Source: Primula veris (Eukaryota > Streptophyta > Magnoliopsida > Ericales > Primulaceae). Taken from it: 64,000 nt of DNA. The number at the start of each line of letters is the position of its first letter. Within the stretch, counting starts at the first letter, position 1. The stretch lies in the NCBI GenBank assembly GCA_963682055.1, contig OY821740.1, forward strand, positions 11,184,814 through 11,248,813. The letters are read 5' to 3'. The notes under the pieces are model-generated. The model was not told the origin of the DNA and made no database searches. It saw only the letters and a list, made by a program, of their open reading frames with translations. Positions 1 through 64,000 of the stretch are shown here, in pieces. Both the position numbers and the translations under genes were made by a program.

Positions 1-216
1 CGGGCCGTCGAACTAGACGAGCGATTGGACGCCATGGAGAAGGAGCACCAGAGGTCTTTGCTCGACAGTATTCATGCTCGTGCTCAGATCAAAGAGCTCG
101 AGACCTCTAGAGACAGGCAAATTGCTTCCAAGAGGGCTTACAAATTAGCCCTTGAGGAAGTGTATGCTCGGTCGAAGAAGAAGCCAAATGACGAAGCGGG
201 CCCTTCTACAAAATGA
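1..216 (+). CDS. C-terminal part of an antisense coiled-coil ORF (Tat element)
   Basis: The frame is open from base 1 and ends at a stop at 214-216, so only the last 71 residues are seen and the start lies off the window. The visible part is rich in E, K, R, L and A with heptad-like spacing, predicting one long helix or coiled coil, and it ends in a short polar tail, NDEAGPSTK. A canonical AATAAA polyadenylation signal follows at 284-289. It is the first of four similar small ORFs on the plus strand, opposite to gag-pol of the host element. The tail resembles that of the next ORF (AGPSH). No enzymatic motif is visible and the function is unknown. Confidence 0.5.
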   Translation, partial: RAVELDERLDAMEKEHQRSLLDSIHARAQIKELETSRDRQIASKRAYKLALEEVYARSKKKPNDEAGPSTK

Positions 217-766
217 TTTTATTGTTTTTTATCGTATTTCCTTTAAGTTAACTGCCTCTTCTGTAACGAAGTATCAACCAATCAATAAAGACTTCTTTTT
301 CTTGTTTATATCTGAATTACTTTCCCACTGCAATTTATTTTGACTGCGCACGCTTGTGGCCTCATTAATGCTTTTTCTTGGGTCTTGCGTTTGATCTTAT
401 CCATTGAACCATCTGACTCTTTGTATCCAGGGACCAATGGGATTTCTTGAGCCTCGTGCATAAAATATTATTCACCAGAGTTTTTTTGAGCTCTGTGCAA
501 AAGATCTTTAATATTTATTTGAACTGCCGCCTTTCCCCAAAATGACGCGTGTTTCGATGCCATTATGACTTACCCCCTTTAAATATTGGTAAGAATCCAA
601 GCGTTTCTTGAACAAGAGTGGCTTTTTAATTACTCACGCTTTTTTAGAGACTTTTGGGAATCCAAACGTTTTTTCTTGAACAGACACATCTTTTAATTGC
701 CGTCGCTTCTTAGTACCCATTGGCGAACGGTTGCGACTCTCAATACCAGCCCTCATCTAATTGATC
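217..766 (+). other. spacer between antisense ORFs
   Basis: No ORF of note. It holds the 3' flank of the first small ORF (AATAAA at 284-289) and the upstream region of the next one. The sequence is T-rich on the plus strand. Phrases such as gaatccaagcgttt and gaatccaaacgttt recur about 65 bp apart (near 592 and 657), suggesting a local, diverged duplication. Confidence 0.4.
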
Positions 767-774
767 TATAAATA
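767..774 (+). promoter_or_regulatory. TATA box of antisense ORF 859-1131
   Basis: TATAAATA in the context CTATAAATAC, 92 bp upstream of the ATG at 859. That spacing fits a plant TATA box plus a leader of about 60 nt. The same core precedes the ORFs at 2162 and 2881 at similar distances. Confidence 0.6.
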
Positions 775-858
775 CCTGCTTACAACATGGTTATATCCAC
801 AACCCTCATCATATTATTTTCTCCCATATACAGATCCTCATCTTATAATTTCCTTAAG

Positions 859-1131
859 ATGTCTGGTCCTTTCACCCAATCAGCATTAGCTTTGCAAGTG
901 GAGGCTTTTGAAGCCTCCTATGGCCATGTACAAAAGCTATTGCAGGACGCCGAGGAGGAATTGAAGGTGATGCGTTATCATCACTCCGAGATGGTCCGGG
1001 AATTAACTTGGCTAAGATCCGAATTGGATTATTGCCGACGTGCTCGTCAGTCTCTAGTCGAAGAGAATGAGGTGTTGAGGGGGAATCCGACGCTTCGAGA
1101 CAGGAATGTCTCTGCCGGGCCCTCTCATTGA
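859..1131 (+). CDS. small antisense coiled-coil protein (90 aa)
   Basis: The ATG at 859 is preferred over an upstream in-frame ATG at 787, because 787 lies only about 20 bp from the TATA box and would add an unrelated hydrophobic stretch. The protein starts MSGPFTQSALALQVEAFEAS. It then forms a probable coiled coil over residues 12-75 with regular L/V and E/R spacing (KLLQDAEEELKVM, LRSELDYCRRARQSLVEEN), and it ends in a polar tail, AGPSH. There is no signal peptide and no catalytic motif. It is followed by a long pyrimidine tract. It lies antisense to the Tat gag-pol and has its own TATA box, so it looks like a self-contained gene. The function is unknown; a structural or regulatory role is only a guess. 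Confidence 0.55.
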   Translation: MSGPFTQSALALQVEAFEASYGHVQKLLQDAEEELKVMRYHHSEMVRELTWLRSELDYCRRARQSLVEENEVLRGNPTLRDRNVSAGPSH

Positions 1132-1149
1132 TACCGATCGACTTCCCCC

Positions 1150-1600
1150 TAACCTTCCCCCTTTTTTTTTTTTTTTTTTTTTTCTGCTGCGTCTCCTCTT
1201 CCTCATCCTTTTCTTTCTATACTCTTTCAGTCTCTCTTCTCTCTATCCTCCATTTTCTTCTTACTATCTTTTCATAGGTCCTTCTTTTTCTTCTTTTTAT
1301 TTCTCAGTTTCCCTCATTTCTTCCTCCTCTGCTCTTTCTCTTTCTTTTTTCTTCATCTTCTTTTTTGCACCACTACGATGTAACAATCAACCCTGTGATC
1401 CTAAGGGTTTTGTGTTACGCCTAGGGTTTTTGTCATTTTTCTTTTCATCTTCTTGCTTTTCACTTCTTTTTTATGTTCCTCTTCATTTTCTTCTTCTCCT
1501 TCCCCTCTTATCTTCCTCTTTTCTTGCACTTTTCTTCTTTTCCTCTTTTTCTTGTTTCTTATTTTTTTCTTTTGCCGCCTCCTGCTCACTCGGCCTGTTG
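1150..1600 (+). repeat. pyrimidine-rich low-complexity tract
   Basis: About 450 bp in which T and C dominate the plus strand, including a T run near 1161-1182. On the sense strand of the Tat element this is a long purine-rich tract. The 166-aa plus-strand frame across it is almost only F, L, S and I and is a by-product of composition. Near 1418-1430 is ctagggtttttg, a telo-box-like element. Confidence 0.7.
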
Positions 1601-1644
1601 ATATAGTTGATCTTCTTTGCCTGATCTTCTGTACTAGCACTTCT

Positions 1645-1815
1645 CGGATGTAATAGATCTTTATCTCGGATGTAACAGATTTTATTTTCGGATGTAATAG
1701 ATTTCCTTTTCGGATGTAATAGATTTTCTTTTCGGATGTAATAGATTTTCTTTTCGGATGTAATAGATTTCCTTTTCGGATGTAATAGATTTTCTTTTCG
1801 GATGTACTCTGATGT
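1645..1815 (+). repeat. 22-bp tandem repeat, about 8 copies
   Basis: The unit CGGATGTAATAGATTTTCTT (plus two T) begins at 1645, 1667, 1689 and then every 22 bp to 1799, with few mismatches. It lies between the first and second complete antisense ORFs. Short tandem arrays are a known property of 3' regions of Tat-type elements. Confidence 0.85.
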
Positions 1816-2075
1816 AATGAATAATGATATATCCCATCTTCATTAATGAAAATTATATTTGCCCTTCTATTTTTACAGTTTTATCTTGTACTTCTTCTTA
1901 TTGTTGAATTTGTGGTTTGTTGGGATGTGGACCTTTTGAGTATCTTGTACCTTTATTTCTTGCTGGACTGTAGACCTATCCCTCACGTTGTCAATCGTAG
2001 GTGCACGCTCCCAAGTATTGTCAGAAAACATGCATGCTCCCAAGTATTTGTCAGATAACAACATTAACTTTTCTC
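1816..2075 (+). other. spacer, upstream region of ORF 2162-2641
   Basis: T-rich spacer with no supported ORF. Two copies of a phrase around gctcccaagtatt-gtcaga occur about 30 bp apart (near 2008 and 2038), directly upstream of the TATA box; they could be a small duplicated promoter element. Confidence 0.4.
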
Positions 2076-2083
2076 TATAAATA
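2076..2083 (+). promoter_or_regulatory. TATA box of antisense ORF 2162-2641
   Basis: TATAAATA in the context CTATAAATAC, 86 bp upstream of the ATG at 2162. It is the same ten bases as at 766-775. Confidence 0.6.
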
Positions 2084-2161
2084 CTCAACCTTGATTATTT
2101 CTTACCATAAACTTGTGTTGGCTTCACTTATCCCTCTTCTGTTATATCATAACTTATCATA

Positions 2162-2641
2162 ATGTCTGAGCCCGTGGTGAGATATCATGCTCAGATGAAG
2201 GACTTAGATGCTAAGGTATCTTGGGTCCGTCATAGAATGGCCAGTCTTGAGAAAGAATATGGGGTTTTGGCTTTGAGCTTATTCTGCTCTCATCCCGAGG
2301 AGACAATGAAGTGGACCGAGATTTCGGCCTTAAGTCGCCAATTTGATAATTTGTTGTTGCACAGAAATCACTTGGCCAACACTTGGTACGAGTCCGAGGA
2401 GATTTGGGATCATGCTCAGGACGAGTTCGATAACTCCCCTCAAGGCCTAGCTAGTATGATAGTTAGGAATGCTCGGCTTGAGGAGCGCGTCCGTGTCCTT
2501 ACTAGGACGAACACTGAACTCTCCAGGGAGAATGAGTGCTTGGTAGTCATGAATGACTCTTACCAAGCTCGGTTTGACAGCTCTGCTCGGGTAGCTTTCT
2601 CCCGGTCTGGTAGTTCGGTTTTTCCCTCCATTGATCCTTAG
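2162..2641 (+). CDS. small antisense coiled-coil protein (159 aa)
   Basis: It starts at the first ATG after a TATA box 86 bp upstream. The protein begins MSEPVVRYHAQMKDLDAKVS and is largely helical. Two coiled-coil-prone stretches are visible, at about residues 8-35 and 98-130 (ARLEERVRVLTRTNTELSRE), with a middle part containing W and H residues. It ends in a serine-rich polar tail. No transmembrane segment or catalytic motif is seen. It has the same layout as its neighbours: TATA box, short leader, one exon, coiled coil and Ser/Pro tail. It is transcribed against gag-pol of the surrounding element. The function is unknown. Confidence 0.55.
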   Translation: MSEPVVRYHAQMKDLDAKVSWVRHRMASLEKEYGVLALSLFCSHPEETMKWTEISALSRQFDNLLLHRNHLANTWYESEEIWDHAQDEFDNSPQGLASMIVRNARLEERVRVLTRTNTELSRENECLVVMNDSYQARFDSSARVAFSRSGSSVFPSIDP

Positions 2642-2806
2642 TTGGATTGGGATAGTTTTCTAACGTATTTCTCGTCTTGTAATTTGTATTTTCTTATCCG
2701 TTTTTGGTAATTTGTACCCTGTTGTATTTCGTGTCTCTTTGTATATTGAACCGTTTGCAACGCCTCGTTTTTGGCGCTTTTTCGTATTTCATGCCCTTTG
2801 ACTCCT

Positions 2807-2813
2807 TATAAAT
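2807..2813 (+). promoter_or_regulatory. TATA box of antisense ORF 2881-3243
   Basis: TATAAAT, 74 bp upstream of the ATG at 2881. The in-frame ATG at 2812 overlaps the TATA box and so cannot be the usual start. Confidence 0.55.
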
Positions 2814-2880
2814 GTTCCCTATTGTTTTGTACTTCATTATCCATTCTCCTTTTCTCTCTTTTGTTTCTCCTACTTGCGAG

Positions 2881-3243
2881 ATGGCTCCCATTACTAGATC
2901 TGCCTCCAAAAAGAAAGCCCTTCTGGAAGAGGAGCCTACCTTCTTGCTACCCCGTCCCCTTGGTTTCGGGGAAGGGGATTTAACTCCTCTTCAGTTAAAA
3001 GAAATTGAGATGTCGTGGCTGAAGCATGACCTTAAGTGTGCTCAGACCGAAATGAGGCGGTTCAAACAGTATTGGCAGGAAGAAAGCGCTGCTCGTTTTG
3101 AAGCCGAGCAGAAGTGCAAGGCTCAATCTTATTCTCTTAAACAAGTGGAGATTGGCATTTCTCATTTGATTAGGGAAAAAGAGCGTCTGGAAGAGCTCTT
3201 AGCAAAGAAGGATGCGGATATGGGGGGTAGTTCGAAGAAGTAG
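2881..3243 (+). CDS. small antisense coiled-coil protein (120 aa)
   Basis: The start is ATG 2881 (MAPITRSASKKKALLEEEPT), because the longer frame from 2812 begins inside the TATA box. The N-terminal 12 residues are basic. Residues about 40-110 form a likely coiled coil (LKEIEMSWLKHDLKCAQTEM, then LIREKERLEELLAKK), and the end is a glycine/serine/lysine tail, MGGSSKK. An AATAAA signal at 3317-3322, 74 bp past the stop, would end the transcript. It is the fourth and last of the small antisense ORFs before the larger spliced gene. No enzyme motif is seen. The function is unknown. Confidence 0.55.
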   Translation: MAPITRSASKKKALLEEEPTFLLPRPLGFGEGDLTPLQLKEIEMSWLKHDLKCAQTEMRRFKQYWQEESAARFEAEQKCKAQSYSLKQVEIGISHLIREKERLEELLAKKDADMGGSSKK

Positions 3244-4009
3244 GATGGGTGTTGTATTTTATTGTAAACTTTTATTTTTCTGTTGTATCGTTTGTTTGTA
3301 TCCTCCTTTGTGGATGAATAAAACTTTATGCTTTGCAACTCGATCCTGTCTATTTTATTTTGTATCTGCTTTGCCTTTATGTTAATATCCTTCGATGTCG
3401 ATCCTGCCTATTTTATTTTGAATATGTGTCGAACACCGAGCGAGGTGCACCGTGGTTATCCCCCCGGAGAGCGTTGTTAGACTCGATGCTGAAATGCCAT
3501 CGAGCTAGGAACGGTATCCGTCCACCTTGTTCGGTGTGCTATTCGGGTAAGACACGGTTTGGCGTCGAGGGACTTAATCGGATGACCTCCTTGGTGTGGT
3601 AATATTGGTAGCGTATGCGAGAAGCTTTTCGTGGTAGGGTCCACTGGCCGTTTATTTAGGTGTAATGATGTGAACTGCATTGGGTAGTGGGATACACTCT
3701 GACGTGGCAGAATCTGGAGCGTTGATCTGTAAAAATAGCAGCGGTTGTGGACTTTTGTATGGTTGGAAAAAAAGTAAACCTCTGTCACACGAAAGGTTGG
3801 TTATTATTTTATTCTGTTTGTGACTCCACTCCCTTTTACTGTGCCAAGTAATCCCTTTTGTTTTTATCACACAATTTGCTGAAGAAAATATCTGTCTCTC
3901 TCTCTAAGGTATATTTTTCCCGCCAAAAAGGAAAATCATTCCGCCGTTCGAACTAGGGTTTCGTTGTATTGTCGATAGACTTGCTGCTGTTCTCGCTTGC
4001 CTGCCCATA
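3244..4009 (+). other. spacer and probable promoter/leader of the spliced antisense gene
   Basis: AATAAA lies at 3317-3322. The middle part (3430-3620) is more GC-rich than its surroundings and holds short inverted phrases around tcgaggg and accgtgg. Near the right end are a CT repeat (about 3893-3905) and actagggtttcg (about 3951-3962), a telo-box-like element of the kind found in leaders of highly expressed plant genes. No clear TATA box was seen. No coding is supported. Confidence 0.4.
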
Positions 4010-6503
4010 ATGATAACTGTAAGTGTTTTTGCTTTATTTATCGTTATTATTTTGTGGCGTTGGTATGTGGTCTAGGTTGTCTATATATGTCTGATGGTTC
4101 TTATGTATTGGATTTGTGTTGATTGGGATGGTAGTAAAACGTAGGGTGTCCGGTTAATTTGAGTGGGGGGGGGGGGGTGGCTCTCGTTGCTTGATGTGTT
4201 TTTGGTTAGTGTATTGATGGAGTTTTGATGTTTGGATCAGAAATTCTGTCCCAAAGTGTGGCCCAAGTTGGCACATTTGTGGAAGAGGACTTTAAGAGGC
4301 ATGCCGGAATTCCGGACAACATACACATTAGGTTGCATGTTTCGGACGAGGAGGTGATGGGATTTGTTCCTGTCGGAGAAGTTGCTTTATGTTCTTCGGC
4401 ATTCTTTACTGGGGGTCTTCGGCTTCCTTTTACTGACTGGGTGGCTTCGTTCTTTGAGGCCGTCCAGATTGCTCCGGCCCAACTGGCCCTAAATGGTTAC
4501 CGTACTCTGAATGGTATCCAAAGGTTATCGGAGTTGTCCGGAATACCAATTGAACTGAAGGATGTGTTTGGTGTTTATAGTTTGAGTTTCGAGCGCCGCA
4601 GCTCGTATTTGAAGACAATGCGCGCCTTCTGTCGGCTTGTTATCGGTTTGCCGGACACTAACAAAGATCGTAACCTTGGTGTTGTGATCGCGTCCGGGGA
4701 ATGGGGTTGTGCAGGACACCAGATCCCTGGACCTATGACCACGGCTCCTGCTATTCCAGACCTCGACGCTCCTAACCTTGAGGCTCTGCTGGCTCTTTGG
4801 AAATGGTGGGGGCCTGGGCCGACCAAGGATCCGGCAAGCCGTACTGCTACCGTGCTGCTTGGTTACCCTGCGGGGCCAGTGACAAAGGGGAATCCTGCAC
4901 CCGAGATACCTACAGAGCCCGAGGAGGAGTTCGTGAAAGTTGTCAGGGCTCGAAGCGCTGCTAGGGGAGGGAAAAAGACCACTCGTTCTAAGCGCCGAGC
5001 ATCGGACCCCGCTGTTGGCACCCCGAAGAGGGCCAAAGGGGGTGAGACCTCAAGTAGTGTGGAGGTTGCCGAAGCTGGCTGGGGTGTGGAGGTGGTCGCT
5101 TCGACTAAAGGTGATACCACCGGGGAGGCTGCTGCGAACCTCGATGTAAGTGTTTGTTTTTGTGAATATTTGCCTTTTGACTTCGCTGTTCCCTGCTTTA
5201 TATGTCGTCTTGTTTCAGTTTTTGACTTCTTCATTGGTTACCCTTGCTCTTGCCCGGTCTATGGGTATTATTGTGTTTCAGGGGTCGATCGACGATGTAT
5301 TCGGACATATGAACTTCTTGGTTAACATGGGAGAGGATACGATGACCTTGCATGTCATCTCGCATATCCCTACCGAGGATCCAATAGATCTGCCCGTTTT
5401 TTCGCCCATCCGCACTGAGGAAGCGATCGAGCATAGGGCCCCTGAGATCGGTCATTTGGAGAAGGACGTGGGTGTGGAAACGGAGGCCGGCAAGGAGAAT
5501 GCCGTGGATGTTATGATGGGTGTCGAGGATGAGGCTCTCGACGGACCCGAGAAGGTGTTGGTGGACGGGGTTGCAATGACCCGTTACATTGATCGGTGTG
5601 GGGGTGAACTGTTGGAGCAACCCCGAGTCTTAAGAATGGGGTATACTGCTCTTAAGCCCCTCGTGGTCAAGGATGCAGAGAAGATAGCTTCTCTTCCTGC
5701 AATGTCGGTTATAGAGCGGGCCAGTACTGACGCGCTTCGGGTATGTTGCGTATATATTTTGTTATATAAGTCATGATGCTCTTATCTCGGTTGGTGTCTG
5801 ATGTTTCTAAATACAGGTTTTCGTGGATATCGCGGTGTTAAAGGACCAGTTGTCAGCACTAGAGGCTGAGAACGAGAAGCTGATGGCCGAAAAGAAAGCC
5901 ATGGTCGAGGATAAAGTTCAGCAAGTGCAGTTGGTCGCCGAGCTAGAGGCGGAGAAAGAGAAGCTGACGGCCGAAAGCAAAATAACGGCCAAGGAGAAAC
6001 AGCAGATGGCTAAGTTGACCTCTGATAATGAGAAGTTGGTGGGGGATAACTTACACCTGACTGAGGAAATTGAGAAGTTGGGGGCCGAAAAAGAAGAGTG
6101 GGTCAAGAAGCACGACCTTTTGGAAGACGATAATTTGCTCCTGGCAGAGGATGTAGAGGCCGGAACATCCAAGGTGGTGGCCCTGAAAGCGGCGCACGCA
6201 GAGGATAAGGCAAAGCTCGCAATGATGACGAATTTCTTTGTTTACTGCGCCCATGTTCGGGCTCTAAGTTTTGCTAAGGTGCCGTTATCGGATCGGGCGT
6301 GGTCGGAGTTGGTTTATCCCTGTCCGCAAGGAGCACCTCCGAAACCGCAGGATTGGGCCAATCTTCGAGATGAGGAACTCCCACGGCTGCCGGGACATGC
6401 TACTTCGACGTCCCCCTGTCCCCATTTCGGGTTGGCTCCTACGATTCCTCAATCTGCTGCTGCCGTGATCCCCCCACCCGTGTCCCCTCAGGTGGAGCCT
6501 TGA
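4010..6503 (+). CDS. spliced antisense gene with 'putative gypsy type transposon' domain (PF04195-like)
   Basis: Four exons can be joined, all at phase 0: 4010-4018 (ATG plus two codons), 4210-5145, 5282-5740 and 5817-6503. Donors are CTGTAAG, GTAAGT and GTATGT; acceptors are TTAG, TTTCAG and ACAG. This gives about 696 residues. The simpler start is ATG 4228. Around residues 55-160 the protein carries GGLRLPFTDWV, APAQLALNGYRTLNGIQR and an F-x-VYSLSF stretch, the pattern of the PF04195 family, which is named for its link with gypsy elements and has no known enzyme activity. A basic patch follows (about residues 245-275), then an acidic middle. Exon 3 encodes a long coiled coil with EKLMAEK-type repeats. 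It lies antisense to gag-pol. The function is unknown. Exon 1 is the least certain part. Confidence 0.65.
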
Positions 6504-6704
6504 CCATTTACTTGTAATATTTTTCTCTGTATCTTAGCGTAAAGTCTTTTGGTACCCAAATTATGGGTCTCTTTTGTAACTAGAAAGATATTCTTTTGGG
6601 AAGTGATAATATAGGTGCTATATTTTCTTTCTGTTGGGCTTGTTTTGTTAATTTCCCTGTTTGTGGGTCGTCGTCTTTTGAAGGATGTAAAAACAACTTG
6701 TCAG
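6504..6704 (+). other. spacer or possible intron of the antisense gene
   Basis: T-rich, ending in ACTTGTCAG at 6704, a good acceptor. Exon 3 of the gene before it contains CAG|GTGGAG at 6489-6494, a possible donor 12 nt before the stop. Splicing 6491 to 6705 would keep phase 0 and remove the stop. Confidence 0.4.
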
Positions 6705-7298
6705 GTACCTGCTAACCCCCGTGCCATGGTGGGCGGGACTTCGCCTAGTCGTAGCGAAGGCGATGTTATAAACGGTCTTAAAAAAGCTAACGCGTCCCTA
6801 ACTTCTGAACTGGATTCTGCTCGTCGTGAAATCGATGGTCTGAATATTCATATTTCAAACTTGGCCATTCGACTACGTGACTTGGGTGAGAAGTTCAGCA
6901 AGAAGACTGCCTATTATACGATGAATAAGGGAAAGGCTAAAGAGCTTCTTGATGCGCTTCGGCGCTCTCGTGATGAAGCCCGAGGCCGTGTGACGAGCCT
7001 GAACTTGGTGCTCGGGGCCGTTTTCAAGGACGCGGATCTGTTGTTATCCTTTGCCAAAGCGTATTGGGCCCGAAGTCGCGCATTAGAGGTGCTTGAACAT
7101 GTAAAAGGAATGCGTGGTGTTGCCCGGGCAGAGCGCATGGGTGATGCTATGGCCGGGATAACTGAGACCACGGCTGCCTTGAATCGAGTGGATGCGGTCG
7201 TACAGGAACGTTTGGGGACTCAAATTGTCTCGTTGCGAGATATTCATTTTGCTGACGCTGTAGAGGCCTCTTCGTCTGTTGATGGGTTATCGGATTAA
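6705..7298 (+). CDS. antisense coiled-coil ORF or fourth exon (about 190-197 aa)
   Basis: As a separate gene the start would be ATG 6726 (MVGGTSPSRSEGDVINGLKK, 190 residues). As an exon it would begin at 6705 after the acceptor CAG and continue the previous reading frame. The product is helical with heptad spacing over about residues 15-60 (ANASLTSELDSARREIDGLN) and again near LLDALRRSRDEARGRVTS. A conserved-looking stretch, DADLLLSFAKAYWARSRALE, follows, and an acidic Ser/Asp tail ends it. No catalytic motif is seen. It stands between the PF04195-like gene and another coiled-coil frame (7451-8098), in the same orientation and with similar base composition, so it is probably part of the same transcription unit. 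The function is unknown. Confidence 0.5.
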   Translation, partial: VPANPRAMVGGTSPSRSEGDVINGLKKANASLTSELDSARREIDGLNIHISNLAIRLRDLGEKFSKKTAYYTMNKGKAKELLDALRRSRDEARGRVTSLNLVLGAVFKDADLLLSFAKAYWARSRALEVLEHVKGMRGVARAERMGDAMAGITETTAALNRVDAVVQERLGTQIVSLRDIHFADAVEASSSVDGLSD

Positions 7299-7364
7299 TG
7301 ATGTAGCAGCTTGTTTTGGATTTTACTCGTAGCTTTGTATATAAAAAATCTTCGTTCTTCTACT

Positions 7365-7367
7365 TCC

Positions 7368-7403
<36 letters not shown>
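7365..7403 (+). repeat. poly(T) tract
   Basis: A run of more than 30 T. It lies upstream of a good acceptor at 7449-7450 (TTTTTTATAG) and could serve as its polypyrimidine tract. Confidence 0.8.
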
Positions 7404-7405
<2 letters not shown>

Positions 7406-7450
7406 GTATGAATATTCATTTGTTCCCTTCTTCCCCATTTTTTTTTATAG

Positions 7451-8098
7451 GCACATGCTACTACGTCGCAGCAGGCTGGTTCTCCATGCCTAGTTAGTCC
7501 GGGGCTAGGACCCACTGGGACTGCTCGGGACGATATTTCATCCGGTGCGGCTAGTGAAGTGCATGACAAATGGCCTTACATCGTTTTAATGGGCAAAAAC
7601 GTCGAATTGCTCGATCAGTGTGCCCGACTTAAGTCCAAGTTGAAAACCCAAGCGTCCTCTTTCTGGGAATATGTTCGTCATGCCGAGCATGTTGTCAAGG
7701 TTCAGGAACGTCGTTTGGATTGATATTGGCGTGTAAAGGGAAAATACTTTGATAAACTAAAAGCGCTGGTAACTAAAGCCAACATGTTGGTGAAGTATTT
7801 CCGTCTGTCCCGATCCAGGTACGATGCTTCGGCGGCGATGACTAAAGCGCGTGCGCTTCCCTTCGATGACGCCCGCCGCAAAGCGGCCTCAGATGCTCAT
7901 GAGATTGCTAAAGGAGCCGAGTTTGCAGCGCGGCTTAAGACGCTGACTTGCGTTGGTGCTCATACGACCAATTTCGACGCACTCATCTCTGAGGAACGGT
8001 TTGATGGCGATGAGACAGATGGGGACACGACGACAAATGATGAAGAGGTAGAGCTCGGTCAGTTACCGTCGTGTTCCTCCTGTAGTAGTAGTTCTTAA
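7451..8098 (+). pseudogene. antisense coiled-coil exon broken by an in-frame TGA
   Basis: From 7451, directly after a strong acceptor (TTTTTTATAG), one frame runs to the stop at 8096-8098 with a single interruption, TGA at 7721-7723. Before the stop it encodes a helical segment (ELLDQCARLKSKLKTQ...VVKVQERRLD). After it the same frame continues with KYFDKLKALVTKANMLVKYF and an acidic, Ser/Cys-rich tail (SCSSCSSSS). The simplest reading is one exon of about 215 codons with a CGA or TGG changed to TGA. The likely donor is upstream around 7277, but it is weak. Like its neighbours it lies antisense to gag-pol. I do not recognise a family. It could instead be two short genes. Confidence 0.5.
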
Positions 8099-8410
8099 AT
8101 CGGTTTTTTTTTTTTTTTTTGCCTCCGTAATGCGGGCGAGTACTATATATTTTTTTTTTTGTGTTCTGAGCTTCCCATTGTCGTACTGATATTTCCTTGA
8201 TTGGTTCATTTTTCCTGTACTGATTTCTTCATTACTGATATTTCCCATTGTCGTACTGATATTTCCTTGATTGTATTTCTTTATTCCTGTTTGTTCCTTT
8301 TGACGAGATTGCTGTTCCTTTGATTACTTTATTTCCTGCATTATTCTTCTAGTTTCTTTTCTGCCTTTAATCCTTGCTCATTGGATCAGCTGGTACCTGC
8401 ATATGTTTGA
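8099..8410 (+). other. T-rich spacer
   Basis: Non-coding by eye, with T runs at about 8105-8120 and 8150-8160. A phrase cattgtcgtactgatatttccttgatt occurs twice, about 65 bp apart (near 8178 and 8244), as a short direct duplication. It lies between the last antisense ORF and the 37-bp array. Confidence 0.5.
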
Positions 8411-8789
8411 GTATTCCTAGGCATTCTTTTAGACATGCCATGTTGGGAATTTCACAGTATTCCTAGGCACTAAGGCCGTTTGGGAATTTCATAGTATTCC
8501 TAGGCACTAAGGCCGTTTGGGAATTTCATAGTATTCCTAGGCACTAAGGCCGTTTGGGAATTTCATAGTATTCCTAGGCACTCAGGCCGTTTGGGAATTT
8601 CATAGTATTCCTAGGCACTCAGGCCGTTTGGGAATTTCATAGTATTCCTAGGCACTCAGGCCGTTTGGGAATTTCATAGTATTCCTAGGCACTCAGGCCG
8701 TTTGGGAATTTCATAGTATTCCTAGGCACTTGTGCCATGTTGGGAATTTCATAGTATTCCTAGGCACTCAGGCCGTTTGGGAATTTCAG
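8411..8789 (+). repeat. 37-bp tandem array, about 9 copies
   Basis: The unit starts gggaatttcatagtattcct and continues aggcactcaggccgttt. Starts fall at 8445, 8482, 8519 and so on to about 8779, with near identity. One unit near 8733 is 38 bp long. Each unit carries the palindrome CCTAGG. It sits just beyond the pol stop, in the 3' region where Tat-type elements are known to grow tandem repeats. Confidence 0.9.
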
Positions 8790-8892
8790 CTCCACTCATT
8801 AGACAGCATAACAAGATATTTTATTCATAAAACATACAAGATAATGTCATTAAACAGGAGGGGTAAGGTAGCACCTGTATTTGTAAGACAAC

Positions 8893-11800
8893 CTATACGT
8901 AGTATTTCTTTAGGTTAGCCACGTTCCAAGAATTTTTCTCCCCTCTGATGTTTTCGAACAGAACGCTTTTGAGTTTGTAGGTAACCGGGCTTGTTTTCTT
9001 GACGATCTCGTATGGTCCTTCCCAGGTGGGGCTTAATTTGCCATGTGTTTCATTTCGGGTATAGACCGTTACTCGTCGCAGCACCAATTCTCCGACCATG
9101 AACTCCTTGGTCCCTTTCACTTTCTTGTCATACGTTTGCTTAACGCCTTGTTGATACTTTGCTAGTGTAAGAGCTGCTATCTCTCGTTTCTCGTCTAGCA
9201 TGTCGAGTTCCTCTCTCATTCTTTGTTCGTTGTTTCCTTGCTCGACTGAAGTTGTTCGTAGAGTGGGTAGCCCGATTTCTGTTGGTATGACGGCCTCGAC
9301 GCCATATGCTAAGCTGAACGGGGTTTCTTTGGTGCCCGTCTTTGGCGTGGTTCGGCACGACCATAAGACGTTAAGTAGCCACTCGGGCCATCTCCCCTTT
9401 GCTTGTTCGAGGGTTGTCTTGATGCTGTCTAGTACGGTTCGGTTTGATACCTCTGCCTGGCCGTTACCCTGTGGGTATGTTGGCGTCGAATAGAACTTTC
9501 GGATACCGAGTTCTTCGTACCAAAGCTGCAGATTGGCTTCCTTGAACTGGGTGCCGTTGTCTGCGACGATGGCGTATGGTATACCGAACCTTGTGATGAT
9601 GTGCTCCCAGATGAACTATTTGACATTACTGGCTTTAATTTCTCGGAGAGGTTTAGACTCAACCCATTTGGTGAAGTAGTCCGTCGCCACGATCAGATAT
9701 TCGAAGCTGCTGGGCGCTTTGGGGAGCTTCCCTACTAAATCAAGTGCCCATTGTGCGAATGGCCATGGTGCCGATACCGGGGTCATCATAGATGATGGGA
9801 GCCGAGGTATCTTGGCAAATCGTTGGCACTTGTCGCAACGTTAGACGTATACATCGGCGTCTCGCTTGATATAGGGCCACCAATATCCTTGAGTGATTGC
9901 CTTGTTGGCAAGGGACCGCTCTTTGATGTGTGCTCCACAGGATCCTTTGTGGATTTCCTCCAAGACTGGTAGCTGCATTTCGGGCCGGACACACAGAAGA
10001 TGGGGTCCTCGGTAACTGGATTTGTACAGTTTGTCGTCGTCGGACAGCCAGAAATGAGGAGCCTTTCTCGTAATTTTTAGTGCTTTTATCTTATCTGCCG
10101 GGAGAGTTCCGTTTCGCAGATAGTGACTCATGTCGTCCATCCAACCTGGTTCGTATTGTACTGACGTTATTCGGTCTATTCTTTTGGTTATGCTAGGGGT
10201 CGGCAGTAGTTCCACTGTGATCGACCGAGTGTCAGTTAATGTTAATGTTGAGGCTAGGGTGGCCAAGGCATCGGCATGTGCGTTTTCAGTGCGATTGATT
10301 CTTATTAACTCGCACTGTTCGAAGGTGGCCATCAAGCTCTGAACCTTCTCTTGGTAGAGGATTATTCTGTCATCTTTGGCTTGGTACTCGCCGATGGCTT
10401 GATTCACGATCAGCATTGAGTCGGAGCTTGCCGTTAAGTGGGAGCATCCGAGGGACCGGGCAATGAGCATACCGTTTATCATGGCTTCGTACTCAGCCTC
10501 GTTGTTGGTAGCTCGGAAACCCAGTTTAATGCTTTTCTCTATGATCGCTCCCTCTCTAGACTTGAGAACGATCCCTGCTCCTGATCCGTCCTTGGTGGCT
10601 GATCCATCGACATGAATCTGCCAGTGTGATTGTGGGGACATAGCCGTAGGCTCGTCATACCCTTCGGTGAATTCTGCGACGAAATCGGCCAAGACTTGTC
10701 CCTTTATGGCATGTCGGGGTGCGAACTCGATATGAAATTGGGATAATTCGACTCCCCATGCGGCCACTCTGCCACTGATGTCGGTCCGTCGAAGCGATTC
10801 CTTGATATGGAATTTCGTGTATACTTGGACCTGATGAGCTATAAAATAGTGCGGCAACTTCCTGGTCGTGACGACCAATGCCAAGCACAGCTTTTCCAAG
10901 GGTAGGTATCGTGTCTCGGCTTCAACCAGAGTTTTGCTGACGAAGTAGATAGGGAATTGTTCGCGACCTTCTTCTCTTAGGATAACCGCGCTCACAGCTG
11001 TAGTGGAAACTGCTAGGTAGCACGCCAGAATATCTCCTTTGTTAGGCCTGACTAGCAGTGGCAGCGTCCTTAAATACTCTTTGAGGTTGTTGAAAGAAAC
11101 TTCACATTCCGGGTCCCACACGAATTTTCTATCCTTCTTGAGTGATTCAAAAAATGGCCGTCCCTTGTCTGCGGATCGGCTGATGAACCTGCTCAATGCT
11201 GCCATCATTCCCGTGAGCTCTTGTACCTGCTTCTTATTCTTGGGAGCTGCTAGGTTCCGAAGAGCTGTGATCTGATCGGGATTAGTTTCTATTCCTCGTC
11301 GGCTGACCATGTGTCCCAGAAACTTCCCTTTGCTGATGCCGAATGCACACTTGCTCGCGTTGAGTTTCAGTTTGTGCTCGCCCAGCGTTTGGAAAACGTC
11401 TCTAATATCTTGAAGGTGGGATGTAGCCTTTTCGCTTTTGACGACCATATCATCTATGTATACCTCCATTGTCTTCCCTATATGATCTCGACATACCCTT
11501 GTTATCATCCTTTGGTATGTTGCTCCCGCGTTGCGTAGGCCGAACGGCATTACCGTATAGCAATAGTTTCCCAAAGGCGATATAAAAGACGTCTTCTCTT
11601 GATCTTCGTGGGCGAGGGGGATTTGGTGGTACCCTGAATACGCGTCCAGGAAGGTCATCCGTTCCGCTCCTGCAGTTGCGTCCACCAATTGATCAATTCT
11701 TGGAAGGGGAAAGTGGTCCCTTGGACAGGCTTTGTTGAGATTGGTGAAGTCTATACAGACTCTCTCATTTCCATTCTTCTTGGGGACGACGACAGGATTG

Positions 11801-12666
11801 GATAACCATTTCGGATAGAAGACCTCCCTTATGGCTCCAGCCTCTAATAGCTTGTGGACCTCAGCAATTATAGCTGCCCTGTGCTGTACACACACTTTTC
11901 TGCTCCTCTGAGCTATCGGTTTGCACTCGGCATCAACACTCAGGTGGTGACATGCCGTTTTAGGGTCTAGGCCTAGCATGTCTTTAGGGCTCCAGGCGAA
12001 TTTATCAATGTTGTTGAAGAGGAATGCTTCTAACTCTTCGGATTCCTGTTTTGGAAGGTCATCCCCGAGGAGGAAGTAGTGCTCCTCGTCCATACCCGGG
12101 ATATACACCTTCCTAAGAGTTTTTCCTACTTGTTCTTCGACAACCCTATCGGTTTTGGCTATGTGGTTGATCAGCTTCTTTCTGTTGGTGGGTTGTTCGA
12201 CAAAGTTCAGCTGTTTTTGAAGGGCAGTGGTAATGTCCTCACAGCGTCTTGAATCTTCCTGACATCCTCTGGCTGTCTCGATCTCTCCCCGATCATTTGG
12301 GTATTTGACTTTTTGGTGGTAGGTCGAGGGTATGGCCTTCATGGTGTGAAGCCAAAGTTGACCCAAGATCGCGTTGTGGCCGGAGTTGTTGTTTACCACT
12401 AAGAACTCAACGGGAACTGATACGGATCCCGTAGTGACACTTATGACGATCTTTCCCAATGGTTTAGTTGTCTCGGAGATGAACCCGATCAGTGTGACAT
12501 TGGTAGGCTGTAGATCTTGTAGCTTGAGTTCCATCTTGTCGAAGAGTTCTCTGTACATGATATCACAAGAGGCTCCTTGATCGACAAGCACCCTGCTGAC
12601 CGTGTCAAGGCCTATTTGAACACGGAGGTTGATGGCGTCCCTGTGGGGGTAAATCACCCCTTCTTA
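8893..12666 (-). pseudogene. pol: Tat-type pol: protease, RT, two RNase H domains, integrase (broken)
   Basis: The main open frame is 12657-9841 (938 codons), and the same frame continues to a stop at 8893-8895. In order: protease with LVDQGASCDIMY (residues about 25-36, an unusual DQG for the D-T/S-G motif) and AILGQLWLH; reverse transcriptase with YIDD near residue 400; a first, degenerate RNase H around 530-660; a second RNase H from about 677 (HVDGSATKDGSGAG, TNNEAEYEA, HADALA); then an H2C2 zinc-binding region and an integrase core with its D, D and E in VATDYF, VADNGTQ and GNGQAEV. Three in-frame stops interrupt it: TAA at 12664-12666 just before the protease, TAA at 9841-9843 and TAG at 9616-9618. 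The copy therefore cannot make a full integrase. No chromodomain is seen. Confidence 0.9.
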
Positions 12667-12746
12667 GTCCAGATCCGAGAAGCAAATGGGCGGATGTCGT
12701 CGCGGCGTGCATTGTCGCTCGGAGGTCGACGCCTGTGATGCCTTGG

Positions 12747-14826
12747 CTACCTGGCCAAAGTGTGCCAGTTTCCGTTGTCACGATCGTTCCCCACCCGTGC
12801 CCTTGGGTCGTGACATATGAACGACGTTGATTGTTTTGCCTTGTTGTCGGCTCCCTCAATGGCCAGTTGTTTGCCTTTATTTCCGACGCCTTTGATGAAC
12901 TTGGCCAGGTATCCCGCATCGCCCCACAGGTTCATTTTCCACCGCAGGTTACGGAAGTGCTCGGTGAGGTGTCCGTAGTCCTCGTGATAGGCGCAGAAAA
13001 GCTTGGGGTCTCTATGCTCAGGGAGGTAGCGAGCGGCTCTGGCCGTGAATACCAGCTTTCTCTGCGGATATTCTTGAGGATATCTTCAGCCGACAGGTTG
13101 AAAGAGTATCTCAATTCGACCAGTTCGAAGCTCTTTTGCTTTTCCCTTCCCTGGAATCGGCCTTGTTGTGACTGCTTGGTTGGTACAGGGTAGGTGAGCT
13201 GGAGGGGTTTATGCTCGTTGATCGGTGTTGGGTATGCGATCTGGAGCGGTTTGGGCTCAGGTTCTCGTGGTCGCTCTACCCTGCTATGGACCTCGGGACC
13301 TTTGTCCTTTCGGGTCAGTTTGAATGTTTCTCCCTGGTTATTTCTAACTCTTTTGCGACCCACCTGTGCCTCTTGGACCGATTCTCTTCTTGGTAGACTT
13401 CGGTTGAGGATACGCAGTTCGTCGTTTTTATCGGTGAGGTGGGTACAATAGGCTAGCAGGGAATCAGTGGTCGGAAAATTTTTGCCTATGAAATTCCTTC
13501 TCGCCCAATAGCTATTAGGGATGGAGTTGATAAAGTTCTGGATGGCTATATTACTGGCGTACTGTGGAATCTGGTTTGCTACGTCGATGAAACGTATGCA
13601 GTAGTCGTTGAGCCTTTCATTTGGCATCATCGTCATTTTTAGAAGGGTTTCAATACTAACCTTCTTCTTTCGATGAGCAGCGTATCGGGTGGAGTATGCT
13701 CTTAGCAGCTCCGCCCAGTTTCTTATAGAGCCCCGTGGTAAGTTATGGTACCACGATGAAGCCTCTTGGCCCAAACTGTTCTTGAAAAACTTGCACATCA
13801 TCGCATGGTCATCACTCCACAGCTCCATCTTCGTCTTGTAGTGCCTTAGATGGTCAATGGGACAACTCCTTCCATCATAGAGCCTGAACTCGGGGATGAC
13901 GAACCCCACAGGATTGCGGTATCGCGTGATCTGTTCGGTACATGGGGTTTCTTGGCATACGTTCCAAGCCTGTTGGAACGCTTCATCCGTGGCTTGGTAG
14001 GGGGGGTGTATCCCCCCTGTTGTGGTGGTGGGCCGTATCCTCCCCCGATCATGTGTTCGGGATACCTATCGTCCTTCGGGTTTCTGTCGAGGACATGTTC
14101 CGTATGCGCGTTTGGGTGGACGAAGGTCGGAGGGATTGTTATCAGGACGTTGCCCCCTTGATGGGGCACTTCTTGATCTGGTCGCCGGCCCGCCGCTTCC
14201 AAGGCGGCCCTATAGGCGGAATCTTCTGCTTCACGACGTGGATCTTTGTCTGCGTTGGCAGGTTGAGTACCCGGCAGTCTGATGCCGGCCGCTGCCATGG
14301 CCGTCATACACGCTGCCAGCTGAGCTTGCAGCTGGGCGTTGTTCCTTTCATCAGCTATTGGAACGATGTGTTGTACTTCCACCGTGGTTGGTGTAATCAT
14401 CCTTGGTGGGTGAGTCGGTAATCGGGGCAACTGTTCAAGTTCATGACCTTCAGGCATACCAAGCCGGTCAGCTTCGTTTGTTTGTAAACGGGCACCAGAG
14501 TTGACTGAGGCCGTTGGCAAAGGGACTCTTGAGCTCGGTCCTGCCTGGGATCCGGGTATGCGTCTTCTTGCGCGCCTTAGTACGGGCAAGGCTTGTTCGT
14601 CTTCCGAGGACGTTTGGTATTCTTCGACGATCCCTTCAAGCTGTTGGGGTTGTTCGATCGGTTGTTCTCGGTGGACATTGGAGGTTGTCGGTTGGTTTTC
14701 GGACTGGATAGCGTCGTATCTATCGCGGATGGCGAGTAGATCGTCGAGGTCTTGTTGGCTAATCTGCACGTGTTGGTTATTGGTTTCTACTATCTCGGGA
14801 TGGGTTTCTTCTATATTGGTCACCAT
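12747..14826 (-). pseudogene. gag: Tat-type gag (frameshifted)
   Basis: The start is ATG at 14826, 62 bp downstream of the primer site. The first frame (14826 to about 13915) is a polar, Pro/Gln-rich region. A one-base loss near 13912 moves the frame to 13909-12932, which holds the retrotransposon gag core (SLGQEASSWYHNLPRGSIRN...LRAYSTRYAAHRK...MMPNERLNDYCIRF). A second shift near 13020-13060 is needed to read the zinc-knuckle-like FCAYHEDYGHLTEHF, in which the expected last Cys is missing. A short frame, 12935-12747, continues to the pol boundary. Gag packages the element RNA; this copy is disabled. Confidence 0.85.
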
Positions 14827-14887
14827 TGTCGCTCGTCTGGTAGAGTATTGGTATTCGAAGTCTAAGCTAGTTGGGAACTAGATGATT

Positions 14888-14903
14888 CCCGGAGACGGCG
14901 CCA
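14888..14903 (-). promoter_or_regulatory. primer-binding site, tRNA-Asp type
   Basis: On the minus strand TGGCGCCGTCTCCGGG starts two bases after the LTR end. It is complementary to the 3' end of plant tRNA-Asp (with CCA), the primer used by Tat/Athila-type elements. Confidence 0.75.
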
Positions 14904-14905
14904 TT

Positions 14906-15529
14906 TGATAAAACCATAACTTTTGGCGATCACGTTAGGCTTTTCAACAATAAAATAATGGTAAATCAATCGGTAAATAATGGATATTTCTTGATCTTTA
15001 TTATTGGTCGGATTATTACACTTATTCGGATTGTTACACTTGCTCGGATTAGTACTTCTTTATTACAATTGTGCTCGATTTGACTGCTTAATCTCTTATC
15101 TTGGTCGTTCTTCTTTCTCTTCGATATTCGGCTCTCTCGCTGTTCGGCTTGCTTCTTTTCAGGCTAAGCTTTGACTAGTTTCTCTCTTTTCTCATCTTCT
15201 CTCTATATTTTTTGGGTAGATTTTCTGGTCTATTTCTAGGAGGGGTAGTTGCCTATTTATAGTCAACTATGCTTTCTAGGATGTTGACAAATGTCTCCAT
15301 CTCAGGGGGTTTTTCAGACATGGGTCTCTAGTTAAGTGGGCTTGGACTTTTGATAGTAACTACCTTATTCTCTTATAAAAGGCATGTGATGACCCATTTA
15401 AGCGTTGGATACCCATTTATAAAGTGGATTGATTATTACCCGAATAGAATATTCGGGTCTAATTTTTATGTTCTATCACTGTTATTTTATGAAATATTTG
15501 CATTTGACATCAATTATTGATCCCCATCA
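14906..15529 (-). repeat. 5' LTR of the Tat-type element (624 bp)
   Basis: On the minus strand it begins TGATGGGGAT and ends GGTTTTATCA, a TG...CA border with a short inverted TGAT/ATCA end. A TATA box (CTATAAATAGG on the minus strand) lies at 15252-15262. The five bases beyond it, GATAA (15530-15534), are the likely target-site copy; the partner copy is off the window. Confidence 0.8.
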
Positions 15530-15534
15530 GATAA

Positions 15535-16110
15535 AGTTTCAATTTTAACCAATGAGTATGAGAACAACCTTAAACTTTTTAAGGACTCGTGAACAGAATA
15601 TACCTAAAAAAAATTCATAAAGTTAGTTACAGATGATTGATCTAAAATAGAAAGTGAGAAGAAGGAAACAACGGTGAAACTTCTATACATTCGTGATAAT
15701 ATTATCTTCAACCTCTGATTGGGACGCATAATATAATTGGTTAAATACTTGACTACTGCATGACAATAAACTTTAGGAGTTTCGACTTAGTCATTGTACC
15801 CTTTCTTTTTCCTTATTTTTTTCTGGCGTTTTTGTAATATCTTTAACATGGAAATAAATATGTCAACTGCAGGGAGAATATAAAAACAAAGAATTCATTT
15901 GCTTACCAAAGGTCCCAAACAAAAGTTATGTCCTACCGGTTTTTTATATTTGCATTTCCCTTTTGCAAAATCAATACGTAGAGACTTGAGGACAGGATAA
16001 TCGGTTTTGCAAATTTCAAAAGAACAAGCAAAAAATAATATAGAGAATAACTAGGACAAATATAAAAGAGGAGAGGAGAAAGCTTGTAAGGATTTCTAAC
16101 TATTACTGTT
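15535..16110. repeat. segmental duplication block X, copy A
   Basis: Similar by eye to 41130-41700 and 48545-49140. Shared landmarks are gaccaatgaagatgaaaac at the start, agaagaaggaa, ttatcttcaa, gagtttcgacttagt, tttttgcaatttatgtcaac and gacttgaggacagg. It is non-coding on both strands as far as I can see. Its left part is lost to the Tat insertion. Confidence 0.75.
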
Positions 16111-17283
16111 TTTTTTTATGGAAGTTTCAAGTGTCATAGGGGACCGGAAACACCTCATCGCTCGCAAAGAAAACAAAGAAGTCTAAAAACAGCGCTATCC
16201 TAGATCCAAGATGCCCTGAAAACTCGAAAAGATCCTATGACAACCCAAGTTTAACTAAAAGTAAACATAAAATGTATAAAAACTTTAACATCAAAACTAT
16301 ACAGCAACGAGAGAACTAAGGTTTCAATGATGCAAAATTCAACTTAAGCTAGGATCAAAGTGATCACAGGTTTATGTCTATGTATCTGTTTTGCACCCCA
16401 ATAATTGTGTATCACGTCGTACCATTTTCTATGTGAATTTTGTCAATCCCACCCCTCTCCAGTTTACAATTTATGGCTTCGCCGCAGCTTGTTTATTTGC
16501 CAATTTTCCTTTCTGACCTAAGAATAACATGATGACACTACTTATTTGAATTTTGGCTAGTACAAGGTGTAAAACTGATGCAAGGGCATCATACGTGTAT
16601 CATGTCGGGATCAATTTACTAAAATTCAACATGGAAGAAGATCTATGTTGCTCGCAACCAGGTAAAATTGAGGAACTATATATGTAACGATGAGCAACAG
16701 ATTTAAACATATCTTGAATATTCCTTAAAGAGTTTACATATTTCTTTTACACTTATATTAGTAGTTGTTCATTTGTTACATTGTTTTGTATTCCTGATAC
16801 AACCAATTTAGTGTAGATACAAGTAATACATTCAAGAAATATCCAATATTTTATTGCAGGCTGTAGAGTAATAGTTATGTCAAAAGTGCAGACATTTCTT
16901 ATGACGTTACACACAAGCAGTTTTTTTTTTTTTTTTTTTTTGGTAAATCCAAATAGAAGTTGTAACAGATTCAGATATAAGTTCATTCTCACCAGCAATT
17001 ACAAAAACTAAGGTAATGGATAACAGATTTCAAATCCCAATGCATCATAGTCTAGCACACTCCAAAACCATACCCAATTTTATCGCACCTTATAATATAA
17101 ATTCCCTCACCTACCGTGGTGGAACCATGAATGATAAATGAGGGGGTCATATTTTCTATATAATAAATATTTATACCTTATATAAAATTATTTTACGGAA
17201 TTGGAGGCTAAAACATTAAAATTTAAATGTTTCGATCAAAGTAAATGGAAAAAATCTATTTTTTCGTCAATTTTTTTCAAAAT
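16111..17283. other. intergenic; block Y and LINE/MITE debris
   Basis: No gene seen. 16420-16700 resembles 57230-57450 (shared gtgtaaaactgatgca, attcaacatggaagaag and gcaaccagg), another piece of the local duplication. A T run at 16920-16940 may be the reversed poly(A) of a retroposed fragment. 17120-17330 looks like the remnant of a DNA element with GC-rich ends. Confidence 0.5.
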
Positions 17284-17307
17284 GGGGGGTGGGGGTGGGG
17301 TGGGGGG
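17284..17307 (+). other. G-quadruplex-prone run
   Basis: Four G tracts of 6, 5, 4 and 6 separated by single T, followed by a CTGCAG palindrome flanked by C. This fits the strict G4 pattern with one-base loops. Confidence 0.75.
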
Positions 17308-17587
17308 CGCTGCAGCCCCCGACTATCACTAGCTTGTTCCTTCCCTGTTCAACTACAAAATAAATGTGCTAGTACAAGTTATAACTCAAATAATGTACAA
17401 GTCAGTATAAATTATCCCTAATTAATGACATTAAAAGAATGATACATGTAACAATGAGACTACACTTCTCCTTTGAATTCCCTGTCTAAATCCGATAACA
17501 ATCCTTGAAAAAATGTATTTCTGTTGTTCAACAGACAAGCGATGATCTCAAAAACGATGATGTGGTTGAGATATGCGTACAAGACGC
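17308..17587. other. intergenic, no feature recognised
   Basis: AT-rich sequence between the G-rich run and the kinase pseudogene. No ORF, repeat or site that I can support. Confidence 0.4.
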
Positions 17588-19005
17588 TCAACGTATAACA
17601 GATCCTGTCACAACATCCAGATCGATCTGGTTTAGTCCACCAAGTTCGATTGTCTGATTTCTTTTGTTACTTATGCTCGAGCTAACTACTCGCTTGTGTA
17701 CATTTCTCTGCTCTTCTTCTGATATTTTGAACTTATCAAATGGTAAAAGATCAAATGGAAACAGTTGCTTTTCCAATCTTGAATCTCCAAGATCAGATTC
17801 CCCAGATAACATCTTGGTTTCACTATCTAATGAAAAATTACCCACTTTCAATCCCGAAAACGGGCTGAAAAATGTAAAGCTCGGCATTGATGGAATTGGC
17901 GACGAAAACTCTGCGAAACTTGAGTCACGACAACTGCTAAAAGAGAAGCATAGTGTGCAACTTTGGATAAGCAAAGACGAAAATGACGATCTACAAGTTA
18001 ATGTAGTTAAATGGTCTCCTTTGCTCTCAGTTGTAGAAGACGTTTTCTCGGAGAGACTATAATCTTGAGCTCTTGAAAATGGGGTGGAAAAGAATTTTTG
18101 TTTGTTACAAGTTTTTCATGATCTGAGACGTCAAGTGTATAGTTGGCTCTAGTGTTTCATCTAGATAATCCGTTATCCAACTGTGATCTAAAACTTCTTT
18201 AGTGGTTATCCTCTTTGCAGAGTCGACACATAACATCCGAGTAATAAGGTCTCTTGCAGATGGTGACAAATGATCTCACAGATCAGGACGGAAATGGAGA
18301 TTAGCAGCTCTAACAGCATCGAATATTTTAGATTTAGTTTTTCCCCAAAGAGGGGGCATACCACTTAAAAGAATGTAGAGAATAATCCCCGCACTCCATA
18401 TATCAGCAGCTTGGTTATAACCGCCAATTAGTACCTCGGGTGCTATATAAAATGGGCTGTCAACTGTCCCATGCAAACTTTGTCCAGGTTTTATGTAGGT
18501 AGCAAGGCCAAAATCCGCGAGCTTGATAGAAAACGATAATGATTTTCTTGCCAAAAGAATATTCTCTCTGGCTTTAGATCTCTATGAACAATACCCATTC
18601 ATGACAATTCATTATAACTTGCATTTAGTGCTTAAACAAAACCCTAGCCTCATATTCGGGGTATCTACCTAGTCTCTCGAGTTGATGAAAAAGCTCACCA
18701 CCAGCACAAAGTTCCATTACAATATGAACTTCGTCTTCGTAAACAGCTTTTAGATCAACTACATTTGGGTGCCCTGATAATTTACTCATAATCTCTATCT
18801 CTAGCTTTACCCCTCGTATATCATCGTTTGTTGTAAGCCTATTCTTAGCGATAGATTTACAAGCAAATATGACGTTGGTGTATGTATCTGAACACGAGCG
18901 AATTATACCAAATTGACCCCAACCCAATTGTTCTCCAAGGGTGTATTTATCTTTAAAATTCGAGTTCCGGTCTTTGAAGCCCAGAATTGTCCCCGATAGA
19001 ATCAT
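17588..19005 (-). pseudogene. PEPKR1: PEPKR1-like protein kinase pseudogene, apparently intronless
   Basis: Reading down from 19005, the minus strand encodes a Ser/Thr kinase of the CDPK-related PEPKR1 type: KYTLGEQLGWGQFGIIRSC (glycine loop), FACKSIAKNR (ATP lysine), VMELCAGGELFHQLE, then the HRDLKPE loop, ADFGLATYIKPGQS (DFG), APEVLIGGYNQAADIWSAG and a C-terminal tail ending in SSPIPSMPSFTFFSP. It is broken: TAA at about 18634-18636 after VLFKH, two small frameshifts around the HRDLKPE loop (18555-18600), a TGA in place of the usual Trp at the RPDLW position near 18279, and a further shift near 18080. Exon-like pieces follow each other without introns, so a retroposed copy is possible, but no poly(A) or target duplication was found. 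Family naming is from memory of the motifs. Confidence 0.75.
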
Positions 19006-19480
19006 GGATCTATATTGTTTGTACTCTGTACCAATATGGAATTTTCAAAGCTCTATATATAAGCTAAGTATTGTTCAAATCTCGGGAGCAAAATTGTATA
19101 AGCTTCAACTCAAAGCTTAAAGGCTTTCCACCAAAGTAGCCTTGATATAATGATATGAAAGTTGCTTTTGGTATTCGCTAATCTCATTATAACTTGATGA
19201 CTTCTCACTTGTAAACTCCCATTCGCTAATCGCATTATACCTCATCCGTCAATTACTCCCAAAGTTAGTCACGTGTAGACACGTGTCGTCCATTTTGTGA
19301 AAAAATTGACGGATGAGTTACAAAAATGAGTGAATTATTATTGTATAAGGCCCTAAAATGAACAAAATAGAGTAGAGGGAAGAAAATTGAATTTTTGATA
19401 AAGTACAGGGCAGTAAACGGTTCATATCCCTTGAATTTACACACAAGCATGCAAAAACAAACAATGTATGCGAAGTAAAG
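19006..19480. other. intergenic between kinase pseudogene and neprosin gene
   Basis: No gene seen. A hairpin-like phrase, cacgtgtagacacgtg, sits near 19270-19285 and contains two CACGTG-type E/G-box cores. The short minus-strand frames here lack recognisable features. Confidence 0.4.
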
Positions 19481-19837
19481 ACAATATATAGAAGAACCGG
19501 AAATTCCACTCCTTTGACAGTATTTTTTAGAAGAGCATGCTCTTAGAGCAACTTTTCTGATATATATTTATTTCTTTTTTGCTTCAAAAGAAGGAAATTC
19601 ATAGAAAATGTCTTACATTAACATATTAATATTTCTTCAAATTCCATAAAATGTTGATACACTTTCACTCACACTACTAGTTGACGGTCGTTTCCTTTGT
19701 TACACATGGTATTGTCGTCTATATACAACCACTTCATTCTTAATATACAGGTAAACAGACTATAATACTGGTCACATTTTATTCACTTTTATTTATTTAT
19801 AACAAACAGACGTGACCTTTTTTCACCCCATATTTGA
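19481..19837 (-). other. 3' flank of the neprosin gene (duplicated at 44480-44817)
   Basis: Shares long runs with 44500-44817 (gaaattccactcctt, gaaattcatagaaaatgt, catatttgatca). This is the likely 3' untranslated region and downstream flank copied together with the last exon. Confidence 0.55.
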
Positions 19838-22800
19838 TCAATGGCAAGCCGAGTTTCGTCCAGAACCACCATAGTAGAAATTCGATCCCCAATTTGTGTT
19901 AGCGCCTATTTTTATATTATAGCAATTAGCTGAAGGGATCGCATACCCAGTCAAAAATGGAGACCTATATCTATTGGATGCATCGACAGTCTTAACATTT
20001 CTGAAGTAGCTAGCTTTGCGATATCCTTCGTAAGGGAAATGCCCACTGCCCATATCGGTGGTGGTGTGTAATCCCCCACTTTTATAGTTGGTAATTTCAC
20101 CTCCCCAATCTACTCGTGTAGCATAACTTTGGAGTGCGGTAAATATCCTCGCCGGCCAGTACCCTACATAAATGGACCCCACTCTTAACCACCAGTTCCC
20201 AGTTCCTGGATCCTATGTGCATGCATGGGTTTAATTACAAAAATGAATATGATCACACTACAAGAAACTTGTAGAGTTTTTGCGACTAAAATTTAGGCAC
20301 GGTTTCTAAATCGGTGTTTAAATAATATTTTTATAATTCCGTCCACTTTTGTTGCTACCGGATTGTTTTTAAAAACCAAAACTTTATGTTTTTGGTCTCC
20401 AAATATATATACTTAAGGACTAAAATATTATTTAAGAACCGATTTAGAAAGCATCCTTAAATTTTAGTGATAATAAGAACATAATTAGCAAGTGTAAATA
20501 ATATAGTGCAAAGAGCTATCTAATAATCCTTCTATATCTAAACAAATCTAAACATGTGATTAGTGATCACAATTTCGCGGGTTTCAATCTGACCCGACCC
20601 GTCAAGGGTCAAGTAAAAAGTGCAATTCTATTCGGATCGGTTTTAAATAATTAAAAGTGTAACTTAAAAAGTTGTAAATTAAAAAGTGTAATTTAACAGT
20701 CTCACTCTTTTATGTCTCTCTTATATATAATAAACTCTCTCTCCTATATAGTAATAGATAACCTATATTTAAATGGTTTAAAAAGCAACTTAAAAAGTAA
20801 AACTTGACACACTCTATCTTATTTCTCTCTTATATACATTAAACTCTTTATTTTATAGTTCAAATGAGTAAAAATACAACTTAAAAAGTTCAAATTAACG
20901 GTCATCTCTTTTCTCTCTCTCTTATATACATTAAAATCTCTCTGTTATAGTACTACAGAACATAGATTTCGATGAGTTTAAAAAAAACGTATATACAATT
21001 AATTTATTAATTAATAAAACGATATTTATAGTAAATGTGAATGAAATTTATTCATGTTAATTAATAACTAATATTTTATCGTATTTATTTATACAAGGAT
21101 TTAGAAAAACAAATCATCATCTCAATAATATACATTTTTATTATATTTTTACATATAACAATATTTTAATTCACCAAATTAATGAGCCGAAATTAATTTA
21201 ATAAACATGAAAATGTCAAACACCAAAATTTAAATCCGTAAATTAATTTGAAAGGCTATTTAATATCATTTTTTTTATATTATATTTCTAAATCAAATAA
21301 TTTTTTATTCTACCTAATAAATTTTCTTCGCAATTTTTGATATTTATGAGATTTATTTTTTAAAAAGAAAAAAAATGTATTTTTAAAAACGGGTCAAATG
21401 AAATGAGTCAAATAGGTAAAAATGTGAGTTTGTGTTCGTGCCGGTTAGATTGAAACCCGTGAAATTACCACGGTCTACATTATCACAACTAGAAATGATA
21501 TATAGTAATTGCAAAATATCTTGATGAATATTAAGCTAATATGTTTTTTTACAGTAGCTAGCTAGTATTCAATCCATGCAGAGAGTGTTGACTTTTTCTT
21601 TTTCCTGTTTCCGCAAACTCTTTACTTTTTTTTTATATTGAGAAGGGGTTATAAGATTTTAAACAAATTTACGACAAAAAGTAATGAACGTTGTGTTTGT
21701 GCCTAACTCTAATTTGGTGACATCATGAATAGCAACATATACTTGTTCCGTTTCTATTTAATCGTTTATTACGAAATTACGTACAATTTTAATCGGTTTA
21801 TGACTTTTATCAAAATTGTCGAAATTATTTTTTTTAAAATTTAATAATAAAATTTAACATTTAAACTATACTATCAACTTTTGAAAATTTTCATTCCGAC
21901 AATTTTGATACAAGTTCTTGACTGGTTAAAATTGCACGTAATTTCATAATGGACAATTAAATAGAAACGGATGGAGTATATGAGATGTTAACATGGGCGG
22001 ATACAGTGGCAGCCCGGTATCACATAATGCGTAAATCTCGAATTTTGTTTGTTGCTCGATAAATACAAATCAAAATAAAAAAAATTAAATTGTAACTAAA
22101 GAGTTTCAAACTCATGTTATTCTATCTAAAATATCAAACTATTTTACCATTTGAGCTATTGTAAAAAATTAGTATTTAATATTTTTATTTTAACTACCAA
22201 TTATATTAAAAATATAGTCGGATGCTGCAAGTAAATTTTTTTCCGAACCAATTACATAAGGTACAAGTCTTACTCGACTTGGGCCTGGACTGCCACTGAA
22301 CGGATTTACGGTAGGACAAAGAGGCGTACCCCAACAGTTTATGAAAATATAATTTTTTTTTATAAGAAAATTTTAAATTAGTTTTAAAAGAGTCTTGCAA
22401 TTCCGTAAGAAGCACTGCAAAGGAATAGTGATTGTTGCTGAATAATTTAACAATTAACCTCCCCAAGAAATAGAACATTGCACCGTTATGTGTGTCGGTT
22501 TACTTGTTGGCAGAGATTGGGCTAACAATCTTAATGTTTTTTCATATGGTACCATAAAACTGAGTCCAAATATGCAACGCTCATCATTTCTATCTCATTT
22601 CGTCTCCTTTTAATAAGTTTGCTCAAAATTTAAAATTTTAGAATTTTTTTTTTTGTATTTATAAATTATTACAACTTATTTTACACATATTTTATAATAT
22701 TTGTACATATTGTTGAGTTACAATTAGGATTTTATATTTAATTTACGGTAGTTCTTAATTAATTGCAAGATAAAACATAATTAAATTCTTCGTAATTTTT

Positions 22801-25083
22801 TTTATTGAAATGTATTCATACATGTCTAATTGTAATTCTACTATTTTTTTAAAAGAAATAATCAACTATTTTGGGTTTAAAAATGGATGAAACACGAAAT
22901 GAGATATAAAATATGTGGTAGGGAAGATTTGGACTCAGTAAAATTTTGTTTAACTATTACAGTAAATATTTACCTTATAAGCCAGAACGGTCATTTCATA
23001 TTGTACACCATTGTATGTAGAAACTTTCATAGATCCACCAATTACTATTCTACTGTCGGTTTGAATGAATCCGGAGCATAAAAGATTGTAGCATCCTGTA
23101 TTTCCATATCCATCCCTCTGCATTATTTCAACGTTGTAATATTACTTTTAAATTATGATTTCCAAATGAGGAAAATTGGTTCAAGAGCACAACTTACTGT
23201 CCAGTAGATGAAAAGTCTGGTGTTATAATCGCCATAGATTTGTGGATATTTCTGGTTTGAGAAATAAAATATAAGTCCAACTGCAATTGCTTAGTGTATA
23301 TGAAGTATGAAAAGTTGGATAGATGGTTCTATATACCTGCCACCCAGTTTCAATGGTATTGAGACCCGAGCCAGAACCGGAAACAAGCCAAAACTGTGAC
23401 AAGCTGAATTCATTGCTCGACATTACATAGGGGTTCCATGTGTTGATAATAGCTTCTGCTCCGTAATATACATCACTTGGAGCTCTGGCTATCGCATACT
23501 AAAAGAACCTCACATGTAACACACAAGAGAGTTTAAAGAAAACAAATGAGAAATTATCGTAGCTTCACAACGCAACGCAAAAATAAAAAATAAAAATAAC
23601 TTCACAACGCAACGATAATATCACAAAGCTTAGGTTTTAAAAATGATCAAACTTTTTATAACCCTATTTTTTGCATGCTTACGATTGTTCTGTAGCATCA
23701 TGATAAAAGGAATTAGGCAATGTCACACTATTAATACCTCATGCGTCGCTGTAGCTGCTGGGGGATCTGTTTCATGAATTCTAATAGAATTGTGATCCTT
23801 TGTACCGAAACCCTGATTATTAGCCTCTGCTCTTAGTATATCTTCTCTTTTTGTTCTCCTTACTGGAACCGTTTCCTTTGGACACGTCCCGTTCGTGTGC
23901 CACAATTGTACTAACTCTTCCTTCTTGGATAATCCTTTTGGGAAAGAACTAGGTACCATCTACATCCTCAAGAAAAATACCAATCAGTGAGCTAATCTTG
24001 CAATAGATTATATCCATCAAATTTACCCCTAATTTTTAGAAAATAAGTCTGCACGTACATTTTCATTTTACTTGTTAGATTTGACGTCCAATTATATTAA
24101 AAGAATAGTAAGCAAAAGTTATGAATAGTAAACGAGCTGCAATTTAAGTACTTTACACCAACCTTCTAAATGTATTTTGTTAAATCATAACAAAAAAATT
24201 GTTACAAGTTTATGTCCGAGTCTATAATGAGGAATGTTGCTTATATTTATTAATGAATAATAATATGTTGCTTATATTTATGAATGAATACTGACGAGAT
24301 TGATATTAAATAAAAAGAAGTTGTTGACCTGAATGATGTGGTTCTTCAGGGAAGGATGATCGAATGCTATTTGCTGGGAAATGGGTACACAGTCGATTGT
24401 ATCCCCGTCTGGACTCTATTTCCCCAATCAAAACAAAAGAAACTTATCAAGCACATTTGCTAAATATTATTCAGGAAATTTATATAAAAAATGTCTGTGC
24501 TAGTGAATTTGATCCCTCAATTCGGGGTTGCCATTCTCTCACATAGTATATTAGAAATCAAGTACAAATGTACAGTCAACTCACGATTCTTTCAATTTTA
24601 AGTTTGAAGTGTACTTTGATTCTATAAATTTCCCATAATAAATGGCTACATATATGTTTGCCAGTATAGTTGGTGTGAGACTGTTGAAAGTTGATACAAT
24701 ACGACGTAATTAGTACTGTACTTTGTTACTTTAAAAATAATACCTAGACATTTATAAAGTCATTGATATAGTGAAAAATGTCATAGAACGACATTACTGT
24801 AAAGAACACCGGGTCTGACAAAATTGATATTGTATAAATCATAGCTCTAAAGAATTTAGAAAATAGAAACTACTGATGTTACCAAGAAAATGTAAAAGAA
24901 AGGCATGCCATATTGTCATGACATTATCGCATAGAATGGAAAGTTTGGGAAAAGGACCTGTATTGATTTCAGATAGGGCTTATTCAGGCGCTTCAATTGT
25001 GCATCAACTTCGTCGCTACTGCAAAGCGACATTCCCATGGCAAAAATCAACAACCAACATGGAATAAATTTGGCTAATTCCAT
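19838..25083 (-). CDS. neprosin-family glutamic peptidase-like secreted protein, 7 exons
   Basis: Exons on the minus strand are 25083-24958, 24415-24329, 23959-23738, 23498-23337, 23251-23198, 23117-22974 and 20212-19838. All have GT/AG borders and phase 0, giving 389 residues with no stop or frameshift. Residues 1-23 (MELAKFIPCWLLIFAMGMSL...) are a signal peptide. Residues 26-136 match the neprosin activation peptide (DAQLKRLNKP, SPDGDTIDCVP, AFDHPSLKNH, LWHTNGTCPKETVPVRRT). Residues about 150-389 are the neprosin domain, with IETGWQ, YGDYNTRLFIYWT, GNWWLRVG, VGYWP, WGGEI and the final GGSGRN. Glu195 (IETGWQ) and Glu304 (WGGEI) sit at the positions of the two catalytic Glu residues of neprosin, with the same spacing of 109. 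A secreted prolyl-endopeptidase activity is plausible but unproven; most plant paralogues are uncharacterised. Intron 6 is 2761 bp because of transposon insertions. Confidence 0.88.
20256..20469. mobile_element. small TIR element in neprosin intron 6
   Basis: Arms of about 48 bp are inverted: ACTAAAATTTAGGCACGGTT near 20289 against 20420-20469 (ends ccttaaattttagtg). The left side also carries cactacaagaaac, a CACTA-type end. The paralogous stretch at 45220-45250 lacks it, which shows the empty site. No clean target duplication was found. Confidence 0.5.
20571..21466. mobile_element. TIR element of about 0.9 kb in neprosin intron 6
   Basis: The left end aatttcgcgggtttcaatct is the inverse of the right end (about 21438-21466, ...attgaaacccgtgaaatt), with roughly 24 of 29 matching bases. 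The interior is AT-rich with repeated phrases (cttaaaaagt, ctctcttatatacatta) and no ORF. The superfamily is unclear. Confidence 0.5.
21742..21976. mobile_element. Stowaway-type MITE
   Basis: The ends CTTGTTCCGTTTCTATTTAA and ...ttaaatagaaacggatggag are inverted repeats of the CTCCxTCCGTTTC kind typical of Stowaway/Tc1-mariner MITEs. It is flanked by TA on both sides (21740-21741 and 21977-21978). The arms extend inward for more than 60 bp. Confidence 0.75.
22004..22298. mobile_element. hAT-type MITE (CAGTGGCAG ends)
   Basis: The left end CAGTGGCAGCCCGG and the right end ...ctggactgccactg are inverted. The 8-bp flanks, ggcggata and aacggatt, share only cggat, so an old hAT-type duplication is likely but not clean. 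Confidence 0.5.
22570..22915. mobile_element. possible MITE in neprosin intron 6
   Basis: atctcatttcgtctcc near 22590 is inverted at gatgaaacacgaaatgagat near 22886. The interior is AT-rich. The borders are uncertain. Confidence 0.35.
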
Positions 25084-25393
25084 GACAAATTATACTTGAG
25101 AAGATAGTACTAGGTGCTTTCTTTCTTTTGCTTGCTATATTTGAAAAGAAGTCATCTGAATTTATACTACTGCATTGGAATAAATTCCTAACACATCCTA
25201 ATTAGCATAAAACTAATTAAAAGAATAATATTTTCCATCTTTTTTATTTTATAGGAATTAATCTCCAATTGACTTGACTATAAGCTAAAACCTTGATTAT
25301 TATCCAATGAGACATGATTACAGCCTTAATATTTTTAAGAATGCACAAGAATTCACGCCACTAACTTTGATGACATATTACTTACAGAAGACT
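25084..25393 (-). promoter_or_regulatory. upstream region of the neprosin gene
   Basis: The minus strand shows AAATATAGC about 50 bp upstream of the ATG as a weak TATA candidate. The rest is AT-rich with no motif I can support. The upstream region is cut at 25394 by a solo LTR, so distal promoter elements may come from, or lie beyond, that LTR. Confidence 0.3.
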
Positions 25394-27170
25394 TCTAAGG
25401 TCTCGTATTTTCATAAATGGTTTTATTTATAATTTAATCTATCCAAAAACGTTTTATACAATTTTTAGCCAAAAACCGAAACTTTTCCGAAAAACTTTAG
25501 TTTAAAAACCTGTTAGTAATTTTATAAATAAAAAGAAACCAATAGTTTTGTTTCTAAACATTTGTTATTTTTGAGCAGTAAAATAATATTTTTGATTTTT
25601 AGTTAACTTTTAGAACTTTGGCGACCAAATATTTCGCTTCCCCAAACTCTCTCAAAACAGTTTGTTAAACCTCTTTTCAGCCCACTAACAAAGAGAGAAA
25701 AGAGAGAGAAGAGAGGTTCCAAACCCTAGGAAGAAGAAGAAAAAAAAAGAAGAGAAAACCACCATTAGCGGGTTCTTACCGGAAGCATCTCCTCTACGCT
25801 CTCAGATAACGGGGGTTATCCATTGCGACTAGACGAGAGTGTATGTTAGGATTAGGTCTTGCGATTGTTTTAAATTGGAGGTTTTTGACTTTTATCTTAA
25901 TTATGTTCTTAAATCGTTAATTGAGTTTTATGTGTTATATCTTTAATTCACTTAATTGAATTGTAGAAGTTGAGAAATTAGACTTATTAATTTCGAATTA
26001 ATGAGTTTATGGTTGGGTTTGCGTGTTTTATGAGTTGATTATGTGATATTATAGTTGTTGATGAAATTGGATAATTTTATGTTGAATATAGATGAATTGT
26101 AGTTTATAAATATAAGGTGTTTGTTAAAATGTCTGAATGAGATTTATGTTGTTGACTTGTTTGGCTAGTTGTGAATCTAGTACCTATGCTTATGTGTTAT
26201 GTTGAATTACGTTAAAGAGACGTATGAGAATTTGATAATTGAATGGTTTTATATTATTGGCCGAGGCCTTGTGATTTAGATTAGTGGCAATGGTCTGTGT
26301 CTCTTCCTATACCGGGGACATAAAACGGTCGAGGGGATAGGGAATGACTCGTCTTACGGACTGGGACGAGTGGCGTGAGAGGTCCTAGTATGCACTTTAT
26401 TTATTTTTATGTTAGCAATGGTCTATGTCTATTCCTATACTGGGGACATAAGACGGCCGAGGGGATAGGGAATGACTCGTCTTACGGACTGGGACGAGTG
26501 GCGTGAGAGGTACAAGTACGCACTTTAAATCTAATTTTTTGTTAGCAATGGTCTATGTCTCTTCCTATACCGGAGACATAAGACGGCCGAGGGGTATAGG
26601 GAATGACCTAACTTATGGACTGGGGTAGGTGGCGTGAGAGGTCCATGTTTGTGATAGATGTGTGTGGAAGTTATTTAATTTATTTCGTTGTATGATGTTA
26701 TTATATTTCTTTTTATACGTCGATTATCGTAGTTGTTGTTAGTGAGTTCTTGCATTTATGGGATGGAGTGACGGTATTTTGTGGTGTCGTCCCGTCTATG
26801 TATGTGCGTGGGACTCACCGTTACAGTTTTGTCTTTCATGTACAACTTAGGTTGAGGCGTTTGGATAATAGCATTAGCGATGTATCGCATGGGCTCGGGG
26901 CTTCTTTCAGTTGCATTCTTTTAGTTAGACCATTTTTGAGTTGTAGCCTACGGGAAAATTATTCGTTTGACATTCTTTTTTTATAAATCTGTTAAACCAT
27001 TTTGTCTTGTAGCCATGTTTGGCAAATACTTTTATTTATTGTTTAATTGTTCCTTTAGCTCGCAAGTCTTTTTCTTTTAAAAGTTAAATTTTGTACCAAC
27101 ATCTTCTTTTTCCTTTTATTCAAAAGGTCACGCTTTGATGCCCGTGTTTTTCTGATTTTGGGGCGTGACA
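25394..27170 (+). mobile_element. solo LTR of a Ty3/gypsy element (1777 bp)
   Basis: It begins tctaaggtctcgtatttt (a diverged TGTAACATCCCG start) and ends GGGGCGTGACA. It is flanked by the perfect 5-bp duplication AGACT (25389-25393 and 27171-27175). It aligns by eye over its whole length with the LTR at 59421-61295. No internal element sequence follows, so the body was lost by recombination between LTRs. Confidence 0.85.
26285..26655 (+). repeat. three tandem units of about 128 bp inside the solo LTR
   Basis: Each unit starts gcaatggtctatgtct, runs through gggacataagacggccgagg, gaatgactcgtcttacgg and gacgagtggcgtgagaggtc, and ends before an AT-rich spacer. The third unit has a changed middle (gacctaacttatggactggg). 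The same three-unit arrangement is present at 60420-60785. Confidence 0.85.
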
Positions 27171-28165
27171 AGACTTATCTAAAGAATCAGAAAAAATAAT
27201 AACAATAAGAAGAAGAAAAATGAAACTTATAAAAGTTTGATTCTGTCTTCGGAAAATATTTTTTAGCATTCCAAAAAAAGATTGATTCTAATTTCTCGTC
27301 AAGTCCTTGCTTAATACTACATTTCCTTAAGTTGAGGTTCAATAACACGAGCCGATTTGACAAGAAACGAGGAGAGAACTAAGTTGGAGCTGGCAGGGGC
27401 TACAGTCCCCCCATATTTTTACAATGCAAATTTTTTTTATAACGAAAATAGCAATTTACTCCGTCCATATTGATTTTTTAAAATTCAGCCTCCACATCTA
27501 GTGATATTGGCTCCGCCACTACAAGAAACCCGAAGTTTTTTTGGTTGTTGTTCTTTAATTAAGTTGCATGTTTCTTAGCACAATCGTTTACTCATCCATT
27601 ACTTGCACAGTTGCATGCTCTTTTACCAGAGATGGTTCTGAGCCTGCGCAAACAGTGCTTGTGCACATGACCATATGAAAAATAGGGCCTAAAAATTCTA
27701 TTTGTAGCTATTTACTCCTATAAATTTATATATATATATATATATTATTAAATAGGAAATTTTAGTTTTATTTCAGCTGTATTGTGGCATATTGATTGTA
27801 GGTAAGGTTAAACTGGGGTTTCTTTTTAATTATATTTAAGAGATGAAGAATAGTGTTTCGATCCTTTATATATAAAGTTAATAAGTCATACAATAGTCAT
27901 TTTATATACTAATAAATTAAGAATGCCAACTAATGTATATTCTTTCATTTTTTCCTTGCAAAACATGAAGTATAAACTAACAATTGAAGTGCTAATATTG
28001 AAACTTTTTTTGAACTCTTTCGTCTCTAAATAACCTCAGTGATTTGTTAAGAAAATGCTTTTTTTTTTAATTTTTGCACCGAGACTTAAAATTTGCAGAA
28101 CCGGCCCTGTTTTTAACCTGTGACCGTAGTTAGATGACGTAGCGTACTTGCTATACCGACGACTC
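27171..28165. other. intergenic between two retroelements
   Basis: No gene seen. 27385-27525 looks like a remnant of a small DNA element with GC-rich ends (ggcaggggctacagtccccc ... ggctccgcc). A lone cactacaagaaac at about 27518 resembles a CACTA end. A (TA)n run is at about 27727-27746. Confidence 0.45.
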
Positions 28166-29428
28166 TGTTAGGACCAGATTTCTGGTCTAAATATTGTTAA
28201 TTGTCTATTGGTTTTTACTAAATAAATCCTAACTGTTATTAATAACTAAGACAGGATTGACAGGTTCCAAGTACCAGTTGCAACCTCAGTTACAACCTAC
28301 TAAGTTAGTAGTATTAGGTTTCAAGTACTGGTTGCAACCTAAGTTACAACCTGTGGTGACAGGTTTCAAGTACCAGTTGCAACCTCAGTTGCAACCACAG
28401 TTCAACCTGCTGTTAAAACAGAATTCTGTCTTGTTTCATTATTCTACATTACTACTTGTTTGATGCTAATCATTTGTTTTAAAGAATGTAGGATATATTC
28501 TCATAAGGTCTTAAACGTGTATATGTGTTTATTGAGAATATTAATGTGTTAAGGAAAGATGTTTTATAAAAGATATAAAGAGATTAGTTTATAAGGTTAT
28601 GTTTCCTTTTAATATATATATCTCTATTCTTATGCTTGTCCTTATCACTTGTTTCAATCTTTTGATTCTTGTAATATTCAGTAAAGATATGTATAAAGAT
28701 TGATTGATATGTGGAGTTAAATGTTTCATATGTTTATGAAAAGATATTATCTTTAAAAGATCATATCTTTATATGTTTCCTTTCAAAGGAAAAGATTAAC
28801 TCCTACTTTCAAGTGTGTTACTAAACAGGTATTAATCAAAGATGATTAGAGTCAATCCATGCTGAAGAATCTCGTGATACTTGGAGAGATTGAAGCTAAT
28901 CAACCAAGTCAAAAGCAATCAAAAGATATTGAAGATAGAAGATTGTTTTTACTTGTTTATATACTTAGTAACCTAAGCTTGTAAAGGTGTGTGTTCTAAA
29001 TTATAAAGAACTTATTTTCTAGAGAGAATACACGTGAGCTTTAAAAAGAAAAACAATGGTGGGATGCCATTGATTTATAAGTGATAGTTATAGAGTAGGA
29101 GCAATATAGTGATAGGCAGAAAAACATAGAGGGAGTCTAAGTTTTTCATTAAGACTTGAGTCATATATTGTAAGCTTTTTATAATATCATAATCTGGGTA
29201 AGTGCCCCGGAGACGTAGCCTAGTTAGGTGAACTCCGTTGTTAAATGTGCGTGTGAGTTATTTCCAAGTACATTTAATTTTCAAACAGTTTCTGTCCATT
29301 AATACACTTGGTTCCAACTGCAGTTCCAACCTCACTTGAAACCTTATACACTTGGTTCAAACTGCAGTTCCAACTCCACTTGGAACCTTACTGCAAAACT
29401 GCATCTAGAACAGCGGATAGGAATTTCA
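28166..29428 (+). repeat. 5' LTR of the copia element
   Basis: TGTTAGG...AATTTCA. Near both ends it carries runs of the GTTNNAAC motif at 12-bp spacing: about 28257-28412 (three clusters) and 29309-29390 (two clusters). Confidence 0.95.
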
Positions 29429-29430
29429 TT

Positions 29431-29442
29431 TGGTATCAGAGC
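29431..29442 (+). promoter_or_regulatory. primer-binding site, initiator tRNA-Met
   Basis: TGGTATCAGAGC, two bases after the LTR end; the standard copia primer site. Confidence 0.95.
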
Positions 29443-29487
29443 TTCACACTAGATCTTACTTAGTGTGGATCCTGTGTTCTAGTAACA

Positions 29488-32400
29488 ATGGACTTAATGA
29501 GGGAAGGAAACGCCTTCAACAAACCTCCATTGCTTGAAGGAGGAGTAAACTATGGAGTATGGAAAATTAGAATGAGGTCCTTCATCAAACAGCAGAATGA
29601 ACATGCATGGAAGACTGTTATGTATGGATGGGAGGCTCCAACTACCATGGATAATGAAGGAGAACTGATTCTCTTACCTGAAGACAGATGGTCTGCTGAA
29701 GAAGACAGAAAATCAAGTGCCAACTCAACAGCCATAAACTTGATTTTTGCTGGTGTAACTCTCAGCGTATTCAGGTATATCTCTCATTGTGAAACAGCTA
29801 AAGAAGCATGGGATATTTTGCAAGTTACTTTTGAAGGAACAACTAAAGTAAAAGCTTTCAAACTTCAACAGTTAACTACCCAATTTGAGAACTTAAGAAT
29901 GGAGGAAGATGAAAACATTGAACAATTTAATGGTAGAATCTGCCACATTGCTCATCAAGCTGGAACATTAGGTGAAAAATACAGTGATGCTAAGCTTGTT
30001 AAGAAAACTCTTAGGTCACTCCCAGAAAGGTTTGAAATTAAGGTCACAGCTATTGAAGAATCAACTGACTTAGATAATCTTAAACTTGAAGAACTCATAG
30101 GAAATCTTAGTACACATGAACTGAAATTCTTCAAACATAAAAGACCAGAAAAGGGAATAGCATTTCAAGCTAAGAAATCTGAATCTAATACCTGTGATAA
30201 AATGAGTGATGAAGAACAACTAGCTTTCTTTGCAAAAAAGGTGTACAAGAAGTTTTATAAGAAAAAGGAGGATGATACTGGTTCATCTAAAAACTTTCAG
30301 AAAAAGGATAACCAGTTTAAGACAGAGTCTAGATTCAATAATAACTCTACAGGAAAGTGGAATTCCAAAGAAAAGGATAACAAAGAATACAAATCTAAAG
30401 AGATTCAGTGTAGAGAATGTAGAGGTTTTGGTCATATTCAGGCTGAGTGTGCAAACACTTTAAAAAGAAACAAAAATGCTTATATAACCACTCATAGTGA
30501 TAGTGATTCTGAGAGTAACAGTGATGAAGAGGATGGTTCAAATTTTGTTAATTTCATGGGAATAATCACTGAAAAAGAACCTACTTATGAAAGTGACTGT
30601 GAGCATGTTTCAACCCCAGTTACAACTGCCTGTGAAACATATAGCAGTGATGAGGAAGAGCCCTCTGATGAAAACATTACTAAGCAATACCTTGTTCTGT
30701 ATGAAAAATATAAAAGTCTGAGTAAACAATGTTTGATCATAAGCAAGCTGAATGTTGATCTAAAGGATGAGGTCAAAAATCTTACTGAGAAGCTTAAATT
30801 ACAACTGGCTGAACTTACTGAAACTAAAAAGATAATAAAATTGCTGAATGTCTCTGCTTCAGATAAATTAGATGACATGCTGTCATATTCTAGAGGATCC
30901 AAAGATATCAGTGGTCTAGGGTACTATGGTGGTAAGAGTACAGGAAAAACTACTTTTATTGAAGCAGTTGCTAAAGCTAAAACTCATGATTTTGATCACA
31001 AGGTTAGAAGCTCAGTTGCAACCAGAGTTGCAACCAGGAATAAAACGCAGGTTTATGTAAAGAAGGTTGGAAGCTCAGTTACAACCAAAGTTGCAACCAT
31101 GAACAAACTGAATAACTTTAGGTTGAAATTGTGCAATTTTTGTAAAAAACCTGGTCATTCTGAAGTCCAGTGTTATTTAAAAAGGAACAGAAAGTACATT
31201 TCCCAGAAAACCTGGTTGGCTTCTGTCAATAAAAATTTGAAATGGGTTTGGAAAGTTAAAGAAAAAGCAATCTTAGTTGCTAACAACAAAGCTGTTATCA
31301 ACTCTTTGAATGCTGTTACTTCTAATGATTGGTATTTTGACAGTGGATGCTCTAAGCATATGACAGGTACTGCAAGCCTCCTAAAAAATGTCACCATTCT
31401 TACAGGTAACACTGTTGTGTTTGGAGGAGGAGATACAGGTAAAATTATTGGTAAAGGTACCTTAAACAAACCTGGAATGCCTGATATTGAGGATGTTTTT
31501 CTTGTAGATGGTCTAAAAGCTAATCTAATTAGTATCAGTCAACTCTGTGATAATGAAATGACTGTTAAATTTGACAAAGAAAGGTGTCTAATTACTAATC
31601 TTAACAATGATTTAATCATGACTGGAGTTAGATCAACCAACAGTTGCTATGTGTTTGAAAAAGCTGAAAAAGAATTGCCTCAAAGTAGGTGTAATCAAGC
31701 TATTTCTAATAATGCAGATATTTGGCATAAAAGGCTTGGGCATGTGAATTACAAAACTTTAGATAAGCTTGTTAAAAAAGAGTTGATAAGAGGAATTCCT
31801 AAACTTAGTGCTAAAACTCAAAGTGTCTGTGGTGATTGTGCTATAGGAAAACAAACCAAAAGTATACACAAAAGTACTAGTCTAATCTACACTAAAAGAG
31901 TCTTAGAACTTCTTCACATTGACTTGATGGGTCCTATGCAAACTGCCAGTATAGGTGGTAAGAAGTACATTCTAGTAGTTGTAGATGATTTCTCTAGATA
32001 CTCTTGGGTAGTGTTCTTAAAGGATAAGTCTGAAACTTTTGAACTATTCAAAACTCTGTGCTTAAAACTGCAAGTTGAAAAAGGTTCCACTAGTGGTAAT
32101 ATTGCTAGGATTAGAAGTGATCATGGAACTGAATTTGAAAATATCAGGTTTAAAGAATTCTGCAACTCCTTAGGAATATGTCATGAGTTCTCTGCTCCTA
32201 AGACTCCTCAGCAAAATGGCATAGTTGAAAGGAAAAATAGAACCATTCAGGAAATGGCTAGAGTAATGCTTAATTCTAAGAAACTTGCCAATAGATTTTG
32301 GGCTGAAGCTGTTAATACTGCCTGTCATATAGTTAATAGAGTTTATATTACTAAAGGTACTTCCATGACAGCTTATGAAATATGGAAAGGAAGAAAACCC

Positions 32401-34476
32401 AATGTAAAGTATTTTCAAGTGTTTGGATGTGTTTGCTATATTCTCAGAGATAGAGAGCATCTTGGTAAATTTGACTCTAAAAGTGATAAAGGAATTTTTC
32501 TTGGTTATGCTCAGAACAGTAGAGCATTTAGAGTCTTCAATCAAAGAACAAACTGTGTTATGGAATCTTATAATGTGTTATTTGATGATCTAAAAACTGT
32601 TGATGAGATTACAGGTGATAATGAACAGGCTGAGACTACAGAAAAAGAGAAAGAAGAAACACAACAAACTGGAAGTCCCAGAGTGGTTGGAAGTCCAGTT
32701 GCAACTGAGGTTACAACTGAGGTTGGAACTGAGGTTGGAACCACAGTTGAAACCCAAAATGCTGCTGAATCTGAAGAAGAAGAAGAAGAAAGTTCTCATG
32801 CTCAGTCAACTAGCAGGCCTCGCTATGTAAGGACTCAGAAAAATCATTCTCTTGACAATGTCATAGGAGAAGTTACTTCAGGTATGAAAACCAGAGGTAA
32901 AAGAAATAATGTTGTTCACTTTGCTTGTTATATCTCTCAGTTAGAACCTAAGAATATAAAAGAAGCTCTAGAAGATAGTGAATGGATTTTAGCTATGCAG
33001 GATGAATTGGCCCAATTTGAGAGAAATGATGTATGGACTTTAGTACCCAGACCTTCTAATAAAAATGTTATAGGAACTAAATGGATTTTTAGAAATAAAA
33101 GTGATGAGGATGGAGTGATTATCAGGAATAAAGCTAGGTTGGTAGCTCAGGGTTATACACAAATTGAGGGAATTGACTTTGATGAAACCTTTGCTCCAGT
33201 AGCTAGAATTGAATCCATTAGAATGCTGCTGTCTCTTGCATGTCTGTATGATTTTAAACTGTTTCAACTTGACATAAAGAGTGCTTTTCTGAATGGTGTG
33301 ATTAATGAAGAAGTTTATGTTTGTCAACCTAAGGGATTTGAGGATCCTAACTTTCCTGAACATGTCTATTTGTTGAAAAAGGCCTTGTATGGTCTAAAAC
33401 AAGCTCCTAGAGCTTGGTATGATAGATTAACCAAGTACTTGATTGAAAAAGGTTTTAACAGAGGGGGAGTTGATAAAACTCTGTTTACTAAGAAAACCAC
33501 AAAGGACATAATAATTGCTCAAATCTATGTTGATGACATTGTTTTTGGTTCTACTTCTAATAACAGAATAAAAGAATTCATTTCTGACATGAAGAATGAA
33601 TTTGAAATGAGTGGAGGAGGTGAACTAACTTACTTTCTAGGATTGCAAGTAAAACAGAATGAGAAAGGCATCTTTCTGTGCCAAAGTAAGTATGCAGACA
33701 ATCTTGTTAAAAAGTTTGGTCTGAGTGAGAGTAAAGAGAAGAGAACCCCTATGAGTACTACCCTTAAACTGTCCAAAAATGATAAAGGTAAAAATGTCTG
33801 TCCCAGTCTTTATAGATCCATGATTGGAAGTTTGCTGTATTTAACTGCTAGTAGACCAGATCTTTGCTTAAGTGTAGGAGTTTGTGCCAGATATCAAGCA
33901 AATCCTTTAGAACCTCATCTTCTAGCTGTCAAAAGGATTCTAAGGTATGTAAAAGGAACACCTCATCTAGGCCTATGGTATTCTAAAGATACAAACCATT
34001 TTCTTAGTGGCTACTGTGATGCAGATTGGGCAGGAAACATAGATGATAGAAAGAGTACTTCTGGAGGTTGTTTTTATTTTGGAAACAATCTTGTTTCTTG
34101 GTTCAGTAAAAAGCAAAATTGCATATCTTTATCTACTGCTGAGGCAGAATATGTTGCAGCTGGAAGTGGATGCACTCAACTAATTTGGATGAAACAAATG
34201 TTAACTGATTATAATGTTAAACAAGAGATATTAACTCTGTTTTGTGATAACAAAAGTGCTATAGATTTAGCTAAAAATCCAGTTCAACATTCCAGAACCA
34301 AACATATTGATCTAAGGCATCATTTTATTAGAGAACTAGTTGAAGAAAAGAGCTTAATTTTAGAACATGTTTCAACTGAAAGACAATTAGCAGATATTTT
34401 CACAAAGCCCCTTGATACAAACAAGTTTGAATCATTAAGAAGTGACATAGGGGTATGTCATTATCAATCTAATTGA
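29488..34476 (+). CDS. gag-pol: copia gag-pol polyprotein, intact (1662 aa)
   Basis: One uninterrupted frame starts at the first ATG after the primer site (MDLMREGNAFNKPPLLEGGV). In order: gag N-terminus with GVNYGVWKIRM; gag core (about 60-230); a CCHC knuckle at about 307-322 (CRECRGFGHIQAEC); a coiled coil at about 400-460; a second CCHC at about 548-561 (CNFCKKPGHSEVQC); protease with DSG near 617; pre-integrase HxxxH-C-x2-C (LGHVNYKTLD...CGDCAIGK); integrase with D in HIDLMG (about 811), D in RSDHGTEF (about 877) and E in NGIVERKN (about 914); reverse transcriptase with YVDD near 1347; RNase H with YCDADWAG near 1508 and ADIFTKPLD at the end. All catalytic residues are present. Two stretches (about 509-538 and 1070-1091) are made of V-x-T repeats coming from the 12-nt motif described in the findings. 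Confidence 0.95.
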   Translation: MDLMREGNAFNKPPLLEGGVNYGVWKIRMRSFIKQQNEHAWKTVMYGWEAPTTMDNEGELILLPEDRWSAEEDRKSSANSTAINLIFAGVTLSVFRYISHCETAKEAWDILQVTFEGTTKVKAFKLQQLTTQFENLRMEEDENIEQFNGRICHIAHQAGTLGEKYSDAKLVKKTLRSLPERFEIKVTAIEESTDLDNLKLEELIGNLSTHELKFFKHKRPEKGIAFQAKKSESNTCDKMSDEEQLAFFAKKVYKKFYKKKEDDTGSSKNFQKKDNQFKTESRFNNNSTGKWNSKEKDNKEYKSKEIQCRECRGFGHIQAECANTLKRNKNAYITTHSDSDSESNSDEEDGSNFVNFMGIITEKEPTYESDCEHVSTPVTTACETYSSDEEEPSDENITKQYLVLYEKYKSLSKQCLIISKLNVDLKDEVKNLTEKLKLQLAELTETKKIIKLLNVSASDKLDDMLSYSRGSKDISGLGYYGGKSTGKTTFIEAVAKAKTHDFDHKVRSSVATRVATRNKTQVYVKKVGSSVTTKVATMNKLNNFRLKLCNFCKKPGHSEVQCYLKRNRKYISQKTWLASVNKNLKWVWKVKEKAILVANNKAVINSLNAVTSNDWYFDSGCSKHMTGTASLLKNVTILTGNTVVFGGGDTGKIIGKGTLNKPGMPDIEDVFLVDGLKANLISISQLCDNEMTVKFDKERCLITNLNNDLIMTGVRSTNSCYVFEKAEKELPQSRCNQAISNNADIWHKRLGHVNYKTLDKLVKKELIRGIPKLSAKTQSVCGDCAIGKQTKSIHKSTSLIYTKRVLELLHIDLMGPMQTASIGGKKYILVVVDDFSRYSWVVFLKDKSETFELFKTLCLKLQVEKGSTSGNIARIRSDHGTEFENIRFKEFCNSLGICHEFSAPKTPQQNGIVERKNRTIQEMARVMLNSKKLANRFWAEAVNTACHIVNRVYITKGTSMTAYEIWKGRKPNVKYFQVFGCVCYILRDREHLGKFDSKSDKGIFLGYAQNSRAFRVFNQRTNCVMESYNVLFDDLKTVDEITGDNEQAETTEKEKEETQQTGSPRVVGSPVATEVTTEVGTEVGTTVETQNAAESEEEEEESSHAQSTSRPRYVRTQKNHSLDNVIGEVTSGMKTRGKRNNVVHFACYISQLEPKNIKEALEDSEWILAMQDELAQFERNDVWTLVPRPSNKNVIGTKWIFRNKSDEDGVIIRNKARLVAQGYTQIEGIDFDETFAPVARIESIRMLLSLACLYDFKLFQLDIKSAFLNGVINEEVYVCQPKGFEDPNFPEHVYLLKKALYGLKQAPRAWYDRLTKYLIEKGFNRGGVDKTLFTKKTTKDIIIAQIYVDDIVFGSTSNNRIKEFISDMKNEFEMSGGGELTYFLGLQVKQNEKGIFLCQSKYADNLVKKFGLSESKEKRTPMSTTLKLSKNDKGKNVCPSLYRSMIGSLLYLTASRPDLCLSVGVCARYQANPLEPHLLAVKRILRYVKGTPHLGLWYSKDTNHFLSGYCDADWAGNIDDRKSTSGGCFYFGNNLVSWFSKKQNCISLSTAEAEYVAAGSGCTQLIWMKQMLTDYNVKQEILTLFCDNKSAIDLAKNPVQHSRTKHIDLRHHFIRELVEEKSLILEHVSTERQLADIFTKPLDTNKFESLRSDIGVCHYQSN

Positions 34477-35503
34477 ATACTTTTGCTAAATATGTCTGTA
34501 TTGAGTACCTTTAATAAGTTTTATTTCCAAGGTTAAAGTCTTATTTTGAGCTATGATGTTTTTGTCTTGAAAAAGCCGCTTTTTTGGTGCCTCAAAAACA
34601 GATGTGAGGTAACTTGTCCTTAAAAAACCTCTCTGGTAATAGAGTTGCAAGCACAAAGTGCAATTTTTTTTGATGGTGGTTGCAAGTTCAGTTGCAACAT
34701 CAGTTGAAACCTCACACTTTCAATAGTTGGTTGGAAGTTCAGTTGCAACATCAGTTGAAACCTCGTGTTAAAAATACTGGTTGCAAGCTCAGTTGCAACA
34801 TCAGTTGAAACCTCGTGTTAAAAATACTGGTTGCAAGCTCAGTTGAAACATCAGTTGAAACCTCAGTCTCTGTTATAGCTGTCAAGACAAAGTCTTGTAA
34901 AATTTTGACATCACTTATACTCTTTCCTTGCTGAGGTCATCAAACTAGTTTTTGTGTAGAAATAAAAACGGAATTGCTCATTTTAAGCTCCTAAAATTTA
35001 ATCTTTATTAGTGTTATTCTTTGATAAACATATTTTCGTGAGTAAATTGCTAGATTTCTTTTGTTCTCCTAAAAGCTAGATATCTGTTTTAGTTTTGTTT
35101 TTATCTTGAATCAAGTCAAATTTCCTTAAAGCTTCAATGTTTGATTTTTCAAATTTTGGATGAATCTGTTTTGAAAAAGGAATGTTTATCTGTTTAATTG
35201 GCTGAAGTTATCTTATTGCCAACTGTTTCTTGCGTAATCTTAGTATGATTTTCTTTTAAAATCTGTTGATATAATACTTCCTATGTTTAAGCCTAAATTT
35301 GCTGCTTAATTGATTTGCATGTATCTATTTCCAATTTCAAAAAGATATGGTCTTTATTGCTATTTATACAAACATCTTTTTACTATCCAAAATCAATTAC
35401 TTTTTACAGAATAACTCTCTCTCTCTCATCTCTGTAAAACCCTAGGCTTGCTGTAGAAACCCACTGCAAGGTTCTAAGTAAGGTTCTAACCCCAGTTGCA
35501 ACC
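34477..35503 (+). other. spacer between pol and ORF2 with motif array and leader-like sequence
   Basis: 34677-34865 is an array of GTTNNAAC units in four groups (e.g. GTTGCAACatcaGTTGAAAC). Closer to ORF2 come tatttata (about 35360), a CT repeat (ctctctctctc, about 35416-35427), aaaaccctagg (about 35437-35447, a telo box) and another motif pair ending seven bases before the ATG. The order TATA-like, CT-rich, telo box, ATG looks like a plant gene 5' end. Confidence 0.6.
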
Positions 35504-36790
35504 ATGTCATCAATCCCTTCTAAAAACCCCAATTCTGATGATGATTGCACCCTCAGAGATTTTATGAATAAATCTCCATCACGTCAAGGTTCCAAATCAA
35601 AGGTAAGTGAGTCTTCCTCACCCAAAATTAAGCGCACTAAGAAGCGTGCTAGAAGGAATTTTGATAATGACCCTGTTACTGCTAAGTTTGAGTATGTTCC
35701 AACAAACAATAATGTTGATCCTCGTTTCTGGAGTAGGACAACATATAGGAGGTTTAGAGGAATGGCTAGTAAAGAAATTCTGTGTGAAAGAAGGCTTAAT
35801 TTAGTTAGCTATCCTCACATACAGGTGTATGTTGAGAAATTACTCTCTGCTGTTGGATTAGCCAAAACTGTTTGTTATGCAGACTCCTATTACCCTGCTG
35901 TTGTTAAAGAATTCTATTCCAATTTAAGCAGTGGTGTCTTTGAAGAGGGTAATCCTAAGTATGGAAGAGTGTTTTTGAGAGGTGTAACTTTGGATTTCAC
36001 ACCTAAGTTGATTAATGACTATCTGTGTTGTCCCAGTCCTACTATAGACAACAATGCTGAACCAGATTTAGAAATTCTAGCTTTAATTCTAACTGGAAAG
36101 AACAATAGGTTTGATGGTCATTCCATCAAAACATCCTCTCTCACATTAAGTGCTGCTGTGTTGCACAAAATTGCTAGGTTTAACTGGACACCCACCAAAC
36201 AATCTTCCAAAGTCAACAAAGATATGGCTATTTTTCTATACAGGATTATGTCTTCACTACCCATCAACCTTGGCCTTCATATCTTTAATCTTATAAAGGA
36301 ATTTAGTGATGATAATTCACCTTCCATTCTGCTTCCTTTCCCTTGCCTCATATCTAGTCTACTTCTGGGCCAAGTCTCTTCTATGCATAGAGATTCTCCC
36401 ATTAGTATCACTCATGAACCAATCACAGATTGTCCCTCTGCTCTTTATATTTCTGCCAAACTACTGAAGGAAGGACATGTCAATGACATTTCTGGGGACA
36501 AAGGGAAAGAAAAGGAAGAAGAACCTTCATCTGCTCCTTCAGCAAAGAAGAAAGGAGTAAAGTGGTACTTACTCCAGAAGCTGGCTTATAATCAAGAAAG
36601 GAGAGCTGAATTGGATGCTGATGATTATCAAATCAATAAGCTGCTGGTGGACATTATTGAGAGTGAGGATGATGATGATAGTGATGGTGTCTCAATCAGC
36701 AGTGAGGATGACAATGAAGAAGATGAAGAAGTGGTCAGGCAGAATCCTCTAAGAGAAAGACCCCCACAATGTGATATTCCAAGTGACTAA
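35504..36790 (+). CDS. second ORF of the copia element, 'putative plant transposon protein' domain (428 aa)
   Basis: Intact frame in the sense direction. Residues 1-55 are polar with a basic, nuclear-localisation-like patch (KIKRTKKRARR). Residues about 60-300 form a globular region with YYPAVVKEFYSNLSSGVF, GRVFLRGVTLDFTPKLINDY and PCLISSLLLGQ, which resembles the 'putative plant transposon protein' domain (PF20167) common in plant genomes. Residues about 325-350 are Lys/Glu/Ser-rich. The last 60 residues are strongly acidic (ESEDDDDSDGVSISSEDDNE). I see no signal peptide or membrane helix, so this is not a typical env-like protein. Position after pol and before the polypurine tract is that of the extra ORF in SIRE-type elements. 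The function is unknown; a nuclear, nucleic-acid-related role is only an inference. Confidence 0.8.
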   Translation: MSSIPSKNPNSDDDCTLRDFMNKSPSRQGSKSKVSESSSPKIKRTKKRARRNFDNDPVTAKFEYVPTNNNVDPRFWSRTTYRRFRGMASKEILCERRLNLVSYPHIQVYVEKLLSAVGLAKTVCYADSYYPAVVKEFYSNLSSGVFEEGNPKYGRVFLRGVTLDFTPKLINDYLCCPSPTIDNNAEPDLEILALILTGKNNRFDGHSIKTSSLTLSAAVLHKIARFNWTPTKQSSKVNKDMAIFLYRIMSSLPINLGLHIFNLIKEFSDDNSPSILLPFPCLISSLLLGQVSSMHRDSPISITHEPITDCPSALYISAKLLKEGHVNDISGDKGKEKEEEPSSAPSAKKKGVKWYLLQKLAYNQERRAELDADDYQINKLLVDIIESEDDDDSDGVSISSEDDNEEDEEVVRQNPLRERPPQCDIPSD

Positions 36791-37157
36791 TTCCATTGGT
36801 TGCTGACAAATAGGGGGAGTGAAGTTTGAAGTTTGAAGTTTATGCTTTTGTTTTATGTTTTGTTTCATTTTGATGTTTTCAAGACTTTAAATCTGTTTTT
36901 CAATTCTGCTGTATTAAGACAAGTTTATGCTTGTTTGGCTTTAATCATTCTGCAATTTCTTTCTGCAAATATCTTGATATCTTGTTGAAGTATGAAAGCT
37001 TTAAACTTGAAACAGGTCTGAAAACTAATTGTGTGCACATACATTGTGCTTATATATTTTGCCTGCAATTCTAACATACAGGGGGAGCTTACTGATATGG
37101 AATTTGCAGGTGGTTGGGATGATTTATAAACTTTATTGATTTGTCAAAACCAATGAC
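36791..37157 (+). other. 3' untranslated region of the copia element
   Basis: Non-coding, T-rich. The purine phrase gggggag occurs three times (about 36812, 37081 and at the polypurine tract). Confidence 0.5.
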
Positions 37158-37168
37158 AAAGGGGGAGA
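37158..37168 (+). promoter_or_regulatory. polypurine tract
   Basis: AAAGGGGGAGA directly before the 3' LTR (one T between). Confidence 0.85.
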
Positions 37169-37169
37169 T

Positions 37170-38432
37170 TGTTAGGACCAGATTTCTGGTCTAAATATTG
37201 TTAATTGTCTATTGGTTTTTACTAAATAAATCCTAACTGTTATTAATAACTAAGACAGGATTGACAGGTTCCAAGTACCAGTTGCAACCTCAGTTACAAC
37301 CTACTAAGTTAGTAGTATTAGGTTTCAAGTACTGGTTGCAACCTAAGTTACAACCTGTGGTGACAGGTTTCAAGTACCAGTTGCAACCTCAGTTGCAACC
37401 ACAGTTCAACCTGCTGTTAAAATAGAATTCTGTCTTGTTTCATTATTCTACATTACTACTTGTTTGATGCTAATCATTTGTTTTAAAGAATGTAGGATAT
37501 ATTCTCATAAGGTCTTAAACGTGTATATGTGTTTATTGAGAATATTAATGTGTTAAGGAAAGATGTTTTATAAAAGATATAAAGAGATTAGTTTATAAGG
37601 TTATGTTTCCTTTTAATATATATATCTCTATTCTTATGCTTGTCCTTATCACTTGTTTCAATCTTTTGATTCTTGTAATATTCAGTAAAGATATGTATAA
37701 AGATTGATTGATATGTGGAGTTAAATGTTTCATATGTTTATGAAAAGATATTATCTTTAAAAGATCATATCTTTATATGTTTCCTTTCAAAGGAAAAGAT
37801 TAACTCCTACTTTCAAGTGTGTTACTAAACAGGTATTAATCAAAGATGATTAGAGTCAATCCATGCTGAAGAATCTCGTGATACTTGGAGAGATTGAAGC
37901 TAATCAACCAAGTCAAAAGCAATCAAAAGATATTGAAGATAGAAGATTGTTTTTACTTGTTTATATACTTAGTAACCTAAGCTTGTAAAGGTGTGTGTTC
38001 TAAATTATAAAGAACTTATTTTCTAGAGAGAATACACGTGAGCTTTAAAAAGAAAAACAATGGTGGGATGCCATTGATTTATAAGTGATAGTTATAGAGT
38101 AGGAGCAATATAGTGATAGGCAGAAAAACATAGAGGGAGTCTAAGTTTTTCATTAAGACTTGAGTCATATATTGTAAGCTTTTTATAATATCATAATCTG
38201 GGTAAGTGCCCCGGAGACGTAGCCTAGTTAGGTGAACTCCGTTGTTAAATGTGCGTGTGAGTTATTTCCAAGTACATTTAATTTTCAAACAGTTTCTGTC
38301 CATTAATACACTTGGTTCCAACTGCAGTTCCAACCTCACTTGAAACCTTATACACTTGGTTCAAACTGCAGTTCCAACTCCACTTGGAACCTTACTGCAA
38401 AACTGCATCTAGAACAGCGGATAGGAATTTCA
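37170..38432 (+). repeat. 3' LTR of the copia element
   Basis: Same length as the 5' LTR; one difference seen (t at 37423 for c at 28419). Confidence 0.95.
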
Positions 38433-38437
38433 GACTC

Positions 38438-41400
38438 ACATTTGAATGCTTTGTCCGTAGTTTATGTTAAAACACATCTATTGTTAACTCTAAAATGGAG
38501 GACACTTGTTTGCTAGTTGGATTCAGCTTCGCCTAGCATTTGAAATTTTGATAATACTCAACAAAAACCTCAAATAATAGGTTAGTTTTGATAAAGAAAC
38601 GGAAATGGAGAGACCGAGACAGGCAATTTTTTTTCTTTCGTTTGTTGTGGATGCGACCCAGTAGTTGCGATCTTACCCCTACTCTTCCAAAATCCCGTTC
38701 TGTGCACGATTCTAGTATCATTAGTTAGCTACTTGACAGTATATTAGGAATATGAAAGAGCTTATAAATTTCAGTTATTGTAGCCTTGTAGGTTCGCATC
38801 CCTAGCTTATTTTCAATCACGGCGACATGGTCTAACTTCATTCCATTTGCCTTTTTGTGATGTTTTTTGCAAAATTAGAAACGTGTGAATAAAATGTCAG
38901 TTGTCAAACTGCAAGTCATTGTCACCAAATGTCCAAGTTCATACTTTTTGTTTTTTATTTTTTTTGAAAATTAAGCTTATATTAACCAAACCAACCAAAA
39001 CAACGAAAAAACTCAGGTACTCACAGGCTGAGTAATCAGAGGGCTCCAAATGTAGGAGAAATTAGTTCGAATAAGTTACGACATTAGTTGAAAACTAACA
39101 AAAAAAATAAGAAACATAGTCTTTTGACAAATATGTTCACCGCAACAATAAGTACTTAAACACTTAAGTGAGCTATAATAGCCACAACCTTTCTTAATGA
39201 GAGATATCCAAACACTACCAGCAACTAAAAATATTCTTTTTGAATCAAAATAAGCCAAAGGAGAGTTGCCAACTTCATCTTCACTGCTCGTAACCCAGCC
39301 TTTGTTATTGCATTCTTCATTTTTTTGAGAAGTACAACACTTTTTTATAAGCCAATTTCTTCTAACAAAATTCAAGGAAATAGTGCTGTCATGAGAAAAA
39401 TTTAGAGAGATTCTGCAAGTACACCAGATCATAGAAATAAAATTAGGCAAATCATTAGCACCTAGTATAATAATATAGGGTTTGCAATCGATCCAAAACC
39501 TACTGGTCCGCAGACCATCAAACAACAATATTCCAAGCTTTGATAATAACTTCATTTCTTCTGTTCTTGAGCATATTTTTAATTAATTCGAGCTTAGTTT
39601 TGATTAGGAAATCCAAGTGAGCTATGATGCTACTAGGTTCAGAACACCTATCTTTATGATTTTTGGCATTTCTTTCACTCCAAATGAGATAAATACTAAT
39701 TGAAAAAATGAGTTTTCCTACGGTAGCATATAAGAATTTCCCTTTAAAAGTAGTAATAGCCCAAGCGATCCACTCTTTCCACTTCCTGCAATTATAAATA
39801 AATACAGCTCTAAGAAGAGCATTTCTGATGATTCTAGAGGAAAAGCTGCAATTAAAAAAAAGATGATCCAAGTTTTCAAGAGATACATTGCAAAGGAGAC
39901 AAATAGAATTAGTATTACCATTCCATTTAGCAATTCTGTTAGCAGTAGGTAATCTTTCCTTAATAGCTTGCCATAGAATGAAGATACATTTAGGAATATT
40001 ATTATTAAACTATACTAAATTGCTCCATTTTATCTTGTTTTTTTTTTTTTTAACTCTAATGGCCTCCCACATACATTTGACAGAGTACTTGTCGCTCGGG
40101 GGGTCCATTTCAGTGTCCTCACCTAGATGGAGAGAAGGATGATGGGTACTTTTAATGATTAGCAGGTCATTAGACCTAGTATGAGGCCAATTCCACACAT
40201 TATGAGAGATTATGGCAGAAAGCTTACCATTTGGGCCAATACCAGCTGCAAGAAATAGAGGTCTAATATTGTCTCGAGGGAGAATAGGACCAGTGGGGAG
40301 CCAAGAATCATACCAGAAAAAAATATTATCTTCATTATCTATTTTAAAATAAAGTAGATATTTTAGCAAAACTCTATATTTTAAGATTTTTTTCCAAGTT
40401 CATACTTTGATCTGCCTAGCTATCTAAACATAGTTTCAAGATCTTGAAGCCCCATATGTAGTTTTGGAAATATTAACACAAAATACCCAACACAAAGATC
40501 ATGAAATGGTAATAGCTAGCAAAATTGCTTATACATACATTTTGAAGACTGTTTAGACTAATTGAAGACCATTGTCCATATATATGCTAATATTTAGCTC
40601 ATATTATGCTCCGTATATACTACGAGTCAAAATATTTTGTTCTCTAAATTTGTCCCTTTGGTAGTAGTTTTTAACTTCAGTTATAAGGGGAAAGAGGATA
40701 TATGCCCACGCCTATACTACGAGTCAATTTCATTTTGCATAAATAAAATACTTGCTCTTCCAGTTTGGAGATAATGTTATGAAATTACCTGTCAATTGTC
40801 ATTTTCGCTATATTTTGTCAAGAAAAGCATAAATATTTTTTTTTTTGCATAGTTCAAACTTAATCCTGGGAGCACTGCGAGAGACGGTAAGACTTGAGAG
40901 ATAGCATCATTGTTTTATGACATACACAATCCATTCGTGTAAGCAAAGTAATTAATTTTTTATCGCATCTAAATAACTAATGTTTATCACATCTCAACTA
41001 GCAACTAATAAGCATATATAAGAAATTAAGAAGTCACATATACAGTTCTATATATATGTCATTCCATGAAATATCGCATCATGACATCATTTATTGATAA
41101 CTAATATCAAAAAAAAAAAAAAACACATTTTGAGTATTTTTGACCAATGAAGATGAAAACAACCTATAAATCTTTAAAGATTCATCAACAAGATGTACCA
41201 AACGATCATACAAGTTAGTTACAGGGGATACGTCTAAAATAGACATGATGAGAAGAAGGAAAAAACAACGAAACTTCTAAACATTCATAATTATATTATC
41301 TTCAATCTCCAACTGGGATGTATAATAATATAAGTCGAAACTTAAGTGCTGCATAACAATTCAGTTTACGAGTTTCGACTTAGTCCGTGTACTCTCTCCA

Positions 41401-41700
41401 TTTCCTTTTAGTTCTGACGTTTTTGCAATTTATGTCAACTGCAGTGTGTGGATAAAAAGAAATAATTCAATTAATTTCTCACCAAATGTCCCAATCGAAA
41501 AATATGTCTTTGCCGTATTTTAATTTTTGCATTTATCTTTGCAAAAATGGTTCGTGGAGAGTTGAGGACAGGTAAGCTAATTACGCAATTATTAAATTAA
41601 TTGTACAATTGAAATAAATAACCAAATAACACATATTATTTAAGGGAAGAGGAAAAAATCTGTAACTTTTCCTTACTATAAGTAATGATTTCTTAACAAA
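38438..41700. repeat. segmental duplication, copy B (paralogue of 46480-49140)
   Basis: Collinear landmarks with copy C: ggatgcgacccagtagtt (38650 and 46650), cttattttcaatcac, gcaagtcattgtcaccaaatgtccaag, tatactacgagtca, gacatacac-atc-attc and block X. It contains a LINE insertion at 38948-40393 that copy C lacks. 41130-41700 also matches copy A at 15535-16110. No gene is seen outside the LINE. Confidence 0.75.
38948..40393 (-). mobile_element. 5'-truncated LINE with a 15-bp target duplication
   Basis: Flanked by CCAAGTTCATACTTT at 38933-38947 and 40394-40408. The left end is T-rich (a poly(A) tail on the minus strand). The minus-strand frames 40369-40010 and 39871-39518 encode the end of a LINE reverse transcriptase ORF: the FWYDSWLPTGP region and the zinc-binding domain with DHLFFNCSFS and IYLIWSERNAKNHKD. 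Stops separate the frames, so it is dead. The paralogue at about 47760 shows the uninterrupted site. Confidence 0.85.
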
Positions 41701-41955
41701 ATCTACGTCCCACCAAAAATTTTAAATTCCGCTAATCATACAATACAACATTCCGCACATTACGCGATAATCACAAAACATGTAAAACATAATAAAAGCT
41801 TGTTCTGCATTCTAATCATTTTATCAAGATTTCTAAAGTTCAAAATTATAAAGTACTGAAATACGAAGCCAACGGTTCAAGCGGAACCAAATTCGAAGTA
41901 CAAACGAAGGAGTTACAAGTGTTTGAAGTTTAGACGACCGATCGTTTTGGACATC
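41701..41955. other. intergenic flank of the Cassandra element
   Basis: AT-rich; nothing recognised. Confidence 0.4.
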
Positions 41956-42647
41956 TGTAACGACCCGGCCACACGGACCGAACCGTCATGCCCGTATCAA
42001 CAATATTGTCCGCTTTGACACAATTTCTCAGTGGGGTCACCCATTCTGCTACTATTTCAAACTAAGCACGCTTAACTATGGAGTTCCGTCCTCGCTATTA
42101 TGCCGTACGGCTTTAAAAGGCCTTGTTGATAGTAAATGGATCTTTAAGCTCATATACCACACGAGTACTCTCATATCTGGGCGATGTGGGACTAACGCAC
42201 AACACCGCACCACAGAATTTCCTTCCTTTAAATCTGGGTCGTCACAATCACCCCCCCTTTAGGCACGACCTCCTCGTCGGGCACGTCGTCCTTCAGGGGT
42301 CCACACACACGTGCTAGTCTCCAAATTTCCGGTCAGATAGAGGCTCTGATACCATCTGTAACGACCTGGTCCCACGGACCGAACCGTCATACCTGTATCA
42401 ACAATATTGTCCGGTTTGGCACAATTTCTCAGTGGGGTCACCCATCCTGATACTACTCCAACCTAAGCACGCTTAACTATGGAGTTCCGTCCTCGCTATT
42501 GTGCCGCACGACTTTAAGAGGCCTTATTGATAGAAAATGGATCTTTAAGCTCATATACCACACGAGTACTCTCATATCTGGGCGATGTGGGACTGACGCA
42601 CAACACCGCACCACAAAATTTCCTTCCTGGAAATCTGGATCGTCACA
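41956..42647 (-). mobile_element. Cassandra TRIM retrotransposon (5S rRNA-derived LTRs), complete
   Basis: Two direct 291-bp LTRs (41956-42246 and 42357-42647) flank a 110-bp interior. On the minus strand the interior begins with TGGTATCAGAGCC (tRNA-Met primer site, two bases after the LTR) and ends with AAAGGGGGGG, a polypurine tract. Each LTR contains on the minus strand a 5S rRNA-like block (GTTAAGCGTGCTT, GGATGGGTGACC), which holds the 5S internal promoter. No coding capacity, as is normal for Cassandra. Flanking 5-mers ACATC and TTATC match only in ATC, so the target duplication is imperfect. Confidence 0.9.
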
Positions 42648-43485
42648 TTATCTTCGGTTACCAATATAATTGCACACAGGTGAAAGGGAGAAAGGGAAAA
42701 AACCACTAATTACCAGGTCAATCATTTAAAAGACTACCTTCTCATATCTTGTTTTTGCTTCCTGTAACAAACCAAAAAACATTAGCACCACAAGCATTTA
42801 ATTGCTAAATTTAATTTGTAAGTAAATTACAACTGAAATTTCATCTATAACTGACCAGCCGTGTTTTTTTGGCCATCATGCTCCTAAATCTTAACCAAAT
42901 GCTTTTTCCAGTAAAGATGTTCAACCTCGCTTGATGCAACATGCAAGCTAAGGTACCATAATAAATATAAACTCAACCACCTACAAGATAACAAATTTAC
43001 TTTCCAATGTATTTTGCTTTTTTTTTTTTTTTTTTGTAGAGTTAACGAACCGTGTATCACTGTATTGATAAGGGAAGAGATACAATACTCGAACAAAACG
43101 ATTACAAGAAATTATGCTAATTTTCAATGTACACCATATGAGAAATATATATATATTATATACACACACATGTTAATTTAATTTTCATCACCTATAGATG
43201 GGATCTGAGAGGATAAGTAGAGATTTGGAGAATAATACTCTAATTATTCAATCTTATTTGTATACGTGACTAAGTATCCGAACAAATACTGGGAAACCAA
43301 TTTCAAACCCTAGAACTGATTGATTAACGACCAAGACCAAAGAAGAGTTAATTAAATGATTTAATTAAATTAACTAGTGCATGGGTCTGAAGAAGATAAT
43401 TCGATGCTGAGTGATTTAATTGATTTTACCTGTGCAGATCGAATAGAGAGAACCCTGAAGCTGCTCTGTATGAATAATAATTATA
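42648..43485. other. intergenic, retroposed debris
   Basis: A T run at 43019-43037, followed by gtagagttaacgaaccgtg and later gatacaatactcgaacaaaacg, looks like the reversed 3' end of a LINE. No clear target duplication (only caatgta is shared). 43141-43170 holds short AT and CA runs. No gene seen. Confidence 0.4.
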
Positions 43486-43497
43486 AATTAGTATCAT

Positions 43498-43661
43498 TTT
43501 TTTTAAGATTAAACTGACCAATATATTAATAGGAGGCAAAGCTTCCGCCCAAACGGGAAATAAATATACAAACTATAACGAACTACATACTTATATCGAT
43601 TAGTCACTCACAAATTTCGGACTTAATTGTCAAATACTAACAAGTAACCTATCTCCCGGAG
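43498..43661 (-). mobile_element. very short retroposed fragment (LINE or SINE), 12-bp target duplication
   Basis: 164 bp starting with eight T (poly(A) on the minus strand), flanked by AATTAGTATCAT at 43486-43497 and 43662-43673. Confidence 0.75.
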
Positions 43662-43676
43662 AATTAGTATCATATC

Positions 43677-44122
43677 CAGGGACGGAACCAGGATGGCTTT
43701 TTTGGAGGGGCCATGATTTAAAAAATATGTCGAATAGATGATAAAATAAATAAGATCTAATACAAAAATAAAGAATTTTTTCTATGTTCAACATAACATA
43801 AAATAAATATGAAGGTAAGACAAATGGTATTGTACAATAAAATATTTTTTTTAGTAATATTTGTTTGAGAAAATAAAATGGTCATTTATAAAATTTGGTA
43901 ATTTTAAGGATTTGAACTCATAAACTTCCACTATCTTAAAAACAATTTTACCACTACACCAACAAATATTTTGTTTAATTAAATGGGACCATCAATGTAT
44001 ATATCTTAAAAAATTGTAAATTACATATAAATAAATAAATAAAAAATTGAAAATCGCCGCCGGAGGTCGCCAGGGCTAAGGAAGTGGGGATAAATTTCAG
44101 CCAACCCCTGGGTCCGCCCCTG
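43677..44122. mobile_element. hAT-type non-autonomous element, 8-bp duplication
   Basis: The left end CAGGGACGGAACCAGGATGG and the right end ...aacccctgggtccgcccctg are inverted repeats of the CAGGGGCGG kind. It is flanked by the perfect 8-bp duplication ATCATATC (43669-43676 and 44123-44130). The 446-bp interior is AT-rich without an ORF. Confidence 0.88.
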
Positions 44123-44817
44123 ATCATATCAATAAATAGTGAGAAGCGAAGAGAATAAATTGGGGGATTGGAAAATGTAACAAAATAGTAGGGCTAAAGA
44201 ATTTGGGGATAAATTTCGCCAGAAATGAATATTGAATTAGTGATCTTTATTTATTTTTGATTTTATAAAATGATCCGCAGCGTTTAATAGCTGATGTTAA
44301 TATATTTGCACGCCGTAAAGGATATATTTTAATAGCGCCGCGTGTGGTAAGCACGCTGTTGTATAAAGGATTTCGCAGCGCACCAAATAGTACATGCTGC
44401 TAATGTGATCATTTACATCTTGCTCGGCCATTTCGCTTTTAATGTGGCGCTGTAAAAAAAGCCTATTTCTTGTAGTTAAAAAACTGTGTATGCGAAGTAA
44501 ATACAATAGACGGACCGGAAATTCCACTCCTTTAACAGTATGTTTAAAAGAGCATGTTTTAGAGATACTTTTCTGATATGTTCTTTTTTTCTTTTTTGCT
44601 TCAAGAAAAGGAAATTCATAGAAAATGTATTACGTTAGCAAACATATTAACATTTCTTCAAATTCCTTAAAAAGTTATACACTTTCACCCACACTACTAC
44701 TTACCGTCGTCCATATATAATCACATATACAGGTATACAGAATACAATCCTGATTACATTTAATTCACTTTTATTTGTTTATAACAAACACATGTAACCT
44801 TTCCACCCCATATTTGA
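44123..44817. other. intergenic; right part is the neprosin 3' flank paralogue
   Basis: 44480-44817 matches 19481-19837. 44123-44480 has no recognised feature apart from gcttattt-cttgtag near 44460-44475, a possible transposon end. Confidence 0.45.
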
Positions 44818-45192
44818 TCATGGGCAAAAGAAGTTTCGTCCAGGACCACCATAGTAGAAATACCTTTCCCCACTTGGATCGATGGCTATTTTTATATCAT
44901 AGCAATAAGCGGAAGGGCTCGTAATCCCAATCAAACATGGACCCCTATAAGCATTTACCCGATCAGCCGTCTGAACATTTCTGAAGTAGCTAGCTTTGCC
45001 AAATCCTTCGTAAGGGACATGTCCACTGGCCATATCAGTGGTGGTGTGTTCCCCCCCACTTTTATAGTTAGTAATTTCGCCTCCCCAATATACTAGTGTA
45101 GCAAAAAATTTGAGTCCGGTAAATATCGTCGTCGGCCAGTACCCTACGAATATGGACCCCACTCTTAACCACCAGTGCTTAGTTACTGGATC
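44818..45192 (-). pseudogene. neprosin last-exon copy B, without upstream exons
   Basis: It begins after an acceptor (CACACAG) at 45192 and has the same length, 375 nt, and frame as exon 7 of the intact gene. It keeps HWWLRVGSIFVGYWP, YWGGEI (the second catalytic Glu position), TTTDMASGH and a final GGPGRNFFCP, with no stop before the natural one. Changes include GNWW to KHWW. None of exons 1-6 was found in the 5 kb to its right, so no functional neprosin can be made from it alone. It is either a truncated duplicate or an exon separated from its gene by insertions. Confidence 0.75.
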
Positions 45193-46243
45193 CTGTGTGC
45201 ATGCGTATAATAATAAAAATGGATGATAAGATCATAATTAGCAAGTACCAATATAGTGCAATATTCGGTTTAATAATCCGTCCATATCTAAACGTGTGAT
45301 GGTGTAAGCCCATCACACATGCGCGACTATTCTCTCCTTTCAAAATTCAACTGTTTATATTGTCACAAGTTGTTATGTGGTAAAGGGATGGGAAAATGTT
45401 TGATCTAATAATTAGAAAGTTAGAAGTCGATAATATATGTTGGCATGAGATTGCAACGACCGAAATTATAAAGTTATCATCATATATAGGCGTACATTCA
45501 TAAATATTAGTATCCAAAGCTTATTTTGATTATTTTCCTTAAAAATTCATTTGTTTACATTGCAGATTTTTCTGAACAAAGCTTTAAGGGGACATATTTT
45601 TTGTTTACCTACAAGGCCAAAAAAAACTCAGAACCAACCATGGTCACAACTAGAAATGAGAGTAATCGCAAAAATAGATCTTGATGAATATTTAGTTAAC
45701 TTTTTTTTAATGGTTGTTTATGTTAAAGTATAGTATCCGTTGCTACTCTAAAATTGAGGAGCCTTATTTTCTGGGGGTGGAACCGGATGGCAGGGTGCCA
45801 ATAGCCACCAAATAAACAAATAGTAAATTAGTTGAAATGGTAAATATAAATTTTTGTGTCGAAATGTCTTTATTTTGAATCTTGTGTTTATTTTTAACTC
45901 TTTATTTAATTAAGATTAACTTACTATTTAATTTCTCCATTAATTAATTGTATATTTAAAGAACTATTACAAGGTTTTATAAACAATTTTTTTTTAGTTT
46001 CATAGTAATATTGCAACTAAGTTTAAACTAATAAATTCGTATTGTAGTCAATTTTTCTATATCGTTTGAAATTTTTAGATCAATGGACAAGTCAGCTAAG
46101 TATTAAGCTCCAAGTTTTTTTTGGTTTTTATAACGTTTTGTTGTTATTGCAATAAAAAAAATAAACGTTTTAATTTCTTATATCAATGGACAAATCAACT
46201 AAATTTTAAAGTTAAATTTTTATTTTTATTTTTATTTTATACC
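45193..46243. other. intergenic; start is neprosin intron-6 paralogue
   Basis: 45193-45310 resembles the intron side of exon 7 in the intact gene (aagatcataattagcaag, taataatcc-tc-atatctaaac). 45770-45850 contains gggggtggaaccggatgg, the kind of end seen in the hAT-type element at 43677. No gene. Confidence 0.45.
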
Positions 46244-46436
46244 CACTGCAAAAAAATACCTAGATAGCGACGGGATTAGTGACGGTATTTTTTGTTACGA
46301 GTTTATTAGCGACGGTTTTTATGACGGTTTTGTAACAGTTTAGTCAATTTGCGACAGATTTGTGACAGTTTTTTAAATTAGTGACAGGCTTGTGACAGTT
46401 TTTGACTCTTACTAAATCAAACATTATTTTGTAGTG
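46244..46436. mobile_element. CACTA-type MITE 1 (193 bp)
   Basis: CACTGCAAAAAAATAC ... attattttgtagtg, flanked by the 3-bp duplication ACC (46241-46243 and 46437-46439). The interior repeats gcgacgg, gtgacagtt and related words. It is the inverse copy of MITE 2. Confidence 0.85.
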
Positions 46437-46745
46437 ACCGTTTATTATTATTTTACTAAAAAAAGATTAACGCCCCCAAACAATTGATTAATCATGGTTC
46501 TGCTTATTTTGCTAGTTGTACTAAATTTCGCCTAGCAGTTCAGTCTTGATAACAATCAACAAAAACCAAGTTCAAATAAGTTAGTTTTGATAAAGATACG
46601 AGAAAGGATAGACCGAGACAAACAATGTTTTTCTCCCGTTTCTTGTGGATGCGACCCAGTAGTTACAATTCTTACCCCGTCTCCAAGATTCCGTTTGCTC
46701 CCGACCCCAGCTTATTTTCAATCACCGTGACATGGTCAATTACTT

Positions 46746-47432
46746 TTTTTTCCGTAAGTTTTTTCTTTTAGCAAAAGAAACATTTCATTTAAAGAGGAAA
46801 CTAAGCCCCGATATAGTTTTTACATCATTTCCTCCTTGTACACGGAGGTACCATAAGCTAAATAGCAAAAGGTACAAAATAAACACTACTGCATAACTAG
46901 CAACATAGAAGTGAGAAATTTAAAAACAAATTGATACATCCTCTGCGGTAGCGTTTTTCGCCTCCCATCTCCCTTAGACTGTTTTAACTTTACGAAAGTT
47001 CATAATACCATTATGATACCACATATATACTCCATAAGCATTTACCGGTAGCAAAGCAACATTCCAATACGTGTTAAATGAGCCAATTGCATCCACTTTA
47101 GCTAGGCTATCCCTAATCTTATTTTGTTCTCTGCACACAAAATTCATGTCACCTACAATTGCCTCCAAAAGTAATAAAATATCATCACATAAGTTTAAAA
47201 ACTTTATATCCACTATTTTCGGGTTTTTCCACTAATTTACAATTAATAAAGAGTCCGTTTCTACTTCGACATTAACCAAACACAAAGAGTAACAGATCAA
47301 TAACCCGCTAAACAAATCATTCAATTTCGCATCCATCACATCTACCTCCACATTAGGGAAATTGTAAGCCACAATCATGTCACTATGCATATCTCTTACA
47401 ATACATGCACCCCTGCCAAATTCTGGTCTCTT
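46746..47432 (-). mobile_element. 5'-truncated LINE with RNase H fragment, 16-bp target duplication
   Basis: Flanked by ACATGGTCAATTACTT at 46730-46745 and 47628-47643. The left end is T-rich (poly(A) on the minus strand). Minus-strand frames 47435-47232 and 47213-46974 encode an RNase H-like domain (GRGACIVRDMHSD, VEVETDSLLIVN, NFVCREQNKIRDSLAK), as at the end of some plant LINE ORFs. A stop at 47231-47233 and loss of the 5' part make it inactive. Confidence 0.85.
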
Positions 47433-47624
47433 CACTACAAAATAATGTTTGATTTAGTGAGAGTCAAAAGTTGTCACAAGCCTGTCGCTAATTTAAAAAT
47501 TTGTCACAAATCTGTCGCAAATTGACTAAACTGTCGCAAAGCCGTCAAAAAAACCGTCGTTAATAAGCTCGTAACAAAAAATACCGTCACTAATCCCGTC
47601 GCCATTTGAGTATTTTTTGTAGTG
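47433..47624. mobile_element. CACTA-type MITE 2 (192 bp)
   Basis: CACTACAAAATAATG ... tattttttgtagtg, flanked by CTT (47430-47432 and 47625-47627). It is highly similar, in inverse orientation, to MITE 1. It sits exactly at the 5' edge of the truncated LINE. Confidence 0.88.
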
Positions 47625-49140
47625 CTTACATGGTCAATTACTTCAAAGTTCACTCCATTTACTTTTTTGTGATGTTTTTTTTTGTTTACAAAATTAGAAC
47701 GTGTGAATATGTAAAATGTTAATTGTCAACTGCAAGTCATTGTCACCAAATGTCCAAGTGACCATACTTTTATTTACCGAGCTATCTGAACAGTGATTTA
47801 AAATCTTGAAACCCCATGAAGTTTTGAAAGTAATATTTGAGGTTTCTGAAATTTAGATAAATAATAAATATTAACACTAAATACCCAACAAAAAGAACAT
47901 GAAATAGTAATAGCAAAATTCGTAATATATCTTGTAGTTTTTTTTAGCTTTTATTTAAATTAATTGTAGAACATCATATATCCATATGCTAATATTTAGC
48001 TCAAATTATGCGTCTTCTATACTACGAGTCAAGACCTCGTTCTCTAATTCTGTTCCCCTTCTATGTTTTTTCATCGTTTTAACTTTAATTATAAAGGGAA
48101 AGAGCATATCCCCACGCCTATACTACGATTCAATTTAATTTTGTATAAATAAAATACCTTCTCTTCTAGTTTGGAGAAAATGTTGTGAAATTAGCTAGGA
48201 AAATAACCATTATGTTTACCCTGTCAACTGTCATTTTCGCTTTATTTCGTCAAAAAAATTTAACGGTTTTTTTTTGCTATGAAACCGTGAATAGTTCAAA
48301 CTTGATCTTTGGAGCACTACAAGAGACGGCGAGACTTGAGAGATACGTAACATTGCTTTATGACATACACGATCGATTCAAGTAAGCAAAGTTATTTTTT
48401 ATCGCATCTGAATATATACCTAATTAATATGTATCACAACCCAATTATATAGCAACTGAGAATAAGAAGTGACATTTATAGTTCTATATATCTGTAATTC
48501 CATGTAACATTCACATCTGACATCATTTATTTATTTATCATTATTAAATATAAAAAATTCGTTTTGACCAATGAAGATGAAAACAACCTATCAAGTTTTT
48601 AAAGATTCATCAACAGGATATTTCAAGAAACTTTCACACAAGTTAGATACAGGGGAGTACTAGCCTAAAATAGAATAAAATTGATAATGAGAAGAAGGAA
48701 AAAAACAGCGAAGCTTCTAAACATGCATTTTCCTTTACATTACATTATCTTCAACCTGCAACTGGACGCGTATAATAATATTTGTCGAAACTTAATTAAG
48801 TGCTGCATAACAATTAATACCGTTTACGAGTTTTGACTCAATACTTCTTGTACTCTCTCCATTTCGTTTTCTTTCTGACATTTTTGTAATTTATGTCATA
48901 AAAAGAAAGATTTAACTGCTCACCAAATGCCCCAATCGAAAATTATGTCTTGCCGTATTTTTATCTTTTGCATTTATCTTTGCAAAACCGGTTCGTGGAG
49001 ACTTGAAGACAGGTAAAATAAACACGCAATAATTAATTTAATGGTAACATTGAAATAAATAACAAATTAACACAAATTATTAAATGGAAGAGGAAAAAAC
49101 TTGTAAGTTTTCCTAACTATAACCAATGATTTCTTATTTA

Positions 49141-49639
49141 TTTTGTGCAAGATTCAAATAAATATTATAGAGGACAGAAAACATGTCATCCCCGCCAAAC
49201 AAAAAGCAAAACTAGGCATGAGTACAAATATTTTATCTCTATTCTTTACTCTTTTTCGTGTCCTCTTATTTATTTTATGCAAAAAATTATTGTAATAGTT
49301 GTACACGCGTTGCGTGTGCGATACGCAGTGACATCCCGACAAATAAAATTAATATTAAAAAAAATTCGAATGATTAAATATAATTAATTAACAATCGTAT
49401 ATAAAGAGTAATATAATGTTTTACTTTTATAAAAAATACACATGACTATTTTGTTTGTAATATAAATGTGTGAAAAATAATATTTTTTTAAGTTATTTAT
49501 GTATTTGAATTGAATGATGACATTTAAAAGTAATTATAATATTAGAATGAGAGTATTTTTGAAAATTTTAGATAAAATTTGACAGTCTCAAAATTCTTGG
49601 TTTATCTTATATTAATAGTATGATATAATACGATGATAT
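49141..49639. other. intergenic, AT-rich
   Basis: No gene or repeat recognised. Confidence 0.4.
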
Positions 49640-49760
49640 GATATGTCACAATTTCAAGACCTCCCCACTTCACAGATGTAGCATAACATCTTTTCTAAAT
49701 TGTATGCAACTGGTACAGAAATACAACGCACCATGATTAGCAACCAGAATTTTACAAATG
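49640..49760 (-). pseudogene. decayed neprosin exon-7 remnant (copy C)
   Basis: The minus strand reads KRCYATSVKWGGLEIVTYH at about 49697-49641, matching the A-T-R-V-D-W-G-G-E-I region of neprosin exon 7 but with Glu displaced. Upstream WLLI and HGALY-like words are in other frames. Stops and shifts prevent any product. Confidence 0.55.
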
Positions 49761-50283
49761 CATGGCTGGTTATGAATATTGTGAATCAATTTACTTTTAC
49801 CAGTGTCCCTAATGGAGGAACTACAAAGAGTAAATATATAACACGATGCACATTAGTCAAAAATCTTGCCTAGAATGTCAGAAAATTATTTTGTTCAAAA
49901 TAGCTGACATGTTTTCCTCTTTTAATATTGAGCAGAGAATTTAGTTTTATCAACTAACCAAATTTGGAAAAACAGTGTAGCCAAAAAGCGAATGTTACTT
50001 AAAATTGTATGCAACAAAAAAAAAAAAACGAAATCAAATTTGTTTGAGAAATGCATCCGTGCGTAATTAAATATAGTAATTTTCAAAGCAATAAATATAG
50101 TAATTTGAATGATACTATCATTACAAAACGTTTACAAATTCAGTGAATTGAAAAGATTAGTAATTAAATACACATTATTTCCAAAAAAAAAAAATCAAAC
50201 AGACCGTAATATGTGTCATTCATTGTCCCATAATTTTCCAAAATTAATGAGTGGATTTACAAAGACCATTGAATTTACGGATG
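49761..50283. other. intergenic, AT-rich
   Basis: No gene or repeat recognised; would correspond to intron 6 of neprosin copy C. Confidence 0.35.
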
Positions 50284-50416
50284 CAGCGTACCTGACTCTG
50301 AGTCAAGGTGACTTAGAGTCCACAACCGTTGGATATTGCTACAGTTAAAATATGAAATGTACTGTAGTAATATCCAATGACTGTGGACTCTGAGTCACTC
50401 AGAGTCAGAGACGCTG
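50284..50416. mobile_element. 133-bp palindromic MITE-like hairpin
   Basis: Arms of about 58 bp: cagcgtacctgactctgagt ... gctacagt against actgtagtaatatcc ... gactcagagtcagagacgctg (about 50357-50416), with a short AT loop. The arms contain palindromic gactctgagtc words. No target duplication identified. Confidence 0.65.
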
Positions 50417-50728
50417 TTTCCTGAATTTACCCGTATTCTATTTTTTAAATGACATAAATTATGGTAATAATTAATTGTATTGAATAGTGATTATTAGCTT
50501 TCTATATATAGAATCAATAACTGTAATAGTTATTACCCGTTGTGATGTAGAGAAGTCGAAGAGAGGAAGAAATGCAACTATTACTTTGCACCGTAGGTAT
50601 TTTAAATGAGTTGTTGCATAAATAATCCGACCCGATCCGTGCTAAGTTGCACTTTTACCTGCCATCCCTAAATTTATGATTAAAAAATTATAGGAATGTA
50701 ATCGAATGCAGACATAAAGACTAATTAC
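50417..50728. other. intergenic, AT-rich
   Basis: Nothing supported. Confidence 0.35.
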
Positions 50729-50782
50729 CGTCCAGTAGATGAAAAATCTTGTTGTTTTATCGTGGAATAAATGTGGGTTAAC
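50729..50782 (-). pseudogene. neprosin exon 5 (copy C)
   Basis: 54 nt with acceptor CTAG at 50783 and donor GTAATT after 50729, the same length and phase as exon 5 of the intact gene. It encodes VNPHLFHDKTTRFFIYWT against KYPQIYGDYNTRLFIYWT. No exon 6 was recognised between it and the exon-7 remnant, and no exon 4 to its right before the CACTA element. Confidence 0.75.
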
Positions 50783-51475
50783 CTAGCATTGAAATTAAAT
50801 GTCAATTCATGATGTTACAGAGAAGGTTTCAAGATAACACTTTTTTTTTTATCGCAATCGTGGGAAACCCACATTTTTATTTATTTATTATTTACGTAAT
50901 AAAAATGTGGATGAAATTCAAGACAACACTTGTAGAAAGTAATTTAGATATGTTTTTCTGCCTCCACTGCATGCACTCAAAGTCTATAAAGTACGGCATT
51001 ATGATATTATATATACACTACAAGAAAACAGCCAAATAATAACTGAATAATCAGTAGATAAATAATAAAATCAGTTGGTAAACTCGCCATCTGTTTATTC
51101 GGTTGGGGGAAGCCTAGTTGGTAAACTTTACCAACTGAATTATGTGTCAGTTACTAATTTAATAACTGAATGGTATATCAGTTGCTATTTACCAACTGAT
51201 TAATTAGTTGGTACTTAGCTACTAGCTGTGTCAGTTATTAAATAGCAACTAGCTGTGTCAGTTAGTAAATAGCAACTGAAATTTCAGTTAGTAAATAGCA
51301 ACTAGTTGTGTCAGTTAGTAAATAGCAACTAACTGTGTCAGTTAGTAAATAGCAACTGAAATTAAATAGCAACTGAAATTTCAGTTGGTAAATAGCAACT
51401 GAAATTTCAGTTAGCTAATAGTAACCAATTGACTAACAGAATAGTAATTAACCAGCATTTGCAACTAATTGACTA

Positions 51476-51477
<2 letters not shown>

Positions 51478-51558
<81 letters not shown>
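51478..51558. repeat. (AT)n microsatellite
   Basis: About 38 AT units just inside the left subterminal zone of the CACTA element. Confidence 0.95.
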
Positions 51559-51561
<3 letters not shown>

Positions 51562-51749
51562 TATATACATATATTCATATATACATATAATTTCATATTC
51601 AAAATGTAAGCAATTGTCATATGGACAAAAATATTTATGTTCAACTAAACATTCATTTCATTAAAAAGAAAATACATAATATAATAGTTGCTACAATAAG
51701 ATACCAAATCGAGATTAAAGTACAATTCAAAAGATAATCCTAATTAAAG

Positions 51750-52112
51750 TTACATAGAAATTAATTTAGGTCCATCCATTGTGCTTGTCGTCATCAACAA
51801 AGGTTCATCGCTTCTCACGGGATAATACCCATCAATTTGTTGCTCGGGTGGATGTTGTGACCTATCTTGATTAACCATCATCGACTCAAAACTACCTGGA
51901 ATATATCCAGGAATGCCATTAGCTTGTAGTATTGACCCAAACGTTGGCGGATTGCATTGACCTATTGCTGCAAAGCCTCCACGGCCGCTACTGTCTGTTA
52001 AAAAGCCTCCTCGACTGCCGCCAAACGATGCATAACCTCCACGCCTAGAGGGTTCAACTCTGCCATTGTTAGCTGATCCTTGAGGACTTTTATTGTAGCT
52101 GCGTCCCGCCAT
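51750..52112 (-). CDS. Gly/Arg/Ser-rich frame in the CACTA element (about 120 aa)
   Basis: ATG at 52112 (MAGRSYNKSPQGSANNGRVE). The first 60 residues are rich in G, R and S (RRGGYASFGGSRGGFLTDSS), with phenylalanine-glycine pieces. The rest is polar. I do not recognise a domain. It may be an N-terminal exon of the second CACTA protein (TNPA-like) with the downstream exons lost. A chance frame cannot be ruled out, but composition and length argue for remnant coding. Confidence 0.4.
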   Translation of the reverse strand: MAGRSYNKSPQGSANNGRVEPSRRGGYASFGGSRGGFLTDSSGRGGFAAIGQCNPPTFGSILQANGIPGYIPGSFESMMVNQDRSQHPPEQQIDGYYPVRSDEPLLMTTSTMDGPKLISM

Positions 52113-52849
52113 CTTAAAACTCAAACAAAATTCAATGATTAAGGTTAACCCTTATCATGTATACTTTTTTTAAAAACCAAACTTACTATAAAATAGTCTA
52201 AAAAGAAGCAACAAAACAGTGTATACAATTATTTTTTATAAGCGCTATAATTATTATCTGTAGTATTCGCATTGAAAATCTCGTTAATATCATTGAATGG
52301 TTTTGAATGTAAAAAAAAAAAACAGACTATCATATATAAAATCCTAAGTATTTTAGGTTTGTTTTACATATTTATACTTAAATCTTCGCCATTCAAACTT
52401 AATCAATCCAATTGTCATAAATTAGCAGTTATAGTAGTACTATAAAAGTAAAATTAGTAGTTATAGTAGTATTATAAAAGTAAATTAGCAGTTATATCAT
52501 TCGAGCTGAAAAAAAGACAGCGTAAAAATTTCTTCTAATTACGTACACCAACGACTGAAGTAAAAGTGGGCAATCGAATCAGAATTTTGACTTACAAAGG
52601 AGGAGGCAGAAATAAAATGTTTAGCAATTTTAACTGTAAGCTTGCCCAAATTACCCTAAAACTCAGGACAAGCTTCGGATATGGTACAATCTCATCGGAA
52701 ATCGCAGTTATACTGAAATCTGACATAATAAATGAGTAAATTAATTTAAAGAGAAAATTCAAGCACTTTAAATTTAAAAGAAGTATAAACATGTGAACCA
52801 AGAGTCCAAACAAATAGTACTTTATAAAAAAACATAATGACCAAATTGG

Positions 52850-53110
52850 CTTCAATTAAATAAGCTGTAAATAAAACAAGCCCAACATTATTCATACATG
52901 CGCCTTAAATTAAATAAGCTGCAAGTCAAAGAAGTCCTAAATTAAGCTGGCGTTCAATTATATATAAGTAATAAGCCAAACAAGTCATATGTTGGGCAGA
53001 TCTTCAATTAAATAAGCTATGAACCAAACAAGCCCTAAATAAGCTATGAACCAAACAAGCCCTAAATAAACAGTAAGCTATGAACCAAACAAGCCTTAAA
53101 TCAACCAAAC
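52850..53110. repeat. short tandem units around aataagct
   Basis: Units such as aagctatgaaccaaacaagc plus cctaaat (27 bp) occur three times at about 53007-53098, with more diverged versions from 52850. Inside the CACTA element. Confidence 0.7.
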
Positions 53111-53179
53111 GAGATATGTAGATATATATAGAGATAGACTTACTGTGTTAGTTAGGACGGAGGAATGACGGAGAAGGAG

Positions 53180-53245
53180 GCTATATATATATATATATAT
53201 ATATGTAGATATATAGATATATGTAGATATATAGATATATGTATA
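53180..53245. repeat. AT/GATA microsatellite
   Basis: tatatat followed by repeats of gtagatatatagatat. The minus-strand frame across it (53181-53432) is an artefact of the repeat. Confidence 0.85.
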
Positions 53246-54149
53246 TTAAGACACACAGAGAGAGAGAGGTAGATAGAGCGGTGGGAGAGAGAGTATAATT
53301 AATAAAAGTGATATAATTAATGTGTGGAATTAGTGTTGGGTTTGAAAAATGAGGAGACAGTTCCGAATTTATGGTTTGAATTTTTGACAATTTACCCAAA
53401 AAAATATTGGAGGCAAAATATACGCCTTCCAAAATTTTTGACCAATTTTACTGCGTGGGAAAAGCAACGTCACATAACATTTACATGTTTTTTTGATCAT
53501 CATCTTATAAAATTGTTAGTTAGGTAAATATTTAAACATTTAATAAAACAACAATCAACAAAATTTTTTTTACACGAAATATTATTTTCCACGCGACTTA
53601 CACAGTAACATTGGATGCCTCGAAATACCAAAACATATAGTGAATGTCGTTGTAGATCCATTTTAAAATAAACTTGCATATTAAATATAAATAAATAAAC
53701 GAAACAATGATTGCTGAATTTGCTATAATTATATTGTATTTCATATGCTGTAATGTTGAGCGAAACCATATATATGAAATTCCGTATAATACTATATAAT
53801 TATATATATATTTTTATCATTTGTTAAAGGAAAAAACAAATAGTCTAAAAGCCACGAAGGCTAATTAACCCAAAAAACAGCTTTGCAACTGCTGAATGGT
53901 AAACAAACGCAAGGACGTGACAGAATCGAAGAATATGATTTAGGGTTTAGGGTTTATGATTAATTGTAATTAATCATAATAAATGTTTGTAATTAATCAT
54001 AATAAATATTTGTATTGTAAGATCAAAACAACAATTTCATGTGTTATCTAATATGAACGAGTTTTACAAAATTCACTACTTAATTCATGTATAATACATG
54101 TTAACCATTTACATTTCAAAATATAACCTATTTGTATTATTATAAATAT

Positions 54150-54440
54150 CTAATAAAATCGTTCCAATGAATCTCGATCCATCGAAATATAGTCCGATCG
54201 ATCGAAAATGGTCCAAAAAGTTCCAGTGAATCTCGATCCATCGAGCTATAGTCCGATCGATCGAAAATGGTCCAAAAAGTTCAAGTGAATCTCGATCCAT
54301 CGAGATATAGTCCGATCGATCGAAAATGGTCCAAAAAGTTCCAGTGAATCTCGATTGATCGAGATTCAGTCCGATCGATCGAAATTACAGCAGTACATTT
54401 TTTCTCCAGAAATCTCGATCGATCGAGATTCAGTCCGACT
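54150..54440. repeat. 59-bp tandem repeat with CGATCGATCG palindromes
   Basis: The phrase tccgatcgatcgaaa recurs at 54193, 54252, 54311 and 54370 (period 59). Each unit also has a second partial palindrome, ctcgatccatcgag or ctcgatcgatcgag. Inside the CACTA element. Confidence 0.9.
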
Positions 54441-54619
54441 CAAAAAAGTTGCTTTTTGCCTTTTTGAAAACAAATATCAACAAGTAAACACAAAATCAAT
54501 CCCAATATCACATAAAAATTCAAACGTAAACTACGTGTACAGAGTCTATAGACCCTCGCGGTCTATTATTACACTTCAAAATATAGTTTTCATGAAACAA
54601 ACATTAATTAACGTAATTA

Positions 54620-55021
54620 TCACCCTTCATATTCGACTTGGTCCTCGGTAATAACTTGCTCTGCCTCTTCATCATATTTGATTTCCTCCTCTGATTGAAC
54701 TTCACCAATAGGCAGTTCTACAAATAACTCGTTCGGATCGGTAAGTTCAATAGTTATGCCTTCTGCAGTTGAGTTCGTGAAATAACCTTGCAAGTTTGAT
54801 TCGTCATCTTGAAAAGCAACCGGTTGTTCTGTAGTAGCATTTTCTGCCGTTGGTGCTATTTCAACTTTTGCTCTGGCCTTGATGTTGCAAACTACCAACC
54901 AATCATCAAATTTTTCATTTTCTTCAACAGACGGATACGGTATGAAAGTTACTTGACTAGCTTGCAAAGCGAGAATAAATGGTTCATATTTACTCAGTCG
55001 TTTTTCACGATGTACTTCCAC
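54620..55021 (-). pseudogene. CACTA transposase-associated C-terminal fragment
   Basis: 133 residues, starting MEVHREKRLSKYEPFILALQ and then ASQVTFIPYPSVEENEKFDDWLVV, the pattern seen near the C-terminus of plant En/Spm transposase proteins (the DUF4216 region: EPFILA-x-QA-x-QV-x-Y followed by a W-VV motif). The remaining 90 residues are acidic (EVQSEEEIKYDEEAEQVITE). The rest of the transposase is missing, so this is a remnant of an internally deleted element. Confidence 0.6.
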
Positions 55022-55953
55022 AAGTTACATCCATACTAAATTTTATTTCCTGTCATTGATAAGTTACATCTAAATTAATTGTATCTGCTAATTTAAAATA
55101 GTTTATCAATTAATAATTAACAAAAAGGTGAAATAGAAAATTAAGCAACTAACCTTATATATATAAGATCCCACGCTGTGAAAAAATGGTTCGCATAGTG
55201 TAGATCAGTTTTCTGTATATAAAAGAGAAAAAATGCAAGGTTATTAATATTTTTAAGGATGTATAAATGTATCAGTGTCTCTAGACGATTTTTTGGATAA
55301 CACATGTGTCAGAATTATTGTAGCAGTGAGTGGTGGGGAAAATTTGGATTACCATATCAGTTGTTAAAAAAAATTACTACGTCACACTTGTCATAAATTT
55401 GCAACTACCACTTAATCAATTAGTAATTACTAACCGATTTGTTTTATATCAGTTGCTATTTATTAACTGAAAAGACATGTAGCTAATCAGTTGGAATTTG
55501 CCTACTATAGAGTTATTAGTTAATAATCAGTTGGTATTTACTAACAGAATAGCCCATAGTTATTATTCAGTTGCTATATAGCAACTGAAATTGTCTTAGT
55601 TACTAAACATTTGCTATACACCAACTGACAATATTTTAGTTACAAATCAGTTGGTATTGTTTAATAACAAAAGTTTTAGTTGGCATTTCGGTTACAATTC
55701 TTTAACTACCGGATCAGTTGCTAAATAGAGTTACTATTTGGCTGTTTTCGTGTAGTGATAGCACATCTTATAAGTTAAAATTCCCAGTCCATTTGGGACG
55801 AGTGACTATATATTCTCAATCAATTTGATAGTGCCAAGAAGCATAGTAGCAAAGTTGAGTAAAACATATGAAAGGGTTATTTGTTTTGCACTTTCATTAT
55901 CCAGCTTGTAGGTATGGTATGTTCAGGAATACATGGTACTTTATTAATTAAAC

Positions 55954-57008
55954 TGTTAGGACCAGATTTCTGGTCTAAATATTGTTTATTGTCTATTGGT
56001 TTTCACTAAATAAATCCTAACTGTTGTTAAGAACTAAGACAGTATTGACAGGTTTCAAGTACTAGTTGCAACCTCAGTTACAAACTACTAAGTCAGTAGT
56101 GATAGGTTTCAAGTACCAGTTGCAACCTCAGTTGCAACCTAAGTTCCAACCTGCTACTCAGCAGTAATCTGTCTAGTTCTATAAATCTGCATAGCTGTTT
56201 ATTATTAATTACTAACTGTTCTACAGCAAAGATTGATTGTTATCATATTCAGTTATCATTTATTATTAATCTGCATAGACAGTATTGGACCTTATCATAT
56301 TCAGTTAAGATACGTTTAAAGATTGATTGTTATATGGAGTTAAATGTTTCATATGTTTATGGAAAGATATTATCTCTAAAAGATATTATCTTTATATGTT
56401 TCCTTGTTACAGGAAAAGACTAACTCCTACTTTCAAGCTTGTTGCTAAACAGGTATTAAACCAATGATAATTGGAGTCAATCTACGCTGCAGTATCACGT
56501 AATACATGGGAAGATTGATGACCAATCAATAAAGTCAAAAGCAATCAAAAGATATTGAAGATAGAAGATTGTTTTTACTTGCTTATATACTTAGCAACTT
56601 TAGCTTGTAAAAAGTGTGTGTTCTAAATTATAAAGAACCCATTCTTGAGAGAATACATGTGAGCTTTAAAAAGAAAACAATGGTGGGATGCCATTGATTT
56701 ATAAGTGATAGTTATAGAGTAAGAGCAATATAGAGATAGGCAGAAAAACCTAGAGGGAGTCTAAGAGTTTTTCATTAAGACTTGGGTCCTATATTGTAAG
56801 CTTTTTATAATATCATAATCTGGGTAAGTGCCCCGGAGACGTAGCCTAGTTAGGTGAACTCCGTTGTTAAATGTGCGTGTGAATTATTTCAAAGTACATT
56901 TAACTTTAAACTGTTCTGTCCATTTATACACTAGGTTCTAACTGTGGTTGCAACCTCACTTGGAACCTTACTGCAAAACTGCAACTAGAACAGCGGATAG
57001 GAATTTCA
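55954..57008 (+). mobile_element. solo LTR of the copia family (1055 bp)
   Basis: TGTTAGG...AATTTCA, flanked by the perfect duplication TAAAC (55949-55953 and 57009-57013). It aligns with the LTR of the element at 28166 but is shorter by about 200 bp, with many substitutions. It keeps GTTNNAAC clusters at about 56050-56150 and 56935-56965. Confidence 0.88.
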
Positions 57009-57470
57009 TAAACCTTTGTCTTTTTATTTTTTCCCTTGTTATATTTTTGGCTTTTCCTCTTCTGGGTAAGGATTTAAATATTATACTTACCTCTAAGTGT
57101 CTTTTTATTTTATGACACCCTTTATAAATAGGTTATAATCATTTTCTTAAATATTTTAATTTGATTATAATTTGTTTAGAATAGTTATTTGGCATACCTA
57201 ATAATTGCATGCATATCTCTATGCATGATTTTGTGAATTTTGTCAACCCCCACTCCCAAACCCAATTTACGATTTGTGGTTTGACTGTTGGCTAGTAGAA
57301 GGTGTAAAACTGATGCAGAGGAGCTAAATCTCCGATCTTTTTAGAAGCATGTGTGTATCATGCATAAATCAATTTGCTAGAATTCAACATGGAAGAAGGT
57401 TAAAGTTGCATGCAACCAGGAAAATTTCAGGAACTATTTACTGAGGGATGACCAACAAATATATGTAAAA
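57009..57470. other. intergenic; block Y paralogue
   Basis: 57230-57450 matches 16420-16700 (gtgtaaaactgatgca, attcaacatggaagaag). No gene seen. Confidence 0.5.
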
Positions 57471-57479
57471 ATTAATGTT

Positions 57480-58024
57480 TTTCCCATTATCTCAAAAGTC
57501 ATAAAATTAATTCTAACTCATTATTGTGGTCCATAAACACTGCATAAGTTACAAGTCTAATGACTAATGCTAATAAGTGTGTGAGTTGGAAGACTTTAGA
57601 CATTCTCACATAATGAATGGTTGAGATTGATCCTACCTTGATGGACGGTAGAGATCGAAAGTAAACCAAGAGTCTCGGGTCCTCCTCCTACCTATATAAA
57701 GGACACAATACCATCTCAATTTGTGTCAAAACATACACACAAAAACAACACATAAAGTAGTGTAATGATAGGCGAAGGAGGAGAAACTCAAGTCTCCAAC
57801 CCCGGCGATCTACATCCGCCATACGAACCCAATTCTCAAATAGTGCCATTTTAAATTACAGAGCTTACCGTCCTTCCGCATGACTCAAGGTATGTGTTTC
57901 AACACACCCATTACAATTAATATTGTATGATCATCATGTAGGAAAAGATCCTAGTTAATTATGTTAATAACGTATATAACATAATAATATATAAGTTGTA
58001 ATTAGCTTACTTTTGGTATCAGAG
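57480..58024 (+). mobile_element. possible LTR end and primer site of a decayed element
   Basis: TGGTATCAGAGC at 58014-58025 is the tRNA-Met primer core. Upstream lie acctatataaagg (TATA-like, about 57690-57702) and a leader-like stretch, as in a copia LTR. The LTR start is not defined and the sequence before the primer site does not end in CA, so this is tentative. Confidence 0.35.
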
Positions 58025-58025
58025 C

Positions 58026-59415
58026 ATAGGTTATTTTTCTTGTGATGTTCTGTGCAATTTATTTCGGCATAAAAATGGATTATAGTAAAATGTTGGTTTC
58101 ACATGTAATTATGATGTTCTGCTTTGCAACTAACATAATATATTAAGGACATATAGATATTTATATTCTGATTATCGGATGTTACTTTATATGCTCTTGT
58201 ATCATGACTTAAGTTTTCATGATTTTATAAGCTCGAATCAAGGCGAATTACTTGTTTTGATCAACAATTGAACTATAAAAAATGATTAATGTCATCAGTA
58301 CTGTATTTAAGTTTATAACTCCAGAAATTGAGATTTACACACATATATATATATACACACATATTTTTCTCAAGTATATGTGTTTGCATGAATATCATAA
58401 ATGTTTAGTTTTGTGATAACTACATAAATAAGTATGTATGTATCTCATGGCTCAAGATAAAAGGTCCACTACCAATGATCTTTATTAGTAATAAAATCAA
58501 TTTAGTTTAACATATTTATTACAAATGTGGTACATGGAATAATAGTATGATTTTTACAAATGAAATGCATAATATTATTATTACTTCTATATTTTGGGTC
58601 TACCGGAATTTGAAAAGGCTCAAGAATATACTCAAGGTGACCATGAATGTGCTAACTGCCTTACATAATTAAAATTGTTAGCAATCATTATTCTCACACT
58701 TAATAACGTAGGTATATGTTATTGGTTTCCCGTTATTTAATTGGTAATATTAAGTTATCAATGATAAGATGTAAAGGGTGAAGTTAATATGATTTTAACT
58801 CATTTATTGATTGCTTTTATGACATATTAACTTCTTGCAAATGCATATGTTACTACATTTAACTATAGAATGTAAAAGGTTGTATTTATTTATAAGTAAC
58901 GACCTATTTTGTAGTTATGATCATTTACACTACATGATATTTTATTTAAGTATATCGGGTTGCTCAAGCAACATTTGAGGTAATGAATATAGAAAGACAC
59001 GAATAAGAGGTTATGAATATAGTCACTAATGGTATTAAGTTTTTATTATTTCATGGTGGTAACCATTAAACACTATATTAAATGAAGAAGGTTATTATTA
59101 TGTTTAATTGAATTATAAATGTCACTACATATAAATGGTTATCTCCTTATGTAGTAAATTATAAAGGTTTATTTCTATTATTTATTCATTCTTAATAAGA
59201 ATTGCTTGGTTGCCGAATGGTTTTATAAGAAATGTTAATTGTTATCCTTATGCCCGTTAACTTTATTAAATTAACATGTAAGATAAACTGTTAATACTAC
59301 AATTATGTAAATGTAGTTGAAAGGTTACGAAAAAAAGTTTAGACTCACATAAGGTTGGAAAATTATAAATCTTTCCCAAATAGGCTCACCTAGGATGATG
59401 CGATGGCAAGACAAG
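58026..59415. other. AT-rich region without genes
   Basis: No ORF above about 60 codons. It could be the decayed interior of the element suggested by the primer site at 58014. Confidence 0.4.
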
Positions 59416-59420
59416 ACTTC

Positions 59421-61295
59421 TGTAACATCCCGTATTTTTATAAGTAATTTTTATTTAAGATTTAATTTATCCAAAAACGTTTTATTCAAAATTTTACCAA
59501 AAACCGGTCACTCGACTAATTTTTAGCCAAAAACCGAAACTCTTCCGAAAAACTTTATTTTAAAAACCTGTTACTAATTTTACTAATAAAAAGGACCCAA
59601 TAGATTTGTTTCTAAAAATTTGTTATTATTGAGTAGTTTATTAATAATTTTGATTAAAAGTTAGCTTTCAGAACTTTGGGGACCAAATAGTTCGCTTCCA
59701 CAAACTTTCTAAAAATAGTTTTTCTAAACCTAAAATCAGCCCACTTTTCTTTCTTTAAACCTAAAAACCAGCAAAATAGAAGAGAGAAAAGAGAGAAAAA
59801 GGGGGATTCCAAAGCCTAGGAAGAAGAAGAAGAAACCACGCTAGCGGGTTCTTACCGGAAGCATCTCCTCTACGCGCTAAGGTAACGGGGGTTATCCATT
59901 GCGACTAGGCGAGGGTGTATGTTAGGATTTGGTTTTGCGTTTATTAGAAATTGGGGGTTATGCCTTTTTATCTTAATTAGGTTTATAAATTGTAATTGGG
60001 TTTATTTGTTATATGATTTATTCACTTATTTGAATGGGAGAAATTGATGAGTTAGTTATATTAATTTCGGATTAATGAGATTATGGATGGGTTTGCATGT
60101 TTTATGAGTTGATTATGTGATTATATAGTTGTTGATGATTTTGGTTAAATTTATGTTGAATAAAGATGAATTGTAGTTTATACATACAATGTGTTTGTTA
60201 AAATGCCTGAATGGGTTTTTATGTTGTTGGAGTGATTGGCTAGTTGTGAATCTAGCATCTATGATTATGGTTTATGTTGTATTATGTTAAGTGACGTATG
60301 AGATTATGTTATTTGAATAGTATAATATTATTGGCCGATGCCTTAATATTTATACGTATGAGATTGTGTTACTTGAATGATTTTATATTATTGGCCGAGG
60401 CCTTGTGATTTAGCTGTAGTGGCAATGGTCTCTGTCTCTCCCTAATTCCGGGGACAGAAGACGGCCGAGGGGATAGGGAATGACTCGTCTTACGGACTGG
60501 GACGAGTGGCGTTAGAGGTCCCAGTGTGCACTATATTTACTTTTATGTTAGCAATGGTCTATGTCTCTCCCTAATTCCGGGGGCATAAGACGGCCGAAGG
60601 AATAGGGAATGACTCGTCTTACGAACTGGGACGAGTGGGGTGAGAGGTCCAAGTGCGCACTATAAATCTACTTTTATGTTGCAATGGTCTATGTCTCTCC
60701 CTAATTCCGGGGACATAAGATGGCCGAAGAGATAGAGAATGACCTACTTTACGGACTGGGGTAGGTGGTGTGAGAGGTCCATGTATGCTATAGATGTGTG
60801 TAGATGTTATTTAATTTATCGTAGTTGTAGAATGTCATTATATTTCTTTTTATACGTCGATTATCGTAGTTGTAGAATTTGTGAGTTCTTGCATTTAAGG
60901 GATGGAGTGACGGTATTTGTGGTGCCGTCCCGTCTAGTTATGTGCATGGGACTCACCGTTACAATTTTGTATTTCAGGTACAACTTAGGTTGAGGCGTAT
61001 GGTTAAGAGCTTTAGCAAGGCTTCACATGGGTGCGGGCTTTTGCATTCTTTTTTACTTAGATTGTTTTTGAGGTTGTAGCCTACGGGCAAATTCATTCGT
61101 TCGTTATTTTTAGTTTTTTTAAATCCTGTCTTGTAGCCGCGTTTGGCAAACAGTTTATTTTATTCATTTAATTGTTCCATTAGCTTGCAAATGTTTTCTT
61201 TTAAAATTTCAATTTTGTACCAACAGGTTTCTCTTTTCTTTTATTTAAAAAGGTCATGCTTCGATATCCGTGTTTATGGAATTTGGAGCGTGACA
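59421..61295 (+). repeat. 5' LTR (1875 bp) of the right-hand Ty3/gypsy element
   Basis: Aligned by eye with the solo LTR at 25394-27170. It contains three units of about 128 bp at 60420-60785 (gcaatggtctatgtctctcc ... gagaggtcc), as in the solo LTR. Confidence 0.85.
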
Positions 61296-61298
61296 AGT

Positions 61299-61311
61299 TG
61301 GTACAGAGCTA
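61299..61311 (+). promoter_or_regulatory. primer-binding site, tRNA-Met-like
   Basis: TTGGTACAGAGCT resembles TGGTATCAGAGC with one base missing, four bases after the LTR end. Confidence 0.55.
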
Positions 61312-61949
61312 ACTAGGTTCTTGTATACTTTGGGACGATGGGAAGATGGGTAACCATTGGACCAAGATCCAACGTATCATTTTCACAAAACTTTTTCCAA
61401 AAACTTAAACTTTTTCTAAAAACGGGGGGTTGCATTTAGCTTAAGACATGTAGCTAGAAGTTTGTAGTAGTTGATGTAAGGAAAGTCCACATGTGAGGCA
61501 AGTTGGGGACAATGAGGACGCTCGTTGATCCCGGCTCGCCAAACTAGTGGGTAGACCTTTCATCGGTATGTGTGAAGGAATACCTTAGCGATGTGGAATT
61601 CTAGAGTATGCGAGGACGCTCGGGTGCTTTAGGATAACGTATCGTGATGGGTTATCTCTCGCATTTTTGTGTTGATTGTATGCGTGTGTAGATTGTTATA
61701 GTGTGTATGAGGTATATATTTGCATGTCTAGTAGTAGCGAATTATTAGAGTGCGAGAATTGTGAATTTGATGGTTTTATGTAGTGCATCTTTCAAATTAT
61801 TAACTTGTGTGTTAATGGTTATTATATGTGAATGGATGTAGATTGTAATAATGTTGTGGATTAAAATGATGTAGTTGTGTGATATGTTCCATGTAAGGAA
61901 ATTACAAGTGTTTAGAAATTTTGCGTTTTTGTAATATTATTTTCTACAG

Positions 61950-62270
61950 AAGAAAACGATCGGTCGTATGCCTCTTTCGATCGGTCGAATTTCTTCAGAC
62001 CCTACTGGTCAGTTTTTGACCAAAAACGATCGGTCGTTTGCCCAAAACGATCGGTCGAAATTTTTCTGACCTCACTGGAAGAATTTTTACCAAAAACGAT
62101 CGGTCGTTTGCCCAAAACGATCGGTCGAATTTTTTCAGACATCACTTGAAGGAATTTGACCAAAAATGATCGGTCGTTTTCCCAAAACGATCGGTCGAAT
62201 TTTTGGTGACCTCACAGGAATGATTTCGACCTAAAACGATCGGTCGTTTTGTCCAAAACGATCGCTCGTG
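61950..62270 (+). repeat. 70-bp tandem repeat with CGATCGGTCG
   Basis: caaaaacgatcggtcgttt recurs at 62021, 62091, 62161 and 62231 (period 70). Each unit has a second, near-inverse cgatcggtcgaa about 20 bp further on. It lies in the leader between LTR and gag. Confidence 0.9.
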
Positions 62271-62598
62271 TTATGGCAATTTTGCTATTTTTCTCGTTAT
62301 ACTTCAAACGCTTGTAACTTCTTCGTTTTAACTCCGATTCTAGTTCCGCTTAAACCGTTGGCTTCGTTTTTCAGTACTCTATCTTTCTGGGGTTTTGGAA
62401 TTTTCAGTTTCTATTTTTGGAAAAGTCAAAGCGTTATATCGTCGAAATTGAGAATTCGTAAAAATCAGTTATTGAACCTTAGGAAGCTTGATAAAGTGAT
62501 TAACATATAAAACGAGCTTTTATTATGTATAAGTATTAACGTATGAGTAGTAGTGTTGAGAGAGACAACTAAAGTGTTGGTTTAACCTGTTTGTAGTC

Positions 62599-64000
62599 AT
62601 GACTATTACAACAAGGACTAGTAGACGGGGACCAGCTACACGCGAGGGCTCACCACCAACAAGCGGTGCGGCTACCCGAGGTGGAGCAAACGGAAGAGCA
62701 GGAAGAGCCCCAAGGGGGAGGGGAGCAACTCGTGGAAGAAGGACTACTAGAGGTCGTGGGGGGAGAGGTAACACTAATGCCCCAACACCTGAGCAACCCG
62801 AGGCTGAGAATGTGTATGAGGAAGTGAATGTGGAAGAACAAGAGACTTTTGCACCTGAACCGGAAATGGTTAATGCTAATCAAATAATGACCGACCTTCA
62901 AAAGGTGGTGCAAATGATGGTGCAGAATGCACAAGCTGGGAGTTCAAGCAACAATGGATTGCTTAACTTCACCCGATTGGGGGCTCCGACCTTCGATGGG
63001 GTAGGTGAACCATCCATAGCTGAGGGATGGGTGGACGAAATGGAGAAATACTTATTGGCTGCGGGGATAGTAAATGGAGAGCAACGGATGAATATGGCTC
63101 AGTTTCACCTAAAGGGTGAAGCACGGAAGTGGTGGTTGGGGATCGTAGATACTTACGACGTAAGCAACTTCGAATGGAACGAGTTCATCGAATTGTTTAA
63201 TTGACAGTTTCTTCCAGATTCTTATAAGGACGAAATGAGAAGACGTTTTGAGGAGCTATATCAAGGGGGTATGACCGTTCAAGCATACCAACTGCAGTGA
63301 TCTCACTCTCGAGGTATGACCAGAATCGGTTATAGGGGGTGCGGAAAGACGTAGGAGATTCATGAAAGGGTTGAATCCGACCATCTCGTTACAATTGGCA
63401 TCGGCTCGACATGTCAACTATAATGAATTGGTAAAATTAGCCCAAGCTGTGGAAGGAGCTCTACTCCATAACAAGCGAATCTCGGAGAAGTCGAAAACCG
63501 GAAATGCTCCGAGGGAAGATAAAAAGCGGACTTGGGATATGACGAATAATTCGCGATTTCAACAACCGGGAAGAGGAGAGAGGAGTTTTAATCCACCGCC
63601 GACAAACATCATGATAAGGGGAGCGTGTTTCCACTGTGGAGACGCGGGCCATCGACAATTCGAGTGCCCTAGGGTCCAATGTAGGACATGCAACCGAATG
63701 GGACATACGGCAAGGGTTTGTCCCGGGGGACAAGGAAGAATTGACACTAACCGGCCCTTTAACCAACCTAGGTTGCCACCACCACCACCAAGAGGACCAG
63801 GATTCGTACCACCACACCAATTACCTGGGAACCAAGGGGGAGGGTTTCGAGGTAACCACCAAGGAGGGAGAAACCGTGGAAACTACCAAGAAGGCTATCA
63901 AGGCCAGGGAAACCGAGGTAATCATGGGGGAAATCGAGGACCGCCAGGAAACCCACCAGTTCAAGCTCATCTATTTGCCTTGCCACAGTTGCCAAACCAA
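62599..64000 (+). pseudogene. gag: Ty3/gypsy gag, broken, running off the window
   Basis: ATG 62599 starts an Arg/Gly-rich N-terminus (RGRGATRGRRTTRGRGGRGN), followed by the gag core with LGAPTFDGVGEPSIAEGWVD, EARKWWLG and FEWNEFIELF. A TGA at 63202-63204 stops it; the same frame continues for some 30 codons, to a second TGA near 63298-63300. After further small shifts a frame opens at about 63362 and stays open to the window end. That part carries two zinc knuckles in tandem (CFHCGDAGHRQFEC and CRTCNRMGHTARVC) and a Pro/Gly/Asn/Gln-rich stretch. Gag would coat the element RNA; this copy cannot make it whole. Protease and pol would follow to the right of the window. Confidence 0.85.

What the first reader, a model, noticed from the sequence alone, without database searches (positions are those of the whole stretch)
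28257..38400. A 12-nt-period palindromic motif, GTTNNAAC-NNNN, seeded through LTRs, gag-pol, spacer and the ORF2 start of one copia element
Seen: the 8-bp (near-)palindrome GTTGCAAC and variants GTTACAAC, GTTCCAAC, GTTGAAAC occur in runs with exactly 12-bp spacing at about 28275-28412, 29309-29390, 30606-30630, 31014-31045, 31074-31103, 32697-32752, 34677-34865, 35487-35500 and again in the 3' LTR. Inside gag-pol it is in frame and makes V-x-T-x repeats in a polar linker region. The same 12-nt rhythm in coding and non-coding DNA cannot be explained by protein selection alone. Inference: binding sites for an element- or host-encoded protein, an RNA packaging/structure signal, or a mobile 12-mer spreading within the element.
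Basis: partly seen in the sequence, partly recalled or inferred. Interest (0 to 1): 0.88.

Follow-up and report, generated by a model that had tools for sequence, protein, structure and literature searches.

The report
Retrotransposon with binding-site-like triplets throughout
A young plant jumping gene carries the same short mirror-symmetric DNA word in evenly spaced groups of three, in its control regions and inside its own protein-coding gene, where the DNA letters themselves appear to be kept by selection, as one would expect of docking sites for a protein.

Summary
The element (28166-38432) is a young Sirevirus-type copia retrotransposon. Units GTTNNAAC, with preferred flanks R and Y, repeat at 12 bp, usually as a polar triplet with one altered end: GTTNNAAG-N4-GTTNNAAC-N4-GTTNNAAC. 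The exact triplet occurs 8,251 times in the host genome, the reversed pattern 0 times. In relatives it sits at fixed addresses: U3, U5 (inverted), three polyprotein linkers, the spacer, and before the ORF2 ATG. Inside gag-pol, fourfold-degenerate third bases that are motif letters changed in 3 of 232 comparisons, against 865 of 3,248 elsewhere: nucleotide-level constraint over coding sequence. Free bases do not covary and some triplets are inverted, which favours binding of double-stranded DNA over an RNA stem. A second Sirevirus-type family in the same genome has an unrelated ORF2 sequence and another palindrome. Closest known: Sirevirus repeated motifs (Bousios 2010) and, by logic, VANC targets. 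New here: the capped triplet grammar and its place in coding sequence. The reading protein is unknown; ORF2 is the best testable candidate. Other plant species could not be searched.

The parts
28166..29428 (+). 5' LTR, 1263 bp, one mismatch to the 3' LTR; 5-bp target duplication GACTC
28264..28297 (+). U3 triplet 1 (capped unit GTTCCAAG, 13 nt before the pair)
28318..28351 (+). U3 triplet 2 (cap at 13 nt)
28363..28408 (+). U3 triplet 3 (cap at 13 nt) with a decayed fourth unit
29310..29343 (-). U5 triplet 1, inverted
   Evidence: 20 of 20 fixed letters on the minus strand
29354..29387 (-). U5 triplet 2, inverted
   Evidence: 20 of 20 fixed letters on the minus strand
29488..34476 (+). ORF1, gag-pol, 1662 aa
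30606..30639 (-). gag-pol site A (aa 374-): inverted; two exact units in this copy, third decayed; exact inverted triplet in 4 of the 19 relatives read there
31002..31035 (+). gag-pol site B1 triplet (aa 506-)
31065..31098 (+). gag-pol site B2 triplet (aa 527-)
32685..32754 (+). gag-pol site C (aa 1067-), six units with the cap; linker between the SH3-like domain after integrase and RT
34678..34711 (+). spacer triplet 1, kept in position in relatives
34729..34762 (+). spacer triplet 2
34779..34812 (+). spacer triplet 3
34829..34862 (+). spacer triplet 4
35470..35503 (+). triplet ending at the base before the ORF2 ATG, same phase as the gag-pol modules
35504..36790 (+). ORF2, 428 aa, PF20167 (Transposase_32), function unknown
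36812..37167 (+). three AGGGGGAG polypurine tracts (36812, 37080, 37160) before the 3' LTR
37170..38432 (+). 3' LTR
37268..37412 (+). three U3 triplets of the 3' LTR
38314..38391 (-). two inverted U5 triplets of the 3' LTR
55954..56970 (+). second, diverged LTR of the same family (86-92% identity in pieces) with modules at 56052-56151 (+) and 56934-56967 (-)

Best explanation
The motif is a composite recognition module on double-stranded DNA for a sequence-specific protein. Each 12-bp unit is a dyad-symmetric site built on GTTNNAAC. Three units in register, with one altered end half-site, form a polar docking platform. The platform is repeated at fixed addresses in U3, in U5, in three polyprotein linkers, upstream of ORF2 and at the ORF2 start. 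Most likely it lets one regulator mark the whole element: it switches on the LTR and ORF2 promoters, and possibly keeps the body free of silencing. Shown here: the grammar, the fixed addresses, the constraint on synonymous bases, absence from the six other copia loci sampled, and a different palindrome in a second Sirevirus-type family. The confidence below is for the DNA module whoever reads it.
For: Exact triplet 8,251 times in the genome, reversed pattern 0. Spacing 302 at 12 nt against 2 at 13 and none at other distances below 24. Cap at exactly one end in 107 of 126 distinct arrays from loci chosen by ORF2, never at both ends. Motif-letter third bases changed in 3 of 232 fourfold comparisons, against 865 of 3,248 elsewhere and 189 of 776 nearby; by site 3 of 25 against 34 of 71 nearby (Fisher p 0.001) and 169 of 272 in the rest (1e-6). 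In the module before ORF2, diversity is 0.06 at motif letters and 0.43 to 0.55 at the central and inner linker bases. 30 of 30 ORF2 loci have an exact triplet within 3.5 kb and a unit abutting an ATG at the ORF2 start. 6 of 6 stretches (5.3-8 kb) of other copia lineages have neither triplet nor pair. Family 2 has a PF20167 ORF2 without BLAST similarity to this one and a CGACCGATCG palindrome upstream of ORF2 and in U3.
Against: No binding, expression or methylation data. Module copies exchange sequence (fusions), so homogenisation could contribute to the invariance. T-codon third bases just outside the motif letters were also low (8 of 105). Of five non-coding modules tested, two tandem spacer triplets show no motif-specific conservation (0.25 and 0.43), one could not be scored, and the first spacer triplet lies beside a stretch that is just as conserved. 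19 of 126 arrays have no cap. Only 24 of 30 ORF2 loci keep a full (relaxed) triplet at the start. Only one other ORF2-bearing family was examined. U5 RNA folds unusually well. Bousios et al. report near-identical repeat motifs in very distant elements, which also suits a host factor.
Confidence: 0.62

Rival explanations
1. Same DNA module, but the reader is a host transcription factor (for instance a MYB-type protein; the commonest unit contains CAGTTG, and the MYB match is recalled, not searched), which the element exploits as an enhancer. This overlaps with the best explanation, which leaves the reader open.
For: Bousios et al. found stress-factor sites in repeated motifs and near-identical motifs in unrelated elements of distant plants. 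U3 and spacer arrays lie upstream of TATA-like sequences (TATAAAA 28565, TTTATACA 35363).
Against: A host enhancer alone does not explain sites in U5 and in three polyprotein linkers, nor why another Sirevirus-type family in the same nucleus uses a different palindrome. No host binder was tested.
Confidence: 0.35
2. RNA-level signal: the modules are packaging, dimerisation or structure elements of the genomic RNA.
For: U5 folds better than shuffles (z -4.27, 0 of 200 shuffles as good); the other seven stretches range from -0.69 to -2.57. The synonymous constraint would also arise from RNA.
Against: Free bases facing each other do not covary beyond shuffles (nine comparisons). U5 and site A are in the opposite sense to the rest. 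The two-triplet U5 hairpin is not general: some relatives have a single U5 triplet. No Rfam match at gathering scores.
Confidence: 0.12
3. Neutral minisatellite or gene-conversion product: a 12-mer that duplicates and spreads within the element without function.
For: Unit number changes in 12-nt steps at site C, and B is duplicated as a 63-nt block, in triplicate in L067. Modules took part in recombination.
Against: Motif letters are held while adjacent free bases and synonymous sites change. In the part of ORF1 read only three addresses are used. The end cap is maintained.
Confidence: 0.06
4. Recombination adaptors: modules in one reading phase serve as template-switch points for shuffling element parts in frame.
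For: Two pol-less gag::ORF2 in-frame fusions in two ORF2 clades, both joined inside module B2 x pre-ORF2 module.
Against: This needs only similarity, not the exact 12-bp dyads, the cap or inverted copies; two events were seen. Probably a by-product.
Confidence: 0.05

Closest known systems
Sirevirus repeated motifs (RM) of Bousios et al. 2010, PMC2829016 (section 9 read whole, other passages by search)
   Same: Palindromic boxes in many copies per element, in the LTR and in the linker upstream of the envelope-like gene, in two of their elements also at that gene's start.
   Different: Here the half-site is GTT/AAC, not CGG/CCG (their Tnd-1 also lacks it); no CpG enrichment in the LTR (CpG o/e 0.25); 12-bp register with a polar cap; copies in U5 and within gag-pol. 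The passages seen describe RMs only in the LTR, the linker and the ENV start.
VANC / VANDAL anti-silencing system of Arabidopsis, PMC5735166 (passages) and PMC10398659 (abstract and section list)
   Different: VANDALs are DNA transposons (recalled) and their motifs lie in non-coding regions; binding and demethylation are shown there, not here; ORF2 matches PF20167 in Pfam, and relation to VANC was not tested.
Second Sirevirus-type family of the same genome (L084, L086, L092)
   Same: Sirevirus-type pol (53% identity over 1010 aa), a PF20167 ORF2, palindromic repeats upstream of ORF2 and in U3.
   Different: Palindrome CGACCGATCG at mostly 21/49-bp spacing; ORF2 not BLAST-similar (E 0.25); none of its repeats in the part of pol read (L084).

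Membership tests
Ty1/copia, Sirevirus type | copia order of domains (gag, integrase, RT) | tested here: met
   Pfam order in ORF1
Ty1/copia, Sirevirus type | several identical AGGGGGAG tracts before the 3' LTR, the last followed by AT and the LTR's TG | tested here: met
   36812, 37080, 37160 and the junction GGGGGAGATTG; that Sireviruses have multiple identical octamer tracts is from passages of PMC2829016, the octamer's letters are recalled
Ty1/copia, Sirevirus type | C-rich integrase signal about 21 bp from the LTR end (17 elements in the paper) | tested here: inconclusive
   no C-run in the last 40 bp by eye; consensus not available to me
Ty1/copia, Sirevirus type | placement among Sireviruses in an RT tree with named references | not testable with these tools
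   no named plant elements held
Sirevirus repeated motif (RM) | palindromic, at least eight copies, in LTR and upstream of the envelope-like gene | tested here: met
   28 of 30 ORF2 loci have an exact triplet in the spacer
Sirevirus repeated motif (RM) | CGG-CCG core and CpG islands | tested here: not met
   GTT-AAC core, LTR CpG o/e 0.25; 12 of 13 published RMs have the core, Tnd-1 does not
Sirevirus repeated motif (RM) | confined to non-coding DNA and the ENV start (as described in the passages seen) | tested here: not met
   three gag-pol sites: A in 9 of 11, B in 10 of 12, C in 17 of 17 covered loci (relaxed pairs)
VANC-type anti-silencing target | target motifs in non-coding regions | tested here: not met
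   gag-pol sites as well
VANC-type anti-silencing target | TE-encoded protein binds the motif and removes DNA methylation | not testable with these tools
   needs EMSA/ChIP and methylomes
VANC-type anti-silencing target | related families differ in motif together with the putative reader | tested here: inconclusive
   true of the two families compared; n = 2

The most novel reading that the evidence does not exclude
ORF2, the so-called envelope-like gene, is a self-targeting DNA-binding activator or anti-silencing protein (VANC-like logic in an LTR retrotransposon). The element has written the protein's capped triplet binding sites into its own polyprotein gene, so that the whole body, not only the promoter, is marked. 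Sites and ORF2 turn over together between families that share one nucleus.
Probability: 0.27. Interest if true: 0.9.

Novelty: new variant of a known kind. Interest (0 to 1): 0.68.

Why it matters
The role of the extra ORF of Sirevirus-type elements is an open question as far as I know (recalled), and the 2010 paper proposes a regulatory role for the palindromic motifs but calls for experiments. A motif with an exact grammar, a built-in polarity and synonymous-site constraint gives a sharp probe: if ORF2 binds it, the envelope label would need revision and anti-silencing logic would extend to retrotransposons. If a host factor binds it, it is a strong case of a regulatory code overlaid on a polyprotein gene.

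Tried and rejected
Protein selection alone: rejected. RNA stem: disfavoured. Freely spreading 12-mer: disfavoured. Sharing of family 2's palindrome with a gypsy element (window 61953-62268, beside a gag-like ORF): first suspected, then dropped, because similarity to the family 2 LTR extends beyond the palindromes (68% over 349 bases), so it looks like an old LTR fragment. Structure of ORF2: single-sequence model unusable; no fold search made on it. Literature search for the literal string GTTGCAAC gave 412 papers, 40 listed, none of the 40 titles about this subject. The triplet in the viral contigs gave 5 matches, taken as background and not analysed. Searches behind the statement that I found no report of coding-embedded repeated motifs: (listings) and PMC2829016 (section 9 and passages). 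The supplements of that paper and the 2016 maize palindrome paper were not seen (the latter not held).

Not done: the variable-gap spacing search of the whole genome and the genome-wide count of family 2's palindrome, because the machine was busy each time (see below).
Full report
WHAT IT IS. The finding lies in one LTR retrotransposon at 28166-38432: LTRs of 1263 bp with a single mismatch between them, target duplication GACTC, primer site TGGTATCAGAGC, and AGGGGGAG tracts at 36812, 37080 and 37160 before the 3' LTR. ORF1 (29488-34476, 1662 aa) has copia gag, integrase and RT domains in that order. ORF2 (35504-36790, 428 aa) matches only PF20167, a family of unknown function. The near-identical LTRs mean a recent insertion (inference). 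Sirevirus type is my reading from the polypurine tracts and the extra ORF; no reference tree could be made.

GTTNNAAC occurs 67 times in the window against 23.5 +/- 4.1 in shuffles. The element has 22 pairs at 12 nt, against a mean of 0.003 in 300 shuffles. In 59 stretches totalling 266,630 bases (window included) pairs occur 302 times at 12 nt, twice at 13 and never at another distance below 24.

THE GRAMMAR. The unit is GTTNNAAC with a preference for a purine before and a pyrimidine after it. In 127 distinct triplets with flanks, the base before units 1, 2 and 3 is A or G in 123, 96 and 124, and the base after them is C or T in 122, 101 and 120; the outermost pair is G in 114 and C in 114 (these triplets were selected on the motif letters, so only flanks and free bases are informative). 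The usual form is three units, of which one end unit reads GTTNNAAG. To avoid selecting on the cap, I counted arrays of three or more units (at most one letter off per unit) only in loci fetched by ORF2 (L031-L079): 107 of 126 distinct arrays have exactly one capped end, 0 have two and 19 have none. Of 123 single-letter deviations in these arrays, 107 are this one change. All stretches together give 135 of 161. Before a pair, on both strands of the same loci, the cap lies at 12 nt (145) or 13 nt (38); the remaining 24 lie at 24 nt, two units away. The first unit of an exact triplet ends AAG in 137, AAC in 84, AAA in 3 and AAT in 2. The 13-nt form is the one in U3 of this element.

GENOME-WIDE. 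The exact triplet is found 8,251 times in the host genome (4,101 and 4,150 on the two strands); the same pattern read backwards is found 0 times. The first 30 matches, in contig order on C1, form nine separate stretches, and all nine match the LTR, ORF1 or spacer of this element; where the other matches lie was not examined one by one. Six stretches of 5.3 to 8 kb from other copia lineages (33-53% identity to ORF1), picked from 150 RVT_2 matches, have no triplet and no pair; they need not cover whole elements.

FIXED ADDRESSES. A PF20167 search scored 150 of 1,526 candidates. In the best 30, whose ORF2 is 58-98% identical to this one (some shortened), 30 of 30 have an exact triplet within the 3.5 kb read and 28 of 30 have one in the spacer. 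All 30 have a unit, [GC]TTNNAACC, directly before an ATG near the ORF2 start; 24 of 30 have a relaxed full triplet there. I fetched 2.8 kb of gag-pol from 19 of these 30 loci (roughly aa 150-1130). There, relaxed pairs within ORF1 occur at only three addresses: A (aa 374-378) in 9 of 11 loci covering it, B (506-537) in 10 of 12, C (1067-1087) in 17 of 17 (one of the 19, L066, has no ORF1 match). Site A is an exact inverted triplet in four of these loci; here its third unit has decayed. Site C has three or four units in several of the more divergent copies, up to seven in one and six here, a change in 12-nt steps that keeps the frame. The modules are in one reading phase (V-x-T, V-x-S at the cap) in the copies aligned.

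SELECTION ON THE DNA LETTERS. In that phase the third bases of GTT and of NNA are motif letters that the protein does not need. Comparing the window with 18 loci, fourfold-degenerate third bases that are motif letters changed in 3 of 232 comparisons, against 865 of 3,248 in the rest of the ORF1 read and 189 of 776 within 40 codons (permutation p 5e-5). By site, 3 of 25 vary, against 34 of 71 nearby (p 0.001) and 169 of 272 elsewhere (p 1e-6); for GTT codons alone, 1 of 14 against 18 of 23 (p 3e-5); for NNA codons 2 of 11 against 34 of 52 (p 0.005). The copies are related, so the p values are optimistic. Third bases of the module's T codons, just outside the motif letters, were also low (8 of 105). 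In non-coding DNA, the window and 20 loci (near-identical ones and one fusion removed) show diversity 0.06 at the motif letters of the module before ORF2, 0.43 at its central bases, 0.55 at inner linker bases and 0.20 in the rest of the spacer. The first spacer module is similar (0.016 against 0.11 to 0.30), but a neighbouring stretch without triplets is just as conserved, so this one is not specific. Two further spacer copies do not show the contrast (0.25 and 0.43) and one could not be scored; I suspect misalignment of tandem copies but did not prove it.

WHY DNA BINDING RATHER THAN RNA. The unit is a dyad with free centre and free linkers; U5 and site A are inverted relative to the other sites; and in nine comparisons on 85 distinct cores facing free bases pair no more often than in 2000 shuffles (the nearest, 51 against 46.9, is reached by 127). 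As RNA, U5 folds well (z -4.27) and the other seven stretches range from -0.69 to -2.57, as palindromic repeats will. Rfam has no match at gathering scores. RNA binding by a protein is not excluded.

A SECOND FAMILY IN THE SAME NUCLEUS. L084+L086 and a second copy L092 (99% identical to L086) belong to another Sirevirus-type element: pol 53% identical, with its own PF20167 ORF2 (53 bits) that BLAST cannot align with this one (E 0.25). Instead of GTT triplets it carries CGACCGATCG, four copies before ORF2 and six in U3, mostly at 21 and 49 bp. So ORF2 and palindrome differ together. That is what a family-specific reader predicts, but it is one comparison.

HOW IT MOST LIKELY WORKS. Shown: a capped, phased array of dyads at fixed addresses, with motif letters held in gag-pol and before ORF2 while neighbouring bases change. 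Inferred: a dimeric or multimeric protein docks on it with polarity and marks the element along its length, driving the LTR and ORF2 promoters and perhaps opposing silencing. ORF2 is the best candidate (about one in three), a host factor the main rival. The ORF2 model from a single sequence was unusable.

KNOWN KINDS. Bousios et al. 2010 (PMC2829016) described palindromic repeated motifs in 13 Sireviruses, in LTRs and upstream of the envelope-like gene, 12 of 13 with a CGG-CCG core (section 9 read). This finding looks like such a feature with a different core, a strict grammar, and copies in U5 and gag-pol; two of the published features are not met, so I call it a variant and not a member. The VANC system (PMC5735166, passages) is the functional analogue, with motifs in non-coding regions. 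In what I saw I found no report of such motifs inside gag-pol; most subscription papers were not searchable.

SIDE RESULT. Two natural pol-less copies carry gag fused in frame to ORF2, each joined between module B2 and the module before ORF2, in two ORF2 clades. The shared phase makes such joins in-frame. I take this as a by-product of repeated sequence, not the function.

Noticed in passing
L084 2319-5301, L086 270-415, 543-1682, 2640-2880; L092: Second Sirevirus-type family with a different palindrome (CGACCGATCG at mostly 21/49 bp) before its own PF20167 ORF2 and in U3.
   Followed up: partly
window 61953-62268: 70-bp array of CGATCGGTCG, the inverse of family 2's palindrome with the same 21/49 spacing; probably an old inverted family 2 LTR fragment beside a gag-like ORF at 62599-63204.
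   Followed up: partly
G000:C1:2861744-2869387 and L045: Natural pol-less copies with gag joined in frame to ORF2 at module B2 x pre-ORF2 module.
   Followed up: partly
G000:C1:2837276-2842704: A copy whose ORF1 end is 96% identical to the window (364 aa) while its LTR is 82% and its ORF2 39% (89 aa) identical: mosaic or very uneven evolution.
   Followed up: no
window 34610-34660: Spacer stretch almost invariant in the window and 20 loci, outside the triplets; cause unknown.
   Followed up: no
window 25927-27172 and 60001-61297: Two 81% identical stretches, each with a 128/129-bp tandem repeat (26287-26642, 60422-60781).
   Followed up: no
window 54161-54384: 59-bp array with TCGATCGATCG-like dyads and CCAGTGA, resembling family 2's repeat context.
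   Followed up: no
window 9841-13909, minus strand: Gypsy-type element pieces: pol with RVT_1 and RNase H, and a Retrotrans_gag ORF.
   Followed up: no
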